A stretch of 64,000 nucleotides of DNA, taken from assembly GCF_963676275.1 (NCBI RefSeq), contig NZ_OY781091.1:248001-312000 (forward strand), in the 5' to 3' direction. This DNA is from an uncultured Cohaesibacter sp. (GTDB lineage Bacteria > Pseudomonadota > Alphaproteobacteria > Rhizobiales > Cohaesibacteraceae). A model generated the notes under the pieces. It ran no database searches. It had not been told where the DNA came from and saw only the letters and a list, made by a program, of their open reading frames with translations. The position numbers and the translations under genes were made by a program. Each line of letters opens with the position of its first letter. The first letter of the stretch is position 1. Of the stretch, positions 1-64,000 are shown piece after piece.

Positions 1-515
1 GAACCATCAACGGCAAGATGCTGCTCAAGACCCTGAGCGATACTGCCCTGACAACTGGCGTCATCCTCTTCCTTGTGGCGGTTTCCAGCCTGATGAGCTG
101 GATCATGGCCTATGCCCAGATCCCGCAGATGATCGGAGGACTGCTTCTTGAGCTGACCGACAACCGCATCGTTCTGCTGCTGATCATCAACATCTCGCTG
201 CTCATTCTGGGCACCTTCATGGACGCGACCCCGGCCATCCTGATCTTCACTCCGATCCTGATGCCGATCTGCACCGGAATGTTCGGCATGGACCCGATCC
301 ATTTCGGCGTCATGATGATCTTCAACCTCGGGATCGGCAACATCACACCACCGGTCGGGTGTGTGCTGTTTGTCGGTGCCGCCGTCGGGGATACCAAGAT
401 CGAGAAGATCATTCCATTCCTGGTACCGGTCTTCATCGTCCTGTTCATCGTGCTGCTGCTCGTCACCTACATTCCGTCGCTGACGCTGTTCCTGCCACAT
501 CTTATCGGCGTGTAA
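1..515 (+). CDS. TRAP transporter large permease (DctM family), C-terminal part
   Basis: C-terminal end of a TRAP large permease, the multi-helix inner-membrane subunit that moves a small organic anion by ion-coupled secondary transport. The frame is open from base 3, so the N-terminus lies outside the window; about 170 residues are visible. They form several hydrophobic helices and include FMDATPAILIFTPIL and, further on, GIGNITPPVG. Both segments align by eye with the same region of the complete DctM proteins at 6717 and 54648. An alpha-galacturonidase gene starts 125 bases downstream on the same strand, so the cargo may be galacturonate or a galacturonide; that is inference. A GC-rich inverted repeat (547-553 with 570-576) lies just after the stop. 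Confidence 0.9.
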   Translation, partial: TINGKMLLKTLSDTALTTGVILFLVAVSSLMSWIMAYAQIPQMIGGLLLELTDNRIVLLLIINISLLILGTFMDATPAILIFTPILMPICTGMFGMDPIHFGVMMIFNLGIGNITPPVGCVLFVGAAVGDTKIEKIIPFLVPVFIVLFIVLLLVTYIPSLTLFLPHLIGV

Positions 516-640
516 CCGCACGTTTTTTTTCAGCCGAACCCTTGCTCCCGGCCGCCCTTGCGGCGACCGGGCCGGGCGGTGCTGACCTTATCGAACGCCT
601 TTTGACCCATTCAAGATGCTATAACGAGAAAGCCTAGCTC

Positions 641-1990
641 ATGAAAAACGTAAAAATTGCTTATATCGGAGGCGGCAGCCAACAATGGGCTCTGCACCTC
701 ATGGCCGATCTTGCCCTTTCCAAATCTCTCAGTGGCAGTCTGGTTCTTTACGATATCAACAATGCTGCTGCTGAAAAGAACAAGGAAGTCAGCAAGCATA
801 TCTTCTCGCGCCCGGAAGCGACCGGCAAGTTCGTGGTGGAAGCCGAGCCGGACCTTGACCGCGCTCTCAGCGGTGCCGACTTCGTTGTCATCTCCATCGA
901 GCCGGGCCCGACGGAAAACCGTTATATCGATCTCAAGATTCCCGAAAAATACGGCATCTACCAGAGCGTTGGCGACACCACAGGCCCCGGAGGCATTGCG
1001 CGGGCCATTCGCTCCATCCCCGTGATGGCGGAATTTGCCAATCGCATCATGGCCGTCTGTCCCGATGCATGGGTGATCAACTATACCAACCCGATGGCAT
1101 GGTGCACCGCCGCGCTCACAGCGACCCAGCCCAAGATCAAGGCTGTAGGCTGCTGCCACGAAGTGTTCCACACGCAGGAAATGCTGGGACGCTGGGTCAG
1201 CGAAACCTATAATGTACCGCTGCCTGCCAGACATGACATCAAGCTCGACATTTCCGGCGTCAATCACTTCACCTTTGCCACCGGAGCCCAGTGGAATGGC
1301 AAGGATATCTTCGAGGAATTCAAGGCCGCCATCAAGGCTGAGGATGTCGCCACGCTGAAAGCCAATGCAGCCAAACGCCACGAGGAAGAACTCTGGTTCG
1401 ATTCCGATTTCCAGATCGCCAAGGATCTGTTCAAGCGCTTTGGCGTGCTCGGCGCTGCCGGCGACCGTCATCTGGCGGAATTCGTGCCATGGTATCTTGG
1501 CAGCGGAGAAGAGCTCAATAGCTGGGGAGTTGTGCTGACGCCTTACGAATGGCGCATTAAGCGGCAGGCCGCGCAGGATGAAGCGCGTCAGAAATTCCTT
1601 GATTCCGAACTCAAGCCTTCCGGTGAAGAAGGCGTGCTGATGATCGAGGCCCTGAGCGGGGCGACCGATACCCCATGCCGGACACAGGTCAATATGCCCA
1701 ATATTGGCCAGAATGCCTCTGCGCCAAAGGGCTGTGTTGTGGAAAGCTACGGCCTTGTCAGCGAGAACAAGATTGAAACGATCGCCTGCGGCATCCTCCC
1801 TCCCGCCGTTCAGGCCCTTGAAGATCGTGTGCTTGCCGTTCAACAGCTCGTCCTTGAGGGCGTTCTGGAGAATGACAAGTCCAAGATCTTCAGCGGTTTC
1901 ATGATCGATCCTCTCATTTCCATCGCGCCGCGCGCATGTGAGGAAATGTTCGAGGAAATGTGGGCGGCGCTTGAGCAGCGCAAGGCCTGA
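641..1990 (+). CDS. GH4 family alpha-galacturonidase (LplD-like)
   Basis: 449-residue GH4 glycosidase. The family uses NAD and Mn2+ in an oxidation-elimination mechanism. The N-terminal dinucleotide-binding loop IGGGSQQW is at residues 9-16, the conserved INYTNP at 146-151, the metal-binding Cys172-His173 in CCHEVF, and GVNHFT at 206-211. By memory it resembles Bacillus LplD, an alpha-galacturonidase, more than 6-phospho-glucosidases or MelA: GIYQSVGDT, AAGDRHLAEF and VNMPNIGQ correspond in all three places. It probably releases galacturonic acid from pectin-derived alpha-galacturonides in the cytoplasm. It follows a TRAP permease and precedes a chemoreceptor. No strong Shine-Dalgarno sequence is visible before the ATG. 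Family assignment is firm; substrate is by similarity. Confidence 0.85.
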   Translation: MKNVKIAYIGGGSQQWALHLMADLALSKSLSGSLVLYDINNAAAEKNKEVSKHIFSRPEATGKFVVEAEPDLDRALSGADFVVISIEPGPTENRYIDLKIPEKYGIYQSVGDTTGPGGIARAIRSIPVMAEFANRIMAVCPDAWVINYTNPMAWCTAALTATQPKIKAVGCCHEVFHTQEMLGRWVSETYNVPLPARHDIKLDISGVNHFTFATGAQWNGKDIFEEFKAAIKAEDVATLKANAAKRHEEELWFDSDFQIAKDLFKRFGVLGAAGDRHLAEFVPWYLGSGEELNSWGVVLTPYEWRIKRQAAQDEARQKFLDSELKPSGEEGVLMIEALSGATDTPCRTQVNMPNIGQNASAPKGCVVESYGLVSENKIETIACGILPPAVQALEDRVLAVQQLVLEGVLENDKSKIFSGFMIDPLISIAPRACEEMFEEMWAALEQRKA

Positions 1991-2142
1991 TCCGATCAGA
2001 GAAACCAGCAAGCTGAGGGCGGCTATCCTCCCGCTGCCCTCGGCACCTAAGTGGTTTAGGTAAAATTAACTACGAACTTACACTAAGTTAATAGTCTCCC
2101 CTTACATTTTTGCGGAATGTCTCTCTTGGGTTGGAGTGTTCC

Positions 2143-4170
2143 ATGCAATTCAGTATTTCGCGGAAGCTGGCTATTGTTTTTGGCGGACTTGTTGCCGTCT
2201 CCCTGTCTCTGGGGTATCTGTCACACAATCTGTTGACTTCAGTCGGGCGCGACGGAGAGCGGATCGGACTGGAATTGGCTCCCCTTGGTGATGCGGCCAT
2301 GGAGATCAAGCTGACGGCCACCCGTGCCCATCTTCTTTTCGAGGAAATCATGTCCGGGGATGAGGGCGAGAGCATCGACGAGGTCTGGTCACTGCTGGAT
2401 GAAACCAAATTCTATGCCAATGCCATCCTCAATGGCGGCAGCAATGACGAAGGCACCTTCCATCCCACCCAATCCGCAGCCGTAAGAGACAAGATCACGC
2501 AGGTCGACGCAGCGATTGCGCAATTCATTGAAGCTGCCAAGTCCCGTTATGCGACACTGGCGCAGGATCAGGGTGTCGGCTCTGGCGCAGACGAGACATT
2601 CGACGCGCTCTATGATGATCTGACCGACCGGATTGCCCAAACCGCAAGCAACCATGCTTATGATCCTTTGGCGCAGAAAGCTGCCGGTGAAGCGCGCTAT
2701 CATCTGGCACATGGCCACTTGCTGGTGGCCGAAATTCTGGGAGGTGACGATGGCGAAGATTTCACCGAGGCGACAGACAGCTTCAAGGCAGCAGGTACGG
2801 CGCTGACAAACCATTCCGCCCTCAAGGGCGAAGAGGCCATTCTCAAGGACATCGCCCGGCTGACAGATCTGGCCAACCAGCGCTACAGCCAAAGCCAGTC
2901 GACGCAAAATGCCGGTTCCGGTGCCGATGCTGCCTTTGACGAGACCTTCGAGCAATTCATCCAGTTGGCCGATGACGCGGAAACCGTCATTCATGAAGAC
3001 ATGGCCAAGCAGCTGGTTTCGCTGCACGATACCAGTTTACGGTCCGATGCCATGCTGATAGTCGGAACCCTGCTGATGACCTTATTTGCAGGAGCGAGCT
3101 GGATCTATTTCAGCCGGACAATCGGACGCCGCGCCGATCAGCTTTCCAATTGTGCGGGCGATCTTGCCACCGGTAATCTGGATGCGGAATTGCCCAGCTG
3201 GACTTCGAGTGATGAACTTGGTCATCTGCATGAGACTTTGGGAGCTTTCAAGGCTTCGCTCATCGAGCAGCGGCAACTGGCCGAGCAGGTGGAGCGTGAG
3301 CGGGAAAATCAGACAGAAGATCGCAAGCGTCTGATGCACAAGCTGGCGTCCGATTTCCGGAGCAGCACGGAAGCCGTTCTGGGCGCTTTGGATGGAGCAA
3401 CCGAGGATCTCAAGTCGGCGGTGCAGACCACCAGCAACGCGACGAAACAATCCGGCGCGACGGTGGATTCCACCATCAATGCAGCCAATAGCGCCTCAAG
3501 CAAGGTGGAAACAGTGGCCGCAGCCGCCGAGGAGCTGGCCTCCTCCATCGATGAAATCGGTCGACAGGTGGAAGACACCGTAACGGTGGTGACCAACGCC
3601 AGCAAGCAGGCCGATCTGACCAACCAGAAAATTTCGAACCTTGCCAACGCGGCGGACAAGATCGGAGAAGTTGTCATTCTCATTCAGGCCATTGCCGAAC
3701 AGACAAATCTCTTGGCGCTGAACGCGACGATTGAAGCGGCCCGGGCCGGAGATGCTGGCAAGGGATTTGCTGTTGTGGCGGCTGAAGTCAAGGATCTTGC
3801 GACCCAGACATCGAAAGCGACGGAAGAAATCGGCAGCCAGATTGCCGCCATCCAGTCTGAGACCCGCGACGCGGTGATGGCCATCGAATCGATCTACAGC
3901 ACCATGACGGAAGTGGATGACAAGACATCCAGCATCTCCAACTCCATCATTCAGCAGGGCACGGCAACGAACGAGATTGCAGGCAACGCGCAGGATACCT
4001 CTAGCCAGACAAGTCTGGTGACCCAGAATATGCTCAAGATGCATGAGGCAATGCAGACCTTGCTCACCACATCCTCCACCCTGTCCAGCCGCTCGGACGA
4101 GGTCCGGCAACAGTCCGGTAATCTCAGAGGATCTCTGGACGAATTTCTCGCCCGGCTTGAAGCTTCCTGA
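2143..4170 (+). CDS. Methyl-accepting chemotaxis protein
   Basis: 675-residue transmembrane chemoreceptor. A first membrane helix lies near residues 8-28, a largely helical periplasmic sensor of about 270 residues follows, then a second helix near 302-324, a HAMP domain (about 325-378) and a long coiled-coil signalling domain. The conserved tip that binds CheA and CheW is around residues 515-562 ([18 protein letters not shown], then [10 protein letters not shown]). I chose the ATG at 2143 because GGAG sits six bases upstream; an in-frame TTG at 2110 lacks this. The gene is monocistronic, between a galacturonidase and the SQ locus. The ligand cannot be read from the sequence; a locally metabolised sugar acid or sulfosugar is a guess. 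Confidence 0.93.
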
Positions 4171-4739
4171 CATTTCCGGATGCAGCAACAACAGGTTTGA
4201 GCCGGAAACAAGCCGCGTTATTTAGCCAACCATTCGGCCCCCCATACGTCATGACTGGCGTCACAGCTCAAAGAGGTTTTCAGGCCGCTTTGAGCTTCAC
4301 TTTGTGGCAAACGACCCCCGCAGCCCCCCTTCGCCTTGTTGCTTGAGCGGCAAACCGCTCTCTGGTCGCGCCAGAGCAAGTGCTTTTGGTGTGCGATTTG
4401 CTACGGATGGTCTAAAATTTATAGGGCGCCAGCGCGCAGGCATTGCGCTATACTCAAAATCCTGCAAACCTACCTTCCTGCACGCCTCTCCCTTTGGTCT
4501 ATTTCAATCATAGACTTGATCATTAATGTAACATAACAAACATTATAAGCTCATAATTTGATCTTTTTTGTGCTAAATGAACGAATATACGTAATTATAT
4601 CGATGGATATTGAGCGTTTATCGACTTATTGTGATCGGTAACGAAATTTCTGACTTCTCGATATGGAGGTATCGAAGTTGGTGATGGCCAAGACCGGGCT
4701 TCACCAACGGTCAGGAATTTGGAATCGTGGAGGAGTGCA
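4171..4739. other. 569-base intergenic region upstream of the SQ locus
   Basis: No credible gene. Short open frames at 4304-4536 have no ribosome site and no recognisable product. The first half is of ordinary composition; 4500-4660 is AT-rich and is the likely promoter and operator region of the isomerase-TRAP-glycosidase genes. The stretch ATAACAAACATT at about 4533-4544 loosely resembles the ACAACATT boxes found at 12643 and 15491, so it may bind the same repressor. I could not place -35 and -10 elements with confidence. Confidence 0.5.
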
Positions 4740-6086
4740 ATGTCCGTTGAAAGACCATGCATCGGAGTCGTGGCCTTGGGAAGGCCGACTTTTGATGTTC
4801 CCTATGCAGAAGAAATTCTCGCCAAAGCCTGGAAGAGCCTTGAGGCTTTGGATGTCGAGCTGATTGGCAAGCCCGAATTGCTGTTTGATGCAGATGCCGT
4901 ACTTGCTGCTCTGCCAGCCCTGAAAGCGCGCAAGCTCGACATGCTTCTGTTGCTGCAAGTGACATTCACGGATGCCACCATGACCGTGGAGCTGGGAAAG
5001 GAAATCGACGCTCCACTGGTGATGTGGTCCTTCCCGGAAGAGAGAACCGGCGGGCGTCTGCGCCTCAATTCCTTCTGCGGCGTCAATCTGGCCAGCCATG
5101 CATTGAGCCGCAACGATCTCGCCATCGACTATATTCATGATGCGCCTGAAAGCCCGGCGGCCCGCGAACAGCTTATGGTGCTGGCCCGCGCTGGCGCTGT
5201 GGTCAATGATCTCGACGGTGCCCGCATGAAGCTTGTGGGGCATCATCCCGACGGCTTTGATGCCTGTAACTTCAAGGCCGAACAGCTGAAGGAACGGTTC
5301 GGTGTCGAAGTGGACCAGACCCCGATCCTTGATTTTATCGAAGAAGTCAAAGCGCTGCCGGATTCTGTCGCCGATGCGCCCTATGCGCGCCGCGCCAAGG
5401 ATTTCCCCAATCTGGCCGAGCTTGATCAGGATGCGACCCGCAAGACCCTCAAGGTCTATTCCAAACTGCGCAAGGAAGCCGACGAACAGGGCTACAAGGG
5501 CATTGCCGTGCGCTGCTGGCCTGACTTTTTTGTCGAATATGGCTGTGCGGCCTGTGGGGCGCTGGCGCTGCTCAATGAAGATCATACCCCCGGTGGCTGC
5601 GAAGCCGACATGCTGGGCGTGCTGACATCGGTCATTTTGCAAAATGCCTCTGGTGGCAGCGTCTTCAACACCGATCTTGTCGATGTCAATCTTGAGGATG
5701 ACACCATCGTCTTCTGGCATTGCGGTCAGGCGCCCATCGATATGGCTGACCGGGACCAGACCATTCAGGGTACGATCCATTCCAACCGCAAGCTGCCATT
5801 GCTGTCCGAATTTGCGCTCAAGCCCGGACGCATCACTGTTGCTCGCCTGTCACAGGGACATGAGAAGCTGCGCCTCGTTCTGGCGGGGGCAGACATGATC
5901 AAGGCTCCACTGGCCTTCTCCGGCACGGCCGGGGTGGCCCGGCCGGATATCCCGGTTGCCCAGTTCCTTGATCGCATGATTTGCGAAGGCCTTGAGCATC
6001 ATACCGCGCTGACCTATGGCGAGCATCGTCCGGTTTTGCGGGCGATTGCCAAACGCCTTGGAATCGAAGTGGTTGAGTTGACCTGA
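4740..6086 (+). CDS. L-fucose/L-arabinose isomerase-like protein, candidate sulfoquinovose isomerase
   Basis: 448-residue protein of the L-fucose/L-arabinose isomerase superfamily, which interconverts aldoses and ketoses with a divalent metal. In this locus the expected reaction is sulfoquinovose to sulfofructose. E. coli uses the unrelated AGE-fold enzyme YihS; sulfo-EMP2 and sulfo-transketolase loci are, as I recall, described with an isomerase of this type (SqvD). Probable metal-site residues include Glu288 in GGCEADM and His327 in FWHCGQAP, placed by position only. The start ATG at 4740 has GGAGGAG just upstream, whereas the upstream in-frame TTG at 4719 does not. It is first in a same-strand run with TRAP genes and the sulfoquinovosidase. 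Superfamily is firm; substrate is inferred from context. Confidence 0.78.
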   Translation: MSVERPCIGVVALGRPTFDVPYAEEILAKAWKSLEALDVELIGKPELLFDADAVLAALPALKARKLDMLLLLQVTFTDATMTVELGKEIDAPLVMWSFPEERTGGRLRLNSFCGVNLASHALSRNDLAIDYIHDAPESPAAREQLMVLARAGAVVNDLDGARMKLVGHHPDGFDACNFKAEQLKERFGVEVDQTPILDFIEEVKALPDSVADAPYARRAKDFPNLAELDQDATRKTLKVYSKLRKEADEQGYKGIAVRCWPDFFVEYGCAACGALALLNEDHTPGGCEADMLGVLTSVILQNASGGSVFNTDLVDVNLEDDTIVFWHCGQAPIDMADRDQTIQGTIHSNRKLPLLSEFALKPGRITVARLSQGHEKLRLVLAGADMIKAPLAFSGTAGVARPDIPVAQFLDRMICEGLEHHTALTYGEHRPVLRAIAKRLGIEVVELT

Positions 6087-6152
6087 CGCTGCCAACGCAT
6101 GCCGATGGGTAATGTCGGCATGCGCTCCAGTCCGGATTTCTTTCAAACGGGA

Positions 6153-6686
6153 ATGAAACTAATGTTGGCAACTATTGAAAAAGGCCTCAACGGCATCAAT
6201 GCTCCTCTGAGCAAGATCGGCAGTTGGGTTGGCGGATTGATGCTGGTCGTCATGACCGTGATTGTCCTGCTGCAGGTGCTGTTCCGCTATATCCTGAATA
6301 TGCCATTGAGCTGGACCGATGAAGCCTCGCGCTTTCTGATGATCTACATGACCTATCTGTGCCTGCCTCTGATTTATCTGCAGGACAAGAATATCGCCAT
6401 GACCTTTCTGCTCGATGCCATGCATGGCACGCGCATCCGTCACCTGCTGATGGTGGTGATCCATATATTGGTCATCCTTACCTTTCTGGTCTGGATCAAG
6501 TTTGGCTATGACTTCTTCCTGCGCGGCACCAGTCATGCCGACAGCCTGCCGATCAAGATGAATGTCATCTATATCGCGCCACCATTGCTGATGGCGATCA
6601 CGCTGCTTTCGGCCTTGCAGAAGATCATTTCCGAGCTGCGCCAGTTTCTCCATTTCACTCCAGCAGATAGCGCCCCAAAAGCCTGA
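6153..6686 (+). CDS. TRAP transporter small permease (DctQ family)
   Basis: Small four-helix membrane subunit of a TRAP transporter. Hydrophobic segments fall at about residues 20-45, 60-80, 95-120 and 140-165, and RYILNMPLSWTDEASRF is the usual DctQ-type loop after helix one. The frame is open back to an ATG at 6099, but no ribosome site precedes that; the starts at 6153 or 6162 sit behind GGGA at 6149-6152 and are preferred. It follows the isomerase by fewer than 70 bases and is 30 bases from the large permease, so it belongs to the same transcript. Inferred cargo: sulfoquinovose or its glycerol glycoside, both sulfonate anions, which suits a TRAP system. Confidence 0.9.
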   Translation: MKLMLATIEKGLNGINAPLSKIGSWVGGLMLVVMTVIVLLQVLFRYILNMPLSWTDEASRFLMIYMTYLCLPLIYLQDKNIAMTFLLDAMHGTRIRHLLMVVIHILVILTFLVWIKFGYDFFLRGTSHADSLPIKMNVIYIAPPLLMAITLLSALQKIISELRQFLHFTPADSAPKA

Positions 6687-6716
6687 AGGGCGAGGACGTA
6701 GACGAGGAAAATAGTC

Positions 6717-8006
6717 ATGGTTTCTCCGATTTTTGCCGTTTATTTCCTGATCCTTCTGGTCATCGGCGTTCCGGTTCTCTTTGCGCTCGGGCTGTCCCCG
6801 GCGATTGCCTTGTTGCAAGCCGACAAGGTGCTGTTTATGAATTTGCTCTACCAGCGGCTTTATGCCGGTCTGGACAATTTCCTGCTGCTTGCGCTGCCAT
6901 TCTTCATGCTGGCCGGTGAATTCATGGTCAATGGTGGCATCACCACCCGCATCATCAGCTTCTCCCAGAAGATGGTCCAGCATATGCGCGGCGGGCTTGG
7001 GCATGTGGTGATCATTTCCGCCACCCTGTTTGGTGCCCTGACCGGATCGTCCGTGGCGGCTACCTCGGCCATTGGCAACATGATGATCCCCGAGATGGAG
7101 CGCTTCAAATATGATCGCACCTATGCGGCAGCCATCACGGCGGCGGCGACGGTTCTGGGCACGATCATCCCGCCCAGCGGCATCATGCTGATCTATGCCT
7201 TCGTGATGAATACCTCGGTCGCCGCCATGTTCATGTCCGGTATCGTGCCCGGCCTGATCCTCTGTGTTGCGCTGATGATCGTCAATCGCTGGCAGATCCA
7301 GAAATATCCCGCAGTGGAGCAGTTTGAAAGAGCGCCGCGCGCCGAGCGCAGTGCGGCTTTCAAGGCAGCGATCCTGCCATTGCTGACCCCGGTCATCATT
7401 CTGGGCGGCATCTATGGCGGTATCTTCACGCCGACCGAAGCGGCAGCGGTTGCGGTCTTCTATGCCTTTATCCTGTCGGTCTTCATCATGCGCATCCTCA
7501 AGCTCAGGGATGTCTTCCCGATGTTTGTGCGCATTGCCATCAATGCCGGGGCGATCCTGATCATTGTGGCAGCGGCCAGCGGCTTTGCTTCGGCCATTTC
7601 ACTGTCGGGTGTTGCCCAGAATATCACCCAATTCTTCTATTCGGTGACGGACAATCCCTATCTGTTGTTCTTCATCATGAATATCTTTCTGTTCTTTGTC
7701 GGCATGTTCCTGGATGCAGGTCCGGCCATTCTGATCTTTGCCCCCATTCTGGCACCGATCATGACCAATGTTGGCATCGACCCGATCCATTTCGGGGTTG
7801 TCATGGTGGTCAATCTGTCCATCGGTCTGGCAACACCGCCGATGGGACTGGTGCTCTTTGTGGCCTCCGGCGTGTCCGGTGTGCCTTTGCAGAAAATCTC
7901 GAAAGCGATCATCCCGTTTCTGTTGGCAGAGGCCTTGGTGATCTTCTTGATTTCGTTCTTCCCGCCACTCGTTATCGGCTTGCCGAAACTGCTTGGAATG
8001 ATGTGA
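6717..8006 (+). CDS. TRAP transporter large permease (DctM family)
   Basis: 429-residue, very hydrophobic protein of full DctM length, the channel-forming subunit of a tripartite ATP-independent transporter. Typical segments are LLALPFFMLAGEFM near residue 58, LTGSSVAATSAIGNMMIPEM near 110, IIPPSGIMLIYA near 150, PTEAAAVAVFYA near 240 and FLDAGPAILIFAPIL near 335. GAGGAA before the ATG supports the start. It lies between the small permease and the binding protein (order Q-M-P). Together they would import the anion that the neighbouring glycosidase and isomerase process. Transport of sulfoquinovose by a TRAP system is inference from location. Confidence 0.93.
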   Translation: MVSPIFAVYFLILLVIGVPVLFALGLSPAIALLQADKVLFMNLLYQRLYAGLDNFLLLALPFFMLAGEFMVNGGITTRIISFSQKMVQHMRGGLGHVVIISATLFGALTGSSVAATSAIGNMMIPEMERFKYDRTYAAAITAAATVLGTIIPPSGIMLIYAFVMNTSVAAMFMSGIVPGLILCVALMIVNRWQIQKYPAVEQFERAPRAERSAAFKAAILPLLTPVIILGGIYGGIFTPTEAAAVAVFYAFILSVFIMRILKLRDVFPMFVRIAINAGAILIIVAAASGFASAISLSGVAQNITQFFYSVTDNPYLLFFIMNIFLFFVGMFLDAGPAILIFAPILAPIMTNVGIDPIHFGVVMVVNLSIGLATPPMGLVLFVASGVSGVPLQKISKAIIPFLLAEALVIFLISFFPPLVIGLPKLLGMM

Positions 8007-8080
8007 GCGGGCTTTAGGAGGAGGCCGGCAGTGAAAAGAGGAAGCTCTGTCGGCAACATATTTACCAGTGGAGGTAACCC

Positions 8081-9133
8081 ATGAATATCAAAGCACTAGG
8101 ACTGTCCATACTGACCGCCGGACTGCTTTCTGCTGCCGCACAGGCCGCAGACTACAAGCTGACGGTTCCGCATGTGACCAATATCGACAGCTATAACCAT
8201 CAGTCGCTGCTGGTGTTCAAGAATTTTGTCGAGAACCATTCCAACGGCGCGATCGAGGTTGAAATTTTCCCAAGTGGCCAGCTGTGCGGCAATGCCCGCG
8301 AGTGCCTCTCCGGTGTGCAGTCCGGTATCTTTGATTATTTCCAGACCACCATTCCGGAACTGGCCAACTATTGGCCGCCGGTCGGAGCCTTCGACCTGCC
8401 CTATATGCTGCGCGATGACCGGGTAGCCGAATGCGTCTATGACAATGAGGATTTCCTCGCTGACGTGCGCACCAACGTGCTTGAGCAGACCCAGAATCTG
8501 CGTCTGATGATGGTGTCCAACTCGGGCGGCTGGCGCAATTTTGCCACCACCGACAAGCAGGTTAAAAGCCCCGAGGATATCAAGGGGCTGAAGATCCGGA
8601 CGGTGCCGGCACCGATCCAGCAGGAGCTGGTCAAGGCGCTTGGTGGCGCTCCAACCCCGATTTCCTGGCCGGAGGTTTATACGGCTCTGTCCACCGGCGT
8701 GGTTGATGGCACCAAGAATGGTATCGTCGATATCACCACCATGAAATTCGAGGAAAGCCTCAACTATATCGTGCTTGATGGCCATGCCTATATGGGCGGT
8801 GTCTGGGTGATGAATAATGACCGTTTTGAATCCTTCCCCGATGAGCTGAAGCGCGTCGTCATCGATGGCGTGGCAGCGCAGAACCAGTTCCTGCGCGTCT
8901 ATCCGAAATGGAAGGAATTCGACGCATACGAAACCTTCCGCAAGGCTGGCGGCACCATCTATACGCCAACCGCCGAAGAGAAGAAGGCCTTCCAGGAAGC
9001 CACCGCGCCCGTAAAAGACTTCTTCATCAATGAAGTTGGCGAGCCGGGCAAGGAATGGCTGAACCGCTTTGAAAGCGAAATCAAATCCTGTGAATCCAGA
9101 CTGGATGCCGATTTCTCCAAGGCTTCCAAATAG
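8081..9133 (+). CDS. TRAP solute-binding protein (DctP family), probable sulfoquinovose or SQ-glycoside receptor
   Basis: 350-residue periplasmic binding protein with an N-terminal signal peptide that ends after AQAA at about residue 22. DctP-type features are the segment NSGGWRNFATT, then GLKIRT with the arginine that in characterised family members pairs with the substrate acid group, and TALSTGVVDGTKNG. The ATG follows GGAGGTAACCC, a strong ribosome site. It is the third gene of the TRAP unit and is followed by a strong stem-loop at 9153-9173 before the sulfoquinovosidase gene. The predicted ligand carries a sulfonate instead of a carboxylate, which would be unusual for the family. Family firm, ligand inferred. 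Confidence 0.92.
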   Translation: MNIKALGLSILTAGLLSAAAQAADYKLTVPHVTNIDSYNHQSLLVFKNFVENHSNGAIEVEIFPSGQLCGNARECLSGVQSGIFDYFQTTIPELANYWPPVGAFDLPYMLRDDRVAECVYDNEDFLADVRTNVLEQTQNLRLMMVSNSGGWRNFATTDKQVKSPEDIKGLKIRTVPAPIQQELVKALGGAPTPISWPEVYTALSTGVVDGTKNGIVDITTMKFEESLNYIVLDGHAYMGGVWVMNNDRFESFPDELKRVVIDGVAAQNQFLRVYPKWKEFDAYETFRKAGGTIYTPTAEEKKAFQEATAPVKDFFINEVGEPGKEWLNRFESEIKSCESRLDADFSKASK

Positions 9134-9152
9134 TTTGCCATGAAAGCAATGA

Positions 9153-9173
9153 GGAGGGGGCGCGCCCCCCTCC
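9153..9173 (+). other. Stem-loop after TRAP binding-protein gene
   Basis: GGAGGGGG (9153-9160) pairs with CCCCCTCC (9166-9173) around a five-base loop, twenty bases after the binding-protein stop. No T-tract follows, so it is not a standard terminator. One of five such hairpins behind binding-protein genes in this window; a role in 3' mRNA protection is inferred. Confidence 0.6.
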
Positions 9174-9277
9174 ATCTCCCGCCATGACAGACCAGACGCA
9201 AAATCAACCCGCATAGCGCTGCTTTTCTGCATTCCGATTGCCTTCGGCATTCACAAGAGTAGATCGAGGGAAAAGAC

Positions 9278-11299
9278 ATGAAATTCGAAAGATCCGAAAC
9301 CGGCTTCATACTCTCGCACAAGGGCCGGATAGTGCTGCGCCATTCCCACAGCTCACCAATCCTGTTTGTCGGCAGGGGCAACGCCACCTACGACATGTAT
9401 CGCGGCAATTTCGACATCAGGGACTATGTCAGCGAGCGGATAGCCCTGCGCTGTTTCGTGCTCAAGGGCGACGGCCAGACCATCGGCATCGACTTTCATT
9501 ATGAGGGGGAACACCAGATCACCCTTAGCGCCGAGGAAACCCCTGAAGGGCGTCTCAAGATCAGTTTTCTTGATGCAAGGGAAGGCCTCAACAGGGTCTG
9601 GCTGCGGCTTGATGCCAGCAAGGATGAAAAGATCTATGGCTGCGGCGAACAGCTGACCTATTTCAATCTCAGGGGCCACAATTTCCCGCTCTGGACCTCC
9701 GAGCCCGGCGTCGGACGCAACAAGGCCAGCTATATCACCTTTCAGGCCGATGTGAAGGATCGGGCGGGCGGCGACTATTACAACACCAATTATCCGCAGC
9801 CGACCTTCCTTTCCAGCGAGCGCTATTTCGTGCATCTGCAAACCACGGCCTATGCCGATTTCGACTTCCGGCACGAGGAATTTCACGAATTGCAGTGCTG
9901 GGCCATTCCCGACCATCTGCTGTTTGACTGCGAGCCGAGCTTTCCGGCGCTCATGCACAATATCTCCGCCCTGTTCGGCACCCAGCCCGAGCTGCCGGAC
10001 TGGGTGCTCGACGGCGTCATTCTCGGCATTCAGGGCGGAACGGACGTTACGCTAGAGAAGTTGCAGAAGGCGCGGGCGGCGGGCGTCAAGGTGGCAGGGG
10101 CATGGTGTCAGGACTGGCAGGGCATCAAGATGACCTCCTTTGGCAAGCGCCTGCAATGGGACTGGCAATGGAATCCGGAACTCTATCCCGGTCTCGACCA
10201 GAAAATTCATGAGCTGAAGCGCGATGGCATCCGCTTTCTCGGCTATATCAACCCATATGTGCTGGAAGACTTTCCCCTCTATCAGGAAGCGGCAAGCAAG
10301 GGCTATCTGGCCACTCGTCAGGACGGGTCCAAATATGTCGTCGATTTCGGCGAATTCTATTGCGGGGTGGTGGATTTCACCAAGCCCGAGGCTTGCGACT
10401 GGTACAAGGAGGTCATCAAGACCAACATGATCGATTTCGGCCTTGATGGCTGGATGGCCGATTTTGGCGAATATCTGCCGACCGATTGCACTCTGGCCAA
10501 TGGCAAGTCGGCAGAAATCGAACATAATGACTGGCCGCGTCGCTGGGCCAAGATCAATCATGAAGCCATTGAGGAAGCGGGCAAAACCGACGATATCCTG
10601 TTCTTTATGCGCGCAGGCTATACCGGCATTCAGCGCTATTGCCATACGCTTTGGGCGGGCGATCAGTGCGTCAACTGGAATATCGATGACGGCATGCCAT
10701 CGGTGATCAACGGCGCGCTTTCCTCCGGTCTGCTCGGCAATGGCATCCATCATTCCGATATTGGCGGCTATACCACCCTGCACGGCATGAAGCGGGATCG
10801 CGAATTATTCATGCGCTGGGCCGAAATGGCGGCCTTCACCCCCATGATGCGCACCCATGAAGGCAACCGGCCGCTTGACAATCACCAGTTCGATACGGAC
10901 ACCGAAACGCTTTGCCATCTGGCACGCATGACGCGAATCTTTACCCATCTCAAGCCCTATATCAAGGCGGCGGTCAAGGAGAATGCAATGACCGGCATGC
11001 CGGTGCAGCGGCCGCTCTTCATGCATTATGAGGGCGATGCCCTGTCCTATGAAGTCATGTATGAATATCTGTTCGGACGCGATCTGCTCGTTGCCCCGGT
11101 CTATGAGCAGGGGGCCACCAGCCGCAAACTCTATCTACCACCGGATCAATGGATCCATATCTGGAGCTTGGAGCATTATCAGGGCGGCTGGGTCGAAGTG
11201 GAAGCCCCCATTGGCAAGCCGGCAGTCTTTTGTCGCGCGGCCAGTGCTGATGCGGTCCTGTTTGGCAAAATCCCGGATGCTGCCGACGACTTGCTCTAG
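9278..11299 (+). CDS. yihQ: Sulfoquinovosidase (GH31, YihQ-like)
   Basis: 673-residue GH31 alpha-glycosidase that aligns by memory almost end to end with E. coli YihQ, which cleaves sulfoquinovosyl glycerol to free sulfoquinovose. The nucleophile is Asp395 in GWMADFGEYLPTD and the acid/base is Asp462 in WAGDQ, matching E. coli D405 and D472 with a constant offset of ten. Residues I recall as contacting the sulfonate or completing that pocket in YihQ are all kept: Gln278, Arg291, Trp294, Tyr498 and His527 (E. coli Q288, R301, W304, Y508, H537). Ordinary GH31 alpha-glucosidases lack this R-x-x-W pair. No signal peptide, so it is cytoplasmic and the glycoside must be imported intact. It sits 144 bases after the TRAP binding protein, and a terminator follows at 11343. 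Confidence 0.95.
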   Translation: MKFERSETGFILSHKGRIVLRHSHSSPILFVGRGNATYDMYRGNFDIRDYVSERIALRCFVLKGDGQTIGIDFHYEGEHQITLSAEETPEGRLKISFLDAREGLNRVWLRLDASKDEKIYGCGEQLTYFNLRGHNFPLWTSEPGVGRNKASYITFQADVKDRAGGDYYNTNYPQPTFLSSERYFVHLQTTAYADFDFRHEEFHELQCWAIPDHLLFDCEPSFPALMHNISALFGTQPELPDWVLDGVILGIQGGTDVTLEKLQKARAAGVKVAGAWCQDWQGIKMTSFGKRLQWDWQWNPELYPGLDQKIHELKRDGIRFLGYINPYVLEDFPLYQEAASKGYLATRQDGSKYVVDFGEFYCGVVDFTKPEACDWYKEVIKTNMIDFGLDGWMADFGEYLPTDCTLANGKSAEIEHNDWPRRWAKINHEAIEEAGKTDDILFFMRAGYTGIQRYCHTLWAGDQCVNWNIDDGMPSVINGALSSGLLGNGIHHSDIGGYTTLHGMKRDRELFMRWAEMAAFTPMMRTHEGNRPLDNHQFDTDTETLCHLARMTRIFTHLKPYIKAAVKENAMTGMPVQRPLFMHYEGDALSYEVMYEYLFGRDLLVAPVYEQGATSRKLYLPPDQWIHIWSLEHYQGGWVEVEAPIGKPAVFCRAASADAVLFGKIPDAADDLL

Positions 11300-11342
11300 A
11301 GCAGGGGACGCTCAAACCGGCCTGAGTTGAAATCGCAAACAG

Positions 11343-11386
11343 AACCCCCCTCTTTCGGCCTTGGCTGTCAGAGGGGTTTCTTTTTG
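11343..11386 (+). terminator. Rho-independent terminator after sulfoquinovosidase gene
   Basis: AACCCC-CCTCT (from 11344) pairs with AGAGGGGTT (11370-11378), and the run TTCTTTTT follows. It ends the forward isomerase-TRAP-glycosidase transcript 45 bases after the stop codon. Confidence 0.8.
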
Positions 11387-11535
11387 ATATGAGGGCACTG
11401 TTCAGAAGGGGGACTTGTTCCGGGATTGCCTTTTGCCCTCATGCATCCCTCTTTAAGGGGCTGGCTCTGAAATGTCAGCCTGCCTTTGCAGGCCAACTCC
11501 AAGGGATATTCTGCGGGGAAATCTGTCTGTTCAAT

Positions 11536-11569
11536 CAAATAAAAGCCCTGACCCGCAAGGGGTCAGGGG
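11536..11569 (-). terminator. Rho-independent terminator after class II aldolase gene
   Basis: On the minus strand CCCTGACCC and GGGTCAGGG form a nine-base-pair stem (11546-11568), followed by CTTTTATTT. It lies about 60 bases beyond the aldolase stop codon. Confidence 0.8.
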
Positions 11570-11626
11570 GAGAAGGTGTGCTCCAGCCATAGTGGAGGAA
11601 AAAACTCGTGGGAGGACGAGACCTGA

Positions 11627-12490
11627 CTAGAAATCAGAAGCTTTTCCGCTGGAACCAAACAGGCGAATTTTCTCTTTCACCTTTTCTTTCATGATGCGTT
11701 CCGCAGATCCCAATGAATCAGCAAGAACAAAATCTTCCGGATTTTCCTTCCAATAGGCCTGTGCGCCATAGGTGAAGGCCTGACGCAGTTCTGTGTCGAC
11801 ATTGACCTTTGCGATGCCAAGCTTGATGGCGCGCTCAACCTGTTCATCAGGCACACCCGAACCGCCATGCATCACCAGAGGTTTCTGGACGATTTCCTTG
11901 ATTTCCCTGATCCTGTCGAAGGCCAGACGGGGTTCTGCCTTATACATGCCATGGGCGGTGCCGATGGAAATCGCCAGATAGTCCAGATTGGTGCGATCGA
12001 CGAATTCCTGCGCCTCGGCGACCGTGGTGATCATCGCGTCGGCTTCATCCACTGCGATGTCATCTTCCACGCCGCCGATCTTGCCGATCTCGCCCTCGCA
12101 TCCAACGCCCAGCGCATGGGAAACTTCGGCCACGATTTTGGTAATGCGACAATTCTCCTCGAATTCGAGGCCGGAGCCATCAAACATCAGCGAATGAAAG
12201 CCGATGCGGGCCGCTGCCATGGTCTGTGGAAACTGGCGACTGTGATCGAGATGAATGGCCACCGGAGCCGTGATATTGGCCATGAAGGCATCGACAATTG
12301 CCTTCATTTCATCAAGCCCCATGGTGTTGATCACTTTCTGTCCGATCATGACCATGATCGGGGCCTGTTCCTCCTCGGCCGCCTTCAGAATAGCGCGGGT
12401 TGTTTCGGCGTTATGCACGCTGAAAGCGCCGATCGCATATCCTTCTTTCCATGCGCGTTCGATCAGTTTTGTACCGGAAATATAGGCCAT
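11627..12490 (-). CDS. Class II aldolase (FBA/KbaY family), candidate sulfofructose-1-phosphate aldolase
   Basis: 287-residue zinc-dependent class II aldolase. Catalytic Asp82 and zinc ligand His83 lie in HLDHS, Glu134 in GEIGKIGG, and the other zinc ligands are His180 in GTAHG and His208 in MHGGSG; this is the KbaY/GatY arrangement. In this locus it would split sulfofructose-1-phosphate into DHAP and 3-sulfolactaldehyde. E. coli does this with the class I enzyme YihT, so this is a non-homologous replacement; sulfo-EMP2 loci, as I recall, carry a class II aldolase (SqiA). GAGGTAAC precedes the ATG. A 185-base gap upstream with an AAAACAACATTGC box suggests its own promoter. Tagatose- or fructose-bisphosphate cleavage is the alternative. 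Confidence 0.85.
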   Translation of the reverse strand: MAYISGTKLIERAWKEGYAIGAFSVHNAETTRAILKAAEEEQAPIMVMIGQKVINTMGLDEMKAIVDAFMANITAPVAIHLDHSRQFPQTMAAARIGFHSLMFDGSGLEFEENCRITKIVAEVSHALGVGCEGEIGKIGGVEDDIAVDEADAMITTVAEAQEFVDRTNLDYLAISIGTAHGMYKAEPRLAFDRIREIKEIVQKPLVMHGGSGVPDEQVERAIKLGIAKVNVDTELRQAFTYGAQAYWKENPEDFVLADSLGSAERIMKEKVKEKIRLFGSSGKASDF

Positions 12491-12640
12491 TCTGTTACCT
12501 CTTTTTACGCATCCCTAAGATTGCGCCGTGACAGCCGTCGGAGACCTTTTGCACTGCCAATGTGATACTTGGTGTTTCTATGCTGCAAGATTACCAAAAA
12601 TTGATCATTTTCGAAAGTGTTTCAGCGCAATCATGGGCGA

Positions 12641-12653
12641 AAAACAACATTGC
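12641..12653 (+). promoter_or_regulatory. Candidate CsqR-type operator box upstream of aldolase
   Basis: AAAACAACATTGC lies in the 185-base leader of the aldolase gene and resembles the repeated AATACAACA elements in the divergent kinase/reductase promoter at 15488 and 15517. Candidate binding site for the DeoR-family repressor encoded at 16540; the inference rests on sequence similarity alone. Confidence 0.4.
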
Positions 12654-12675
12654 TACACAAATTTCTCAGGAAAAA

Positions 12676-13419
12676 TTACAAAATGTGGAGATTTTTAACC
12701 ACAAGCATGGTGCCAATGATCAAAAGCAGTGAGTGGATGATGCCGTGATAGTTGATCCTGTATTTATGCAGGAGCTGATAGGCGACCATGCCAAGGCTCA
12801 TGCCCACGACAAAGGCGGGAAAGGCATAGGCCACACGCTCGAACACATAGACATCGAGCAACCCCTTGGTCCAGAAGCCGGCAATTGCCCCGACCATTTG
12901 CAGCATGAAGAAGAAGACCAGCGTTGATTTGATCTCATGGGCATTCCATGGCTGCATCGAGCTATAGGCGATGACCGGCGGCCCCGGCTCGCCCACGCTT
13001 GCGCCCAGCGCGCCGGAGAAAAAGCCGACGCCCAGCGTGACGGGCGTGGAAGTCTTCTTGAAAAGCGGGCTGCGGGAGAAGAGGGAATAAAGGCTTGAGA
13101 GGATCAGCACGATGCCCATCGTGATCAGAATGGCCTCTGCGGGCAGGCGCTTGAGCAGATCGGCCCCCAGAAAAGAGCCCGGCAGTGAGCCGACAAAGAG
13201 GATGAGGCCGCTTCTCCATTGCACATTATGACGCATTTTCCAGACAAGAGGAAAGGTCACCAGCCAGCCGAAAATACCAGCGATCGGGACCGCCGCCTTG
13301 ACATCGAGAGCCATGGAGAGCAGCGGCACGCTGACGAGCGCCAGACCAAAGCCGGTCAACCCTTGCGTAAAGCTGCCCAGCGCGATGATCGCCGAAACGA
13401 CGATGATTTCCAAGATCAT
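12676..13419 (-). CDS. TauE/SafE family anion exporter
   Basis: 247-residue membrane protein with about eight hydrophobic helices and the two-fold repeat of the TauE/SafE family: GSFTQGLTGFGLALVSVPLL near the start, and GALGASVGEPGPPVIAY in the middle. Family members export sulfite, sulfoacetate and related anions. It sits in the reverse-strand SQ operon, 68 bases after the mutarotase gene. No desulfonating enzyme is encoded nearby, so the more likely cargo is an organosulfonate end product such as 2,3-dihydroxypropane-1-sulfonate rather than sulfite. The ribosome site is weak (AGGAT before the ATG). Family firm; cargo inferred. Confidence 0.85.
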   Translation of the reverse strand: MILEIIVVSAIIALGSFTQGLTGFGLALVSVPLLSMALDVKAAVPIAGIFGWLVTFPLVWKMRHNVQWRSGLILFVGSLPGSFLGADLLKRLPAEAILITMGIVLILSSLYSLFSRSPLFKKTSTPVTLGVGFFSGALGASVGEPGPPVIAYSSMQPWNAHEIKSTLVFFFMLQMVGAIAGFWTKGLLDVYVFERVAYAFPAFVVGMSLGMVAYQLLHKYRINYHGIIHSLLLIIGTMLVVKNLHIL

Positions 13420-13487
13420 GGGAATATCCTGCCAAAAGGCGGCCGGAGATCAAGGCGAATTGACCTCCGGCCTTCCGGGGATAGGGC

Positions 13488-14543
13488 CTAGCGCGTGCCG
13501 AACCGGTGAAGGGTGCGGTGATGATAAAGCTGATCGGGACGAAGAACCGCAGAAGGGAAGTGCGGCTGGTTTGGCGCGTCCGGGTAACCCTGGGTTTCCA
13601 GACAGAGCCCGCCGAAGGCTTCATATTTACAGCCGTTGCGCCCGATCCATTCCTTGTTGGATAGCTTGAAGGCATTGTAGAACTGGATCGCCGGCTGGGT
13701 GGTCAGCACGGTCATATAGCGCCCCGATGTCGGCTCGTAGAGCTCGGCCGCACGCCAATAGGCACCATCTGTCTCTTTGCAATTGAGAATGAAATTATTG
13801 TCGATGCCGCCATCCCTGACTTTTTCCATGTTGGCACCGATCCGGGTTGGCGTGCGAAAATCCAGCCCGCTCCCCTCCACCGAGAGAATTTCGCCGGTGG
13901 GAATCATATTGTCCGATACCGGGGTGTAGAAATCGGCATGGAGGGTTAATTCATGATCCGCAACGCTGCCGCTATCATGGCCTGCCAGATTGTAATAGCT
14001 GTGATTGACCAGATTGACGATGGTCGGCTGATCGCAACTGGCCGTGAAGTCGTAGCAAACCGCGCCATCCTCGCTCAGGCCAATGGTGTGGCTGACCTGC
14101 AGGCTTCCGGGATAACCGGATTCACCATCGGGCGAGACCCGATGAAAGTGAATGAGAATTGCGTCTTTGCTTTCCTCCAGATCATAGCCCCAGACATATT
14201 TGTCAAAGCCTCTTGCTCCGCCATGCAGATGCTGGCCGGTCGGGGCCTCGTTGGTTTCCAGCTGATAGCTTTGACCATCGATGCAAAAATGGCCATCCCT
14301 GATGCGGTTGGCAAAGCGACCGGCAACCGCTCCGAAGAATGGATGACCGCCCAGATAGCGCTCAAGTGAACCATAGCCCAGCACCACGTCGGCAGTCGCC
14401 CCATGCCTGTCCGGCACTTCGATGCTGGTAACAATGCAGCCATAATTCGTCACACGGATGGTCATGCCGTTGCTGTTGGTCAGCGTGATGAGGTCGGCTC
14501 TTTTCCCGTCCACCTCACCCCAGGCTTCTATTGTCTTTTTCAT
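13488..14543 (-). CDS. Aldose 1-epimerase (GalM family), probable sulfoquinovose mutarotase
   Basis: 351-residue mutarotase. The GalM hallmarks are GRFANRI near residue 76, the catalytic histidines in HLHGGARGFDK (about 105-115) and in VNHSYYNLAG (about 175), and the catalytic glutamate in the C-terminal GGLCLETQGYPD. The frame is open upstream to 14753, but the ATG at 14543 is preceded by GGGAGGAAAGC and gives the normal family length. It lies 19 bases downstream of the sulfolactaldehyde reductase gene and is surely co-transcribed. The glycosidase releases alpha-SQ with retention, so a mutarotase would supply the anomer the isomerase needs; E. coli has YihR in the same role. Substrate inferred. 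Confidence 0.88.
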   Translation of the reverse strand: MKKTIEAWGEVDGKRADLITLTNSNGMTIRVTNYGCIVTSIEVPDRHGATADVVLGYGSLERYLGGHPFFGAVAGRFANRIRDGHFCIDGQSYQLETNEAPTGQHLHGGARGFDKYVWGYDLEESKDAILIHFHRVSPDGESGYPGSLQVSHTIGLSEDGAVCYDFTASCDQPTIVNLVNHSYYNLAGHDSGSVADHELTLHADFYTPVSDNMIPTGEILSVEGSGLDFRTPTRIGANMEKVRDGGIDNNFILNCKETDGAYWRAAELYEPTSGRYMTVLTTQPAIQFYNAFKLSNKEWIGRNGCKYEAFGGLCLETQGYPDAPNQPHFPSAVLRPDQLYHHRTLHRFGTR

Positions 14544-14562
14544 GCTTTCCTCCCTGCCGGAT

Positions 14563-15456
14563 CTATTTCGCCTTGCTTTCAAGGCCGGACAGAACGCGCA
14601 GCTGTTCCAGAATGGCGGTCCAGTCCTGACGTCCGCGACCGGAAACGCGGCTGATATTGTAAAGCTCACGAGAGGCAGCCCCCATCGGCATGGGAACGCC
14701 AACCTGATTGGCCAGATCGAGCGCGATGCCCAGATCCTTATGTGCCAGATCAATCATGAAGGCAGGCGAGAGGTCTCCGGCCAGCACCTTGCCCGGCCAT
14801 GTGGTTGTAAAATGGCCCTTGCCAGCCGGTGTTCCACCGAGAACCGACATGGCCGTGTCGAAATCGAGGCCGATCTTTTCAGAAAGGGCGATGGCTTCTG
14901 CCGAGAGGGCATTGAGTGCGATACTCATGTAATTATTGATGATCTTGACACGGATGCCCTTGCCTGGACCGCCTGCATCCACGGTCTCCGAACCCATGAG
15001 GTCAAAAAGCGGCTGCGCCCGGGCAATCTGCTCTTTCGTGCCCCCGGCCAGAATGAGCAGGGTTCCTGCGATGGCATGATCTGATGTTCGCCCCACCGGC
15101 GCTTCCATCATTTCGATGCCTCGTGCCGCCAGATCCTGTCTCAGCGCATCGGTTTCCAGCGGGTGAATGGTTGACATGTCAATCACCAGCCCATCCTTGG
15201 GCATTGCGGCGGCAACGCCACCGTCTCCCAGCAGAACATCTCTCACCAGAGCACCGTTGGGCAGCATGGTAATGACAAATGAAACCGCGCTTGCAGCCTC
15301 TGCTGCGCTGGAGCAGGCAATAGCTCCTTGCGTGGCCAATTTGTCTACGGCATCCTTGTTGATGTCGAACAGTTTGAGCTGATAGCCTCCCTTGATCAGA
15401 TTGGCAGCCATTGCGGCGCCCATCTGCCCGAGACCGATAAAACCGACAGTCGTCAT
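14563..15456 (-). CDS. yihU: 3-sulfolactaldehyde reductase (YihU-like, beta-hydroxyacid dehydrogenase family)
   Basis: 297-residue NAD(P)H-dependent reductase that closely matches my recollection of E. coli YihU over its whole length. The Rossmann loop GFIGLGQMG is at residues 5-13; MSTIHPL, PVGRTS (with Arg at about 123, proposed to hold the sulfonate), the catalytic-lysine helix VKIINNYMS and the run GKGHFTT are all conserved. It would reduce 3-sulfolactaldehyde to 2,3-dihydroxypropane-1-sulfonate and regenerate NAD. GGGAGGT precedes the ATG. First gene of the reverse operon, divergent from the kinase across a 173-base operator-like region. The general family includes hydroxyisobutyrate and tartronate semialdehyde reductases, but the YihU-specific segments argue against these. 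Confidence 0.92.
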
Positions 15457-15629
15457 TCAGACCTCCCGTTTGAGCGAATTTGATCGTAATACAACATTTG
15501 CAACAAAAACAGACAAAATACAACACATTGATGTTGTTTTTTGATTGTTTTTGGTGATATTTTGGACCCAGAACGCCAAACCCGGAAGACAGGGCGCCTG
15601 CTGGGCGCTGCAAATACAAGGAAATCAGC
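15457..15629. promoter_or_regulatory. Divergent SQ promoter/operator region with repeated AATACAACA boxes
   Basis: AT-rich region between the divergent reductase and kinase genes. The nonamer AATACAACA occurs at 15488-15496 and again at 15517-15525, 29 bases apart. The second copy also forms an inverted repeat, CAACA (15521-15525) with TGTTG (15532-15536). A related box stands upstream of the aldolase gene. A DeoR-type repressor of this kind is encoded just downstream. Exact -10 and -35 elements were not assigned. Confidence 0.6.
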
Positions 15630-16523
15630 ATGAGTGTTGCATGCGTCGGCATCACAGTTCTTGACCGTGTATTCCGCGTCGAGAAACTCCCCGCCAGCGG
15701 TGGCAAATTCGTCGCCAGAGACTATTTCGAAATTGGTGGTGGACCGGCCGCAACCGCAGCCGTTGCCGTGGCGCGGCTGGGCCTGCCTGTCGAATTTATC
15801 GGCAGGGTGGGGACGGATGATGTGGCTCAGGCCATCATCCGCGAGTTTGATCATTATAAGGTTGGCCATCGCTTCACCCGCGAGGTGGACGGTGCCAGTT
15901 CGTCCTTCTCGGCCATCCTTGTCGATGACGAGGGCGAGCGGATGATCATCAATTATCAGGATGACAGCTTGAGCAGGGATCCGGCATGGATGCAGAGCGT
16001 TGATTTCGCAAAGTTCCAGACCGTGTTATGCGATGTCCGTTGGCATGAAGGAGCCGTTCACGCCCTGAAAATGGCGAAAGAAGCCGCCATTCCCAGCATT
16101 CTGGATGCCGATATCACTCCGCAGGACATCAGCGAGCTGGTCGCTTTGGCTGATCATGTGGCGTTTTCCGAACCCGGTTTGGCGAAATTCACACAAACAG
16201 ATGATCTTTTGAGTGGATTGCGCCTTGCCCAGACCAGAACCGATGGTAAAGTCTATGTCACGGCAGGAGCGAATGGCTGCTACTGGCTGGAAAATGGAGA
16301 GGTAGGTCATGTACCGGGCTTCAAGGTGAAGGTTCTGGACACGACCGGTGCCGGTGATGTTTTCCACGGGGCCTTTGCATTCGCTCTGGCGCAGGGTATG
16401 GACATGGCGCAAACGGTTCGATTTGCCAGTGCCGTTGCTGCCCTGAAATGCACGAAACTGGGTGGGCGCGAAGGCATACCGGATCTTGAAACCGTCAACG
16501 CCTTTCTGGCCGCCAACCAATAG
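15630..16523 (+). CDS. yihV: Sulfofructose kinase (YihV-like, PfkB family)
   Basis: 297-residue PfkB-family sugar kinase with close similarity to E. coli YihV, which phosphorylates 6-deoxy-6-sulfofructose at C1. N-terminal CVGITVLDR and GGGPAATAAVA form the sugar site; the C-terminal anion-hole motif DTTGAGDVFHGA carries the catalytic base Asp243. Asn108 in IINYQ and Arg137 in DVRWHEG line up with E. coli N109 and R138, which I recall as contacts for the sulfonated substrate. The YihV-specific tract DITPQDISELVAL is identical. AAGGAAA precedes the ATG. It is transcribed away from the reductase operon and followed after 16 bases by the regulator gene. Strong functional call. Confidence 0.93.
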   Translation: MSVACVGITVLDRVFRVEKLPASGGKFVARDYFEIGGGPAATAAVAVARLGLPVEFIGRVGTDDVAQAIIREFDHYKVGHRFTREVDGASSSFSAILVDDEGERMIINYQDDSLSRDPAWMQSVDFAKFQTVLCDVRWHEGAVHALKMAKEAAIPSILDADITPQDISELVALADHVAFSEPGLAKFTQTDDLLSGLRLAQTRTDGKVYVTAGANGCYWLENGEVGHVPGFKVKVLDTTGAGDVFHGAFAFALAQGMDMAQTVRFASAVAALKCTKLGGREGIPDLETVNAFLAANQ

Positions 16524-16539
16524 ACAGGAAAGAAGTCTC

Positions 16540-17319
16540 ATGCCGGACGCAGTCATTGTCGGGAATCCCCGTCAGGACAAACTTCTAAGGGAAGTCAATG
16601 AGCGTGGCTATATCAGCGTTGAGGAACTGACCGAACTGCTTGATGTTTCGGCGCAAACCATCCGGCGCGACATCAAGAAGCTCAGTGATCAAAAGCTTCT
16701 CATTCGCCATCATGGCGGAGCTGCGCGCAATTCCAGCGTTCTCAATCTCGACTATTCTGTCAGGCAGACATCGGAAACCGAAGAAAAGGAAGCGATTGGC
16801 GAAGCCATCGCGGCCCAGATTCCGGACAACAGCTCGATCTTCATTTCCATCGGCACGACCACGGAGACGATTGCTAAGCATCTGCTGCAAAAGCGCGGGC
16901 TTCAGATCATCACCAACAGCTTGCGGGTGGCCAGTGTGCTCTATCAGAATCCGGACTTCAATGTCATGGTTCCCTGTGGCAAGCTGCGCAGCACCAACGG
17001 CGGCATTCTCGGCTCCACCGCGCTTGATTTCATCAATCATTTCCGCGTCGATTATCTGATCACAAGCTGCGGCTCGATCGACAGCGACGGCACCTTGCTG
17101 GATTATGAATTCAATGAAGTGATCATGGTGCAAAGCATGATGAAGACGGCCCGGAAGATTTTCATTGCGGCCGATTCCACCAAATTCAGCACCAGAGCAA
17201 CCGTCGAGATGGGCCATATCAAGAATATCTCGGCCCTGTTCACAGACAGCCAGCCACCTGCCGACATCCGCATGCAGCTGGATTTGAACGAGGTGAAATT
17301 ATTCGTCTGCAAAGCCTGA
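16540..17319 (+). CDS. csqR: DeoR-family transcriptional regulator of SQ genes (YihW/CsqR-like)
   Basis: 259-residue repressor. An N-terminal DeoR winged helix-turn-helix (about residues 8-62; VSAQTIRRDIKKLS is the recognition region) is followed by RHHGGA and a C-terminal sugar-phosphate-sensing domain with IFISIGTT, ITNSLRVA and AADSTKF. Similarity to E. coli YihW/CsqR, which senses SQ-pathway compounds, is visible throughout, including the opening GNPRQDKLL. The ATG at 16540 follows AGGAAAG; a longer frame beginning inside the kinase gene is unlikely. It shares a transcript with the kinase, implying autoregulation through the divergent region at 15457-15629. Confidence 0.92.
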   Translation: MPDAVIVGNPRQDKLLREVNERGYISVEELTELLDVSAQTIRRDIKKLSDQKLLIRHHGGAARNSSVLNLDYSVRQTSETEEKEAIGEAIAAQIPDNSSIFISIGTTTETIAKHLLQKRGLQIITNSLRVASVLYQNPDFNVMVPCGKLRSTNGGILGSTALDFINHFRVDYLITSCGSIDSDGTLLDYEFNEVIMVQSMMKTARKIFIAADSTKFSTRATVEMGHIKNISALFTDSQPPADIRMQLDLNEVKLFVCKA

Positions 17320-17447
17320 AATAGCGGAAATCGCTCTTTTCTCTGGCAATGGCCAGCTGTTATCCCTGTTCCGTGCCGCAGACAATGAGGCTGTCATTCT
17401 CCCTTTCCTGGCAGCCCGCCTTCCATGAGTGCCGGCACACAAATCTG

Positions 17448-17478
17448 CACAGAAAAAGAAGGGCACCCAAAGGTGCCC
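17448..17478 (-). terminator. Rho-independent terminator after RTX gene
   Basis: On the minus strand GGGCACC-TTTG-GGTGCCC forms a stem (17461-17478 in plus coordinates) followed by TTCTTTTTCT. It lies 34 bases past the RTX stop codon and may also stop the convergent regulator transcript. Confidence 0.75.
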
Positions 17479-17511
17479 CACTCCTCGTCGCAGGCAGTGT
17501 TGGGAGAATGA

Positions 17512-20325
17512 TCAAAGCAGGAAGTCGGTCTCTGCCAGAGACGAAATATTCGCGCATTCGATGGTGAAATCAGCCACCGCGTCTCCATCGACATCGCCGA
17601 AGATCATCACATCGGCACCATCAATTTCATACCAGATAGAATTGGCCGCCGCGCTATTGCCACTGAAGGCAAAGCTGTCATCTTCAAGCGAGCTTTCTAT
17701 CGCATCGATATTGGAAAGGTCGATGAGATCTTCCCCGCTATCGAAGGCATAAATCCTGTCGTGGTTGGCTCCCATCTTGCTGTCATTCACGCTATTGAAA
17801 ATGAAGGTGTCTTTGGCTGCGTCAACACCCGCATACATCAGGTCGCGGCCAAGACCTCCGAACAGCGTATCAGCGCCCGAGCCGCCATAGAGTTTGTCGT
17901 GTCCGGCATGGCCGAGCAGCCGGTCATTGCCATTGCCGCCGTTGAGCAGATCATTTCCATTGCCGCCCAAGAGCTTGTCGGCTCCAGCATTGCCAAAGAG
18001 CTGATCTGAGCCATTGCCGCCAAAGAGGCTATCCGCACCGCCATTGCCATAGAGCTTGTCGTTGCCATTATAACCCCGCAGCGCGTTATTGGCAGAATTG
18101 CCCGTAATGACATTGGCCTGCATGTTGCCTGTGCCGTCTACCACGTCACTGCCGGTCAGGGTCAGATCGTCGAGATGCTGGCTATGGGCAACCAGAGAGA
18201 AGGTTACGGAGCTTTCGACCAGATCCTTGCCCTCATCGGCATATTCCCTGACCACGTCTCCGGAATGATTGACGATATAGGTGTCGTCACCAAGGTTGCC
18301 GGACATGGTATCGGCGCCCAGCCCACCATCGAGACGATCGTTGCCCGCTCCGCCGATCAGCGTGTCGGCTCCGACATTGCCGAACAGCTTGTCATTGCCA
18401 GCTCCACCATGTAGCGCATCATCGCCGGTTCCGCCATGAAGCGCATCATGGCCATTGCCGCCATATAGGATGTCCTTGCCGCCACTGCCGAACAGCCTGT
18501 CATTGCCATTCAGGCCGCTCAACTTGTTGCTGGCGCCATTGCCTCTGATGACATTATTCTGCATGTTGCCAGAGCCATCGACGCTCAGATCGCCAATCAG
18601 GGTCAGATTTTCAAGATGCTGACTATGGGCAACCAGCGAAAAGGTCACCGAGCTCTGGACGATATCCGTTCCCTCATTGGCCAATTCCTTGACCTGATCG
18701 CTGCTGTTGCCAACGAAATAGGTGTCATTTCCCTTGTGGCCTGACAAGATGTCGTCGCCGGTGCCGCCATAGATCAGATCATTGCCATCGCCACCATTGA
18801 TGATGTCATTGCCTTCATCGCCAAAGAGAATGTCGTTCCCGGCTCCGCCATAAAGCGTGTCATTGCCTTCGCCACCCTCTATGTCATCCTCACCAGCACC
18901 ACCATTGAGCACGTCATTGCCGGCTTCTCCATATAGAATGTCGTCGCCATTGAAGCCCTTGATCCAGTTTGCATTGTCATTGCCGGAAATAAGATTGTCG
19001 AGGTTGTTTCCGAAGCCGTTGATAGCGGCGTCACCATCAAGAACAAGAGCTTCCACATTCAGCCCTTCTGTCTGAAGGGAGAAAGTCCGCGTGCTGGCGA
19101 TGATATCAAGGCCGGCATTGGCAGCTTCCTTGACGACATCGCCCACATCATCGACATAATAGATGTCATCGCCGATGCCTCCGGCCATGATGTCTGCCCC
19201 AGCTTCACCATCAAGAATGTCGTCGCCCGATCCGCCATAGAGTGTGTCGTTTCCGGCTCCGCCTTCCAGCTTGTCATCACCAGCGCGCCCGTTGATGATG
19301 TCGTCGCCCTCTTCGCCCTGCAATTTTTCATCCAGAGTGGAACCGAGCAGCGTGTCGGCATATTGCGTTCCTCTGACCTGATCGATATTGGAGAGGGTAT
19401 CGGTATCGCCATAACCGTCTGTCGCGGTCCCTGCTGCCAGATCGACATGGACACCGGAGGTGCCTAGGTTGCCATCGGCATCTTCGTAGCCAGCGTCCTT
19501 GGAATAATCGACAAATTCCCGGCCACTGCCTCCGCTATAGGTGTCGTTGCCAGCCAAGCCGATAAATCTTGCATATTCCTGATCGGCACCAATGAAGACA
19601 TCGTCATATGGCGTGCCGCGCACCTCTTCGATGCCGACGAATGTGTCGGTGTCACCATAGCCGTCGGTTGCCTGACCAGCTATGAAACTGACGGTGACCG
19701 CGCCGGTGCCGCCATTCCGATAATCTTCGTTATAGCGTATGACATCATGCTCGCCGACGGCGCCGTCGAAATAGTCGTTTCCCGCGCCGCCATAATAGTA
19801 ATTGTCGTCTCCCAGCCCCCCATAGAGTTCATCATCACCATCGCCACCAAAGAGCGCGTCAGTTCCGTCGCTGCCATAGAGGATATCGTCGCCTTCTTCA
19901 CCATTGAGGATATTGTTGCCAGCATTGCCATAAAGAATGTCGTTTCCCGAGCCCCCGTGGAGTTCATTGTCCCCTGTGTCGCCATAGAGCACATCATTTC
20001 CGGCCTGCCCGAACAGCATGTCATCGCCACTGTCTCCATGAAGCTCGTCATCGCCGTTTCCGCCAAAGAGGGAATCATTGCCGTCATTGCCATGGATTTC
20101 GTCGTTCCCGTCTCCTCCATGGATGATGTCATCGCCGGTGCTGCCATGCAGCGTGTCGGCCCCGTCATCTCCATAGATCACATCGGCTCCGGCGCCCCCG
20201 TCGATGACATCATTGCCACCATCGCCATGGATCTCGTCATCGCCGTCATATCCAAATATTTCATCCCCTTCCGTAGAGGTTCCGTAAAGTACATCATTGC
20301 CGTTTGTTCCGATAATTCTAGCCAT
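17512..20325 (-). CDS. Large RTX-type calcium-binding repeat protein, probably type I secreted
   Basis: 937-residue acidic protein made almost wholly of hemolysin-type calcium-binding nonapeptides (GGxGxDxLx), starting within the first ten residues. Two related non-RTX inserts carry TATDGYGDTDT or QATDGYGDTDT. Three longer modules then alternate with RTX blocks, each with a GDVVxExANxGxD-like segment, a TFSL strand and a GN-rich run. The C-terminus has no nonapeptides and ends in a hydrophobic DFLL tail, as in type I secretion substrates. There is no Sec signal and no protease, lipase or other catalytic domain that I can see. GGGGAG precedes the ATG. No secretion ABC transporter is encoded in the window. 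Likely a surface or matrix protein; function unknown. Confidence 0.88.
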   Translation of the reverse strand: MARIIGTNGNDVLYGTSTEGDEIFGYDGDDEIHGDGGNDVIDGGAGADVIYGDDGADTLHGSTGDDIIHGGDGNDEIHGNDGNDSLFGGNGDDELHGDSGDDMLFGQAGNDVLYGDTGDNELHGGSGNDILYGNAGNNILNGEEGDDILYGSDGTDALFGGDGDDELYGGLGDDNYYYGGAGNDYFDGAVGEHDVIRYNEDYRNGGTGAVTVSFIAGQATDGYGDTDTFVGIEEVRGTPYDDVFIGADQEYARFIGLAGNDTYSGGSGREFVDYSKDAGYEDADGNLGTSGVHVDLAAGTATDGYGDTDTLSNIDQVRGTQYADTLLGSTLDEKLQGEEGDDIINGRAGDDKLEGGAGNDTLYGGSGDDILDGEAGADIMAGGIGDDIYYVDDVGDVVKEAANAGLDIIASTRTFSLQTEGLNVEALVLDGDAAINGFGNNLDNLISGNDNANWIKGFNGDDILYGEAGNDVLNGGAGEDDIEGGEGNDTLYGGAGNDILFGDEGNDIINGGDGNDLIYGGTGDDILSGHKGNDTYFVGNSSDQVKELANEGTDIVQSSVTFSLVAHSQHLENLTLIGDLSVDGSGNMQNNVIRGNGASNKLSGLNGNDRLFGSGGKDILYGGNGHDALHGGTGDDALHGGAGNDKLFGNVGADTLIGGAGNDRLDGGLGADTMSGNLGDDTYIVNHSGDVVREYADEGKDLVESSVTFSLVAHSQHLDDLTLTGSDVVDGTGNMQANVITGNSANNALRGYNGNDKLYGNGGADSLFGGNGSDQLFGNAGADKLLGGNGNDLLNGGNGNDRLLGHAGHDKLYGGSGADTLFGGLGRDLMYAGVDAAKDTFIFNSVNDSKMGANHDRIYAFDSGEDLIDLSNIDAIESSLEDDSFAFSGNSAAANSIWYEIDGADVMIFGDVDGDAVADFTIECANISSLAETDFLL

Positions 20326-20635
20326 AACACTCTCCCCTTGAGTCTCTCTTTCTCGTCATTGGGCAGGTGCCGATCCGCCCTTCCGTGGCCAAGCAAATTC
20401 GCAAGATTTGCAGCACTGAAACTTGCTCCAAAGGGTAGCAGGACAGAACCATTTTGCCCGCTCCCAAATGGGGGAGGCGAGCGCGGATTTTTGTGCATCA
20501 ATGGCGCTTTCATGCCATTTCTGGCCTGGGAAAGCGCAGCAAAAAGGGGGGGCAGGAAACAAGAAGTCTTTGGCGCAGGGGCTGAAAGCCAAATGGCCGC
20601 TTGCCGCTTCTGAAGAAAAGGGAGGGCGGGGGAGA
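20326..20635. other. 310-base intergenic region upstream of RTX gene
   Basis: No convincing gene on either strand. It should hold the RTX promoter and the 3' end of the upstream regulator transcript. A run of seven G residues lies near 20546. No terminator or operator could be assigned. Confidence 0.4.
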
Positions 20636-21784
20636 TCAGGCGTTGCAGAATTGCTCCAGTCGCAGCAGAAGGGCGATCTGGCTGGCCGTGTCGGTTTTCT
20701 GGAAGATGGTCTTAATGCGCGTTCGGGATGTCTCGTAGGAAATCTTGCAAATCAGCGCCGCATCTGTAAGGGATTGCGTTTGCATGAGGGCCTGACACAG
20801 GCGCTGTTCCGCCCTTGTCAATTGATAGGCGCGGGCAAACTCTGTCAGGTCTTCTGCCCGTTGGGTAAGGCCCAGAGGCGTGGCAACAACCAGCACCTGA
20901 GGCTGCTGCAATATCAGGCCACATGGCCGCCCCGTCGGCAATCGGGAAAAGGAAAGCACCCAGTCCCGGGCTTCATCCTGGATCACCATGCGATGGGCCG
21001 GATAGTTGGCGCTGGATGAAACCTTGCGAACAAGAGCAGCAAAGCACTCACTTTGCTTGACATCCCTCAATGTCACGCGCCTTTGGCTGAGAGCGAAAGG
21101 CCCGCCCTGTTGCATCAGGAGCTCGAAAGACCGATTGGCCTCCCGCAACAGGCCCTGCCAGTCGACCACAAAGGCCACTTTGTTGTTGCGGCTGACCATC
21201 GCCGCAAGGCGGGCTGCTCTCTCTTGCCGCCTGTCAAGATGGCGAGACAAGCTGATGGCGCTCTGAAGCGGCGTGCGAAGGCGGTTTATGATGGCAGAGG
21301 CTGGCCTCTCATAAAGGTCAAGAAAGCGGGTTGGGAAATGCAAATTGAACCGCAGCTCGACGCAGGCATCCGGCACCAGCCTCACGCCAATTGCAGAATC
21401 AAAGTCGCCTGCGGTCTTCATCCAGTCATTGTAAAATTCGGTAAGTTCCAGCTCATGCAGCGAAATGACCTTGTCGCTGATCCAGACCTGACCGTCGCGA
21501 TGCGCCATCCAGTGCTTTTCATACGGACTGATCGCGTGGAAATGCTCTGCATAGGTCAGAATATGCCCCGCATCGAGACCGTCAGCCACAGCGAATGGAA
21601 ATTGATCGTTGATGACATCGTGATTCTGGATGGAGGAGAAGGAGCCGGGAAAAAGCGCCGTCATGGCTTTCGGTATCTCTTCCCACGACACCATGCCAAA
21701 GGATGCCGAATTGATCATCTCGGAAATGTCTTGAACAGCCGTCTCAATCGATGTTTGAGAGAAGTTCATGGAGCTCACGCGCAT
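20636..21784 (-). CDS. LuxR-type helix-turn-helix regulator
   Basis: 382-residue protein ending in a LuxR/FixJ-type DNA-binding domain (about residues 315-382: YQLTRAEQRLCQALMQ, SLTDAALICKIS and SYETSRTRIKTIFQKT are its helices). The N-terminal 300 residues contain no response-regulator receiver or autoinducer domain that I recognise; a PAS-like segment VDWQGLLREANRSF lies near residue 230. Start uncertain: the ATG at 21784 or an internal one at 21769, neither with a strong ribosome site. It lies upstream of the RTX gene on the same strand, separated by 310 bases, and may control it. Input signal unknown. Confidence 0.8.
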   Translation of the reverse strand: MRVSSMNFSQTSIETAVQDISEMINSASFGMVSWEEIPKAMTALFPGSFSSIQNHDVINDQFPFAVADGLDAGHILTYAEHFHAISPYEKHWMAHRDGQVWISDKVISLHELELTEFYNDWMKTAGDFDSAIGVRLVPDACVELRFNLHFPTRFLDLYERPASAIINRLRTPLQSAISLSRHLDRRQERAARLAAMVSRNNKVAFVVDWQGLLREANRSFELLMQQGGPFALSQRRVTLRDVKQSECFAALVRKVSSSANYPAHRMVIQDEARDWVLSFSRLPTGRPCGLILQQPQVLVVATPLGLTQRAEDLTEFARAYQLTRAEQRLCQALMQTQSLTDAALICKISYETSRTRIKTIFQKTDTASQIALLLRLEQFCNA

Positions 21785-22045
21785 ATCTCGGGAACGGATC
21801 TAGGCGACACTTTCGGCGTGTCTTTGCTGGCATCTCTTGAACCCGGAGTCTGCGGCAAACAGGACTGCGCCGCAAGACACAATTCGAACTAGGAGAGCTG
21901 GCAGCAAAGCGGGAAAACTCTTCTGCTCAGAGCGTTTCAGGTCGCTTCCGGCAACTTCAGCATCTGGATATTTCATACGCGACAATGCCCGCCAAATGCG
22001 GCTTTGCTCCTTAGTGCGGGCGCGAGAAGTGAAAGGCCGTCGCTG

Positions 22046-23248
22046 CTACTGAGATCGCAGCAGGGTATTCTGGTCGATCATGTGATTGAGGTTGATCAGC
22101 GTTGCGGCTCCCCCCAGAATGCGCGCCTTGCGCCCCACATGACCGGCTTCGATTTCAGGCATCGAAACACCTTGCAAGTCGATCACTTCCATTTGGTGAC
22201 GAAAGGCTTCAACGAGCCGTGCCCGGATCTCTTCGGGAAAGGCGCCATCTATGACCACACCTTCGAAGTCGATCACGGCAAGCGCGGATACCGTGGCATG
22301 GGCCAGATTGCGCGCCGCCCTTTCTATCCATTGGCTGAGGAATGGTTCGAGCCTGTTCCAGTCGGTCGCCTCGTCATAGATATTGAGCTTTTGGTCCGGC
22401 TCCTTGGCCAGCCAATGTTCCAGCACCACCAGCGAAGCGTGATCAACAAGCCGGTCGCCATCCTTGCCCGGCACCCGCATCGGGCCAAAGCCCCCCGCAT
22501 TGCCCTTGCGTCCGGCAAAAACGCTGCCATTGAGCACGATGCCGCCCCCCACAAAGGCACCGATGAAGAAATAGATCCAGTCCTGTAAGCGGTTGCGGCC
22601 GCCAAACACCAGTTCCGCCCGGCAGGCAGCCGTTGCATCATTCTCCAGCACGATGGTCCATGGAACAAGATCTTGCAGGGCCTCCACCAGAGAGAAGCCG
22701 CGCCAGCTGTTCATCTCTTCCAGAGGGGCGTCAAATTCATGGGTCCAGTTCCACAATTCGAATGGTATGGCCAGTCCCATCCCGGCAATCGCTTCGCGCT
22801 TCAGTTTAGCCGAGCGCAACACACTGGCAAGATTGTCCTTGAAAAAGGTGAGCACTCCTTCCGGTGTCGGATAGGGGATAGTCACCCGACGCGAGGCTCT
22901 GATCTGGCCGAGAAAATCGACAACGGCCAGTTCCATGCTTCGGCGTCCCACGGCGAAAGACAGATAATGGCGCACATCGGGATTAAGGCGCATCGGAGTG
23001 GAGGGTTGCCCGATCCGGCCGCGGATCGGCTCGTCGCGCAAAAGGAAGCCGTCTTCCTCCAGCGTGCGGAAAATCGTGGAAATGGCATTGGCAGACAAAC
23101 CGGTTGCACGAGTCGCCTCGGCCTTGCTAACAGCCTTTCCCTCGCGAACGAACTGAAGCACCAGACGCTCGTTATAGCTTCGGATCGCAACCTGATTGGA
23201 GCCCTTCTGGAAGCTTCGCTGTCGGGCTTCGTGATTGTTTTTGCTCAT
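22046..23248 (-). CDS. ROK-family transcriptional regulator
   Basis: 400-residue repressor. The N-terminal winged helix-turn-helix is at about residues 22-75 (SKAEATRATGLSANAISTIF, then DEPIRGRIGQPSTPM, the usual wing). The ROK sugar-kinase fold follows from about 85, with IVLENDATAAC and GAFVGGGIVLNGSVFAG. The ROK zinc-binding cysteine cluster is not obvious, as in several sugar-sensing repressors of rhizobia. It is divergent from the fructose-type ABC operon with 342 bases between and is the probable regulator of that operon. Confidence 0.88.
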   Translation of the reverse strand: MSKNNHEARQRSFQKGSNQVAIRSYNERLVLQFVREGKAVSKAEATRATGLSANAISTIFRTLEEDGFLLRDEPIRGRIGQPSTPMRLNPDVRHYLSFAVGRRSMELAVVDFLGQIRASRRVTIPYPTPEGVLTFFKDNLASVLRSAKLKREAIAGMGLAIPFELWNWTHEFDAPLEEMNSWRGFSLVEALQDLVPWTIVLENDATAACRAELVFGGRNRLQDWIYFFIGAFVGGGIVLNGSVFAGRKGNAGGFGPMRVPGKDGDRLVDHASLVVLEHWLAKEPDQKLNIYDEATDWNRLEPFLSQWIERAARNLAHATVSALAVIDFEGVVIDGAFPEEIRARLVEAFRHQMEVIDLQGVSMPEIEAGHVGRKARILGGAATLINLNHMIDQNTLLRSQ

Positions 23249-23590
23249 ATTCTGACTTTTTAAGTAACCTTTTCAAGGCCCGAGGCGTGAGGGCCGTCTG
23301 CAAAGGCCATTCTAGAAATGCCCGTTTTGCTCCGCAAGGGTCAATCAGCGTCAATAGGATCATGGTATTATTAATTCATTAGGAAGTATTAATTGACAGA
23401 GGAATTGCCTCGGAGTTACCCATGATAGAGCGGCTCATAGCCGCAAGGGAGGAAGCTTCGATTAGAGATTTTTATAATATGTACTGATTGTGCCATTCGA
23501 GGCTTTTGCCCATGGAGGAGACTTTCGGTGGAACGGTGGGAGGATACCGAACCCCGGAAGATTGAGGCAAACAGAACCTGGAGTTCACTT
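23249..23590. promoter_or_regulatory. Divergent promoter region of ROK regulator and fructose ABC operon
   Basis: No gene seen in these 342 bases. An AT-rich stretch contains two copies of ATTAATT (23370-23376 and 23388-23394), 18 bases apart and so on the same face of the helix over nearly two turns. Possible ROK operator; unproven. Confidence 0.4.
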
Positions 23591-24607
23591 ATGAAATATT
23601 TCACAACATTGGCAACTGCTGCGCTAATGACGGCTGGTCTGTCTGTCGCAGCGTCTGCCGCCGACACGTCGGTCTGCCTGATCACCAAGGATGCTACCAA
23701 TCCATTCTTTGTCAAAATGAAGGAAGGCGCCGAAGCCAAGGCCAAGGAACTGGGCGTCAAGCTGCAAAGCTATGCCGGCAAATATGACGGCGACCATGAA
23801 ACGCAGGTCTCGGCAATCGAAACATGCATCGCAGCCGGAGCCGGAGGCATTCTGCTGGTTGCAACCGATTCCAAGGCGATCACCGGTCAGGTCAAAAAGG
23901 CACGTGACGCCGGTCTGGTGGTCATTGCCCTTGATACTCCGCTCGATCCCATGGACGCTGCCGACATGACCTTCGCCACGGACAATTTCCTGGCGGGCGA
24001 ACTGATCGGTCAATGGGCTGCCAAGACGATTGACGATCCGGCCAATGCCAAGATCGGCCTGATCAATATCAACGTCACCCAGCCGTCTGTTGGTGTGCTG
24101 CGCAATCAGGGCTTCCTGACCGGTTTCGGCATCGATATCGGCGACAAGAGCAAATGGGGTGATGAAACCGACAGCCGCATCGTCGGGCAGGAAATCGGCA
24201 ATGGCAACGCAGAAGGTGGCCGCAAGGGCATGGAAAATCTGCTCGCCATCAATCCGGACATCAATGTGGTCTATACCATCAACGAACCGACCGCTGCGGG
24301 CGCCTATGAAGCCCTGAAGGCATTCGGCAAGCAGAATGACGCCATCATCGTATCCGTCGATGGCGGTTGCCCGGGCGTGGCAAATGTCGAAGCGGGCATC
24401 ATCGGTGCCACCGCACAGCAATATCCGCTCGATATGGCAGCAAAGGGCGTGGAAGCCATTGTCAAGGCAGTGGAAACCGGCGAAATGCCAGCCGCTACCG
24501 AAGGCAAGGATTTCTTTGACACAGGCGTTGGCCTTGTCACCGACAAGCCGGTGGAAGGGCTCAAGCAGCTCACCGTCGAAGAAGGCAAGAATCTTTGCTG
24601 GGGTTAA
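23591..24607 (+). CDS. frcB: Fructose-type ABC transporter substrate-binding protein (FrcB-like)
   Basis: 338-residue periplasmic sugar-binding protein of the RbsB/FrcB class. The signal peptide ends in ASAA near residue 22; the mature part starts with [18 protein letters not shown], followed by [16 protein letters not shown] and VDGGCPGV, typical of type I folds that bind furanose or pyranose sugars. The following permease, single-domain ATPase and P-loop kinase reproduce the rhizobial frcBCAK order, so fructose (possibly ribose or mannose) is the best ligand guess. I took the ATG at 23591; the open frame runs back to 23528 without a ribosome site. Confidence 0.88.
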
Positions 24608-24628
24608 GTCTCTTGTGACATATCCAGA

Positions 24629-24653
24629 CGCGGAACGCCCTCGGGGCGTTCCG
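24629..24653 (+). other. Perfect stem-loop between frcB and frcC
   Basis: GCGGAACGCCC (24629-24639) pairs perfectly with GGGCGTTCCGC (24643-24653) around a three-base loop. There is no T-tract, and the permease gene follows 50 bases on. Likely a 3' stabiliser or partial attenuator that keeps binding-protein mRNA above permease mRNA. Confidence 0.65.
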
Positions 24654-24703
24654 CACCCTTGCACCCTCGGGCCAATCCCATGCACCATTAGGAATGTCTT
24701 CTC

Positions 24704-25765
24704 ATGACTGATGCACCTGGCTCTGTTGAGCCGCGCCTGCCAGAGCAGGAGAGTGTCGCGGAATTCAGCAGCTCCCATAAATCAAGCTTTCATCGCCTGC
24801 TTGGCTTTCTACAGGCGACGCCTTCTGCCATCCCGCTTTTTGTGCTGGTATCGGCAATTATCATTTTCGGACTTCTGAACGGCAATCGCTTCTTCTCGCC
24901 CTTCGCGCTGACATTGATCCTGCAGCAAGTGGCGATCGTGGGCATTGTGGCCGTGGCGCAATCGCTTGTGATCCTGACTGCAGGCATCGATCTGTCGGTC
25001 GGTGCCATCGCGGTTCTTTCCTCGGTGATTATGGGCAAATTCACCTTCGATATGGGCCTCCCGCCGGAGCTGGCCGTTTTGTGCGGTCTGGCAACCGGGT
25101 TGATTTTCGGCACAGCCAACGGGCTGCTGGTGGCTTATGTCAAATTGCCGCCCTTCATCGTCACGCTTGGCATGTGGCAGATCGTTCTGGCCACCAACTT
25201 TCTCTATTCTGGCAGCGTCGTTATCCGCAGCGAGGAAATTGCTCAGGTTGCCCCTATTCTGCAGTTTTTCGGACGAACGATCACCATCGGCGGGGCGGTC
25301 TTCACCTATGGCGTGATCCTGATGCTGCTGCTGGTCCTGCTGATGTCCTATATTCTCAGTCAGACCGCTTGGGGGCGTCATGTCTATGCGGTGGGTGATG
25401 ATCCCGATGCCGCCGAGCTTTCCGGCGTTAAGGTCAAGGCCACGCTGGTTTCGGTCTATGCCATTGGCGGCCTCATTTGCAGTTTTGCCGGTTGGGCCCT
25501 GATCGGGCGGCTTGGCTCGGTTTCCCCGCAGGCCGGACAATTGGCCAATATTGAGAGCATCACCGCAGTGGTGATTGGCGGCATTTCGCTGTTTGGCGGC
25601 CGCGGCTCGGTGGCAGGCACCCTGTTCGGAGCCCTCATCGTCGGGGTCTTCACCCTTGGCCTGCGTCTGCTCGGCGCTGACGTCCAGTGGACCTATCTGC
25701 TGATTGGCGCTCTGATCATTTTCGCCGTCACCATCGACCAGACCATACGGAAAGTGAGCCTGTGA
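24704..25765 (+). CDS. frcC: Sugar ABC transporter permease (FrcC-like)
   Basis: 353-residue inner-membrane permease of the RbsC/FrcC class with about ten hydrophobic segments. Landmark motifs are AQSLVILTAGIDLSVGAI near residue 85, ANGLLVAYVKLPPFIVTLG near 138, and AVVIGGISLFGGRGSVAGT near 290. The N-terminal 35 residues are polar and cytoplasmic. Its stop codon overlaps the ATG of the ATPase gene by one base (TGATG), showing translational coupling. It forms the membrane pore for the sugar delivered by the FrcB-like protein. Confidence 0.9.
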   Translation: MTDAPGSVEPRLPEQESVAEFSSSHKSSFHRLLGFLQATPSAIPLFVLVSAIIIFGLLNGNRFFSPFALTLILQQVAIVGIVAVAQSLVILTAGIDLSVGAIAVLSSVIMGKFTFDMGLPPELAVLCGLATGLIFGTANGLLVAYVKLPPFIVTLGMWQIVLATNFLYSGSVVIRSEEIAQVAPILQFFGRTITIGGAVFTYGVILMLLLVLLMSYILSQTAWGRHVYAVGDDPDAAELSGVKVKATLVSVYAIGGLICSFAGWALIGRLGSVSPQAGQLANIESITAVVIGGISLFGGRGSVAGTLFGALIVGVFTLGLRLLGADVQWTYLLIGALIIFAVTIDQTIRKVSL

Positions 25766-26544
25766 TGACCAGCCCGATTCTAACCGCACGCAAATTGAAT
25801 AAACGCTATGGGCGGGTCATTGCGATGGAGGATTGCGATTTCGACCTGCTGCCCGGAGAAATTCTGGCCATTATCGGCGATAATGGCGCGGGAAAATCCA
25901 CCCTGATCAAGGCCCTGTCCGGTGCGCTGCGGCCTGATAGTGGCGAGATCAGGCTTGAAGGCAAACCGGTTCATTTCACCTCGCCCATTCAGGCCCGCGA
26001 ACATGGCATCGAGACCGTCTATCAGACGCTCGCCCTCTCTCCTGCGCTCTCCATTGCCGACAATATCTTCATGGGGCGGGAAATTCGCAAGGACGGGATC
26101 ATGGGCAGCCTGTTCCGCCAGCTCGACAAGAAGAAGATGCAGGATTTTGCCCGCGACAAGCTTTCCGAACTGGGGCTGATGACGATCCAGAATATCGCCC
26201 AGACCGTGGAAACCCTTTCGGGCGGACAGCGGCAGGGGGTGGCCGTTGCCCGCGCAGCCGCCTTCGGCACCAATGTGGTCATTCTCGATGAGCCGACCGC
26301 AGCCCTTGGCGTCAAGGAAAGCCGCAGGGTTCTGGATCTCATCAAGACGGTCAAGAGTAAGGGGATTCCCATTATCCTCATCTCGCATAATATGCCCCAT
26401 GTGTTTGAAGTGGCTGATCGTATCCATGTTCACAGATTGGGCAAGCGGCTTTGCGTCATTGATCCTGCCCAATATTCCATGTCAGATGCGGTTGCTTTGA
26501 TGACAGGGGCGATGACCCCTCCCGATCAAGAGGCGGTTGCATGA
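25765..26544 (+). CDS. frcA: Sugar ABC transporter ATP-binding protein (FrcA-like)
   Basis: 259-residue single-domain ABC ATPase. Walker A GDNGAGKST is at residues 38-46, the signature LSGGQRQGVAVARA is in the middle, and Walker B VVILDEPTAALG follows. FrcA-type systems carry one ATPase domain, unlike the double-domain RbsA class. The true start is the ATG at 25765 overlapping the permease stop; the open frame extends further upstream only by chance. Its 3' end overlaps the following kinase gene by four bases. It energises fructose-type sugar import. Confidence 0.9.
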   Translation: MTSPILTARKLNKRYGRVIAMEDCDFDLLPGEILAIIGDNGAGKSTLIKALSGALRPDSGEIRLEGKPVHFTSPIQAREHGIETVYQTLALSPALSIADNIFMGREIRKDGIMGSLFRQLDKKKMQDFARDKLSELGLMTIQNIAQTVETLSGGQRQGVAVARAAAFGTNVVILDEPTAALGVKESRRVLDLIKTVKSKGIPIILISHNMPHVFEVADRIHVHRLGKRLCVIDPAQYSMSDAVALMTGAMTPPDQEAVA

Positions 26545-27215
26545 AAAAGGAAAGCCTGAAAAGGAAAACGCAAGCGGTGTGCGATCTGGTCGACAGGCTG
26601 AAAAAGCCCGGACGGCGGACGATTGTTGCCATTGCGGGCGCTCCGGCTTCAGGCAAATCGACGCTGGCGGCAGAGGTGGTCAAGGCGCTCAATGCCAAAG
26701 GTGATGCCAAAGGCAATGCGATCGAGGCGGAGCATGAGAGCCCGAATGCGGCCCTGCTGCCCATGGATGGCTATCATCTCGACAATCGAATCCTGAAGGC
26801 GCATGGCTTGCTTGCCCGCAAGGGAGCGCCACAAACCTTTGATGCGGTGGGGTTTTGTGAGGCTGTCAAAGGCCTCGCAAACTCCAGCGCGCTCCGCTTT
26901 TTCCCGACATTTGACCGCAATCTGGATGTCGCAATTGCCGGAGCTATCGAAATTGCGCCCTCGACCCCGATCATCGTGGTGGAGGGCAACTATCTGCTGT
27001 TGCGCTCGGCCCCATGGGACGGGTTGGCTGAGGCCTTTACCGCCAGTGTATTTGTCAATCCCGGCCTTGAGCTGCTTAGACGACGCCTTAACAAGCGCTG
27101 GCTGCGCTATGGGCTGGATCCCGAAGCCGCTGCCAAGCGAACCGAGATGAATGATATGGTCAATGCCCGCCTTGTGCACGAAGAGAGCAGACCGGCCGAC
27201 CTGATGCTCGATTGA
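26541..27215 (+). CDS. frcK: P-loop sugar-associated kinase (FrcK-like)
   Basis: 224-residue P-loop kinase of the uridine kinase/pantothenate kinase-like group. Walker A GAPASGKST is at residues 33-41; LLPMDGYHLDNRIL and IIVVEGNYLLL are family motifs, and an arginine-rich lid (RRRLNKRWLRYG) is near the C-terminus. As fourth gene of an frcBCAK-like operon, overlapping the ATPase gene by four bases, it matches FrcK, whose exact substrate is not well settled. An AAAGG(T)GATGCCAAAGG repeat near 26697-26712 encodes a small internal duplication (NAKGDAKGNA). Confidence 0.85.
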   Translation: MKKESLKRKTQAVCDLVDRLKKPGRRTIVAIAGAPASGKSTLAAEVVKALNAKGDAKGNAIEAEHESPNAALLPMDGYHLDNRILKAHGLLARKGAPQTFDAVGFCEAVKGLANSSALRFFPTFDRNLDVAIAGAIEIAPSTPIIVVEGNYLLLRSAPWDGLAEAFTASVFVNPGLELLRRRLNKRWLRYGLDPEAAAKRTEMNDMVNARLVHEESRPADLMLD

Positions 27216-27277
27216 TCCGATATGCCTTTAAGCCCTTTGCTGTGTGACCGGATCGCCGGATCGGCCCGCATTGATGG

Positions 27278-27309
27278 CTCCCCCAGGGCGATGCCTCGCC
27301 TCGGGGGAG
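27278..27309. terminator. Hairpin between convergent frcK and ugpC-like genes
   Basis: CTCCCCC (27278-27284) pairs with GGGGGAG (27303-27309), and an inner AGG(G)CGA/TCGCCT stem extends it. No T-tract on either side, so termination is possible but unproven; position between two convergent genes favours it. Confidence 0.5.
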
Positions 27310-27333
27310 ATGTTGATCGGCTTGACCTGCCGC

Positions 27334-28437
27334 CTAGCGAATGCGCTTCTCTTCCTGATCAAACAGACAGATATGGCTGGCATCCGCGACAAGATTAAGC
27401 ACGGAGCCGCGTTTGGAGATCGCTTCTCGCTCCACATTCACGGTGCAGCTTTTCTTGCCGATGGTGCCATAGAGATAGCTCGCACCGCCAAGAAATTCTG
27501 AAAAGCCAACCTCGAATGGCACCGCCGTCTCTCCCGCCTTGGCAAGGCGCCAATGCTCGGGCCGGATACCGACATGAACCGGAGTGCCATCGGCAGGCCG
27601 TCTGCCAAGGGGTCGGGTCGACAGAATGACGCCTGCCACCTCCACCCCGTCGGGGCGCATGATGCCATCCAGAAAATTCATCTTCGGGCTGCCGATGAAG
27701 CCGCCGACAAACATATTGTCCGGATCATCATAGAGCGTGGCGGGGGAGCCGACCTGCTCGATCTGACCTGCGCGCAGCACCACGATCTTATCGGCCAGCG
27801 TCATTGCCTCGGTCTGGTCGTGGGTCACATAGATCATCGTGTTGCCCAGCTTCTGGTGCAGCCGGGCGATTTCGATGCGCATGTCGACGCGCAGTTCCGC
27901 ATCAAGGTTGGATAGCGGTTCGTCAAACAGGAACACATCGGGATCGCGGACAATGGCGCGCCCGATGGCCACGCGTTGGCGCTGTCCGCCCGACAACTGG
28001 CCGGGACGACGGTCCAGATAATCGTTGAGCTGAAGCACATCGGCGGCCTGACGCACCTTGGCCTCGACCTCGACCTTGGGCCGTCCGGCCACCTTGAGGC
28101 CGAAGCCCATATTCTGCGCCACCGTCATATGCGGATAGAGGGCATAGGTCTGAAACACCATGGCTATGCCACGGTCAGACGGATCCTCATCGGTGACATC
28201 CTTGCCTGCGATCATCACATCGCCGCATGTCACCTCTTCCAGCCCTGCAATCAGGCGCAGCAGAGTTGATTTCCCGCATCCCGAAGGCCCGACAAAGACC
28301 ACGAACTCGCCGCCCTCGATATCAAGATCGACATCACGGATCACCTCTACCGACCCGAAGGATTTGCTGACGCGCCTCAGGCACAGCCCGGCCTGCCTTT
28401 GCATATGCTGAAGATTGACTTGCTCATTCATCATCAT
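27334..28437 (-). CDS. Carbohydrate ABC transporter ATP-binding protein (UgpC/MalK family)
   Basis: 367-residue ATPase of the CUT1 sugar importer class. Walker A GPSGCGKST is at residues 50-58, signature LSGGQRQRVAIGRA and Walker B VFLFDEPLSNLDA follow, and a C-terminal TOBE-type domain begins near 250 (VHVGIRPEHW). It pairs with the two permeases and binding protein upstream on the same strand. Its first ATG overlaps the stop of the GH127 gene (ATGA), with GGGAGG just before; in-frame ATGs also follow at once. Expected to energise import of arabinose-containing oligosaccharides or glycoconjugates. Confidence 0.92.
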   Translation of the reverse strand: MMMNEQVNLQHMQRQAGLCLRRVSKSFGSVEVIRDVDLDIEGGEFVVFVGPSGCGKSTLLRLIAGLEEVTCGDVMIAGKDVTDEDPSDRGIAMVFQTYALYPHMTVAQNMGFGLKVAGRPKVEVEAKVRQAADVLQLNDYLDRRPGQLSGGQRQRVAIGRAIVRDPDVFLFDEPLSNLDAELRVDMRIEIARLHQKLGNTMIYVTHDQTEAMTLADKIVVLRAGQIEQVGSPATLYDDPDNMFVGGFIGSPKMNFLDGIMRPDGVEVAGVILSTRPLGRRPADGTPVHVGIRPEHWRLAKAGETAVPFEVGFSEFLGGASYLYGTIGKKSCTVNVEREAISKRGSVLNLVADASHICLFDQEEKRIR

Positions 28438-30368
28438 GCCTCCCTGCGCAGCCAGACGAGCATTTCGCCCGGCGCACGATTGTCCCAGAGATAATAGGGA
28501 ATAGCCATCAGATTTGCTCCCTCGCGCATTGGCGGTTCCTCGCCATAAAGCGCATCATCCTTTCGCCTCTCAACCAGTGCGTCGATCGAGAGGGCAACCG
28601 TATCTGGCCATGTTTCTATGCTGGTGGTGGAGATTGTGCAGCCGTCCTTGAGGAGATAGCTATTGAGCGGAGCGGCATGATCAACGCCCTCGATACAATA
28701 GACAAACGGTCCGCGCAGCAACGCCGCCCGCCCCTGATCGGCGGCGACATGGGCATGGGCATAGAGCAGTTGTGGCTGCATGTCGAGGTCCAGAACCAGC
28801 CGGTCGCCCGCCTGCCAGAGCCGTTGCAGGCGGATATAGCCCTTCTCCGGGCTGGCATCGAGCTTCTTGCCATTCAGTGTCAGGCTATAGCCCTTTGCCC
28901 AAGCGGGAACCCGCAAGGAAAGCGTGAAGCGGGTCGGGGTTTCCGGCGCAACATCAAAGGCGATGAGACCATCCGCAGGATATTGGGTCTTCTGGGTCAG
29001 GGTCAGCCTGCTGCCAGCCACAACCATTTCAGCCTTGTTGTCGCAATATAGATGCATGGCCACTTCATCCTCTGACAGGCCATAAAAATAGGTGCCGATG
29101 GAAGCGATCAATCGGGCGACATTTGGCGGGCAGCAGGGGCAGCGATGCCAGCGCCAGCGATGATGGTGCCCATGGCTTTCCAGCGGATTGTCATAGAAGA
29201 AATGGGTGCCATCATCGGAAAGGCCGGACAGGACATTGTTATAAAGGGCCCGCTCCATGACATCCGCATAGCGGGCGTCGGGGGCACGACCCAACATGCG
29301 GCTGGACCAGAAGACCAGCGCCACAGCCGCGCAGGTTTCTGCATAGGCGGTATCATTGGGCAGATCATAATCATATGTCAGCCCTTCATTTTCCTTGGAA
29401 GGGCCGAAGCCGCCGGTGACATAGAGATTGCGCTCGGTGAGATGGGCCCAGAGAGCCTCAAGCGCCGGATCAAGGCTGGCATCGGAGAATTCGGTGGCCA
29501 CATCGGCCATCCCCGCATAGAGATAGGCGGCCCTTACCGCATGGCCCACCACTTCGCGCTGCTCGCGCACCGGCTTGTGCGCCTGACAATATTCCAGCGT
29601 CGAGAAATGGAAATCCTCCGGTTTCTCGCCCCGCGCATAGGCTTCCTCGTCGAAATAATTCGGCGTCTGACCGCGCGCATCGACAAAGAATTTGGCCAGA
29701 TCCAGATAGCGCTGCTCGCCGGTGACCCGACCGAGCTTGATCAGCGCCAATTCCAGTTCGGGATGGCCCGGATATCCCTTTTTCTTGCCGTCTTCAGGTC
29801 CGAAGGTGGCATCGATGCAATCGGCATAGCGGCACATGATGTCGAGGAATTTGCGTTTGCCGGTGGCGTGATAATAGGCGATTGCCCCTTCCATCAAATG
29901 ACCGGCATTATAAAGCTCATGCCTGTCTCTGAGGTTGGTCCAGCGCTTGCCCGGTTCGATCCGCAAATACCAGCTGTTGAGATAGCCGTCCTCGGCCTGA
30001 AGGCGCCCATAGGCGTCAATCACTTCATCTACGCGGGCTTCCAGTTCGCCGTCGCGATGCCGGTTTAGGGCATAGGCTGCGGTTTCGATGCTCTTGCCAA
30101 AGTCGGAATCCCAGAACATCTGTGTCGTGACTGTGTTGTTATGCTGAAACGGGATCACGATACCCGGATTGGGCAATAAGGGGTCCACTTGCTCCAGCAT
30201 GCGAGCCTCGATACAGCGATCAAACAGGAGCTTGGCGGTCTTCGTCGCTGTTATGTCAAGCTTGGGGCCAAAGAAGCCGTTGACCTCGATCTGGTTGACC
30301 GCAAGCGGGCGGAATTTTGCTTTCGGTTGCATGGCCTCGCCAGCTTGGGAAGAAGGAAATGCATTCAT
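28434..30368 (-). CDS. GH127 beta-L-arabinofuranosidase
   Basis: 644-residue glycosidase of family GH127 (formerly DUF1680). The N-terminal part forms an alpha/alpha barrel; DGYLNSWY and RHELYNAGHLMEGAIAYY are typical of it. The C-terminal CPCCPPNVARL provides the cysteines of the zinc-thiolate catalytic site known from the Bifidobacterium enzyme HypBA1, where a cysteine acts as nucleophile. No signal peptide, so it is intracellular and acts on imported beta-L-arabinofuranosides from plant hydroxyproline-rich glycoproteins or pectic side chains. It is co-transcribed with the flanking CUT1 ABC genes. Some family members differ in linkage, so the exact substrate remains open. Confidence 0.9.
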   Translation of the reverse strand: MNAFPSSQAGEAMQPKAKFRPLAVNQIEVNGFFGPKLDITATKTAKLLFDRCIEARMLEQVDPLLPNPGIVIPFQHNNTVTTQMFWDSDFGKSIETAAYALNRHRDGELEARVDEVIDAYGRLQAEDGYLNSWYLRIEPGKRWTNLRDRHELYNAGHLMEGAIAYYHATGKRKFLDIMCRYADCIDATFGPEDGKKKGYPGHPELELALIKLGRVTGEQRYLDLAKFFVDARGQTPNYFDEEAYARGEKPEDFHFSTLEYCQAHKPVREQREVVGHAVRAAYLYAGMADVATEFSDASLDPALEALWAHLTERNLYVTGGFGPSKENEGLTYDYDLPNDTAYAETCAAVALVFWSSRMLGRAPDARYADVMERALYNNVLSGLSDDGTHFFYDNPLESHGHHHRWRWHRCPCCPPNVARLIASIGTYFYGLSEDEVAMHLYCDNKAEMVVAGSRLTLTQKTQYPADGLIAFDVAPETPTRFTLSLRVPAWAKGYSLTLNGKKLDASPEKGYIRLQRLWQAGDRLVLDLDMQPQLLYAHAHVAADQGRAALLRGPFVYCIEGVDHAAPLNSYLLKDGCTISTTSIETWPDTVALSIDALVERRKDDALYGEEPPMREGANLMAIPYYLWDNRAPGEMLVWLRREA

Positions 30369-30392
30369 TGAATTGTCCTTTCGCGGGGGTGC

Positions 30393-31292
30393 CTATTTCA
30401 CGGCACCGGCCGTGAGGCCTCTGATGTAGGAGCGTTGCAGGATGAGGAAGAGGATCATGCAGGGGATCATCATCAGCGTGACCCCGGCCTGCACGGCTCC
30501 CCAGTCGACCGAACCATAGCGTCCGTGCTGGACGGCGGTCATGAGAACCGGCAAGGTGAATTTGCTCTGATCCGTGAGCAGCACCAGTGCCGCCAGAAAC
30601 TCGTTCCATGCATTGAGAAAGGCGAACAGGCCAACAGTCACCACGCCGGGCAACACCAGCGGCCCCATGACCTGAACCAACATGCGCCAGCCCTTGACCC
30701 CGTCCATGCGGGCTGCTTCCTCGATTTCCCTTGGCACCGCGTCAAAGGCATTGCGCATCATGAAGACCGAGAAGGGAAGCTGAAGGGTGGTATAGATGAA
30801 GATGAGACCGATCAGCGTATTTTGCAGCCCCATTTTCGCCAGCAGCAGAAAGAGCGGCGTCAGGATCGACTGGAACGGGATCATCATGGTCGACAGGATC
30901 AGCACAAAGGCAAAGCCCTTGAGCGGAAAGCGATAGCGCGAGAAGCCATAGCCAGCCAACAGCGACACCACGATGGTAAGCGCGGATGTTCCCACCGCGA
31001 CAAATAGCGAATTGCCCGAATAATGCAGCACCGACTGGCCAAAATTCTCCAGCCGGTCATAGCTGGAAATGCTGAAACCTTCCATCGGCCATGGTGGCAG
31101 CGGCGGTTGGGTGGATTCCATCGGCGAACGAAAGCTGGAAAGCACCACCCAGGCAAGAGGGGCCAAAAACAACAGCGCAACGAGCACCGATGTAACATGG
31201 AAGAGCAGCCTGTGATAGCGCAGCCGCCCTTTGCGTTCTGTCGGTCCGGAGGCGGCCATCGCGGCCTGATCGGAGAAGGTGACGGCATTCAT
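30393..31292 (-). CDS. Carbohydrate ABC transporter permease (MalG/UgpE family)
   Basis: 299-residue CUT1 permease with six hydrophobic helices. The first follows a cytoplasmic N-terminus (residues 30-52). The ATPase-docking EAA loop is EEAARMDGVKGWRMLVQVMGP near residue 190. Its ATG overlaps the stop of the preceding permease gene by four bases, so the two are translationally coupled. It ends 25 bases before the GH127 gene. Confidence 0.92.
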   Translation of the reverse strand: MNAVTFSDQAAMAASGPTERKGRLRYHRLLFHVTSVLVALLFLAPLAWVVLSSFRSPMESTQPPLPPWPMEGFSISSYDRLENFGQSVLHYSGNSLFVAVGTSALTIVVSLLAGYGFSRYRFPLKGFAFVLILSTMMIPFQSILTPLFLLLAKMGLQNTLIGLIFIYTTLQLPFSVFMMRNAFDAVPREIEEAARMDGVKGWRMLVQVMGPLVLPGVVTVGLFAFLNAWNEFLAALVLLTDQSKFTLPVLMTAVQHGRYGSVDWGAVQAGVTLMMIPCMILFLILQRSYIRGLTAGAVK

Positions 31293-32218
31293 TTTTTCGG
31301 TCCCCTGTCGCTCAGGAACGCAAGCTGAATGACACTCAGCGCCAGCAGAATGAGCAGCAGCACCATGGAGAGGGCTGCGCCATATCCGAGGCGGAATGAA
31401 ATGAAGCTTTCGTTGAAAATCTTGTAAACGGCAGTGATCGTGCTGTTTCTGGGGCCGCCGCTCAGGATGATGTAGAATTGGTCAAAGGCCAGCATCGAGC
31501 CCGAGATGCACAGGATGAGCGCCAGCGCAAAGGGTTTGCGGATCAGCGGCATGATGATGAAGCGGAAGCGTTGGCTCCATTTGGCACCATCGATCCGCGC
31601 CGCCTCGATATAGTCGGTCGGGATCGCCTGAAGTCCGCTCATCAGGATCACCATATAGAAACCGGCCATTTTCCAGATCACCATGGCAATGACCGACCAG
31701 AAAGCGGGGGTAAAGCTCGCCAATATATTCACCCGTCCCTCGGTCAGGCCAATATCCTGTGCCAGAGGGGAAAACAGGCCCGTATCGACATTCGATAGCC
31801 ACGACCACAACAGCGCAGCAGAAGCAAAGCCGGTTACCACAGGCAGGAAATAGATGCTCCTGTAGATGGCAATCGCCTTGCCCTGTCCCTGAACGATCAG
31901 GGCCAGCGCCATGGCGGCGCCTAGAAGGCCGATGGTGATAACGACAGTATATTCGATCGTGAACCAGAGCGATGACCAGAAGCTCTTGTCGGACAAGAGG
32001 CGTTCGTAATTGTCGAAGCCGACCCAGCGGGGAATGCCCATCAGTGGCCATTTATGCAGGGACATCCAGGCGGCCATGCCCAAAGGCACGATGAAGAAGA
32101 CTGTGACGAGCAGAAGCGCGGGCAGAACGAAAAGCAATCCGTTCCATTGAGCATGTCTGCGTCGCCTGCGCGGGGTGGGCACATGGGTCTCCGGGCCTGC
32201 CATGAGACTGTCTGTCAT
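31289..32218 (-). CDS. Carbohydrate ABC transporter permease (MalF/UgpA family)
   Basis: 309-residue CUT1 permease. A positively charged N-terminus (RRRRRHAQW) precedes the first helix at about residues 27-50, then five more helices; the EAA loop is YIEAARIDGAKWSQRFRFIIMP near 210. It partners with the MalG-type permease that it overlaps by four bases. A strong stem-loop separates it from the upstream binding-protein gene. Confidence 0.92.
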   Translation of the reverse strand: MTDSLMAGPETHVPTPRRRRRHAQWNGLLFVLPALLLVTVFFIVPLGMAAWMSLHKWPLMGIPRWVGFDNYERLLSDKSFWSSLWFTIEYTVVITIGLLGAAMALALIVQGQGKAIAIYRSIYFLPVVTGFASAALLWSWLSNVDTGLFSPLAQDIGLTEGRVNILASFTPAFWSVIAMVIWKMAGFYMVILMSGLQAIPTDYIEAARIDGAKWSQRFRFIIMPLIRKPFALALILCISGSMLAFDQFYIILSGGPRNSTITAVYKIFNESFISFRLGYGAALSMVLLLILLALSVIQLAFLSDRGPKK

Positions 32219-32250
32219 GGTTCGATCCTTTGATGCTGTGATGTAAGAGG

Positions 32251-32286
32251 GTTCCGCCGACCGGGAATGGTCCCGGCCGACGGTTC
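32251..32286 (-). other. Stem-loop after arabinoside binding-protein gene
   Basis: GTTCCGCCGACCGGGA (32251-32266) faces TCCCGGCCGACGGTTC (32271-32286) with a short loop and few mismatches; on the transcribed strand it lies about 25 bases after the binding-protein stop. No T-tract. Same architecture as the hairpins at 9153, 24629, 42187 and 54077. Confidence 0.65.
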
Positions 32287-32311
32287 TTTCTAGGCAGATA
32301 TTTTGGAGGAT

Positions 32312-33565
32312 CTACCGGGAAGAATCGATGATGGACTGCATTTCTTCCTGCGCCTCGTCCATGGCTTCATCGACCTCTTCTTCGCTATCGGCAAAGAAAG
32401 CCTTGTTGAGCATGGTGATCCATGGCCCATTGAGCGAGTTGATGAGATCGTTGAAGACCGGGGTGTAAGGCGTGCGGCCATTGTCCATTGCCTTGGCCGC
32501 GATCAGGTAGCGGCTGTCGAGGCCGGTAAGGGCTTGCTCGGCAACATCGGCACGAACAGGCAGGGAGCCATTCTTGGCAAGAATGGTCTGCCCCTCTACC
32601 GAATAGGCAAAGTCGATGAAGGCTTGAATGGCCGGCATCTTGGCAGCATCGGTCTTGGCCGAGACGACGATATTGTCGCCACCGGCGAAGGAAGACCAGC
32701 CGCCATCCTTGCCGGGCAGATAGGTAACGCCATAATGCAGGTCCGGATACTGATTGTTGAGCGCCCCGATGGCGAAGGAGCCTGACGGGGTCAGCCCGAT
32801 ATTGCCACCGGCAAAGGCGGCAAAGAAATTCGAGCCCGAATCGGTCTGGGATCCGGCAGGAACAAGGCCGTCTTTGGCCATGCCGCGATAGAATTCAATT
32901 GCTTCTTTCATCTGCGGTGTCTTGACGGTCGCCCTTGCCCCTTCATCTTCAAACAGATTGCCACCCGAAGCCCAGATCAGCGGTGTGAAGGTGAAGATAT
33001 TGCAGCCGCCGCAATTGCCCGAGAAATAGAATCCGTAAATGTCATCGCCAAGCGCCCCGACGGCTTCCGCGTCAGCGCGGATTTCGGCCCATGTGGTCGG
33101 TGCCTTGTCCGGATCAAGGCCTGCTTTCTTGAACAGATCCTTGTTCCAGACCAGAACTGAAGCATCTGCCGAGAAGGGCATGCCGTAGATCTTGTCTTCA
33201 TAAGTGCCGACGCTCAGATGCGCTTTGGACAGGCTGTCATAATAGGATAGGCCCTTGGCAAATTCCGTCAGATCTTTGAGCTGTCCGGCCTGCGCAAAGG
33301 ATGGCGTAAAGATCAGGTCGAGCGAGAGGGCATCGGGCTGTGAGCCCCCGGCAGCCGCGATGGCGTATTTCTGAACCAGCTCATTAACGGGAACAATCTG
33401 GAGCTCGGCCTTGTCTTCCCCTCTGGCGTTGAAGGCTTCAACCAGTTTCGGCATGAATTCGGATCCGTCAGAACGGACCCAGAGGGAAAAAGTTTCAGCC
33501 TGAGCCAATCCGGGCAATGCGATTGCTGCGATGGCGACGCCACCAAGCAGTGCTTTGATAGTCAC
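32312..33565 (-). CDS. Carbohydrate ABC transporter substrate-binding protein (CUT1)
   Basis: 417-residue periplasmic binding protein of the extracellular solute-binding family 1. The signal peptide from the GTG start ends in GLAQA at about residue 22. Conserved features include VPVNELVQKYAIAAAGG, GMPFSADASVLVWNKDLFKK and FAGGDNIVVS. A GTG at 33565 with GAGGAGG seven bases upstream is the start; the frame stays open to 33628 without one. First gene of the binding protein-permease-permease-GH127-ATPase operon, with a LacI-type operator just upstream. Ligand inferred to be an L-arabinofuranose-containing saccharide. Confidence 0.9.
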   Translation of the reverse strand: MTIKALLGGVAIAAIALPGLAQAETFSLWVRSDGSEFMPKLVEAFNARGEDKAELQIVPVNELVQKYAIAAAGGSQPDALSLDLIFTPSFAQAGQLKDLTEFAKGLSYYDSLSKAHLSVGTYEDKIYGMPFSADASVLVWNKDLFKKAGLDPDKAPTTWAEIRADAEAVGALGDDIYGFYFSGNCGGCNIFTFTPLIWASGGNLFEDEGARATVKTPQMKEAIEFYRGMAKDGLVPAGSQTDSGSNFFAAFAGGNIGLTPSGSFAIGALNNQYPDLHYGVTYLPGKDGGWSSFAGGDNIVVSAKTDAAKMPAIQAFIDFAYSVEGQTILAKNGSLPVRADVAEQALTGLDSRYLIAAKAMDNGRTPYTPVFNDLINSLNGPWITMLNKAFFADSEEEVDEAMDEAQEEMQSIIDSSR

Positions 33566-33614
33566 TTCAAATCCTCCTCTATGGTTGTCCCAAGCCATGG
33601 ATGCACCAGTGAGA

Positions 33615-33630
33615 CAACGTTTGCGCAAAA
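33615..33630. promoter_or_regulatory. Candidate LacI-family operator upstream of the GH127/ABC operon
   Basis: CAACGTTTGCGCAAAA, 50 bases before the binding-protein start. Near-copies occur upstream of the LacI-type gene at 34775 and 34797. Shared core: CGTTTGC. Confidence 0.55.
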
Positions 33631-33687
33631 TATGCGCCTCCCACCCTGAGTCATGTTCCAGCGATATCTCAGGGGCTTTTCATCCGT

Positions 33688-34737
33688 CTATTCGGACGCT
33701 TCTCCTCCGCAGGACTGTCGCACGACGAGACGGCAAGGCAATTTCCTCAAGCCAGCTTCAATCGGCCTGCCTTCAATCATATCCAGCAATGCTAAACCTG
33801 CGCTCTTGCCCAGACAGGTGAGCCCCATATCCACTGAAGTCAGGGGAGGGCGTGTTGCCTTGGCAAAGACTTCCCAATTGTCGAAACCGACAATGGCTAC
33901 ATCATCAGGGACCTTGATCCCCATATGCGCAAAGGCATCCACGACACCTCTGGCAATCTGGTCGTTGCCGCAGAAGACGGCGTCCGGCCTGTCTGCTGCG
34001 GAGTCAAAAAGTCTGTAGGCGGCCTCATAGCCATGCTCTTCGGTCCAGTTGTCAAACAGGGCATCACCGTGAGGCGCAAGGCCGCTTTCCTCCAGCGCCA
34101 TGCGCCAGCCTGCTTCGCGCAAATGGGCCGCCTTGAAGGAAGACATGCCGGTGATATGGACGATCTTGCGCCGCCCCAGCCGGATCAGATGTTCGGTTGC
34201 CATTTTAGCAGCGTTGAAATCATCGGGCACAAACCCGATCGATCCTTCCGGGCATTCCGAATAGACATAGACGACGGGCATGCCCAGATTGGAAACATCC
34301 ACCGGCAGGCTGCGATCAATCCGCTTGCCCGTGATCACCAGACCATCCACCCGCTTTTCTTCCATTGCCCGCAGATTGAGCTGCATGCGTTTGGGCTCTT
34401 TTTCGCCAGCGCTGAGAAAGACAGAGACACCCCTGTCGGTCATCGCCGATGAAAGCCCTGCCGCCACAGGCAAGGTAAAGCGGCCATAGGTGTCGTCCGT
34501 GAGAAGCCCCAATGTGAAAGAGCGTTGTTGCACCAGTCCGCGCGCCATGCTGTTGGGGCGATAGTCGAGCGCCTTGGCAACCTGCTGCACCCGCAGCCGT
34601 GTCTCGTCCGACATTCTGCCCGTGCCATTGAGCGCGCGGGACGCTGTCGTAACGCTCACACCGGCTTTCGCAGCCACGTCGCGAATGGTCGCGCGCTGAA
34701 TGGTGCCGCCCGGCCTCGAACTCGTATCTGAAACCAC
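33688..34737 (-). CDS. LacI-family transcriptional regulator
   Basis: 349-residue LacI-type repressor. The N-terminal helix-turn-helix TIRDVAAKAGVSVTTASRAL lies at residues 17-36, with the hinge RPNSMARGL following at about 60, then a periplasmic-binding-protein-like sensor domain (GLLTDDTYGRF, VVYVYSECP, AIVGFDNWEVF). The start is the GTG at 34737, preceded by GGGAGGCAGGA; the open frame to 34932 has no such site. It sits directly upstream of the CUT1/GH127 operon on the same strand, with matching operator-like boxes before both. Probable local repressor; inducer likely an arabinose derivative. Confidence 0.9.
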   Translation of the reverse strand: MVSDTSSRPGGTIQRATIRDVAAKAGVSVTTASRALNGTGRMSDETRLRVQQVAKALDYRPNSMARGLVQQRSFTLGLLTDDTYGRFTLPVAAGLSSAMTDRGVSVFLSAGEKEPKRMQLNLRAMEEKRVDGLVITGKRIDRSLPVDVSNLGMPVVYVYSECPEGSIGFVPDDFNAAKMATEHLIRLGRRKIVHITGMSSFKAAHLREAGWRMALEESGLAPHGDALFDNWTEEHGYEAAYRLFDSAADRPDAVFCGNDQIARGVVDAFAHMGIKVPDDVAIVGFDNWEVFAKATRPPLTSVDMGLTCLGKSAGLALLDMIEGRPIEAGLRKLPCRLVVRQSCGGEASE

Positions 34738-35105
34738 TCCTGCCTCCCTGGCGAAAATGAAAACCGTTGTGAGATAACGTTTGCTCACCGTTGGTTTACC
34801 GTTTGCGCAATACAAAAAATGGTCTTCTGGTGAAATTTTGTCAAGTGAGGATTGAGGCCTCAGAGATTGAAGGTGAGGATCTGGAACAGCAAGAAACGCC
34901 GTTTCAAGAGGCTGGCTGGGAGCAATCCGCAAGCGCGCACGCTACGCTGCAAGGCGTGCATCGCGGCGACAGCCGCTTGAAACTAGACGGAGATTTCCAA
35001 AAAACGGAAGGCCCTGCAGAGACGCAAATATCGCTTGAGGGCCCTGCAGGGCCGAAAGGCTGGAATGTGAAAAATCAGCGGTTGAAAACCATAGCCGCGC
35101 TTTGG
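34738..35105. other. 368-base intergenic region upstream of LacI-type gene
   Basis: Contains the two operator-like boxes at 34775-34812 near the regulator start. The remainder, 34850-35105, lies beyond the 3' end of the acr3-like gene and shows no gene. GGCCCTGCAG occurs at about 35011 and 35040, and the second copy forms a short palindrome with GGGCC; it could be part of a terminator but lacks a T-tract. Confidence 0.45.
34775..34812. promoter_or_regulatory. Pair of candidate LacI-family operators upstream of lacI-type gene
   Basis: TAACGTTTGCTCA (34775-34787) and TACCGTTTGCGCAATA (34797-34812) share CGTTTGC with the box at 33615. They lie 22 bases apart, about two helical turns, consistent with autoregulation. 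Confidence 0.55.
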
Positions 35106-36176
35106 CTAGTCCGGGAAATGTCTACAGGTCCGATTGGCAAAAGCAACAAGGGACAGCATCACCGGAACCTCGACCAGAACGCCGACAACCGTTGCCAGTG
35201 CAGCGCCTGAATGCAGGCCAAAAAGCCCGATGGCAACGGCGACGGCAAGTTCGAAGAAATTCGACGTGCCGATGAGCGCACAAGGTGCCGCGATCTTGTG
35301 GGGAACCCGCAAAATCCATGCCGCCGCATAGGCGATTGCGAAAATGCCATAGGACTGCATGAGCAGGGGCACTGCAATCAGGCAGATCAGCAAGGGTTGG
35401 GAGAGAATGACCCCGCCCTGAAAGCCAAACAGCAGAATGACCGTTGCGAGCAGGCCGAGCACGGAAAGCGGCTTCAGCCGGGCGGTGAAATCACCCACGG
35501 CTTGTCCTGTTTTCTCACTTTTTTCCAACGCCTTGCGCGTGAAATAGCCAGCGGCCAGCGGCACGACAACATAGAGCAGAACGCTCAGAATGAGCGTGTC
35601 CCATGGCACCGGAATGTCGGTAACACCCAGCAGCAGGGCGACAATCGGCGCATAGGCAAAGACCATGATCAGATCATTCACGCTCACCTGCACGAGAGTA
35701 TAGTTGGCATCGCCCCGCGTCAGCTGTGACCAGACGAAAACCATCGCAGTGCAGGGAGCCGCGCCAAGCAGGATGAGACCGGCAATATAGGAATCAGCCT
35801 CTGCTGTGCCGATCATGCCGGCAAACAGATATTTGAAGAAAAACACACCGAGAAGCGCCATGGAAAATGGCTTGATCAGCCAGTTGACCAGCAATGTGAT
35901 GATCAGGCCCTTGGGTTCATCGGCGACATGGGAGAGGGAGGAGAAGTCCACCGACACCATCATCGGATAAACCATCGCCCAGATCAGAATGGCGACCAGC
36001 AGATTGACATGGGCCAGTTCCAGCCCGGCGAGCAGCCCGAAGAGCGCCGGAAACAGCTCGCCAAGCCCCAGGCCCGCTATGATCGACAGCGCGACCCAGA
36101 GGGAAAGCCATTTCTCGAAAAAACCGATAGCTCCGGTTTGCGGGCCATCGGCGGCAATTGTTGCGTCAATAGACAT
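35106..36176 (-). CDS. acr3: Arsenite efflux permease (Acr3 family)
   Basis: 356-residue membrane protein with ten predicted helices, of the Acr3 group of arsenite transporters. The family-conserved cysteine is Cys142 in [14 protein letters not shown]. Other marks are [13 protein letters not shown] near residue 70, VNWLIKPF near 97 and [17 protein letters not shown] near 305. It is divergent from an ArsR-type regulator with As-sensing cysteines. It would pump As(III) out of the cytoplasm. No arsenate reductase is adjacent, so arsenate must be reduced by a gene elsewhere. Confidence 0.92.
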
Positions 36177-36368
36177 GGTCTGGCTTTCTCTCGGCTATGG
36201 CCTGTCTCGTCATGCCGTTCTCTGGAGGCAGGTGATCAATTCGGTTGATGGGAACAGATAATATATCATAATTTCTTGAATAATTGATATGAGAGTAATT
36301 GTCAATTACGATGTGCGTATATTCGCTTAGGTGCATATTCGTTGACAAGCATATGCGGTGAGGCGTAT
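36177..36368. promoter_or_regulatory. Divergent ars promoter with ArsR operator-like repeats
   Basis: ATCATAATTTCTTGAATAATTGAT (24 bases at 36265-36288, imperfect palindrome centred on TTCTTGAA) resembles ArsR-type operators. Nearer the arsR start, GCGTATATTCG (36315-36325) and GTGCATATTCG (36331-36341) form a direct repeat. The region is AT-rich and must carry promoters for both strands. Confidence 0.6.
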
Positions 36369-36743
36369 ATGCAGGATATGGATCACGTAACAAATCTCTT
36401 TGCAGCCCTGTCTGATCCGATCCGCCTCAGGATTCTGGCGTTGATCGCGAAAGAAAACGAGCTTTGCGTCTGCGAGCTGGTCGGTGCGTTGCAGCTACCG
36501 CAGCCGAAAATTTCACGTCACTGCAAAGTGCTCAGCGAGGTCAATTTGCTATCCGGTCGCCGGGAGGCGCAATGGATGCTCTATTCGCTGGCAGAAGACA
36601 ATCCGGACTGGACCAAAGAGGCTTTGCAGGCGGCCATTGACGGGGTGCGCAATGATGCTTCGCATCTGGCTGATTGCGAGCGCGTGAAATCTGTGCAGAG
36701 ACCCCCGGTCAAATGCGATCTGGCAGAGCCGCGCGCATGCTAG
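36369..36743 (+). CDS. arsR: ArsR-family metalloregulator
   Basis: 124-residue winged-helix repressor. The metal-binding motif ELCVCEL places Cys33 and Cys35 in the DNA-recognition region exactly as in E. coli ArsR, so As(III)/Sb(III) sensing is likely; LPQPKISRHCKVL is the recognition helix. A C-terminal tail carries two more cysteines (CDLAEPRAC). GAGG precedes the ATG at 36369; an earlier in-frame start lacks a ribosome site. The end overlaps the possible start of the downstream permease (ATGCTAG), so the genes are coupled. Confidence 0.92.
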   Translation: MQDMDHVTNLFAALSDPIRLRILALIAKENELCVCELVGALQLPQPKISRHCKVLSEVNLLSGRREAQWMLYSLAEDNPDWTKEALQAAIDGVRNDASHLADCERVKSVQRPPVKCDLAEPRAC

Positions 36744-36757
36744 AGGATGGTGTCGCC

Positions 36758-37846
36758 ATGGGCAAAATGGACAAAATGGACAGGGCAAGGGAACCGGTGG
36801 CGATGAAGGGTGAAGGCAAGCCCGGCCCGTTGTCATTGCTTGTCTTGACGGTGGTTGCGCTGGCTCTCTGGTGGGTCCTCTACAGCCAGCTCGTTCCTTT
36901 TGCTGAAATGGTGACCGGCCTCTTCCCTGTCGAACGCAACAGTCATATCGGCGAGGCCATTGCCTTCTTCTTTTATGACGTGCCCAAGGTGCTGATGTTG
37001 CTGACGCTCATCGTTTTTGCCATGGGCGTCGTGCGGTCATGGTTCAGCCCGGAGAAAACCCGCGCCCTGCTGGCTGGCAAGCGGCAAGGGCTGGGCAATG
37101 TTATGTCTGCCTGCCTTGGAATATTGACCCCATTCTGCTCTTGCTCGGCGGTGCCGCTTTTCATTGGTTTCGTGTCGGCTGGGGTGCCGCTCGGGGTGAC
37201 CTTTTCCTTTCTGATTGCCGCGCCGATGGTCAATGAAGTGGCGCTTATCCTGCTTGTCGGGCTCGTCGGCTGGAATGTGGCTCTGACCTATCTGTTTTTC
37301 GGGCTTGGCGTGGCCATTCTGGCAGGCTGGATCATCGGCAAGCTCAAGCTTGAAGGCTGGTTGCAGGATTGGGTGCGGGAAATTCACTCAGGAGCCAATG
37401 CGCCTGAGGGCGTGCAAGCAGAGGCGCTCTGCCTGTTTGATCGTTACCGGCTTGGCTATGTCGCGGTGAGGGACATTCTTGCGAAAGTCTGGCTCTGGAT
37501 CATCATCGGCATTGGTCTGGGGGCCATCATTCATGGCTATGTGCCTGAGGACATGATGGGCGCCATCATGGGAGGTGGCGCATGGTGGTCTGTTCCGGCG
37601 GCGGTCATCATGGGCATTCCGCTCTATACCAATGCCGCAGGGGTCATTCCGATTGTCGAGGCATTGCTTGGCAAGGGGGCGGCTCTGGGCACGGTGCTTG
37701 CCTTCATGATGAGCGTGATCGCGCTGTCCTTGCCGGAGATGCTGATTTTGCGTCAGGTGCTGACCTTACGTCTCATCGCGGTTTTCATCGCGGTGGTCGC
37801 CACTGGCATCCTCGCTGTCGGCTTCCTGTTCAACGCCATTTTCTAG
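36758..37846 (+). CDS. ArsP/DUF318-type permease
   Basis: 362-residue membrane protein of the two-fold repeated permease family that includes ArsP, an exporter of trivalent organoarsenicals. The first repeat has ILTPFCSCSAVPLFIGF with the CSC cysteines, the second MGIPLYTNAAGVIPIVEALL. About eight to ten helices. Start uncertain: ATG 36758 follows GAGG at 11 bases, while ATG 36737 overlaps the arsR stop. Directly after arsR and before a CxxC protein. Methylarsenite export is a reasonable guess; other permeases of this family move metals. Confidence 0.83.
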   Translation: MGKMDKMDRAREPVAMKGEGKPGPLSLLVLTVVALALWWVLYSQLVPFAEMVTGLFPVERNSHIGEAIAFFFYDVPKVLMLLTLIVFAMGVVRSWFSPEKTRALLAGKRQGLGNVMSACLGILTPFCSCSAVPLFIGFVSAGVPLGVTFSFLIAAPMVNEVALILLVGLVGWNVALTYLFFGLGVAILAGWIIGKLKLEGWLQDWVREIHSGANAPEGVQAEALCLFDRYRLGYVAVRDILAKVWLWIIIGIGLGAIIHGYVPEDMMGAIMGGGAWWSVPAAVIMGIPLYTNAAGVIPIVEALLGKGAALGTVLAFMMSVIALSLPEMLILRQVLTLRLIAVFIAVVATGILAVGFLFNAIF

Positions 37847-37885
37847 CAATGTGAAACCAGATGAATGATTAGGGAAGGAGGGCTT

Positions 37886-38122
37886 ATGAAAAAGGTCAAG
37901 GTTTTTGGTCCCGGCTGCAAACGCTGCGAGACCACAGCGCAAATGATGCGCGATGCCGCCAGCAGGCTCGGCATAGAGGCCGAGGTGGAAAAGGTGACGG
38001 ACCCCAAAGAAATCGCCATGGCGGGGGTGATGTCGACGCCGGGCATCTCGGTAGATGGCAAGCTGGTGCATTCGGGCGGCCTTCCCGATGAGGCCAAGCT
38101 CGAGGGATGGCTCAAGAATTGA
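37886..38122 (+). CDS. Small thioredoxin-fold CxxC protein (redox-active disulfide protein type)
   Basis: 78-residue thioredoxin-like protein with Cys11-Lys-Arg-Cys14 in FGPGCKRCETT and the cis-proline segment STPGISVDG. GGAGGG precedes the ATG. It lies 39 bases after the ArsP-like permease; this pairing is common and suggests that the small protein passes thiols, or a thiol-bound metal, to the permease. No signal peptide, so it is cytoplasmic. Specific role not established. Confidence 0.85.
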   Translation: MKKVKVFGPGCKRCETTAQMMRDAASRLGIEAEVEKVTDPKEIAMAGVMSTPGISVDGKLVHSGGLPDEAKLEGWLKN

Positions 38123-38152
38123 AACCAAGATGGGTCTTGGTGGGCAAGAAGG

Positions 38153-38182
38153 AAAGAGGCGGGCTTTGTCTGCCTCTTTCTG
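38153..38182. terminator. Hairpin between convergent CxxC-protein and AraC-type genes
   Basis: AAAGAGGC (38153-38160) pairs with GCCTCTTT (38172-38179). Short T-rich stretches occur on both strands (CTTT around 38163 and TTTC after it). Plausible bidirectional terminator. Confidence 0.5.
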
Positions 38183-38241
38183 CATTTGGGCCAGCCTGCA
38201 TGTGAGGCAGTCTTTATTCGACCATTCAGATTTGAAGCCAG

Positions 38242-39069
38242 TCAGTTCGTCCGGCGTGACCAGCTTTCGGCCCGCAAGCGGCGCGGCGACAGGCCATAGG
38301 CGCTCTTGATCTGGCGGGAAAAATGATTGGGCGTCTTGAAGCCCACCTCATAGGCGATCTGGCTGATTTGCTTGCCCGTATGGCTGAGCAGATGCGCTCC
38401 GCGCCGCACGCGCAGACGCCACAAGCAATCCAGCGGATTTTCGTCATAGGCGGCCTGATAGAGCCGGTTGAGATGCTGGGCGGAAAGGCCCGACAGCTCG
38501 GCTAGCAGCTTCATCGTGATGGGAGAGGCAAGATGATCCTCTATATAGCGCCGCACCAATTGCACCTGTGGCGGAATCCTGCCCGCCGTATCAAGGGTCT
38601 GGCGTCGCATCATCAGATTTTCCATCACCGCAATACCCAGAGCAGAACACATATCCTCCATGCCGGATTCAAATTCGGTTGGCAGGTCCGCGCCGATCTT
38701 GAGCAGGGAAACCGATGCCGGAGAGACATCAAGTGGGCCGCATCCGCGTGACAGATAGCCATAGGTGTGGCTGTCGAGTTGATCGGAAAGATACTGGCAC
38801 CAGAGCACATTGCTCAGATTGGCCGGGCCATACCGATATTCCAGCCGCTCCCGCGAAGCGATGAGGGCAACCTGCGGCGCTTCCATTGCAAAAACCGTAT
38901 CGTCGCAGCGCACCTCCACCTGCCCGACGCGCAAATAGATCGCCTCAAGCTGGTATCCCTTCATCGGCCCGAAAATTTCTCCGGCATGATAGGCCGTTTC
39001 TCCAAAGGCAAAGCGGGCATTGCTGCCGATCAGTTCCGCGATCGAGGGCTTGTCATTGTGCTTGTTCAT
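38242..39069 (-). CDS. AraC-family transcriptional regulator
   Basis: 275-residue regulator. The N-terminal cupin-like sensing region is about residues 1-150; the C-terminal AraC DNA-binding domain holds two helix-turn-helices (about 175-270), with LAELSGLSAQHLNRLYQAAYDE-like first and ISQIAYEVGFKTPNHFSRQIK-like second recognition regions. It is divergent from the first adenine-deaminase paralog with 208 bases between, so it probably controls the purine-type operon. The ligand is unknown. Confidence 0.88.
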   Translation of the reverse strand: MNKHNDKPSIAELIGSNARFAFGETAYHAGEIFGPMKGYQLEAIYLRVGQVEVRCDDTVFAMEAPQVALIASRERLEYRYGPANLSNVLWCQYLSDQLDSHTYGYLSRGCGPLDVSPASVSLLKIGADLPTEFESGMEDMCSALGIAVMENLMMRRQTLDTAGRIPPQVQLVRRYIEDHLASPITMKLLAELSGLSAQHLNRLYQAAYDENPLDCLWRLRVRRGAHLLSHTGKQISQIAYEVGFKTPNHFSRQIKSAYGLSPRRLRAESWSRRTN

Positions 39070-39277
39070 TTTGGGTATGTTGTAACGTGGCGATTTTGAA
39101 TGGGTTGCCGAAAAATTGGAATTTTGCCTGATTTTTAAGCATGTAGGGAAGGATACTATTGCCTCCCGACTAAAGCAATGTTCATTTGAGATATTATTTC
39201 AGGGCTTCAGACACGTAATTCCTGTTGAGCTCTCCCCGTTTCAGACAATATTTATGGGCAAACAGGAGAAGAGGCTA

Positions 39278-41044
39278 GTGAATCTCAGAGAATTGATCCG
39301 GGCCGGAAACGGCGACATCAAGGCCGATATGGTGATTACCAACGGCAAGCTGATCAACGTCGCCACCGCTGAAATCTACCCCGCAGAAGTCGCCATCAAG
39401 GAAGACCATATTGTCGCGATTGGCAATGTGGACCATTGCAAGGGACCCGAAACACGCATGCATGATGCCAACGGGCGCTATCTGGCGCCTGGCATGATCG
39501 ACGGGCACCTTCATGTGGAATGTTCCAAACTGTCGATTTCCAGCTTTGCCGATCTGGTCGTGCCCTATGGCACAACCTCGGTGGTTTCCGGTCTGGATCA
39601 AATCCTCGTTGTGGCCGGGCTTGAAGGCGTGCGCCATTTTCTGGACGAAGCCAATGCCAGCCCGCTGACGATCCATTGGGGCGCGCCCTGCAAGACGCCC
39701 TACACTATGCCGCGCTCGACCGTGAATCACTATTTCGGTCCCGATGACCACCGCGCCACCCATGAATGGCCCGAATGTATCGGCATCTGGGAAACCGTGC
39801 GTGAATTCATTCAGGAAGAGGATGACGATGTCATCGAGGCGCTGGAAATCGCCCGCCAGCACAAGCTGCCTGTCTTTGGCTGCTCGCCCATGTGCAAGGG
39901 CTCCAAGCTGGCCAGCTATGCCAGCGCCGGCATTCGCCTCGACCATGAGAGCTACGAGGTGACCGAGGCGCTGGAGAAAATGCGCAACGGCATGTTCATG
40001 CTCATCCGCGAAAGCTCGATCAGTCATTTTCTTGAAGAGAATATCCAGCTTGCCACCAAATATGTGCCACAGGCCGACCATCGCATCAGCTTCTGCACCG
40101 ATGATGTGGTCGCGACCGATGTGCTCAAGCGCGGTCATGTCGACAATATGGTGCGCATGGCAATCGCGGCGGGTGTACCGCCGATCGCGGCCATCCAGAT
40201 GGCAACCATCAACAGCGCCGTAGCCTGCCAGATCGACCACAAGGTGGGGCTCATCGCACCGGGACGTCAGGCCGATATCCTGCTGGTTGACAGCCCGGAA
40301 AGCTTCCGTGTCGAGCAGGTGATTGCCAAGGGGCGCTTCGTGGCTCAGGGCAATCGCATGATCGAGCCGGTGACGCGGCCCGAACGCCCGGCCCTGCTGA
40401 CCGATAGCATGAAGGTCGCGCCGGTCAAGGCCGAAGATATTCGGAAAATGTCCGAGGCCAGCAAGGTCAAGGTCCTCTCCATGAATATGTCGCTGGAAGT
40501 GCCCTTCGTGCGCAATCGCCGCGATGCGGTGCTGGATGTGGTCGATGGCGAAATCAAACCGGATATCGAGCAGGATGTGCTCTATGTCTGCGTTGTCGAG
40601 CGTTACGGCAAAACCAGCAACAAGCCTGTCGCCTTCGTTTCCGGCTTCGGCCTCAAATATGGTGCCATGGCAACATCCGCCGCGCCGGACGACAATAATA
40701 TCGTCTGCATCGGCACCAATGCCGAAGATATGGCCGCAGCCATAAACTGGGTGATTGCTGCGGGGGGCGGTCAGGTCTTCATTCGTGATGGTGAAGCGGT
40801 TGCAGGTCTGGAATTGCCGATCGGCGGCATCGTCTCCGACCTTGCGCCTGAAGCAATGGCACAAAGGGAACAGGCGCTGGATCAGGCCGCCCGCGACGCA
40901 GGTTGCCAGCTGGAATGGCCCTTCATGAACATGTTCGTTCTCTCGATCACTGCCATTCCCGATTATGCCATCACCGATCTTGGCGCTGTGGATTGCGTCG
41001 GTCTGAATATCTTCGATCCGGTGCTCGAAAGCATCGGGGAATGA
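39278..41044 (+). CDS. Divergent adenine deaminase-family amidohydrolase
   Basis: 588-residue amidohydrolase of the Ade family. The metal motif HLHVE is at residues 77-81, CTDDVV and the C-terminal SGFGLKYGA region are present. Two motifs that are constant in typical adenine deaminases are changed: DPHEIAN is replaced by SGLDQIL (about 104-110), and AHDSHN by APDDNN (469-474). The paralog at 45767 keeps both. So this protein probably deaminates or hydrolyses another purine-like substrate, or has lost activity. The GTG start at 39278 follows AGGAGAAGAGG; upstream in-frame starts have weaker sites. It leads an operon with a BMP-type ABC transporter. Confidence 0.82.
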   Translation: MNLRELIRAGNGDIKADMVITNGKLINVATAEIYPAEVAIKEDHIVAIGNVDHCKGPETRMHDANGRYLAPGMIDGHLHVECSKLSISSFADLVVPYGTTSVVSGLDQILVVAGLEGVRHFLDEANASPLTIHWGAPCKTPYTMPRSTVNHYFGPDDHRATHEWPECIGIWETVREFIQEEDDDVIEALEIARQHKLPVFGCSPMCKGSKLASYASAGIRLDHESYEVTEALEKMRNGMFMLIRESSISHFLEENIQLATKYVPQADHRISFCTDDVVATDVLKRGHVDNMVRMAIAAGVPPIAAIQMATINSAVACQIDHKVGLIAPGRQADILLVDSPESFRVEQVIAKGRFVAQGNRMIEPVTRPERPALLTDSMKVAPVKAEDIRKMSEASKVKVLSMNMSLEVPFVRNRRDAVLDVVDGEIKPDIEQDVLYVCVVERYGKTSNKPVAFVSGFGLKYGAMATSAAPDDNNIVCIGTNAEDMAAAINWVIAAGGGQVFIRDGEAVAGLELPIGGIVSDLAPEAMAQREQALDQAARDAGCQLEWPFMNMFVLSITAIPDYAITDLGAVDCVGLNIFDPVLESIGE

Positions 41045-41168
41045 ACGAGCGCCCCGCCTTATGGCCGGCAGGCAGGAAAGGCGGGGCAGCCATTTGCAGA
41101 TTTCTGAAGGAAAGGGCGTGCAAAAGCGCCGGACAAACGATAAGACCTTATCCAACCTGGAGAACAAG

Positions 41169-42179
41169 ATGAACATCTTTAAGAAGCTTGGCAGCGCTGC
41201 CGCAATGATGCTTCTGGCCACGCAAGTCCATGCCGCAGAACCGAGCAAACTGGGCATCGGCCTCATTCTGGCGACCGGTCCGGAAGCAGCATGGGATGCG
41301 ACCCTGATGCGCGATGTCGAAAGCATTGCGCAAGCAGCGCCCCACGGGCTGGATATTTCCTACAAGAATGTCAATGGTGTCTGGGGTGAAGATGCCGCTG
41401 ACGCCATGGAACTGATGGCCAAATCGGGCAAATATCAGATCATCTGGGCCCACAGCAGCTATTCCGATCAGGTCAAGGCGCTGCAGGAAAAATATCCTGA
41501 CGTGCTGTTCGTTGTGGTTGGCTCTGGCAATGAAGGCCTCGGGGGCAATGCCTACTGGGTCTACAAGCGTGCGCACGAACCCTCCTATCTGCTCGGGGTC
41601 ATGGCTGGTCGCCTGACGGAAAGCGATGTTGTCGGTGTTGTTGGCCAGTTTCCGTCCGAAGATGTGAATGACCAGATCAACAGCTTCTTTGCTGGTGCCC
41701 GTTCCGTTAATCCGGGCGTCAAGCGCAAGGTTGCCTTCATCGAAAGCTGGTATGACCCGGCCAAGGCCGAACAATTCACCAAGGCGCAGATTGCCGCCGG
41801 TGCCGACCTTACCTTCCAACTGGTCGAAAGCTTCGAGACTTGCGAGAAGGAAAAGATTCTCTGCTTTGGCAACTATGTTGACCATGGCGAAACCTCTCCG
41901 AAATCCGTCGTCGCCAGCGCGCTGATCTCATGGACCCCGGACCTTAACTGGATCATCGACGAATGGTATGACCATGCAGCCAATGGGGCCGCTTATGAGG
42001 GCAACAAGACCGAACATTGGTTCTCCATGGCCGAGGGTGGTTCTTCGCTTTCCGGCTATCATGCCTTCGAGGACAAATTGCCCGATCAGTTGAAGGGCGA
42101 GATTACCGATCTTTCCAGCCAGATCGAGGCTGGTACGCTGGCAATCCCTCTGGATCTGTCCCTGCCGACCTCTGACTGA
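41169..42179 (+). CDS. BMP-family ABC substrate-binding protein
   Basis: 336-residue periplasmic protein of the basic-membrane-protein (PnrA/BmpA) family, which binds nucleosides or nucleobases. The signal peptide ends in VHA near residue 20. Family features are the early GIGLILATGPEAAWD, IIWAHSSYSDQVKALQEKYP, and VVVGSGNEG. No lipobox cysteine, so it is soluble. The ATG follows GGAGAACAAG. Neighbours are two adenine deaminase-type enzymes and the matching ATPase and permeases, which points to adenine-like purines as cargo. Confidence 0.88.
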   Translation: MNIFKKLGSAAAMMLLATQVHAAEPSKLGIGLILATGPEAAWDATLMRDVESIAQAAPHGLDISYKNVNGVWGEDAADAMELMAKSGKYQIIWAHSSYSDQVKALQEKYPDVLFVVVGSGNEGLGGNAYWVYKRAHEPSYLLGVMAGRLTESDVVGVVGQFPSEDVNDQINSFFAGARSVNPGVKRKVAFIESWYDPAKAEQFTKAQIAAGADLTFQLVESFETCEKEKILCFGNYVDHGETSPKSVVASALISWTPDLNWIIDEWYDHAANGAAYEGNKTEHWFSMAEGGSSLSGYHAFEDKLPDQLKGEITDLSSQIEAGTLAIPLDLSLPTSD

Positions 42180-42186
42180 TGCGAAC

Positions 42187-42210
42187 GCGCCCCTGCGCCA
42201 GCAGGGGTGC
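42187..42210 (+). other. Stem-loop after BMP binding-protein gene
   Basis: GCGCCCCTGC (42187-42196) pairs with GCAGGGGTGC (42201-42210), ten base pairs with one G-T, four-base loop, starting 8 bases after the stop codon. No T-tract. Same placement as the other binding-protein hairpins. Confidence 0.65.
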
Positions 42211-42233
42211 CCAACTGCTGAAACGCTTCCTTC

Positions 42234-43760
42234 ATGCCCTTTATGCCTTCCACGACCATTCCAACGCTGCAGGTCAAGTCTCTGAGCAAGAGCTTTGGTG
42301 CCGTCACGGCCAATCACGATGTCTCTTTCTCGGTCGATGCCGGTGAGCTGCTATGTCTGTTTGGCGAGAATGGTGCCGGAAAGTCGACGCTCTCGGCCTG
42401 CCTAACCGGACTTTATCGCCCTGATGGCGGCGAAATCTTGCTCGAAGGCGCGCCTCTGCGTCTCACGTCGGCGGCAGATGCGATCCGGCATGGCATCGGG
42501 CTGGTTCACCAGCATTTCGTGCTGGTGCCCGATTTCACAGTGCTGGAGAATATCGTCGTCGGTTCCGAGACGGGGCTTTTTGTCGATTTTGCCCGCGCCG
42601 AAGCCAGACTGCGGCAGATTTGCGAAAATTACGGCATCGAGATCGACCCCAATGCCCGAGTGGCCGATCTCTCGGTGGGAGAGCAGCAATGGGCCGAACT
42701 CCTCAAGGCGCTCTATTTCGATGCCAAGCTGCTGATCCTTGACGAGCCGACTGCAACGCTGGATGTGGAGGGCTCGAAAAAGCTGTTTCGCATCATCGAC
42801 AAGCTCAAGGCCGACGGGGTTGCCCTCATCCTGATTACCCATTTTCTCGAAGAGGTGATGCAGGCCGACAGGGTGGCGGTATTGCGGCAAGGCGAGCTTG
42901 TCGGCATCAAACAGAGTGCCGAAACCTCGCCTGAAGAATTGACCCGCATGATGGTCGGGCGTGATCTGGAGCATCAGCAACGGCAGGCCATGACACTGGG
43001 TGCGCCCCGTCTGTTGCTCGATGGTGTAACCATACAGGGAACGGGCGACCGGCCCGATCTGGATGGGATAAGCCTGACTGTGCATGAGGGCGAAATATTC
43101 GGTATTGCCGGGGTGGCGGGCAACGGCCAGCGCCCCCTGATGGAAGTGATCGCCGGTGTCCGCCAGCCGTTGTCAGGCACCATTTCGCTGGACGGCACCC
43201 GGATCAATGACAAGGGAGCCCATGCCATCCAGAAAATGGGGCTGGGCCATATCCCCGAAGACCGCTTTGCTGAAGGCTTGGTGCGCGACTTCTCGATCGA
43301 GGAAAATCTCATTCTGGGCGAACATCGCGGAGCCTTCGCCAGAGGTGGCTTGCTCAATTTTCGCAAGATGGCGGAGAATGCCCGCAGGATGATCGCTGAC
43401 TTCAGCATATCGGCTCCCTCTGGCGAGACATTGGTCGGCAATCTCTCGGGCGGCAACGCCCAGCGGGTCATCCTTGCCCGTGAAATGCAGCTTGCGCATA
43501 AGGTGCTGCTGGCCAACCAGCCCACCCGCGGCCTTGATGTCGGCGTTATCGACTATATCCATAAATGTCTGTTTGCAAAGAAAGCCGAAGGTGTTGCCGT
43601 GCTGATCGCCTCCTCCGAGCTGGAAGATCTGATGAAGCTGTGTGACCGTATCGGGGTGTTGTTTCAGGGGCGGTTGATGGGCATTGTCGATGCGCGCCAG
43701 ACCAATCTGGAAGAAATCGGTCTGCTGATGGCCGGGCACCCATTGGAGAGTGCGGCATGA
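42234..43760 (+). CDS. Nucleoside-type ABC transporter ATPase, two-domain
   Basis: 508-residue tandem ABC ATPase as found with BMP-family importers (YufO/NupO type). The first domain has Walker A GENGAGKST at residues 44-52, LSVGEQQWAELLKAL as signature and LLILDEPTATLD as Walker B. The second domain is degenerate at Walker A (GVAGNGQRPL), normal for this class, with LSGGNAQRVILARE. It overlaps the next permease gene by four bases. In-frame ATGs at 42234 and 42243 are both possible starts. Confidence 0.9.
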   Translation: MPFMPSTTIPTLQVKSLSKSFGAVTANHDVSFSVDAGELLCLFGENGAGKSTLSACLTGLYRPDGGEILLEGAPLRLTSAADAIRHGIGLVHQHFVLVPDFTVLENIVVGSETGLFVDFARAEARLRQICENYGIEIDPNARVADLSVGEQQWAELLKALYFDAKLLILDEPTATLDVEGSKKLFRIIDKLKADGVALILITHFLEEVMQADRVAVLRQGELVGIKQSAETSPEELTRMMVGRDLEHQQRQAMTLGAPRLLLDGVTIQGTGDRPDLDGISLTVHEGEIFGIAGVAGNGQRPLMEVIAGVRQPLSGTISLDGTRINDKGAHAIQKMGLGHIPEDRFAEGLVRDFSIEENLILGEHRGAFARGGLLNFRKMAENARRMIADFSISAPSGETLVGNLSGGNAQRVILAREMQLAHKVLLANQPTRGLDVGVIDYIHKCLFAKKAEGVAVLIASSELEDLMKLCDRIGVLFQGRLMGIVDARQTNLEEIGLLMAGHPLESAA

Positions 43761-44827
43761 TCGAGATCACACCACGCGAAACGGTTGCCTACAAGGCGCG
43801 CATCGCCGCCTATATAATGGCGCTGGTGATGGGCTTTGCCTGCACGTCTCTTCTTATCTGGTTGAGTGGCGCCAGCGTTGCCGAGGGCTTCTCGGCGCTG
43901 TTCGAGGGCGCTGTCGGGTCCAGAGAAGCCATGTTGCAAAGCCTTGTGGCCGCAACGCCGCTGATCTTTACCGGCCTTGCCACCGTCATCGCCTATCGTG
44001 CCGAGGTCTGGAGCATCGGTCAGGAAGGGCAGGTCTTTGCCGGTGCCATGAGCGGCTATTTCGCCTCGCTCTATCTGGGCGATTGCCCGATGCTGGTTGC
44101 CGTACCCGTGATCATCATCGCTGCCATGATCGGCGGCGCGGCGCTGGGCATGCTCTGCGGCTGGCTCAAGAGCCGCTTCGCTGTCAATGAAATCATCTCC
44201 ACGGTCATGCTCAATTATGTCGTGGTCTATTTCCTCTCCTATCTGCTGGCCGGAGGCCCATGGACGGCAGCTGGCTCGACCTCCTATCACCAGACGGCCC
44301 TGCTGGCGGACAATTTCCACCTGCCGCTGATCAGCTCTGAGGCCAAACTGCATGTCGGTTTTCTGCTGGCCATAGTGGCCACCCTGCTGTGCTGGGCGAT
44401 TTTGAAATTCACGCCCTTCGGCTTTGAAATCCGTGCGCTGGGGGCCAACCCCACGGCGCTGCGCTTCAAGGGTGTCAATGTCGCCCGCACCATCCTCATC
44501 GTCATGGCCATCAGCGGAGCCCTTTCGGCGCTGGCTGGCGTATCGGAGATTTTCGGCGTCAATTACCGCCTCAAGAGCGATGTTCTGACCGGCCTTGGCT
44601 TTACCGGCATCATTGTCGGCATGATTGGCGGGCTCAATCCGCTTGGAGCCCTTGTCGCGGCGCTGCTGTTTGGCGCGCTGGAAAATGGCTCGCTCTATAT
44701 GAGCGTCCTCTCCGACATCCCGCCAGCGCTGGTGCCTGCCATGCAGGGTATTCTGCTGCTGTTTTTCCTCAGCGCATCTGTCATTGTCCGTTATCGCGTC
44801 CGCATCCGGAGGGCCAAACATGTCTGA
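43757..44827 (+). CDS. Nucleoside-type ABC transporter permease 1
   Basis: 356-residue BPD-type permease (YufP/NupP type) with about nine helices. Typical runs are AATPLIFTGLATVIAYRAEVWSIGQEGQ near residue 65 (shortened here to its start), FAVNEIISTVMLNYV near 138, and LTGLGFTGIIVGMIGGLNP near 275. The ATG overlaps the ATPase stop (ATGA), and its own end overlaps the next permease by eight bases, so the three are coupled. It partners with the 44820 protein to form the pore. Confidence 0.9.
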   Translation: MIEITPRETVAYKARIAAYIMALVMGFACTSLLIWLSGASVAEGFSALFEGAVGSREAMLQSLVAATPLIFTGLATVIAYRAEVWSIGQEGQVFAGAMSGYFASLYLGDCPMLVAVPVIIIAAMIGGAALGMLCGWLKSRFAVNEIISTVMLNYVVVYFLSYLLAGGPWTAAGSTSYHQTALLADNFHLPLISSEAKLHVGFLLAIVATLLCWAILKFTPFGFEIRALGANPTALRFKGVNVARTILIVMAISGALSALAGVSEIFGVNYRLKSDVLTGLGFTGIIVGMIGGLNPLGALVAALLFGALENGSLYMSVLSDIPPALVPAMQGILLLFFLSASVIVRYRVRIRRAKHV

Positions 44828-45752
44828 GCTGTTCTCGCCCGAAATCCTGATGTCGATCATGGTTGCCGCCATGGGAGGCGCAACGGTTATTCTGCTGGCC
44901 GCACTTGGTGAACTGGTCACCGAGCGCGCCGGTATCTGGAACATGGGCGTGGAAGGCACCATGCTGGTGGGCTGCCTGATTGCCTATCTGGTGATGGCCG
45001 AAACCGGCTCGCCCCTGCTTGCAGCAACCGCAGCCATTGGGGCAGGCATCATAGCTGGTGGTATCATCGGCTTCATGACAGTGAGCCTTCGGGTTGATTA
45101 CTTCGTCACCGGCCTTGGCTTCAATCTTCTGGCCAGCGGGCTGACCCTCTTTTGGTTCCGCAGCTTTGTCGGGGGTGGCAAGCCGCCGAGCTATTCCACC
45201 ATCGACACCCTGCCGATCCCGGTGCTTTCAGACATTCCGGTCATTGGCCCGATTCTGTTCGATCAGCATCTGCTGACCTATATCGCCCTGCTCTGTGTGC
45301 CGGTGATCGCCCTTTTCCTGCGCCGCACCACCTTCGGACTGGAGACACGCGCTGCGGGCGAGAATCCGCAATTTCTTGAAGCTAAGGGACTTTCGGTTTC
45401 TGTGCGCCAATATGCGGCCTTGCTGTTCGGTTCGGCCCTGACAGGGCTTGGCGGGGCCTTTCTGATGCTGGCCTTTGCCGACCAGTTCCGCCCCGATATT
45501 TCGGGTGGGCGCGGCTGGCTGGCCATTGTCGCCGTCATTGCGGGCAACTGGAAGCCTGTGCGCACCATGGTGGCGGTGTTGATCTTTGCCATTCTTGACA
45601 GTCTTGCGGTTCATGCCCAAGGTGTCGGGGTCGATGTACCCTATCAATTCTTTCTCATGTTGCCCTATGTGGCGTCCATCGGCCTGTTGATTTTGATCCG
45701 CAGTCGGTCCGGTCAGCCTGCAAAACTGGGCGTTCCTTATCTGCGACACTGA
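44820..45752 (+). CDS. Nucleoside-type ABC transporter permease 2
   Basis: 310-residue permease (YufQ/NupQ type) with eight or more helices. Signature runs are LGELVTERAGIWNMGVEGTML near residue 26, VDYFVTGLGFNLLASGLTLF near 95, and SGGRGWLAIVAVIAGNWKP near 227. The start at 44820 lies within the end of the preceding permease gene. The second adenine deaminase gene begins 14 bases after the stop, so transport and deamination are on one transcript. Confidence 0.9.
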   Translation: MSELFSPEILMSIMVAAMGGATVILLAALGELVTERAGIWNMGVEGTMLVGCLIAYLVMAETGSPLLAATAAIGAGIIAGGIIGFMTVSLRVDYFVTGLGFNLLASGLTLFWFRSFVGGGKPPSYSTIDTLPIPVLSDIPVIGPILFDQHLLTYIALLCVPVIALFLRRTTFGLETRAAGENPQFLEAKGLSVSVRQYAALLFGSALTGLGGAFLMLAFADQFRPDISGGRGWLAIVAVIAGNWKPVRTMVAVLIFAILDSLAVHAQGVGVDVPYQFFLMLPYVASIGLLILIRSRSGQPAKLGVPYLRH

Positions 45753-45766
45753 ATTCGGAGGTCTTT

Positions 45767-47557
45767 ATGCCTATTCCATCATGGAGCGAACTTGCCCCTC
45801 AACTGGTTGATGTGGCCATGGGTCGGCGTATGGCCGACAGCGTCATCCGCAAGGGCAAATGGGTCAATGTCCATACCGGCGAAATCATCCCCGATACAGA
45901 TGTGGCCATCTCGGGCGGGCGCATTGCCTTTGTCGGGCCAGATGCCAGCCATGCCATTGGCGAGGATACAAAGGTCATCGAGGCCAATGGCCGCTATATG
46001 GTGCCGGGCCTTTGCGATGGGCATATGCATGTCGAGAGCGGCATGATCACGGTCAGCGAATTTGCCCGTGCGGTCATTCCCAATGGCACTACATCGATGT
46101 TCATCGATCCGCACGAGATTGCCAATGTGCTGGGCCTGAAGGGCGTCAAGGTGATGCATGACGATGCTGCCAACATGCCGATCAATATTCAGGTTCAGGT
46201 GCCTTCCTGTGTGCCGTCTGCTCCGGGCTTGGAAAATGCCGGGGCTGAAATCACCGTCGATGACGTCAAGGAAGCCCTGACCTGGCCGCAGATTTGCGGA
46301 TTGGGCGAAATGATGAATTTCCCCGGCGTCGCCATGGGAGACGCCAAGATGCTCGGTGAGATCGCGGCCACGCAGGATGCGGGCAAGACCGTCGGCGGGC
46401 ATTTCCCGACGCCGGAACTGGGACTGATGTTCCATGGCTATGTGGCTGGCGGTCCGGCCGATGACCATGAAGGCACCCGCAAGGAAGATGCCATTGCCCG
46501 CGCCCGTCAGGGCATGCGGCCAATGATGCGCCTCGGCTCGGCATGGTATGACGTGGCCGAACAGGTCAAGGCCATCACCGAAGACGGGCTCGATCCTCGC
46601 AGCTTCATTCTCTGCACCGATGACAGCCATTCGGGTACCATCATCAATGATGGTCACATGAGTCGCGTGGTGCGCCACGCCATCGCGCAAGGCCTGAAGC
46701 CCGTAACCGCCATCCAGATGGCAACGCTGAACACTGCCCAGCATTTCGGTATGGATCGCGATATCGGCTCCATCACGCCGGGCCGCCGCGCCGACATCAT
46801 CCTGACCTCCGATCTGCCGAGCTTGCCGATCGAGCTGGTCATGGCGCAGGGGGAGGTTCTGGCGGAAAATGGTCAGCTGCTGATCGACATTCCCGAGGCA
46901 AATTATCCCGATTTTTGCCGCAACACCGTCCATCTGGGCAAGAAACTGGCCGCCGATGATTTCGACATCTTCGCCCCCGAAGGTGCCAATCAGGTTCGCG
47001 CCCGTGTGATCGGCGTGATTGAAAATCAGGCTCCGACCAAGGCGCTGGAACGCACCCTGTCCGTCGAGCGCGGTCTGGTGCAGATGGATGCTGAGGGCGA
47101 TGTTTGCCAGATCGCTCTGGTCGAGCGTCATCGCGGTACCGGTGGGGTGGTCAACGGCTTCGTGTCCGGCTTTGGTTACAACAAGCCCTGCGCCGTTGCC
47201 TCAACTGTGGCCCATGACAGCCATCACATGATTGTGGTTGGCACTTCCAAGCAAGACATGGCCGCCGCAGCCAATCATCTGGGCAAGGTGGGCGGTGGCC
47301 TCACTGTCTTCTCCGAAGGCAAGGAACTGGCAACCGTCGAGCTGGCCATCGCCGGTCTGATGTCTGAGGAACGCGCCGAGATCGTCGCCCAAAAGGCCAC
47401 CAAATTGGTCGAGGCCATGGCTGCCTGTGGCTGCACGCTCAACAATGCCAACATGCAGCATTCCCTGCTGGGGCTGGTGGTTATCCCTGAAATCCGCATC
47501 TCCGATGTGGGGCTGGTGGATGTGACCAAATTCCAGACGGTCGAGTTGTTTCTCTAA
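45767..47557 (+). CDS. ade: Adenine deaminase
   Basis: 596-residue amidohydrolase with all hallmarks of bacterial adenine deaminase, which converts adenine to hypoxanthine plus ammonia using Fe/Mn metals. HMHVE is at residues 86-90, DPHEIAN at 114-120, CTDDSHSG near 285 and HDSHH at 483-487. GGAGGT precedes the ATG. It is last in an operon that starts with a divergent paralog at 39278 and includes a purine-type ABC importer, so the operon looks built for salvage or breakdown of exogenous adenine-like bases. Confidence 0.92.
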   Translation: MPIPSWSELAPQLVDVAMGRRMADSVIRKGKWVNVHTGEIIPDTDVAISGGRIAFVGPDASHAIGEDTKVIEANGRYMVPGLCDGHMHVESGMITVSEFARAVIPNGTTSMFIDPHEIANVLGLKGVKVMHDDAANMPINIQVQVPSCVPSAPGLENAGAEITVDDVKEALTWPQICGLGEMMNFPGVAMGDAKMLGEIAATQDAGKTVGGHFPTPELGLMFHGYVAGGPADDHEGTRKEDAIARARQGMRPMMRLGSAWYDVAEQVKAITEDGLDPRSFILCTDDSHSGTIINDGHMSRVVRHAIAQGLKPVTAIQMATLNTAQHFGMDRDIGSITPGRRADIILTSDLPSLPIELVMAQGEVLAENGQLLIDIPEANYPDFCRNTVHLGKKLAADDFDIFAPEGANQVRARVIGVIENQAPTKALERTLSVERGLVQMDAEGDVCQIALVERHRGTGGVVNGFVSGFGYNKPCAVASTVAHDSHHMIVVGTSKQDMAAAANHLGKVGGGLTVFSEGKELATVELAIAGLMSEERAEIVAQKATKLVEAMAACGCTLNNANMQHSLLGLVVIPEIRISDVGLVDVTKFQTVELFL

Positions 47558-47632
47558 GCGGACAGGCAGCTCGCCCTGCCGGATGCAGCTGCGGCCTAGA
47601 GCTAAGGCCTGAACGGACATGTGCTGATCAAG

Positions 47633-47673
47633 AAAAAGGCCGCCGGGATTGCGAAAATCCCGACGGCCTTTTC
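47633..47673. terminator. Bidirectional terminator between ade and proX
   Basis: AAAAAGGCCG-CGGGATT faces AATCCCG-CGGCCTTTTCT: a long stem with A-tract on one side and T-tract on the other, so it can end both convergent transcripts. Confidence 0.85.
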
Positions 47674-47716
47674 TATGGATGGAGTAGCCGGGCAGAAAGC
47701 CCGGGCCTTTCCATGC

Positions 47717-48724
47717 TTATTTCGCAGCAGCGCGCGCGTCATCAAGCCATTTGTTGACATCGTCCTGATGCTTCTCGATCCAGGCGGTTGCCTGAGCCTT
47801 GACATCGTCATCGCCAGCATTCATGGCAGCATTCTGCGCATAGATATCTTCAACCGGAATGCGGACCTCTTCCAGCAGTGCCTTGACCGCCGGATTCTTC
47901 TCAAGGAAGGCATTGTTGGCAACCGGATTGATGTCGGCAGCAGCAAAGCCCATGGAGCATGGATCCGATACGCAGGTATCCAGACCGGTAACGGCAGGGG
48001 CCGTTTCAACGCCTTCTCGCTCCGGTACGTTGATCCACATCACATCCTTGCCAGGCTGCAATTCATTCACGGTCCAGTTCGGGGTCCATGTGTAGAACAG
48101 GATATGCTCACCGGCCTCATAGGAAGCCACGGCATCGGCCATGGAAGCGGAATAACCAGCCTTGATCGGGTTGATGGCATCCTCCAGTTCATAATCTTTC
48201 ATATGCTCGGAAATCTTGATCTCGCAACCCCAGCCCGGAGGGCAGGCAACCAGATCGGCCTTGCCATCGCCATTGCGATCGAAGGCTTCCTTGACTTCAG
48301 GACGCTTGAAATCGTCAAGCGACTTGATGCCGAATTCATCAGCCGCAGCCTTGTCGACGAGATAGCCCTGCAAGGCACCCTTCTCGGCAACCGCACCCAC
48401 GACGGAAGCGCTACCTTCGAAGGCTGGCTTGTAGGTGTCATGCAGCGGGAACCAGCCATTGACCCAAAGATCAAGATCGCCAAAGGCGACGGACTGATAG
48501 AAGGCCGGAACATCAAGGGTGGTCGGACCATCAACCTTGTAGCCCAGCTTCTGGAACAATTGGCTGTAGATTTCGGAATGGAACCAGCCGGTATCCCAGG
48601 TGGCCTGACCCATTTTGATGGTCACGCCCTCTCCGGGCTCTGCTGCGAAGGAAGGGGAAGCCGCGATCAGAACTGCGCCGGTGAGGGCGGCAGCTGCTGC
48701 AAATTTACGAATAGCCTTTGCCAT
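47717..48724 (-). CDS. proX: Glycine betaine/proline-type ABC substrate-binding protein (ProX)
   Basis: 335-residue periplasmic binding protein. The signal peptide ends in SFAA near residue 28. The OpuAC/ProX fold is shown by ATWDTGWFHSEIYSQLFQ near 43, DLWVNGWFPLHDTY near 85 and WTPNWTVNEL near 215; the tryptophans form the aromatic box for quaternary amines. A cysteine pair in ACPPGWGCE is characteristic of ProX. Last gene of a V-W-X operon on the minus strand. It would deliver glycine betaine or proline betaine for osmoprotection or as nutrient. Confidence 0.92.
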   Translation of the reverse strand: MAKAIRKFAAAAALTGAVLIAASPSFAAEPGEGVTIKMGQATWDTGWFHSEIYSQLFQKLGYKVDGPTTLDVPAFYQSVAFGDLDLWVNGWFPLHDTYKPAFEGSASVVGAVAEKGALQGYLVDKAAADEFGIKSLDDFKRPEVKEAFDRNGDGKADLVACPPGWGCEIKISEHMKDYELEDAINPIKAGYSASMADAVASYEAGEHILFYTWTPNWTVNELQPGKDVMWINVPEREGVETAPAVTGLDTCVSDPCSMGFAAADINPVANNAFLEKNPAVKALLEEVRIPVEDIYAQNAAMNAGDDDVKAQATAWIEKHQDDVNKWLDDARAAAK

Positions 48725-48810
48725 AAGAAACTCTCCTCAAATAATTGGGTGGTCTTTGTAAAAGCAAAAGCCAGACAGACGAATGCCATCCGGCTTTTGC
48801 TGGCGTCACA

Positions 48811-49734
48811 TTAAGCGCTTGGCTTGTCTGAAGTGGTGGCCGGTTTGCCCTTGAAAATGGAGGCAACCACTGCAAGCAAGGATGTGTTGTTTTTATTCGG
48901 TTCCGCAAAACCCTGTGTGATGCGGTCCAGAATGATTGCCAGAATGACGATGCCGACACCCCCGGCTGTTGCGCCGCCGACGTCGAGACGCCCAAGGCCG
49001 GTATTGACCACCAGCCCGAGACCTCCGGCCCCGATGAGCGCTGCAATGACGACCATCGACAGGGCCAGCATCAGCGTCTGGTTGAGGCCAGCCATGATGG
49101 TGCGCAGCGCCAGAGGAATCTGCACTTCCCAGAGGATCTGGAAGTAGGTGGCCCCAAAGGATTCCGAAGCCTCAATCAAATCCTTGCGCACATTGCGAAT
49201 GCCAAGATTGGTCATGCGGATGATCGGCGGCAACGCGAAGATAATGGTGGCGATGATGCCCGGTGCCATGCCGACACCAAACAACATCACGATCGGCACC
49301 AGATAGACGAAGCTGGGCACCGTCTGCATGATATCAAGGATCGGTCGGGTGATTTTCCATGCGGTGTTGCTGCTGGCGGCGAGAATGCCGACAGGAATGC
49401 CGATCACGGCGCAGAACAGCACCGAGGTGATGATCATCGACAGGGTTGTCATGGTTTCGGGCCAAAGGCCGATCATGTCGATGAAGCAAAAGCCGACAAT
49501 GGTGGCAATTGCCATGGTGCGATTGACCACGCGCCAGGCAACAAAAGCGAAAACCAGCGTGATCACCAGCATCGGCACCCAGGCAAAGAAGCCATCCAGC
49601 GCCTGAAGCACTTCATTCACCGGCACCTGCAAGGCCCGGAAGAAAGGCCGGAAATTGGGCACCAGAAAACCGCGAACGAAGCTGTTGACCGCGTCATCAA
49701 ACGGGATTGTTAGAAAGTCTGAAGGGCTGATCAA
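48811..49734 (-). CDS. proW: Glycine betaine/proline-type ABC permease (ProW)
   Basis: 307-residue permease with the long N-terminal segment typical of ProW (PFDDAVNSFVRGFLVPNFRP) and about seven helices. QTVPSFVYLVPIVMLFGVG near residue 155 and EASESFGATYFQILWEVQIP (the EAA-type loop) near 205 are family motifs. The proposed start is TTG at 49734 with AAGGAG six bases upstream; an ATG at 49751 overlapping the proV stop is out of frame after six codons. So the gene probably uses a rare TTG start. Confidence 0.88.
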   Translation of the reverse strand: MISPSDFLTIPFDDAVNSFVRGFLVPNFRPFFRALQVPVNEVLQALDGFFAWVPMLVITLVFAFVAWRVVNRTMAIATIVGFCFIDMIGLWPETMTTLSMIITSVLFCAVIGIPVGILAASSNTAWKITRPILDIMQTVPSFVYLVPIVMLFGVGMAPGIIATIIFALPPIIRMTNLGIRNVRKDLIEASESFGATYFQILWEVQIPLALRTIMAGLNQTLMLALSMVVIAALIGAGGLGLVVNTGLGRLDVGGATAGGVGIVILAIILDRITQGFAEPNKNNTSLLAVVASIFKGKPATTSDKPSA

Positions 49735-49747
49735 GTCAGTCTCCTTA

Positions 49748-50953
49748 TCATATTGCTGCGCTGGTGATGCTGTCTTCGCCGCTTTCGTCATCTGCTGCCA
49801 GATGCTCGAAAATGGTTTCGGCGGAAACAACGCCAACCAGTTTGCCATCATCGTCGGTCACGGCCAGCGGCATGCCGGTTTGCGCTTCGGAATAGATTTC
49901 GTTGAGATAGGCATCCTGTGGCACCGTTGGCGGATGGGCATGCATGATGTCCATGACGCGGGCCGAGGGGCGGGCCTTCTCCACGTCTGCGCGGGTCAGG
50001 AGCCCGGCCGGAACCCCGTCCTTGACCACATGAATGATCTCGGTCTGGGTGCGGTCCATGGCCGCGATGGCGTCGGACACCTTGGCGGTCATCGGCACAC
50101 GGGATGCATCCTCGGCAATATCCGAAGCGGTATAGACGCGGCTGCGGTCGATATCGGCCACGAAGGCCTTCACATAGGCATCCGCTGGCTGTGAAACAAT
50201 ATCCTGCGCGGTGCCCACCTGAACGAAGGCTCCGTCCTTCATGATCGCGATGCGATCCCCAAGCAGCAGCGCCTCATTGAGGTCGTGGGTGATGAAGATG
50301 ATGGTTTTCTTCAATTCGCGCTGAAGCACCACCAGCTCATCCTGCATTTCGCGGCGAATCAGCGGATCAAGCGCGCCGAATGGCTCGTCCATCAACAGGA
50401 TTTCAGGATTGTTGGCCAGCCCGCGCGCCAACCCGACGCGCTGTTGCATGCCGCCCGAAAGCTCGCCGGGATAGCTGTCTGCATGCGCATCGAGGCCAAC
50501 CTTTTCGAGGGATTCAAGCGCAATCCTGTAGCGTTCTTCCTTGGCAACGCCATTGACCTTGAGGCCAAAGGCGACATTGTCCAGAACGGTCTTGTGGGGG
50601 AAAAGCGCGAAATGCTGGAATACCATGCAACATTTCTCACGCCGAACCTTTCGAAGCTCTTCCTTGCTGCAGGAGGCTACATCGACATCGTCGATCCAGA
50701 TCTCGCCTGCCGAGGAGGGGATGAGGCCATTCAGGGTGCGAACCAGTGTGGACTTGCCGGATCCGGATAGACCCATGATCACGAAGATCTCGCCTTCGTT
50801 GACCTCGAAGCTGACATTGTTGATGCCGACGGTGACGCCGGTTTCGCGAAAGATCTGCTCTTTGCTCTGTCCCTGCTGAACGCGCTTCCAGCCTTCTCCG
50901 CTCTCATCATTAAAGAGCTTGGAAACGTTCCTAACTTTCATTTTAATAGTCAT
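49748..50953 (-). CDS. proV: Glycine betaine/proline-type ABC ATPase with CBS domains (ProV)
   Basis: About 401 residues. The ABC domain has GLSGSGKST as Walker A near residue 60, LSGGMQQRVGLARGLA as signature and ILLMDEPFGALD as Walker B. A C-terminal pair of CBS-like segments (about 275-400; VPMTAKVSDAIAAMD, GKLVGVVSAETIFEHL) is the usual osmosensing module. N-terminal GEGWKRVQQGQSKEQIF is ProV-typical. Start uncertain among ATGs at 50971, 50953 and 50941. First gene of the operon. Confidence 0.92.
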   Translation of the reverse strand: MTIKMKVRNVSKLFNDESGEGWKRVQQGQSKEQIFRETGVTVGINNVSFEVNEGEIFVIMGLSGSGKSTLVRTLNGLIPSSAGEIWIDDVDVASCSKEELRKVRREKCCMVFQHFALFPHKTVLDNVAFGLKVNGVAKEERYRIALESLEKVGLDAHADSYPGELSGGMQQRVGLARGLANNPEILLMDEPFGALDPLIRREMQDELVVLQRELKKTIIFITHDLNEALLLGDRIAIMKDGAFVQVGTAQDIVSQPADAYVKAFVADIDRSRVYTASDIAEDASRVPMTAKVSDAIAAMDRTQTEIIHVVKDGVPAGLLTRADVEKARPSARVMDIMHAHPPTVPQDAYLNEIYSEAQTGMPLAVTDDDGKLVGVVSAETIFEHLAADDESGEDSITSAAI

Positions 50954-51522
50954 ACTGCAGGCCTTTAGCACACTCTGTCAGAAAATGAAACCATGATTGG
51001 AATTTTCATAAAAAATTCTAATTGACGCTCATAATTAAATTCAAGTTTTGCTGCGAGAAATTAGTATTGAAAAAGATGGAATGACCATTGCTATACGTAT
51101 CACTCGATTGTGTTAATTATATTAAACTGAAAAATCGGGGAATTTTCGAGCGAATTAATGATGCGATGCGATTGAAATATTAAAAATATTTATATTTCGA
51201 TACATTGTTTTCGTTTGAAGTGTAGTTTGAATAATTCTTTTCGCGTGATCGCCAATTTGTGAATGAATGCGTTTTTGAATAATATAAAATGTCGCCGACA
51301 GAATATTGTAGATGAATTCCGTTGGTCTGGAAAAATCGCCAAGTCTAGGCCGGAAATTTATGGGCTGACTTTACGTCTATGTGGATTGGGGTAAAGGATA
51401 AAGGGCGCGTATATTTGTTGGTGCTGCGCGGGAACTATTTGGAAAATTGCCGAAATTTACGCATTTTTCGAGCGTTATTCTTGTTCGTTTGGATGCGGGG
51501 TAGAGATCCGGTGTCCGGCTGA
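50954..51522. other. 569-base AT-rich intergenic region upstream of proV
   Basis: Markedly more AT-rich than the surrounding genes, with no reading frame of note. It must contain the proV promoter(s), as is usual for osmotically controlled operons. The run from 51000 to 51300 has many A/T tracts that would bend DNA. I did not identify a specific operator. A degraded gene cannot be excluded. Confidence 0.5.
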
Positions 51523-52053
51523 TCAGTAGCTGATAATATCCTGAAACACGACCATTCTGCTCACTGCCCTGTAACCATGGGGCTGGTCGGCAAAAAAGCG
51601 GAAGGTGCCGCCTTCATTGACGCTTTGCCAGTGGCCGTCGGACAAAATCTCCAACTCACCCTTGATGACGATGATACTCTCGATGACCCCATGGGCGTGG
51701 GGCTTTGACATCTGGCGGTGATGATTGGTCAGGGTGATTTCATGAATCTCGAAATTCACCGCCTTGCTGAAGGTGAAGATCGGAACGATTTTCATGTTCG
51801 GATCATTCGGGAAGGTCGGGCTTTCTTCCGGATCGGAATTCTGGTCCAGAAAGGCCGAAAAGGAGGTCTCCAACCCCGATGCGATCTGCCACAGTTCTGA
51901 GATGGTCGGGCTGATTTCCACATGCTCGATTTGCGTCAACGTGCCTTGCGAGATCCCGGTCAGGCTGGCAACGTCATCAAGACTGAGATTTCTCTGCTCT
52001 CTGATTGCCTTGAGATGGGCGGCAACGGCTTGTACGAACTTGTTTTCTGACAC
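51523..52053 (-). CDS. XRE-family regulator with C-terminal cupin
   Basis: 176-residue regulator. The N-terminal XRE/HipB-type helix-turn-helix is about residues 10-65 (LSLDDVASLTGISQGTLTQIE), and the C-terminal cupin domain about 105-175 (KPHAHGVIESIIVIKGELEI supplies the metal-binding-type histidines). The GTG start at 52053 begins a normal-length protein; the open frame to 52152 would overlap the neighbouring regulator's end and has no ribosome site. Family members regulate amino-acid, polyamine or sugar-acid genes. It lies behind the GntR-type gene on the same strand. Confidence 0.82.
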   Translation of the reverse strand: MSENKFVQAVAAHLKAIREQRNLSLDDVASLTGISQGTLTQIEHVEISPTISELWQIASGLETSFSAFLDQNSDPEESPTFPNDPNMKIVPIFTFSKAVNFEIHEITLTNHHRQMSKPHAHGVIESIIVIKGELEILSDGHWQSVNEGGTFRFFADQPHGYRAVSRMVVFQDIISY

Positions 52054-52135
52054 GATCGGGATCCGGCATCTATTGAATCTGCACCCAATCCTTACAGCAA
52101 AGGCCCATCTCTTGCCATGCGTAAATGCACAAAGG

Positions 52136-52777
52136 CTAGAGCTTGCCACCAAGCGCCAGATGCAGGGAATTGTTGATATGCTTTTCCAGTGCCTTTTCAG
52201 CCTTGCTCACGTCGCCGGACAGCATCGGGCGCAGGAAGGCCAGATGTTCACCGGCAATCCGCTCGGCATTGAAGGGCGTCACTTGCAATTGAGACTGGAC
52301 CACCATGTGGATCTTCACCGAATTGACGCGGTAGACCTTGGCGATCAGGGCATTCTGCTTGCTGCCTATGAAGGCGGCGTGCATGTCCCAGTCCAGCTTC
52401 TGCATGGCATTGGCTGTGTCCTGATCGGAATTGGCTCTGATATCTTCCAGAAAATGTTCGTGCTGTGCGATCCAGTCTGTAAAGGTGGCCTTGGGAATGC
52501 GGCTGACAGCAGCGCCGATTGCGCTCAGTTCCAGAATGAGCCGCAATTCATAGGCATCGCGCACGAAGGCGACGTCAAGGGACGGCACCATCAGTCCGCG
52601 CTTGGGCAGCGTCTGTAGCAGGCCATCTGCCTCCAGACGAGGAATGGCTTCCCGGATCGAGCCCAGAGTTGCTCCCGTCATTTCGACAAGCTCGCGCTGC
52701 GATACCATCGTTCCCGGCACCAGAGCGCCCTGATCAAGCAGTTCCAAAATGCGTTCATAGGCTGCCCGTTTCAGCAT
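52136..52777 (-). CDS. GntR-family (FadR-like) regulator
   Basis: 213-residue repressor. The winged helix is N-terminal (about residues 1-70; VSQRELVEMTGATLGSIREAIPRLEADG), followed by an all-helical FCD ligand domain with the metal-binding Asp/His pattern (DWDMHAAFIGS; GEHLAFLRPM). The ATG at 52777 follows AGGAAAAGACT; earlier in-frame ATGs lack that. It is divergent from a TRAP/dehydrogenase/lyase/kinase operon with 249 bases between, containing a palindrome, and so is the likely repressor of that operon. FCD ligands are often sugar acids. Confidence 0.87.
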   Translation of the reverse strand: MLKRAAYERILELLDQGALVPGTMVSQRELVEMTGATLGSIREAIPRLEADGLLQTLPKRGLMVPSLDVAFVRDAYELRLILELSAIGAAVSRIPKATFTDWIAQHEHFLEDIRANSDQDTANAMQKLDWDMHAAFIGSKQNALIAKVYRVNSVKIHMVVQSQLQVTPFNAERIAGEHLAFLRPMLSGDVSKAEKALEKHINNSLHLALGGKL

Positions 52778-52941
52778 AGTCTTTTCCTGTTTCATGCTCT
52801 GTGATGCCGGTTTCACGGAAAAATTCCTCTTCTCAATACGCGCAGTGATCGCATTTTTCAATCAAGCCATGCCGAAATTCGAGCTCAATGAAGGACAAAA
52901 GCCGATTGAACAAATTTACTAACAGGTCAAAGACATCATTG

Positions 52942-52967
52942 CTAACATGTTAGAGACATGTTAATAA
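52942..52967. promoter_or_regulatory. Candidate GntR operator upstream of second TRAP operon
   Basis: CTAACATGTTAG (52942-52953) is a perfect 12-base palindrome; ACATGTTAATAAG follows (52956 on), and CTAACAGGT occurs earlier near 52919. The repeated TAACANGTTA-type core in the GntR-TRAP divergent region fits a FadR-like operator. Confidence 0.55.
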
Positions 52968-53026
52968 GCGAAATAAGCATTCGGCGCAAGGAGGTGCCGA
53001 TGTCTTTGGAGGAAATAGGAGGACTT

Positions 53027-54052
53027 ATGAAACACTCAGTCAAACTGCTGGCCGGTGTTGCCGCTGTAGCGCTATCTGCAATGCTGTCATTTTCCGCTCA
53101 GGCCGAAACCCTGCGCTTTGCAACAACATTGCCAGAGGCCGATAATCCCGAAACCCACGCTATGAAGGCTTTCGAGCAATATGTGGAATTCCACACCAAC
53201 GGCGAAATCGATGTACAGCTGTTGCATGGTGGTGTTGGTGGCGACCGCGAAATTCTGGAAAGCGTGCGCAACAATATCTTTCAGATGACGGCCACGACGG
53301 ATGGAGCGCTTGCTTCCTTCTATCCCGGTGTTCAGGTCTTCTCGATGCCATATCTGTTCCGTTCGACCCGCCATGCGGTTGAATTCATGAAGAACGCCCC
53401 GGTCATGGACGATTTCGTGGCCGATGTCGAAAAGGAGGCCGGTCTGCGCATTATCGGGTTTGCTGCCGACGGTTTCCGCAACTTCGTCAATAACAAGCAT
53501 CCGATCAAAACCCCTGCCGACGTGGAAGGCCTGAAACTGCGTTCCATGGAAAGCCCGGTCATGATCGCCCTGATGAAAAGTCTGGGTGCCGCGCCGACGC
53601 CGATCCCGTTCCCGGAAAGCGCGATGGCCATTCGGCAGGGCGTGGTTGACGGCGGCGAAAACCCGCCATCCACGGTTATCAATGGCGGTTGGGGCGAAGT
53701 CATCAAATATATGTCGCTGGATGAGCATATCTTCTCGGCCGTGTTTGCCTATGCCAATCCTGCCTTCCTTGACGGGCTGAGTGCACAGAACCGGGCTGCC
53801 GTGCTCGATGGCGTGGATCTCTACACAACCATCATGCTTTCGGGCAAAGGGCAGGGCTATCTGACCGACACCCAGCGCATCAGGGATATGGGCGTGGAAG
53901 TCTATGTCAACTCGCCTGAAGAGAAGAAGGCATTCGGTGAAAAGGCGCAGAAGCCGGTGCGTGAATTTCTCGCCAAGGAACTGGGTCAAGACTATGTCGA
54001 CAGCTTCCTTGCGGCCGTTTCAAAAAGTGAAGCAGACCTCTACGGCGAATAA
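53027..54052 (+). CDS. TRAP solute-binding protein (DctP family)
   Basis: 341-residue periplasmic receptor. The signal peptide ends in SAQA near residue 24. DctP marks are GGDREILESVRNN, GFAADGFRNFVNNKHPI, and GLKLRSMESPVMI with the substrate-binding arginine; AMAIRQGVVDGGENPPS follows. AGGAGG lies before the ATG at 53027; the frame extends to 52958 without need. First gene of an operon encoding the two TRAP membrane subunits, a 2-hydroxyacid dehydrogenase, a lyase and a kinase. Cargo is probably a sugar acid; not established. Confidence 0.92.
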   Translation: MKHSVKLLAGVAAVALSAMLSFSAQAETLRFATTLPEADNPETHAMKAFEQYVEFHTNGEIDVQLLHGGVGGDREILESVRNNIFQMTATTDGALASFYPGVQVFSMPYLFRSTRHAVEFMKNAPVMDDFVADVEKEAGLRIIGFAADGFRNFVNNKHPIKTPADVEGLKLRSMESPVMIALMKSLGAAPTPIPFPESAMAIRQGVVDGGENPPSTVINGGWGEVIKYMSLDEHIFSAVFAYANPAFLDGLSAQNRAAVLDGVDLYTTIMLSGKGQGYLTDTQRIRDMGVEVYVNSPEEKKAFGEKAQKPVREFLAKELGQDYVDSFLAAVSKSEADLYGE

Positions 54053-54076
54053 GTCTTTATCGTCGTAAATCCCGGT

Positions 54077-54124
54077 CCTGCCGGCTCCGGCCTCCCTCTT
54101 GCAATCCCTCAAGGGGCCGGCAGG
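54077..54124 (+). other. Stem-loop after second TRAP binding-protein gene
   Basis: CCTGCCGGC (54077-54085) pairs with GCCGGCAGG (54116-54124), nine perfect base pairs closing a 30-base loop that has some internal complementarity (GGCCTCCCTC/CCCTC). No T-tract; the small permease gene begins 23 bases on. Confidence 0.6.
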
Positions 54125-54147
54125 CCTAATCCGAATGGAATAATCTC

Positions 54148-54651
54148 ATGGCATCTTCACTGACGCAGACCTATCTGCGCTGGACAGCCAAGCTGTCGAA
54201 CGCCACGGAATATCTGGCTGTGGCGATATTTGCCGGGATCGTGCTGGTCAATTTCATGGCCGTTGGCGCCCGCTATGTGCTCGCTGATCCGATCGGCTGG
54301 AGCGAGGAAGCTCTTCGCTATGCCATTGTCTGGGCGGTCTATCTGGTCGCTGGCGCGACTTTCCGTCATGGTGAGCAGATGATGATCGATCTGATCGTTA
54401 TCATCCCCTCTGACCGGATCAAGCGGATCGCGGCACTTCTGTCTCTGCTGACCACGCTTGCTCTGGCGGCAATTGTTGTGCTTCTCGGCATCCCCTTCCT
54501 CATGGATACCGGGCAGGTTTCCCCCTCTATGCGCCTACCGATGTGGATCCCCTACGCCTCGGTCGTGGCGGGATATCTGATGATCGCAATACAGGCCATC
54601 GCCGGCTATATCGAACAGCCCGTCCTTGGCAGCAAGGAGACGGCACAATGA
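54148..54651 (+). CDS. TRAP transporter small permease (DctQ family)
   Basis: 167-residue membrane protein with four hydrophobic helices. ARYVLADPIGWSEEALRYAIVW after helix one is the DctQ-type pattern. Its stop overlaps the ATG of the large permease by four bases (ATGA), so the two are translationally coupled. Confidence 0.92.
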   Translation: MASSLTQTYLRWTAKLSNATEYLAVAIFAGIVLVNFMAVGARYVLADPIGWSEEALRYAIVWAVYLVAGATFRHGEQMMIDLIVIIPSDRIKRIAALLSLLTTLALAAIVVLLGIPFLMDTGQVSPSMRLPMWIPYASVVAGYLMIAIQAIAGYIEQPVLGSKETAQ

Positions 54652-55925
54652 GCCCGGCAGCTATCTTTTCGACTTTCTTCATTCTGGTCTTGATCGGCTC
54701 GCCTATCGCCGTTGCCTTGGGGCTGACGGGAGCCTCGGCGGCCTGGTATGCCCATCTGCCGATGGTCATCATTCCGACGCGCTTTTTCAGCTCGCTGGAC
54801 AATTTCTCGCTTCTGGCCGCGCCCTTCTATATCTTTGCCGGGGAAGTGATGAACCGGGGCGGCATCACCGAAACCCTCATCACCTTTGCCGCCAAGATCA
54901 CCCGCTTCGTGGCTGGTGGCGCCGCCTATGCCAACATTCTGGCGTCGGTTCTGTTCGCCGGTATATCCGGAACAGCCATTGCCGATACCGCAGCGCTTGG
55001 CAAGATCTTCATCAATGGCATGCCCAAGCAGGGCTACACCAAGGAATTCTCTGCCGCGGTTACCGTTGCCAGTTCCATGATCGGGCCGATCATTCCCCCC
55101 TCGGTCATCATGATTGTCTATGCTTCGGTGGCGCAGGTTTCGATCATCAAGCTGTTCGTGGCCGGTATCGTGCCCGGCCTGATGCTTGGTGGAGCCTGTG
55201 CGGTCATCGTGCTGATCACCGCACTGACCAAAGGCTTGCCAAAAGGCGAGATCAAGGCGGTCGAGAAATCCGACAAGCAACTGGTCTTCGAAACCGCGCT
55301 GGTCTTCTCCATTCCGCTCTTTATCGTTTTCGGCACGCTTTCCGGTGTCTTCACCGCAACGGAAGCGGGCGGCATTGCCTGTGTCTATGCTCTGGTTCTG
55401 GGCCGCTTTGTGCTCAAGACCCTTTCGGGGCGGAATGTGCTCGAATGCATGCGGGCCTCGATGCGCACGACGGCCAGCCTCTATCTGGTGATCGCCGGAG
55501 CCTCTGTGCTGTCCTACATTCTCACGGTGACCGGCGCCATTTCATCGGTCCGCACCCTGACCGGACTATTTGCCGATGACCCGACAATCTTCCTGTTCTT
55601 CGTGCTCGGCATTCTGCTGATCGCTGGCTTCTTTCTGGAGCCGGGTGTGCAGGTGCTGCTGCTGGCGCCGATCTTCCTGCCCATTTCCCGCAGTCTCGGC
55701 ATTGACGAAATGCAGTTCGCGATGGTCTTCCTGCTCTCTGGCACCATGAGCCTGATGACACCCCCGGTCGGCATATGCCTGTTCGTGGCAGCCCAGATAG
55801 GCGAGATCAGCATCGGGCGGATGTTCAAGGCGATCATTCCCTTCCTGATCGCCCAGATCATCGCCATTTCCCTTCTCATCATTTGGCCGGATCTCGTTAC
55901 ATTCCTGCCCAACTTGGTCAATTAG
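54648..55925 (+). CDS. TRAP transporter large permease (DctM family)
   Basis: 425-residue membrane protein of full DctM length. Typical runs are LLAAPFYIFAGEVMNRGGI near residue 58, AGISGTAIADTAALGKIFI near 105, IIPPSVIMIVYA near 146, and PPVGICLFVAAQIGEI near the end. The start at 54648 overlaps the small permease stop; the open frame runs upstream only because that gene has no stop in this frame. Completes the second TRAP transporter. Confidence 0.93.
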   Translation: MSPAAIFSTFFILVLIGSPIAVALGLTGASAAWYAHLPMVIIPTRFFSSLDNFSLLAAPFYIFAGEVMNRGGITETLITFAAKITRFVAGGAAYANILASVLFAGISGTAIADTAALGKIFINGMPKQGYTKEFSAAVTVASSMIGPIIPPSVIMIVYASVAQVSIIKLFVAGIVPGLMLGGACAVIVLITALTKGLPKGEIKAVEKSDKQLVFETALVFSIPLFIVFGTLSGVFTATEAGGIACVYALVLGRFVLKTLSGRNVLECMRASMRTTASLYLVIAGASVLSYILTVTGAISSVRTLTGLFADDPTIFLFFVLGILLIAGFFLEPGVQVLLLAPIFLPISRSLGIDEMQFAMVFLLSGTMSLMTPPVGICLFVAAQIGEISIGRMFKAIIPFLIAQIIAISLLIIWPDLVTFLPNLVN

Positions 55926-55927
55926 CA

Positions 55928-56917
55928 ATGACAAAGCAGAAAATTCTCGTTCTGACAGAACAATTCACAAATGAATGCCCTCTGTTCGATCCCCTGCGCG
56001 AGGCGGGCTATGAGGTGATTGTCAACGAAACCGGGCGTCTTCCCGACGAGGTCACTCTCAAGCAGATGCTTGAAAGTGGCGTGGTAGCCACCATTGCCGG
56101 TGGCGAACCCTACACCCCCGATGTTCTCGCATCCGCCGCCGATCTGAAAATGATCGCACGTTGGGGGGTGGGGTATGACAGGGTCAATGTCCCCGCAGCG
56201 ACCGCGCACGGCATTCCTCTTGCCATGGCCTTTGGCCAGAATCACGAAAGCGTGGCCGAATATGCCCATGCCATGGCCCTGTCTCTTGCCTGCGGTATCG
56301 GTCGCCGCGATGCCATGGTGCATGATGGCCGCTGGACGTTCGACGGTTTCCATCCCGGTCTTTGGGAACGCACCGCCGGCCTCATTGGCCTTGGGCGCAT
56401 TGGTGGCGCCATGGCGCGCCGTCTCAAGGGCCAGTCCATGCGTGTTCTGGTTTATGATCCCTATGTCACCGAAGAACAGGCCGAAGCGGCTGGCGTCGAA
56501 AAATGCGATCTCGATACCCTTCTGGCGGAAAGCGATCTCATCTCGGTCCATGCGCCCTCGACGCCTGAAACCCGCCATACGCTCAATGCCGACACTTTCG
56601 CAAGGATGAAGGATGGCGTGATTGTCATCAATACGTCCCGTGGACCGCTGATTGATGAGGCTGCGCTGGTCGCTGCTCTCAAGTCCGGCAAGGTCTATGG
56701 AGCCGGTCTGGATGTGTTCGAAACCGAACCGCTGCCCGCCGACAGCCCATTGCGCAGCTGTGACAATGTCATTCTCAGCCCCCATGTCTCCGGCATGGAC
56801 AGGATGGCCGAGAAACGCGTCACCCTTCGCTGCGTCAACAATATTCTGGCCTGGCTGCAAGGGGATCCCAAGGAACTGCTCCCCTATGTCGTCAATCCCG
56901 AAACACTCAATATCTGA
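55928..56917 (+). CDS. D-isomer-specific 2-hydroxyacid dehydrogenase
   Basis: 329-residue NAD-dependent dehydrogenase of the phosphoglycerate/glyoxylate reductase group. The Rossmann loop GLIGLGRIGGAMA lies near residue 150. The catalytic Arg is in INTSRGPLIDE near 238, Glu in GLDVFETEPL near 265, and His in ILSPHVSGMDRM near 285. It starts two bases after the DctM stop, so it is tightly coupled to transport. It would oxidise an imported 2-hydroxyacid, or reduce a 2-keto acid intermediate; the substrate is unknown. Confidence 0.9.
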   Translation: MTKQKILVLTEQFTNECPLFDPLREAGYEVIVNETGRLPDEVTLKQMLESGVVATIAGGEPYTPDVLASAADLKMIARWGVGYDRVNVPAATAHGIPLAMAFGQNHESVAEYAHAMALSLACGIGRRDAMVHDGRWTFDGFHPGLWERTAGLIGLGRIGGAMARRLKGQSMRVLVYDPYVTEEQAEAAGVEKCDLDTLLAESDLISVHAPSTPETRHTLNADTFARMKDGVIVINTSRGPLIDEAALVAALKSGKVYGAGLDVFETEPLPADSPLRSCDNVILSPHVSGMDRMAEKRVTLRCVNNILAWLQGDPKELLPYVVNPETLNI

Positions 56918-56953
56918 ACGGCAAGTCCCAAAGCCTGACAAGAGGAATAAACA

Positions 56954-57889
56954 ATGAAAAAAGAAATCTCCGGCATCATTCCCGTCGTGTTAACGCCGTT
57001 CACCGACGATAACAAAATCGATTGGGCAGGATATGAGCGCCTCATCGAATGGTATCTGGCAAATGGCGCAACGGCTTTGTTCGCGGTCTGCCAGTCTTCC
57101 GAAATGCTGTTCCTCAGCGTCGAGGAACGCGTTGCGCTCGCCCGCTTCACGGTCGAGAAGGTTGCCGGTCGTGTCCCGGTCATGGCATCGGGCCATATTT
57201 CCGACAGTCTGGAAGATCAGAAGACCGAACTGGGTGGGATGGTTGAAACGGGTGTCGATGCCATCGTGCTTGTGACCAACCGGCTCGACCCGGAGCAGAA
57301 GGGTGCAGAAGCCTTCCGCGCCAATCTCGATGCGCTGCTGGACTTCCTGCCCGCCGACATGCCGCTGGGGCTTTATGAATGTCCCGCCCCTTATCGTCGC
57401 CTGATGAGTGATGACGAAATATCCTATTGTGCCAACTCGGGCCGCTTTGTTATCGTCAAGGATGTGTCCTGTGATCTGGAAACCGTCAAGCGACGCGTGG
57501 AGCTGGTCAAGGGCACGCCGATGAAAATCTGCAACGCCAATGCCGCCATTGCCACTCCGGCAATGCAGGCCGGATCCGCAGGCTTCTGTGGTGTCTTCAC
57601 CAATATCCACCCGGATCTCTATCGCTGGGTACTTGATCATGGTGACGAGCATCCCGAGCTGTGCGAAGAGCTCTCTGTCTTCCTCGTGCTGTCTGCACAG
57701 GTGGAGCCGATGGGATATCCGAAAATGGCCAAGCTCTATCATCAGCGCATGGGAACCTTTGCCAGCATCCACAGCCGCACGGTTCCTTTTGACATAGAGG
57801 AAAAATTCTGGGCTCTCGGCGCCGTGATCGACCGTATCGAACAGGGCACGGAGCTATACCGGAAGAAAATCCGCGCTTTGGGAGAATAG
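56954..57889 (+). CDS. DapA/NanA-family lyase or synthase
   Basis: 311-residue TIM-barrel protein of the dihydrodipicolinate synthase/N-acetylneuraminate lyase family. The Schiff-base lysine is Lys169 in FVIVKDVSCD and the catalytic tyrosine Tyr141 in LGLYECPAPYRR, where YN or YE with P is usual. Family members join or split pyruvate and an aldehyde, including 2-keto-3-deoxy sugar acids. In this operon, after a 2-hydroxyacid dehydrogenase and before a sugar kinase, retro-aldol cleavage of a keto-acid is a reasonable guess. AGGAATAAAC precedes the ATG. Confidence 0.85.
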   Translation: MKKEISGIIPVVLTPFTDDNKIDWAGYERLIEWYLANGATALFAVCQSSEMLFLSVEERVALARFTVEKVAGRVPVMASGHISDSLEDQKTELGGMVETGVDAIVLVTNRLDPEQKGAEAFRANLDALLDFLPADMPLGLYECPAPYRRLMSDDEISYCANSGRFVIVKDVSCDLETVKRRVELVKGTPMKICNANAAIATPAMQAGSAGFCGVFTNIHPDLYRWVLDHGDEHPELCEELSVFLVLSAQVEPMGYPKMAKLYHQRMGTFASIHSRTVPFDIEEKFWALGAVIDRIEQGTELYRKKIRALGE

Positions 57890-57893
57890 AAGA

Positions 57894-58811
57894 ATGTCAA
57901 TAACGGTTTTCGGGTCGGTCAATCTCGATCTGACGGTTTCTGTCGAGCAGATGCCCGAGCCCGGCGTCACCAGCCATGCCACCGGTTTCCTCAAGGGGCT
58001 GGGGGGCAAGGGGGCCAATCAGGCGGTGGCCGCAACAAGACTGGCCAAGGGGCCGGTCCGGTTTGTTGCAGCCATCGGTGCGGATGCCTTTGGTGAAAGC
58101 CTCAGGGCAAGCCTGTCCGGGCTTGGCGTCGATACCGATAACCTCGTCACCATGCCGGACAAGGATTCCGGCATGGCGCTCATCCATGTCGATGCAACAT
58201 CCCAGAACACGATCACGGTCGTGGGCGGGGCCAATATGGCCTGGTCACCGGAAGGACCGGACGCAAGCTGCTTTGAGGGCTGCAAGGTGGCATTGTTCCA
58301 GCTGGAAACGCCACAGCAGGCAACCATCGCTGCCATGCGCAAGGCAAAAGCAGCCGGAGCGAAGGTCATTCTCGATCCCGCTCCGATTGCTGCCTCCGGC
58401 ATGGATGCGCTTCTGGCCGAGGCGGATATCATCACTCCCAATGAAACCGAGGCCGCTGGCCTTGCCGGTTCCAAGCCGACCAATTTCGAGGAGGCCCTTG
58501 ATGTGGCGCGCAGCCTGTGTGATCGCGGGCCGGAAATTGTCATTGTCAAGCTCGGCTCCAAGGGCCTTGCCTATGCCACAAAGAGTGGTGAGTGCGGCAA
58601 GGTCGAGCCTTTCAAGGTGAAGGCGATCGATACCGTTGCCGCCGGTGACAGCTTCAATGGTGGTCTGGCAGCCGCGCTGGCCGAAGGCATGGAACTGGAA
58701 GCGGCCTTGCGTTTTGCCTCTGCGGCCGGGGCTCTGGCGACGACCAAAAAGGGGGCCAGCGAAGCGGTTCCGAGCCGCGCCGAAGTGGATGCATTGATTT
58801 CTGGTCAATAG
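57894..58811 (+). CDS. Ribokinase-family (PfkB) sugar kinase
   Basis: 305-residue carbohydrate kinase. The opening FGSVNLDLTVSVEQMPEPG and GGKGANQAVAATRL are ribokinase signatures; the C-terminal motif DTVAAGDSFNGGL contains the catalytic Asp252. It begins four bases after the lyase stop, the last gene of the operon before a terminator. The sugar or aldehyde phosphorylated could be a product of the lyase (for instance glyceraldehyde or a tetrose), but nothing in the sequence fixes that. Confidence 0.88.
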   Translation: MSITVFGSVNLDLTVSVEQMPEPGVTSHATGFLKGLGGKGANQAVAATRLAKGPVRFVAAIGADAFGESLRASLSGLGVDTDNLVTMPDKDSGMALIHVDATSQNTITVVGGANMAWSPEGPDASCFEGCKVALFQLETPQQATIAAMRKAKAAGAKVILDPAPIAASGMDALLAEADIITPNETEAAGLAGSKPTNFEEALDVARSLCDRGPEIVIVKLGSKGLAYATKSGECGKVEPFKVKAIDTVAAGDSFNGGLAAALAEGMELEAALRFASAAGALATTKKGASEAVPSRAEVDALISGQ

Positions 58812-59252
58812 CCTGCCCCATGGCCTGATCCGGCCCGGCAGAAGATAACAGCTTAGCAAGCCAAGGTGGGGCCTCGCGAAAAGGGCCCTGCCTTTTATTT
58901 TATATTTTGCCACCCCTTTCCCAGTTCCTTTCCAAACCCATATCTCGCGCTTTCCCCGCTCGTTGATGAGTTCGGCTTTCCCGGCCACCATCCTTTTGTT
59001 GTTCACATAGCCGCCAGATTGAGGCACGACGTCTCACTTTTGAGATATTTCCATGTTAGCCCTTGCCAAAAGTTGGAGAAAGGCCTTTTAAGAGAGGCCG
59101 GAAAGCTTGACGATGGTCGGATTCTTTATGCTGACCAGAGCTTTCTTTTGGAGCGTTTCAGTCAAATTCGGCTGTGGCGCTCTTGCTCCGGAGCCTAAAA
59201 AGCGCCTATAGCAGGCAGCATCGAGCAGTGCGCGCAAAGAACGGATGAATGA
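58812..59252. other. 441-base intergenic region between TRAP operon and UDP-glucose dehydrogenase gene
   Basis: Contains the operon terminator at 58865-58907. The rest shows no gene. The 110-codon frame at 58866 starts inside the terminator and has no recognisable product. A promoter for the dehydrogenase gene must lie here, not resolved. Confidence 0.45.
58865..58907 (+). terminator. Rho-independent terminator after TRAP/lyase/kinase operon
   Basis: GGTGGGGCC (58865-58873) pairs with GGCCCTGCC (58884-58892), including two G-T pairs, followed by TTTTATTTTAT. It lies 53 bases after the kinase stop. Confidence 0.75.
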
Positions 59253-60422
59253 ATGAAAAAGATTACTGTCGTCGGCCTCGGATATGTCGGATTGGCCATG
59301 GCTCTGCTGCTGTCGCGGCGTCACGCCGTGCGCATACTGGATATCGATCCGCAAAAGATCGCTGCCATCAGCGCAAGACAGGCACCTATTCAGGATGAGG
59401 AGGCTTCCAGAATTCTGGCCAGCGAAGAACTCAATCTGTTCGCAACGCTTGATCCGGAAGCTGCTCTGCCCGGTTCCGATGTTGTCATCATTGCTACGCC
59501 GACCAACTATGATCCGCAGCAGAATTATTTCGACACCAGTTCCGTTGACAGCTCGATCGCCAGTGCGCGCGCGCTTTGTCCAGATGCCATCATTGTTATC
59601 AAGTCTACCATTCCTGTCGGCTATACCGAGCGCATGCGCGAAGAGTTTCTCACCGACCAGATCCTCTTTTCACCCGAATTTCTGCGCGAAGGCCAGGCCA
59701 TTCATGACAATCTCTATCCCTCGCGCATCATCGTCGGGGATACGGGCGAGAAGGGGCAGAAAATTGCCGACATGCTCAAATCGGCCGCCGCGATAGAAGA
59801 GTGTCCGGTGCTGCTCACCGAATCTACCGAGGCTGAAGCCATCAAGCTGTTTGCCAACACCTATCTGGCCATGCGGGTTTCCTTCTTCAACGAACTGGAT
59901 TCCTTTGCCATGCTCAAGGGGCTGAGTTCGGAGCAGATCGTCAAGGGCGTCTGCCTCGATCCGCGCATCAGGGATGGCTACAACAATCCCTCCTTCGGCT
60001 ATGGCGGTTATTGCCTGCCCAAAGACACCAAGCAGATGCTGGCCAATTATGCCGATATTCCGCAAAGCCTGATCAATGCCATCGTCGATGCCAATGGCAC
60101 CCGCAAGGATGTGATCGCCGACGCCATCATAGCCAAGAAGCCAAAGAAGGTCGGCATCTACAGGCTGGTCATGAAGGCGGGGTCGGACAATTTCCGCAGC
60201 TCATCCATTCAGGGCGTGATGAAGCGCATCAAGGCCAAGGGCATCGAAGTCATTGTCTATGAGCCGGCGCTCAAGGAAGAAAGCTTCTTCGGCTCCCATG
60301 TCGAACGGGATCTGGATCGCTTCAAAAAGGATGTTGATCTGATTGTTTCCAACCGCTGGACAGACCAGATCAGGGATGTTGCCGACAAGGTTTTCACTCG
60401 CGATCTTTTCATGAATGACTAG
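59253..60422 (+). CDS. UDP-glucose 6-dehydrogenase (Ugd-like)
   Basis: 389-residue member of the UDP-glucose/GDP-mannose dehydrogenase family, which oxidises UDP-glucose twice to UDP-glucuronate for exopolysaccharide or lipopolysaccharide. The Rossmann motif [11 protein letters not shown] is at residues 6-16, [10 protein letters not shown] near 120, and the catalytic Cys254 in [11 protein letters not shown]. The compact length matches the short E. coli Ugd class. It stands alone; no glycosyltransferases or polymer genes flank it. ATGs cluster before the annotated start (ATGAATGAATGA), so start choice is approximate. Confidence 0.9.
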
Positions 60423-60808
60423 GCTTTTCGTGGCCAGAAGGCTCTGGAAGCATTTTGGTCACAATAATGTGAAACTCCGATCACTAAATTGACGTTTTCT
60501 TTCCATAGGTTGCTGAAGATGGCCGGGAAGGGGCATCTTGGCGGGGCATTCCGGCGCCAGCCGGACGCATCGTCATTTGCCTACTGGTGCGGCATTTTAG
60601 CCAAACCTGTCTCATTCTGCGGCTTTCTCTTCACGCAAGGCTAGGGATCTGTTGCCAACGGCAGCAGGCCCGCTCCCGCCTATATGTTGCCGCGCGGTGT
60701 CTGAAACCCTGCGGCCTTCTTGCAACCAGAAAATTCCTGCTGAAAAACTCCTTCAGCCAACAGGCAGATTTGAATGTGGCATTTCTGTTTGGAAAAGGGG
60801 AAAAAGAT
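60423..60808. other. 386-base intergenic region upstream of BA14K-like gene
   Basis: No gene recognised. TTGACG at 60489-60494 is a possible -35 element, but no matching -10 is clear. An open frame from 60587 runs into the BA14K-like gene without an earlier ribosome site and looks like chance extension. Confidence 0.4.
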
Positions 60809-61219
60809 ATGAATATGAAAAGAACAATCATTGCTTCGGCAATCGCCTTTTGCATGGGCTTTACCGGCTTGCCGCTGACGAACAATATAGCATCTACGGG
60901 GCTGGTAGGCGTTTCCGGCGCTCAGGCTCAGCCTGCGCCGAACGATCCGCGCTGGCACAAAAGACCGCCTGCTCCCAACCGCCGCCCTCCAGTGCATCAC
61001 AAGAAAAGCAGCAACAATGCCGGGGCTGCCGTCGCCGGTGCCATTATCGGGCTGGCCGCTGGAGCCATTGCTGCTGATGTGGCACGCAAGAATGCCCAGC
61101 GCAACAGTGCCCCGAACTGGTGTAATGTTCGGGCTTGCTCAAGCCGCTACAGAAGCTTCCGGGCATCTGACTGTACCTATCAGCCTTATAATGGCCCGCG
61201 CAGATATTGCCGCATGTAG
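60809..61219 (+). CDS. BA14K-family-like exported protein
   Basis: 136-residue protein with a signal peptide (residues 1-40, ending near SGAQAQ), a proline- and histidine-rich linker, an Ala/Gly-rich hydrophobic helix (NAGAAVAGAIIGLAAGAIAA, about 75-95) and a C-terminal cysteine-containing block, CSSRYRSFRASDCTYQPYNG, ending RRYC. This last block is the BA14K signature (RYRSF..TY..Y.G.RR.C) seen in Brucella and other Hyphomicrobiales. An extra cysteine pair is present. Start ATG 60809 follows GGAAAAGGGG. Function of the family is unsettled; envelope location is likely. Confidence 0.8.
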   Translation: MNMKRTIIASAIAFCMGFTGLPLTNNIASTGLVGVSGAQAQPAPNDPRWHKRPPAPNRRPPVHHKKSSNNAGAAVAGAIIGLAAGAIAADVARKNAQRNSAPNWCNVRACSSRYRSFRASDCTYQPYNGPRRYCRM

Positions 61220-61739
61220 GCGTCGCCTGCGCGCAACAACAAGGCGTAACGAGCATTTAGCGCTACCGCATTGCACCAGATCGCCTCATGCAAAGCCGGT
61301 TACTCTTGTCCAGAGTAGCCGGCTTTTCTTGTGCAGGCGCTAGGGAATTGGCGTGGAGAAGGGGCTCCCGGAGGCATTTTTGCTTGCAATTGACAGCCGG
61401 ACGGGGGTTTATGAGCGGGTCTGAAAGCGTGGCTTTTATGTGGGTTGGTATATTTCGAAGGGTCATTTAAGTATTTGCACTTATTGGGAAATCTTTGAAA
61501 TTATTTTTGATCCACTTTCCGATACGCTATCAGAGCATAGCAGATATGCATTTAAATTCATTATTGCAAATCCAGCAATTTAAACCAAACATTAGAACTG
61601 TTCGAATTTTGATTGCACTGCACAATAATGGTAATCTGTGTATCTGATCTGCGTTTGAGGAATAGGTCGTCATCTGGACGTGCATTCCGCGCAGGTGATA
61701 TACGAATGTCTAGTTTTAATGAAGTGATGAAGAGAGTTC
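61220..61739. other. 520-base intergenic region upstream of the hydratase-phosphotransacetylase gene
   Basis: The first 110 bases hold a terminator (61295-61330). The rest is AT-rich from 61450 to 61640 and is presumably the promoter region of the downstream operon. No protein gene or RNA gene recognised. Confidence 0.5.
61295..61330 (+). terminator. Rho-independent terminator after BA14K-like gene
   Basis: GCCGGTTACTCT (61295-61306) pairs with AGAGTAGCCGGC (61312-61323) with one G-T, followed by TTTTCTT. It lies 75 bases after the stop codon. Confidence 0.82.
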
Positions 61740-63152
61740 ATGACCGTTCCTCCCTCCGCACTCCAGAAACCAATCACCAAGCTCATTAGTTTGACCTATG
61801 ATGAGCTGTTGGTCGGTCAGTGTGCCAGTGTAAACCGGATTCTGACGCAGACAGATGTCGACTTGTTTGCGGCAGTGTCTGGCAATATGGATCCGCTTCA
61901 TTCTCCCTCGGGCTTGCAACAAGCCGGAAACAGCCGCTCTGTCGGTCATGACATGTGGGCCGGAGCGCTCTTTTCGGGCTTGCTCGGCTCCCGACTACCC
62001 GGCCCCGGCACGACTTACCGCGCGCAGCATCTGTCCTTTCAGGCGCCAATCCCCGTAGGCGTCAGTCTGACGGCAACCATAACCGTGCGCTCCAAGACAA
62101 TCGATGCCGACGGCAAGAAGCTGGTCACCTTCGATTGCCTGCTGTCTGATCCGGATGGGGCCGTTCTGGTCAAGGGCAGTGCGGATGTCATGCCGCCGGA
62201 AAGACGCGGCGATCAGCCGGGCCGCATATTGCCCCAGTTTCTGCCTGTTGCCCATGATCAGCTCGCTTCATTGCAGGCGCAATGCGGTGCTCTTGATCCC
62301 CTGCCAACCGCCGTCATCTATCCCTGTGACCGCATAGCGCTGGAAAGCGCTTGCGAAGGGGCGCGTCTGGGGTTGATCAAGCCAGTGCTTGTTGGCCCGC
62401 AAGATGTGATTACGGCGATTGCCAGAGAGAATGATCTCGATATCGGCGCTTTTCGCCTTGTCGATGCCCGCCATGAGAAGGATGCTGCCAACAAGGGGGT
62501 CGGGCTGGCCTCTTCTGGCGAGGTGGGGGCCGTGATGAAAGGGGCGCTGCATACGGACGAGCTGATGACGGCCGTTGTCCGCCGCGATAGCGGACTGCGC
62601 ACCTATCGGCGCATCAGCCATGTATTCGTGATGAATGTGCCGAGCTATCACAAGCCTCTGCTGATCACGGACGGGGTGGTCAATATCTCTCCCAACGCCG
62701 ATGACAAGGCACATATCATTCAGAATGCCGTTGGCCTTGCCAATGTGCTGGGGATCGAGACTCCGAAAGTGGCCATTCTGTCCGCTTTGGAAACGGTCAA
62801 TCCCAAAATCAGTTCCACCGTTGATGCGGCAGTGCTCTGCAAGATGGCAGATCGCGGTCAGATCAGGGGTGCAATTCTTGACGGCCCATTGGCCTTCGAT
62901 AATGCCATTTCGAAGGAAGCAGCGCTGACCAAGGGCATCAAATCAGAGGTTGCTGGTGATCCGGACATTCTTTTGGCTCCCGATCTTGCATCCGCAAATA
63001 TGCTGGTCAAACAGCTCTCGTTCCTTGCCCATGCAGATGCTGCGGGCATTGTTCTGGGGGCTGCTGTTCCGGTTATCCTGACCAGTCGTGCCGACAATCT
63101 GTCTGCGCGCCTTGCTTCATGTGCCCTGGCTGTCTTGTTGACAAACAAATAG
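61740..63152 (+). CDS. Bifunctional MaoC-type hydratase/phosphate acetyl- or butyryltransferase
   Basis: 470-residue fusion. Residues about 20-150 form a MaoC-like hot-dog domain: the hydratase-type motif is AVSGNMDPLH, with LGSRLPGPGTTY and PIPVGVSLTATITV. Residues about 160-470 are a phosphotransacetylase domain (AVIYPCDRIALESACEGARLG, GLASSGEVGAVMKGALHTDELM, GAILDGPLAFDNAIS, LAPDLASANMLVKQLSF). An acetate kinase gene follows 36 bases on, the usual alphaproteobacterial pair, giving acyl-CoA to acyl phosphate to ATP. The role of the hydratase half is not well defined. Confidence 0.9.
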   Translation: MTVPPSALQKPITKLISLTYDELLVGQCASVNRILTQTDVDLFAAVSGNMDPLHSPSGLQQAGNSRSVGHDMWAGALFSGLLGSRLPGPGTTYRAQHLSFQAPIPVGVSLTATITVRSKTIDADGKKLVTFDCLLSDPDGAVLVKGSADVMPPERRGDQPGRILPQFLPVAHDQLASLQAQCGALDPLPTAVIYPCDRIALESACEGARLGLIKPVLVGPQDVITAIARENDLDIGAFRLVDARHEKDAANKGVGLASSGEVGAVMKGALHTDELMTAVVRRDSGLRTYRRISHVFVMNVPSYHKPLLITDGVVNISPNADDKAHIIQNAVGLANVLGIETPKVAILSALETVNPKISSTVDAAVLCKMADRGQIRGAILDGPLAFDNAISKEAALTKGIKSEVAGDPDILLAPDLASANMLVKQLSFLAHADAAGIVLGAAVPVILTSRADNLSARLASCALAVLLTNK

Positions 63153-63188
63153 TTCGGGACCCTCGTTTGAATAGAAAGAAAAGTAACA

Positions 63189-64000
63189 ATGACGGATATT
63201 AAAAAAGGCGCCTTGCTGGTCCTCAATAGCGGATCCTCAAGCGTGAAATTCACTGTCTTCCAGGTTGGTGATGCAGACAAGAAAATTGCTCTCTTCTTTG
63301 GCGGTCAGCTCGATGGCATCGGCTCTTCTGCGCATCTGAAGGTGAAAACCGCTGCCAAGGAATTGCTGGCCGATGAATCCTGGGAACATCTGGATCAGGG
63401 CACTGTGCCTGCCATTCTGCCGCATCTGCTCGAATGGATCGAAAGCAAGCTGCCAGAAGACCTGCCGCTGATCGGCGCTGGCCATCGCGTTGTCCATGGT
63501 GGCGAAAGCTTTGACAAACCAATGCTCATCAATGATGAAATCATTGAGAAGCTCTCCAGCCTGGCACCTCTTGCACCGCTGCATCAACCGCAGAATGTGG
63601 CTGCCATCAAGGCTCTGGCTTCCAGCCGCGCCGACCTGCCGCAGGTCGCCTGTTTCGACACCGCCTTCCACCGCACCATTCCGGCCATCAATGGCACCTT
63701 CGCAATTCCGAAGGAATATACCGATGCCGGCGTGACCCGCTATGGCTTCCATGGCCTGTCCTACGAATATATCGCCTACAATCTGCGCCAGAACAAACCT
63801 GACCTTGCCAAGGGCAAGGTTGTTGTTGCCCATCTGGGCAGCGGCGCCAGCCTTGCTGCGCTGCAGGATGGTGTCAGCGTTGATACCTCCATGGGCTTCT
63901 CCGCTCTTGACGGCATTCCGATGGGTACCCGTCCGGGCAGCATGGATCCGGGCGTGCTGATCTATCTGATGCGCGAATATAATATGGGCGTCGATGATCT
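63189..64000 (+). CDS. ackA: Acetate kinase, N-terminal part
   Basis: Open to the end of the window; about 270 residues are visible. ALLVLNSGSSSVKFTVF is the ASKHA phosphate-binding start (residues 8-24), followed by GHRVVHGGE, ACFDTAFHRTIP, RYGFHGLSYEYI and VVVAHLGSGASLAAL, all acetate kinase signatures. It turns acetyl phosphate plus ADP into acetate plus ATP or the reverse. Paired with the upstream phosphotransacetylase fusion. The ATG at 63189 has a weak ribosome site (AAAGTAAC). Confidence 0.93.
   Translation, partial: MTDIKKGALLVLNSGSSSVKFTVFQVGDADKKIALFFGGQLDGIGSSAHLKVKTAAKELLADESWEHLDQGTVPAILPHLLEWIESKLPEDLPLIGAGHRVVHGGESFDKPMLINDEIIEKLSSLAPLAPLHQPQNVAAIKALASSRADLPQVACFDTAFHRTIPAINGTFAIPKEYTDAGVTRYGFHGLSYEYIAYNLRQNKPDLAKGKVVVAHLGSGASLAALQDGVSVDTSMGFSALDGIPMGTRPGSMDPGVLIYLMREYNMGVDD

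Follow-up and report, generated by a model that had tools for sequence, protein, structure and literature searches.

By which route would the sulfoquinovose (SQ) locus of an uncultured Cohaesibacter sp. degrade its sugar, and by which carrier would that sugar enter the cell? SQ is a sulfosugar that occurs in the membranes of plants and algae, and some ten billion tons of it are formed annually (PMC9594981). The enzymes of SQ catabolism are well mapped, and import is little treated in PMC13372026, PMC10755693, and PMC12890257, in which transport terms were looked up; the word "transporter" is absent from the first two, and its two occurrences in the third concern export. The locus lies at positions 4740 to 17319 of the window, i.e., the whole stretch of 64,000 nucleotides that was analyzed, in a 5.03 Mb single-contig genome with Cohaesibacter as its closest named relatives. 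The locus very probably encodes a hybrid sulfo-EMP/EMP2 system for SQ utilization that is fed by a dedicated TRAP importer; the breakdown route is of a known mix-and-match type, and the importer is the less expected part.

A preliminary description of this DNA had assigned nine SQ functions to it, and all nine were recovered at the positions given there, as open reading frames matching the expected families, by inspection of the frames as well as by profile searches. Its view of a complete sulfoglycolytic locus is still the best reading, refined here to a hybrid rather than an Escherichia coli-type set. Comparison with the yih proteins of E. coli K-12 (E 0.01) identified orthologues of YihQ, YihV, YihU, and CsqR in the locus, and the same metabolites are expected in both systems. 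The GH31 protein (9278..11299, forward strand) is 55% identical to YihQ over 665 residues and scores 990 bits with NCBIfam PRK10426, above the cut-off of 553. Its residues Asp395, Asp462, Arg291, Trp294, Tyr498, and His527, rightly singled out earlier, align with Asp405, Asp472, Arg301, Trp304, Tyr508, and His537 of YihQ, as does Gln278 with Gln288; we take these seven YihQ residues to be the catalytic aspartate pair and the sulfonate pocket. On sequence grounds the protein is predicted to act as a sulfoquinovosidase, which would release alpha-SQ from its glycoside. The predicted sulfofructose kinase of the YihV type (15630..16523, forward strand; PfkB family, PF00294) is 58% identical to YihV over 294 residues, and its best solved match is the sulfofructose kinase 7ag6 (378 bits, versus 186 for the next). 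Among the positions compared with YihV, presumably substrate residues, K26, N108, R137, and D243 are kept, and Tyr16 and Tyr28 are replaced by Phe15 and Phe27; the enzyme would convert sulfofructose to sulfofructose-1-phosphate. The predicted sulfolactaldehyde reductase (14563..15456, reverse strand) is 64% identical to YihU over 297 residues, scores 471 bits with PRK15461 (sulfolactaldehyde 3-reductase, cut-off 348), and keeps Arg123, Lys171, Asn174, and Ser178, of which R123, N174, and S178 are presumed to bind the sulfonate. With the repressor being 53% identical to CsqR over 253 residues, the proposed likeness of kinase, reductase, and repressor to YihV, YihU, and YihW is borne out for all three.

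No product of the locus, isomerase and aldolase included, matches YihS or YihT at E 0.01. Canonical sulfo-EMP, with YihS (PF07221) and the class I aldolase YihT (PF01791), was therefore rejected; matches to YihO and YihP are likewise absent from the locus at E 0.01. The isomerase (4740..6086, forward strand; PF02952) scores 275 bits with the SftI model NF048012 over residues 11-445, below its cut-off of 700; with the same model, 265 bits were obtained for the isomerase from the hybrid cluster of Chimaeribacter (L009) and 794 bits for that of Paenibacillus (L042). Isomerases of L-arabinose and of L-fucose are the structural matches to the AlphaFold model of the window protein (pLDDT 94), with 4f2d as the best (TM 0.84 by query) and 1fui also found (0.80). 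This places the protein in the fucose/arabinose isomerase fold, and it is 92% identical to one of Cohaesibacter marisflavi. It is predicted to be a SqvD/SftI-like enzyme that would convert SQ to sulfofructose. The aldolase (11627..12490, reverse strand; PF01116) has 8q57 and 8q58 as nearest solved chains (420 and 415 bits) and is 67% identical to the cluster aldolase of Yersinia aldovae; as a predicted class II metal enzyme of the SqiA type, it would cleave sulfofructose-1-phosphate into DHAP and sulfolactaldehyde. The GalM-like aldose 1-epimerase (PF01263; PRK11055 268 bits, cut-off 240) is only 29% identical to YihR over 94 residues and is a probable SQ mutarotase that may aid ring opening or inversion; its best frame is 13488..14549 (reverse strand), the longer one on the list extending to 14753 and into the reductase gene. 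Finally, a TauE/SafE-family protein (12676..13419, reverse strand; PF01925, 93 bits) would serve as exporter, probably of DHPS. An SqvD-like isomerase, a YihV-type kinase, a class II aldolase, and a YihU-type reductase are thus found within 12 kb, which gives the four steps in one cluster with enzymes from both the sulfo-EMP and the sulfo-EMP2 set, as defines a hybrid, and the locus is classed as hybrid rather than E. coli-type because its metal-type isomerase and its aldolase are of the SqvD/SftI and class II kinds, its mutarotase is GalM-like, and TRAP import and TauE export replace YihO and YihP.

Since isomerase and aldolase come from broad families, which include L-arabinose/L-fucose isomerases and fructose-/tagatose-bisphosphate aldolases, the substrate might be a sulfosugar other than SQ, e.g., sulfofucose, or else a sugar that is neutral or phosphorylated. 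Such a substrate is highly improbable, given that the compared catalytic and sulfonate-pocket residues of YihQ are kept, that the kinase is closest to a sulfofructose kinase, and that the reductase exceeds the sulfolactaldehyde reductase cut-off. Moreover, the published sulfofucose route (PMC12421959) employs a different, dehydratase-based set. With SQ as the substrate, the reductase would convert sulfolactaldehyde to DHPS, which is the proposed end product because the reductase is of the YihU type. The pathway could run and yet end otherwise, e.g., if an enzyme encoded outside the locus oxidized sulfolactaldehyde to sulfolactate, or be cryptic, and three of 60 related alphaproteobacterial clusters (L180, L186, and L222) do contain an aldehyde dehydrogenase 44-47% identical to that of the Zymomonas cluster. 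A YihU-type reductase above the model cut-off sits in the locus itself, as well as in all nine congeners examined, which makes another ending quite unlikely and favors DHPS. As to further use of DHPS by the cell, only one gene of the histidinol-dehydrogenase family, to which the DHPS enzyme HpsN presumably belongs, was found in the genome. It also encodes three PF04295 proteins, two of which score under the galactarate dehydratase cut-off; PF04295 is the family of the sulfolactate lyase SuyAB (PMC9594981).

Hybrid sulfo-EMP/EMP2 clusters have already been described in Yersiniaceae (PMC9594981) and Vibrio (PMC13372026). The Yersiniaceae loci compared here, of Y. aldovae (L040) and Chimaeribacter (L009 and L011; family placement checked), share with the locus an SqvD-like isomerase (59% identity, or 69% in L040, where the match is partial), a class II aldolase (66-67%), a GalM-like mutarotase (51-52%), and YihV-, YihU-, CsqR-, and YihQ-type proteins. 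Unlike the locus, they have a YihO/YihP-type carrier (65-66% to YihO), and no TRAP or TauE match was found in the stretches examined. The Vibrionaceae cluster of Photobacterium sp. DA100 (L278) resembles the locus in its aldolase (65%), TauE (68%), mutarotase (63%), TRAP proteins (56-72%), kinase (61%), reductase (74%), and repressor (62%), whereas its isomerase is of the YihS type (69% to E. coli YihS); no sulfoquinovosidase match was found within the 20 kb of L278. Both L278 and L269 have a ten-gene hybrid cluster of the YihS type, three genes of which encode the same TRAP transporter. For Vibrio mediterranei AbY-1905, PMC13372026 reports growth on SQ, DHPS, an isomerase knock-out, and an SQ cluster of ten genes whose induction by SQ exceeds 20-fold and the carrier of which is left unnamed in section 21. 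The isomerase bears locus tag 00125 in a series from 00105 to 00150; with tags rising in steps of five it would be the fifth gene, and the gene order would then match that of L269 and L278, where the isomerase is fifth when counted from the TRAP genes. The sulfo-EMP2 cluster of Bacillus urumqiensis (PMC9594981) has the SqvD isomerase family and the class II PF01116 aldolase in common with the locus, but its SqiK kinase belongs to PF00365 instead of PF00294, on which ground sulfo-EMP2 by SqiK was rejected; SqvB of most sulfo-EMP2 clusters (PMC9594981) is replaced by the GalM-like mutarotase.

The importer genes encode DctQ (6099..6686, start at 6099 or 6153; PF04290, 89 bits), DctM (6717..8006; PF06808, 367 bits; TIGR00786, 410 bits, cut-off 268), and DctP (8081..9133; PF03480), all on the forward strand, so that the three components of a TRAP transporter are present. 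DctP is the proposed binder of SQ or SQ-glycosides, and DctPQM would take up SQ and/or sulfoquinovosyl glycerol, driven by an ion gradient. Of 394 genomes sampled from a single alphaproteobacterial family, 144 carry a close relative of this DctP (E 3e-83 or better); the remaining matches listed have E 1.5e-51 or worse. Sixty of the 144 loci were compared with 22 other TRAP loci as a control: an SQ monooxygenase-type gene is present in 43 of the sixty, an SqvD-type isomerase in 12, and neither in five, and a GH188-type sulfoquinovosidase is near DctP in 54. At least one SQ gene accompanies DctP in 56 of the 60 (the 43, the 12, and one with GH188 only), while none of the controls passed any SQ-gene test (Fisher p 3e-16). 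No SQ gene was found at L204, L209, L211, and L235, nor at a Pacificitalea plasmid (L283), which offers no more than a PfkB kinase (36%) and a protein annotated as TauE. The sulfo-SMO operons of Ruegeria sp. TM1040 (L280), Paracoccus seriniphilus (L282), and Rhizobium sp. SL42 (L279) have related DctP (47-48%) and DctM (43-51%), but their chemistry is oxygenolytic (monooxygenase, aldo/keto reductase, and flavin reductase) and their sulfoquinovosidase is of the GH188 type. Other members of the DctP family adjoin YihS-type genes and, at one locus each, dioxygenase-like and Entner-Doudoroff-like genes. Routes to which this TRAP transporter appears to be coupled comprise hybrid sulfo-EMP (class I or II aldolase, SqvD-like or YihS isomerase), sulfo-SMO, dioxygenase-like, and Entner-Doudoroff-like ones. 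Within the stretches examined, 23 of 61 isomerase-anchored loci have this transporter, five a YihO-like carrier, none both, and 33 neither; two of six isomerase-bearing genomes of the class sample had no close DctP.

In a DctP tree, the window protein falls in an SQ-linked clade of 90 rows (support 99/95) that contains none of 21 controls, with the bootstrap not settled (0.979) and long branches flagged; its named members are Roseobacteraceae and Paracoccaceae, and L235 and a Mailhella protein (39%) are placed outside. The window DctP bears C69, C75, N147, W151, G214, P275, and K276 among 24 signature positions, each conserved in no fewer than 97% of 107 rows and shared by no more than 25% of 23 others; this signature describes the clade and is no independent test, because the window protein was its reference. 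TRAP systems often carry C2-C4 acids; the DctP model resembles SiaP and the isethionate-binding IseP, and the isethionate-binding DctP 8t9t is the top sequence match among solved chains and the third by fold. The enzymes might thus form an SQ pathway beside a TRAP transporter that, as a mere neighbour, imports another organosulfonate (DHPS, sulfolactate, or isethionate) or an unrelated acid. This is unlikely, as the same clade adjoins SQ monooxygenase operons, from which sulfite is released and neither DHPS nor sulfolactate is made, as well as GH188 or GH31 sulfoquinovosidases; moreover, no YihO-like carrier of at least 40% identity stands beside this transporter in the 61 loci, and the best DctP paralogues in its own genome are only 31-35% identical. 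Because only SQ or its glycosides are common to all routes, DctPQM appears to be an SQ or SQ-glycoside importer independent of downstream chemistry, and in this organism it probably imports SQ. It is likely, with somewhat less assurance than the hybrid assignment, that the complex belongs to a family of importers dedicated to SQ (or sulfoquinovosyl glycerol), which would add a carrier class to the SQ importers of the YihO and ABC types, be coupled to several chemically different SQ routes, and mark SQ use independently of pathway. A TRAP importer for SQ was not found described in the open literature, searched by titles and abstract openings. If true, a binding-protein family that stays constant while the catabolic module changes would provide a direct marker of SQ uptake for metagenomes and a handle on testing SQ scavenging by roseobacters and vibrios, and DctP could be turned into an SQ sensor.

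The isomerase, the three TRAP genes, and the genes for sulfoquinovosidase, aldolase, TauE, mutarotase, and reductase occur together in all nine isomerase-bearing congeners examined, which argues against a chance assembly of the nine functions. The kinase is present in eight of these, the L142 stretch stopping short of it, and the repressor in six; the L142 and L144 stretches stop short of the latter, and it was not found in L138. Within the reach of their contigs, named members of Cohaesibacter and Pseudovibrio keep the set too, and the locus is well supported as a new representative, in these genera, of the hybrid sulfo-EMP clusters. The predicted DeoR-family repressor of the CsqR type (16540..17319, forward strand, this start being one among several candidates; PF00455 and PF08220) would control the gene set. 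An operator common to its two promoter regions was looked for and none was established; TGATCG is the sole 6-mer found in both regions of at least eight of the nine loci, being present in all nine, with a background of 1.7 per kb in the window.

The locus at 4740-17319 had been proposed in the preliminary description to encode a sulfoquinovosidase, a TRAP importer, an isomerase, a kinase, a class II aldolase, a sulfolactaldehyde reductase, a mutarotase, an exporter and a CsqR-type repressor for sulfoquinovose (SQ) catabolism, and reading frames for all nine functions were found in place, each matching the expected family. The YihQ-type residues listed for the sulfoquinovosidase (Asp395, Asp462, Arg291, Trp294, Tyr498 and His527) are present at those positions, Gln278 is additionally kept, and the protein is 55% identical to E. 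coli K-12 YihQ (sequence taken from the annotated record). The proposed resemblance of kinase, reductase and repressor to E. coli proteins was borne out at 58% for YihV, 64% for YihU and 53% for CsqR. Among solved structures, the sulfoquinovosidase best matched 8r56, a generically named GH31 protein, followed by YihQ; the kinase best matched the sulfofructose kinase 7ag6; and the aldolase best matched 8q57 and 8q58, which are deposited as generic aldolases and which we take to be class II sulfofructose-phosphate aldolases.

The isomerase is not YihS: it is a PF02952 member that scores 275 bits with the SftI model, whose cut-off is 700 bits, and its predicted structure (pLDDT 94) has the L-arabinose/L-fucose isomerase fold. 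The aldolase is class II and not YihT, and the kinase belongs to PF00294, as does YihV, and not to PF00365, as does SqiK. Because of this combination of a non-YihS isomerase, a class II aldolase and a PF00294 kinase, the locus is a hybrid that is neither canonical sulfo-EMP nor sulfo-EMP2. A hybrid with SqvD and SqiA is described for a Yersiniaceae bacterium in PMC9594981, hybrids across Proteobacteria and Actinobacteria are reported in PMC12890257, and one with a class II aldolase is shown to work in V. mediterranei in PMC13372026. The enzymes of the locus are thus a further case of a hybrid pathway that has already been described; the earlier finding is right, and it is the importer that makes the locus worth following.

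A genome-wide search for further DHPS metabolism yielded nothing firm. The histidinol-dehydrogenase family is represented by one gene, and the three PF04295 proteins have galactarate dehydratase as their sole NCBIfam match at E 1e-30 (one above and two below cut-off). Two of the three glycyl radical enzymes are of the pyruvate formate-lyase type, above cut-offs, and the third (positions 2708936-2711038 of the window's own contig) has HpfG as its best substrate-named model, at 697 bits with a cut-off of 1000. The gene of this third enzyme adjoins an iron alcohol dehydrogenase.

The window spans 248001-312000 of a single-contig genome of 5.03 Mb, and base composition gave no sign of a foreign island. 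The isomerase is 92% identical to that of Cohaesibacter marisflavi, 90% to that of C. haloalkalitolerans and 74-83% to those of four Pseudovibrio records, and it is present in 10 of 18 genomes of the genus sample, own genome counted. All nine fetched congeners keep the genes for isomerase, TRAP, sulfoquinovosidase, aldolase, TauE, mutarotase and reductase in one cluster. Upstream of the isomerase lie genes for a GH4-family glycosidase (641-1990) and a methyl-accepting chemotaxis protein (2110-4170), and directly downstream of the locus, on the other strand, lies the gene for a 937-aa protein (17512-20325) in which 22 matches to RTX calcium-binding repeats were found. The nine congener stretches contained no GH4 or RTX match, and the chemoreceptor had partial matches in three of them, unsurprising for so large and widespread a family; since these neighbours fall outside the conserved block, the unit is taken as 4740-17319. 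In one congener (L138) the remaining catabolic set is present and the CsqR-type repressor was not found within the fetched stretch. The C. haloalkalitolerans stretch carries about 3.8 kb between the sulfoquinovosidase and aldolase genes (L004, 11600-15300), where inspection by eye pointed to a LysR-like frame and perhaps to membrane proteins. A search for a repressor operator in the isomerase promoter and the divergent reductase/kinase promoter of the window and eight congeners returned TGATCG as the only shared word, and no operator is claimed because this word is frequent in the window. Elsewhere in the window, a GH127-type beta-L-arabinofuranosidase is encoded with ABC sugar transporter genes (28434-33628).

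The TRAP genes (dctPQM, 6099-9133) are the proposed importer of SQ and its glycosides, and the binding protein DctP (8081-9133) was used to follow them. Of the 35 DctP-like matches in its genome, the best paralogues reach 31-35% identity to the locus protein. Outside Cohaesibacter and Pseudovibrio, 18 DctPs encoded next to SqvD-like isomerases were compared with it: 17, including Desulfococcaceae and SAR324 proteins, are 45-52% identical, and the 18th, from Mailhella, is 39% identical. In a class sample of 289 genomes, a close DctP (E 1e-55 or better) occurred in 11 and the isomerase in 6; four genomes, the window's among them, have both genes, no more than about 4 kb apart. Three loci with a close DctP and without the isomerase (L127-L129) carry a luciferase-like monooxygenase by Pfam, two of them (L128, L129) also an aldo/keto reductase, and by tblastn all four of L127-L130 carry the two genes. 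In the PDB, where the entries bear generic names, the L129 monooxygenase is nearest to 7olf and 7oh2 (672 and 669 bits), which we take to be the SQ monooxygenase SmoC, and the L129 reductase to 7bbz and 7bby (380 bits), presumably SmoB. The L129-type domain set is that given for the sulfo-SMO route in PMC9594981 and PMC13372026.

This association was examined at larger scale in 394 genomes of one alphaproteobacterial family, 149 of which had a DctP match at E 1e-45 or better. A clean gap separates 144 genomes at E 3e-83 or better (at least 43% identity) from the other matches listed, at 1.5e-51 or worse (33-37%). Up to 20 kb was fetched around 60 of the 144 close DctPs, taking about every second row of the ranking with the gene context not known beforehand; the eight class-sample loci L127-L130 (monooxygenase), L133-L135 (isomerase) and L113 (neither gene, on a contig of 3.2 kb) are not counted among these 60. 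The 22 controls were TRAP loci of two class matches (36-37%), five family matches (32-38%) and 15 paralogues from the window's genome (26-34%). An SQ monooxygenase-type gene, at least 70% identical, was found 3.5-4.9 kb from dctP in 43/60 loci, the isomerase with a YihV-like kinase in 12/60, and neither monooxygenase nor isomerase in 5/60; of the 22 controls, none had either gene. A GH188-type sulfoquinovosidase lies near DctP in 54/60 loci; the reference was a Ruegeria protein that matches 8qc2 (387 bits) and 8qc3 (379 bits), confirmed as SqgA structures in PMC10755693, and whose top structure match is the generically named 8zn9 (540 bits). Any SQ gene was detected in 56/60 loci versus 0/22 controls (Fisher p 3e-16), the four exceptions being L204 (reductase only), L209 (a 12 kb stretch), L211 and L235. 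The TRAP genes could be mere chance neighbours of SQ genes, a reading rejected by the absence of monooxygenase, isomerase and GH188 from all 22 control TRAP loci. Weak, superfamily-level matches were all that seven controls showed: in L250 part of a GH31 protein matched at 28%, and L240, L241, L244, L246, L255 and L256 had matches of 25-43% to a kinase, reductase, regulator, epimerase or aldo/keto reductase.

One control, a further TRAP binding protein encoded at 52958-54052 of the window, is 32% identical to the locus DctP and has no nearby SQ gene by these tests. A di-haem cytochrome c peroxidase/MauG-like protein of 530-600 aa, whose nearest solved relatives are bacterial di-haem peroxidases, is encoded in L127-L129, the Ruegeria sp. 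TM1040 locus and others (e.g., L129, 10657-12420). Its gene is linked to the SQ TRAP in 36/60 loci (25/43 monooxygenase, 9/12 isomerase and 2/5 neither) and in 0/22 controls.

In a DctP tree of 113 rows, a 90-row clade (support 99/95) includes the locus DctP and comprises 7 window, Cohaesibacter and Pseudovibrio rows, 47 rows linked to the monooxygenase, 32 linked to the isomerase and 4 linked to neither; none of the 21 controls falls inside it, L255 having been excluded with an aligned stretch below 230 residues. The bootstrap was unsettled and long branches were flagged, and the fine branching order was therefore not used. The catabolic labels are intermixed inside the clade (at best 12 and 10 changes, with 6 and 4 forced by well-supported branches), and therefore the carrier persisted through changes of the catabolic module. 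Among the positions conserved in 97% or more of 107 clade members and in no more than 25% of 23 others are C69, C75, N147, W151, G214, P275 and K276, residues that form a candidate sequence signature of the clade and targets for mutagenesis; R173 is common to all compared rows. The predicted structure of DctP (mean pLDDT 81) is similar to binding proteins for sialic acid and isethionate.

In a phylum sample of 398 genomes, a close DctP occurred in 17, and 11 of 12 newly fetched loci, some from the same family as the 60, contained a monooxygenase, isomerase, GH31, YihS set or GH188 (at least 40%). L267 and L269 are YihS-type hybrid clusters, in L266 and L268 a GH31 sulfoquinovosidase gene adjoins dctP, L272 has the isomerase and L273-L277 the monooxygenase. 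L271 combines a GH188-type gene with genes for an aldo/keto reductase and a dioxygenase of the TauD family, presumably the family of SQ dioxygenase, and we take the locus as sulfo-SDO-like from this gene content. L270, recovered by a looser test only, encodes a PF00920 dehydratase, a PF03328 aldolase, an aldehyde dehydrogenase, TauE and a distant GH188-like protein (35%), whose own NCBIfam match is inositol 2-dehydrogenase, below cut-off; the dehydratase and aldolase families are those of sulfo-ED according to PMC9594981. The L266-L269 DctPs, from one genus of another class of the same phylum, are 57-68% identical to that of the window and, among those compared, closer to it than those of Alphaproteobacteria outside Cohaesibacter and Pseudovibrio, which suggests that the locus has passed between classes. 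One genome of this genus has two copies about 36 kb apart.

SQ and its glycosides are the compounds common to all TRAP-bearing cluster types; according to PMC9594981 and PMC13372026, sulfo-SMO and sulfo-SDO release sulfite and reach glucose, and the other routes yield DHPS or sulfolactate. Of 61 loci anchored on the isomerase, many truncated by contig ends, 23 had TRAP, 5 a YihO-like carrier, none both and 33 neither. In Photobacterium sp. DA100, TRAP lies at one end of a block of ten genes and the isomerase is the fifth gene counted from that end; locus tag 00125 implies this position for the isomerase of V. mediterranei AbY-1905, whose SQ-induced cluster also has ten genes (00105-00150; PMC13372026). 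Should the tags advance in steps of five, the AbY-1905 proteins induced more than 20-fold by SQ would include the three TRAP subunits, a link based on gene order in L269 and Photobacterium and not on AbY-1905 sequence; the text does not name the proteins at the TRAP-equivalent positions.

Judged by titles and abstract openings, an SQ TRAP importer was not found in the open-access literature searched, where matches to SQ and TRAP concerned taurine-degrading gut bacteria, rice and a halophilic archaeon, and no paper was found on Cohaesibacter and sulfoquinovose. Priority is not claimed, since a roseobacter SQ study (Liu et al. 2023) may mention the carrier.

Ruegeria sp. TM1040, Paracoccus seriniphilus and Rhizobium sp. 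SL42 share one gene order: Gfo/Idh/MocA (GH188-type), GntR, flavin monooxygenase, aldo/keto reductase, flavin reductase and TRAP Q-M-P. DctP was found on 13 plasmid records, and SQ genes were present in 4/5 fetched; on the Pacificitalea plasmid L283, TRAP is present and SQ genes were not found in the fetched stretch, which counts against the SQ link. The Zymomonas mobilis ZM4 plasmid pZZM402 carries an apparent SQ cluster (128-11361), in which a kinase match is absent and a class II aldolase (65%), a GalM-like protein (48%), an SqvD-like isomerase (59%) and a GH188-like protein (44%) are encoded together with two MFS carriers, a TonB receptor and an aldehyde dehydrogenase.
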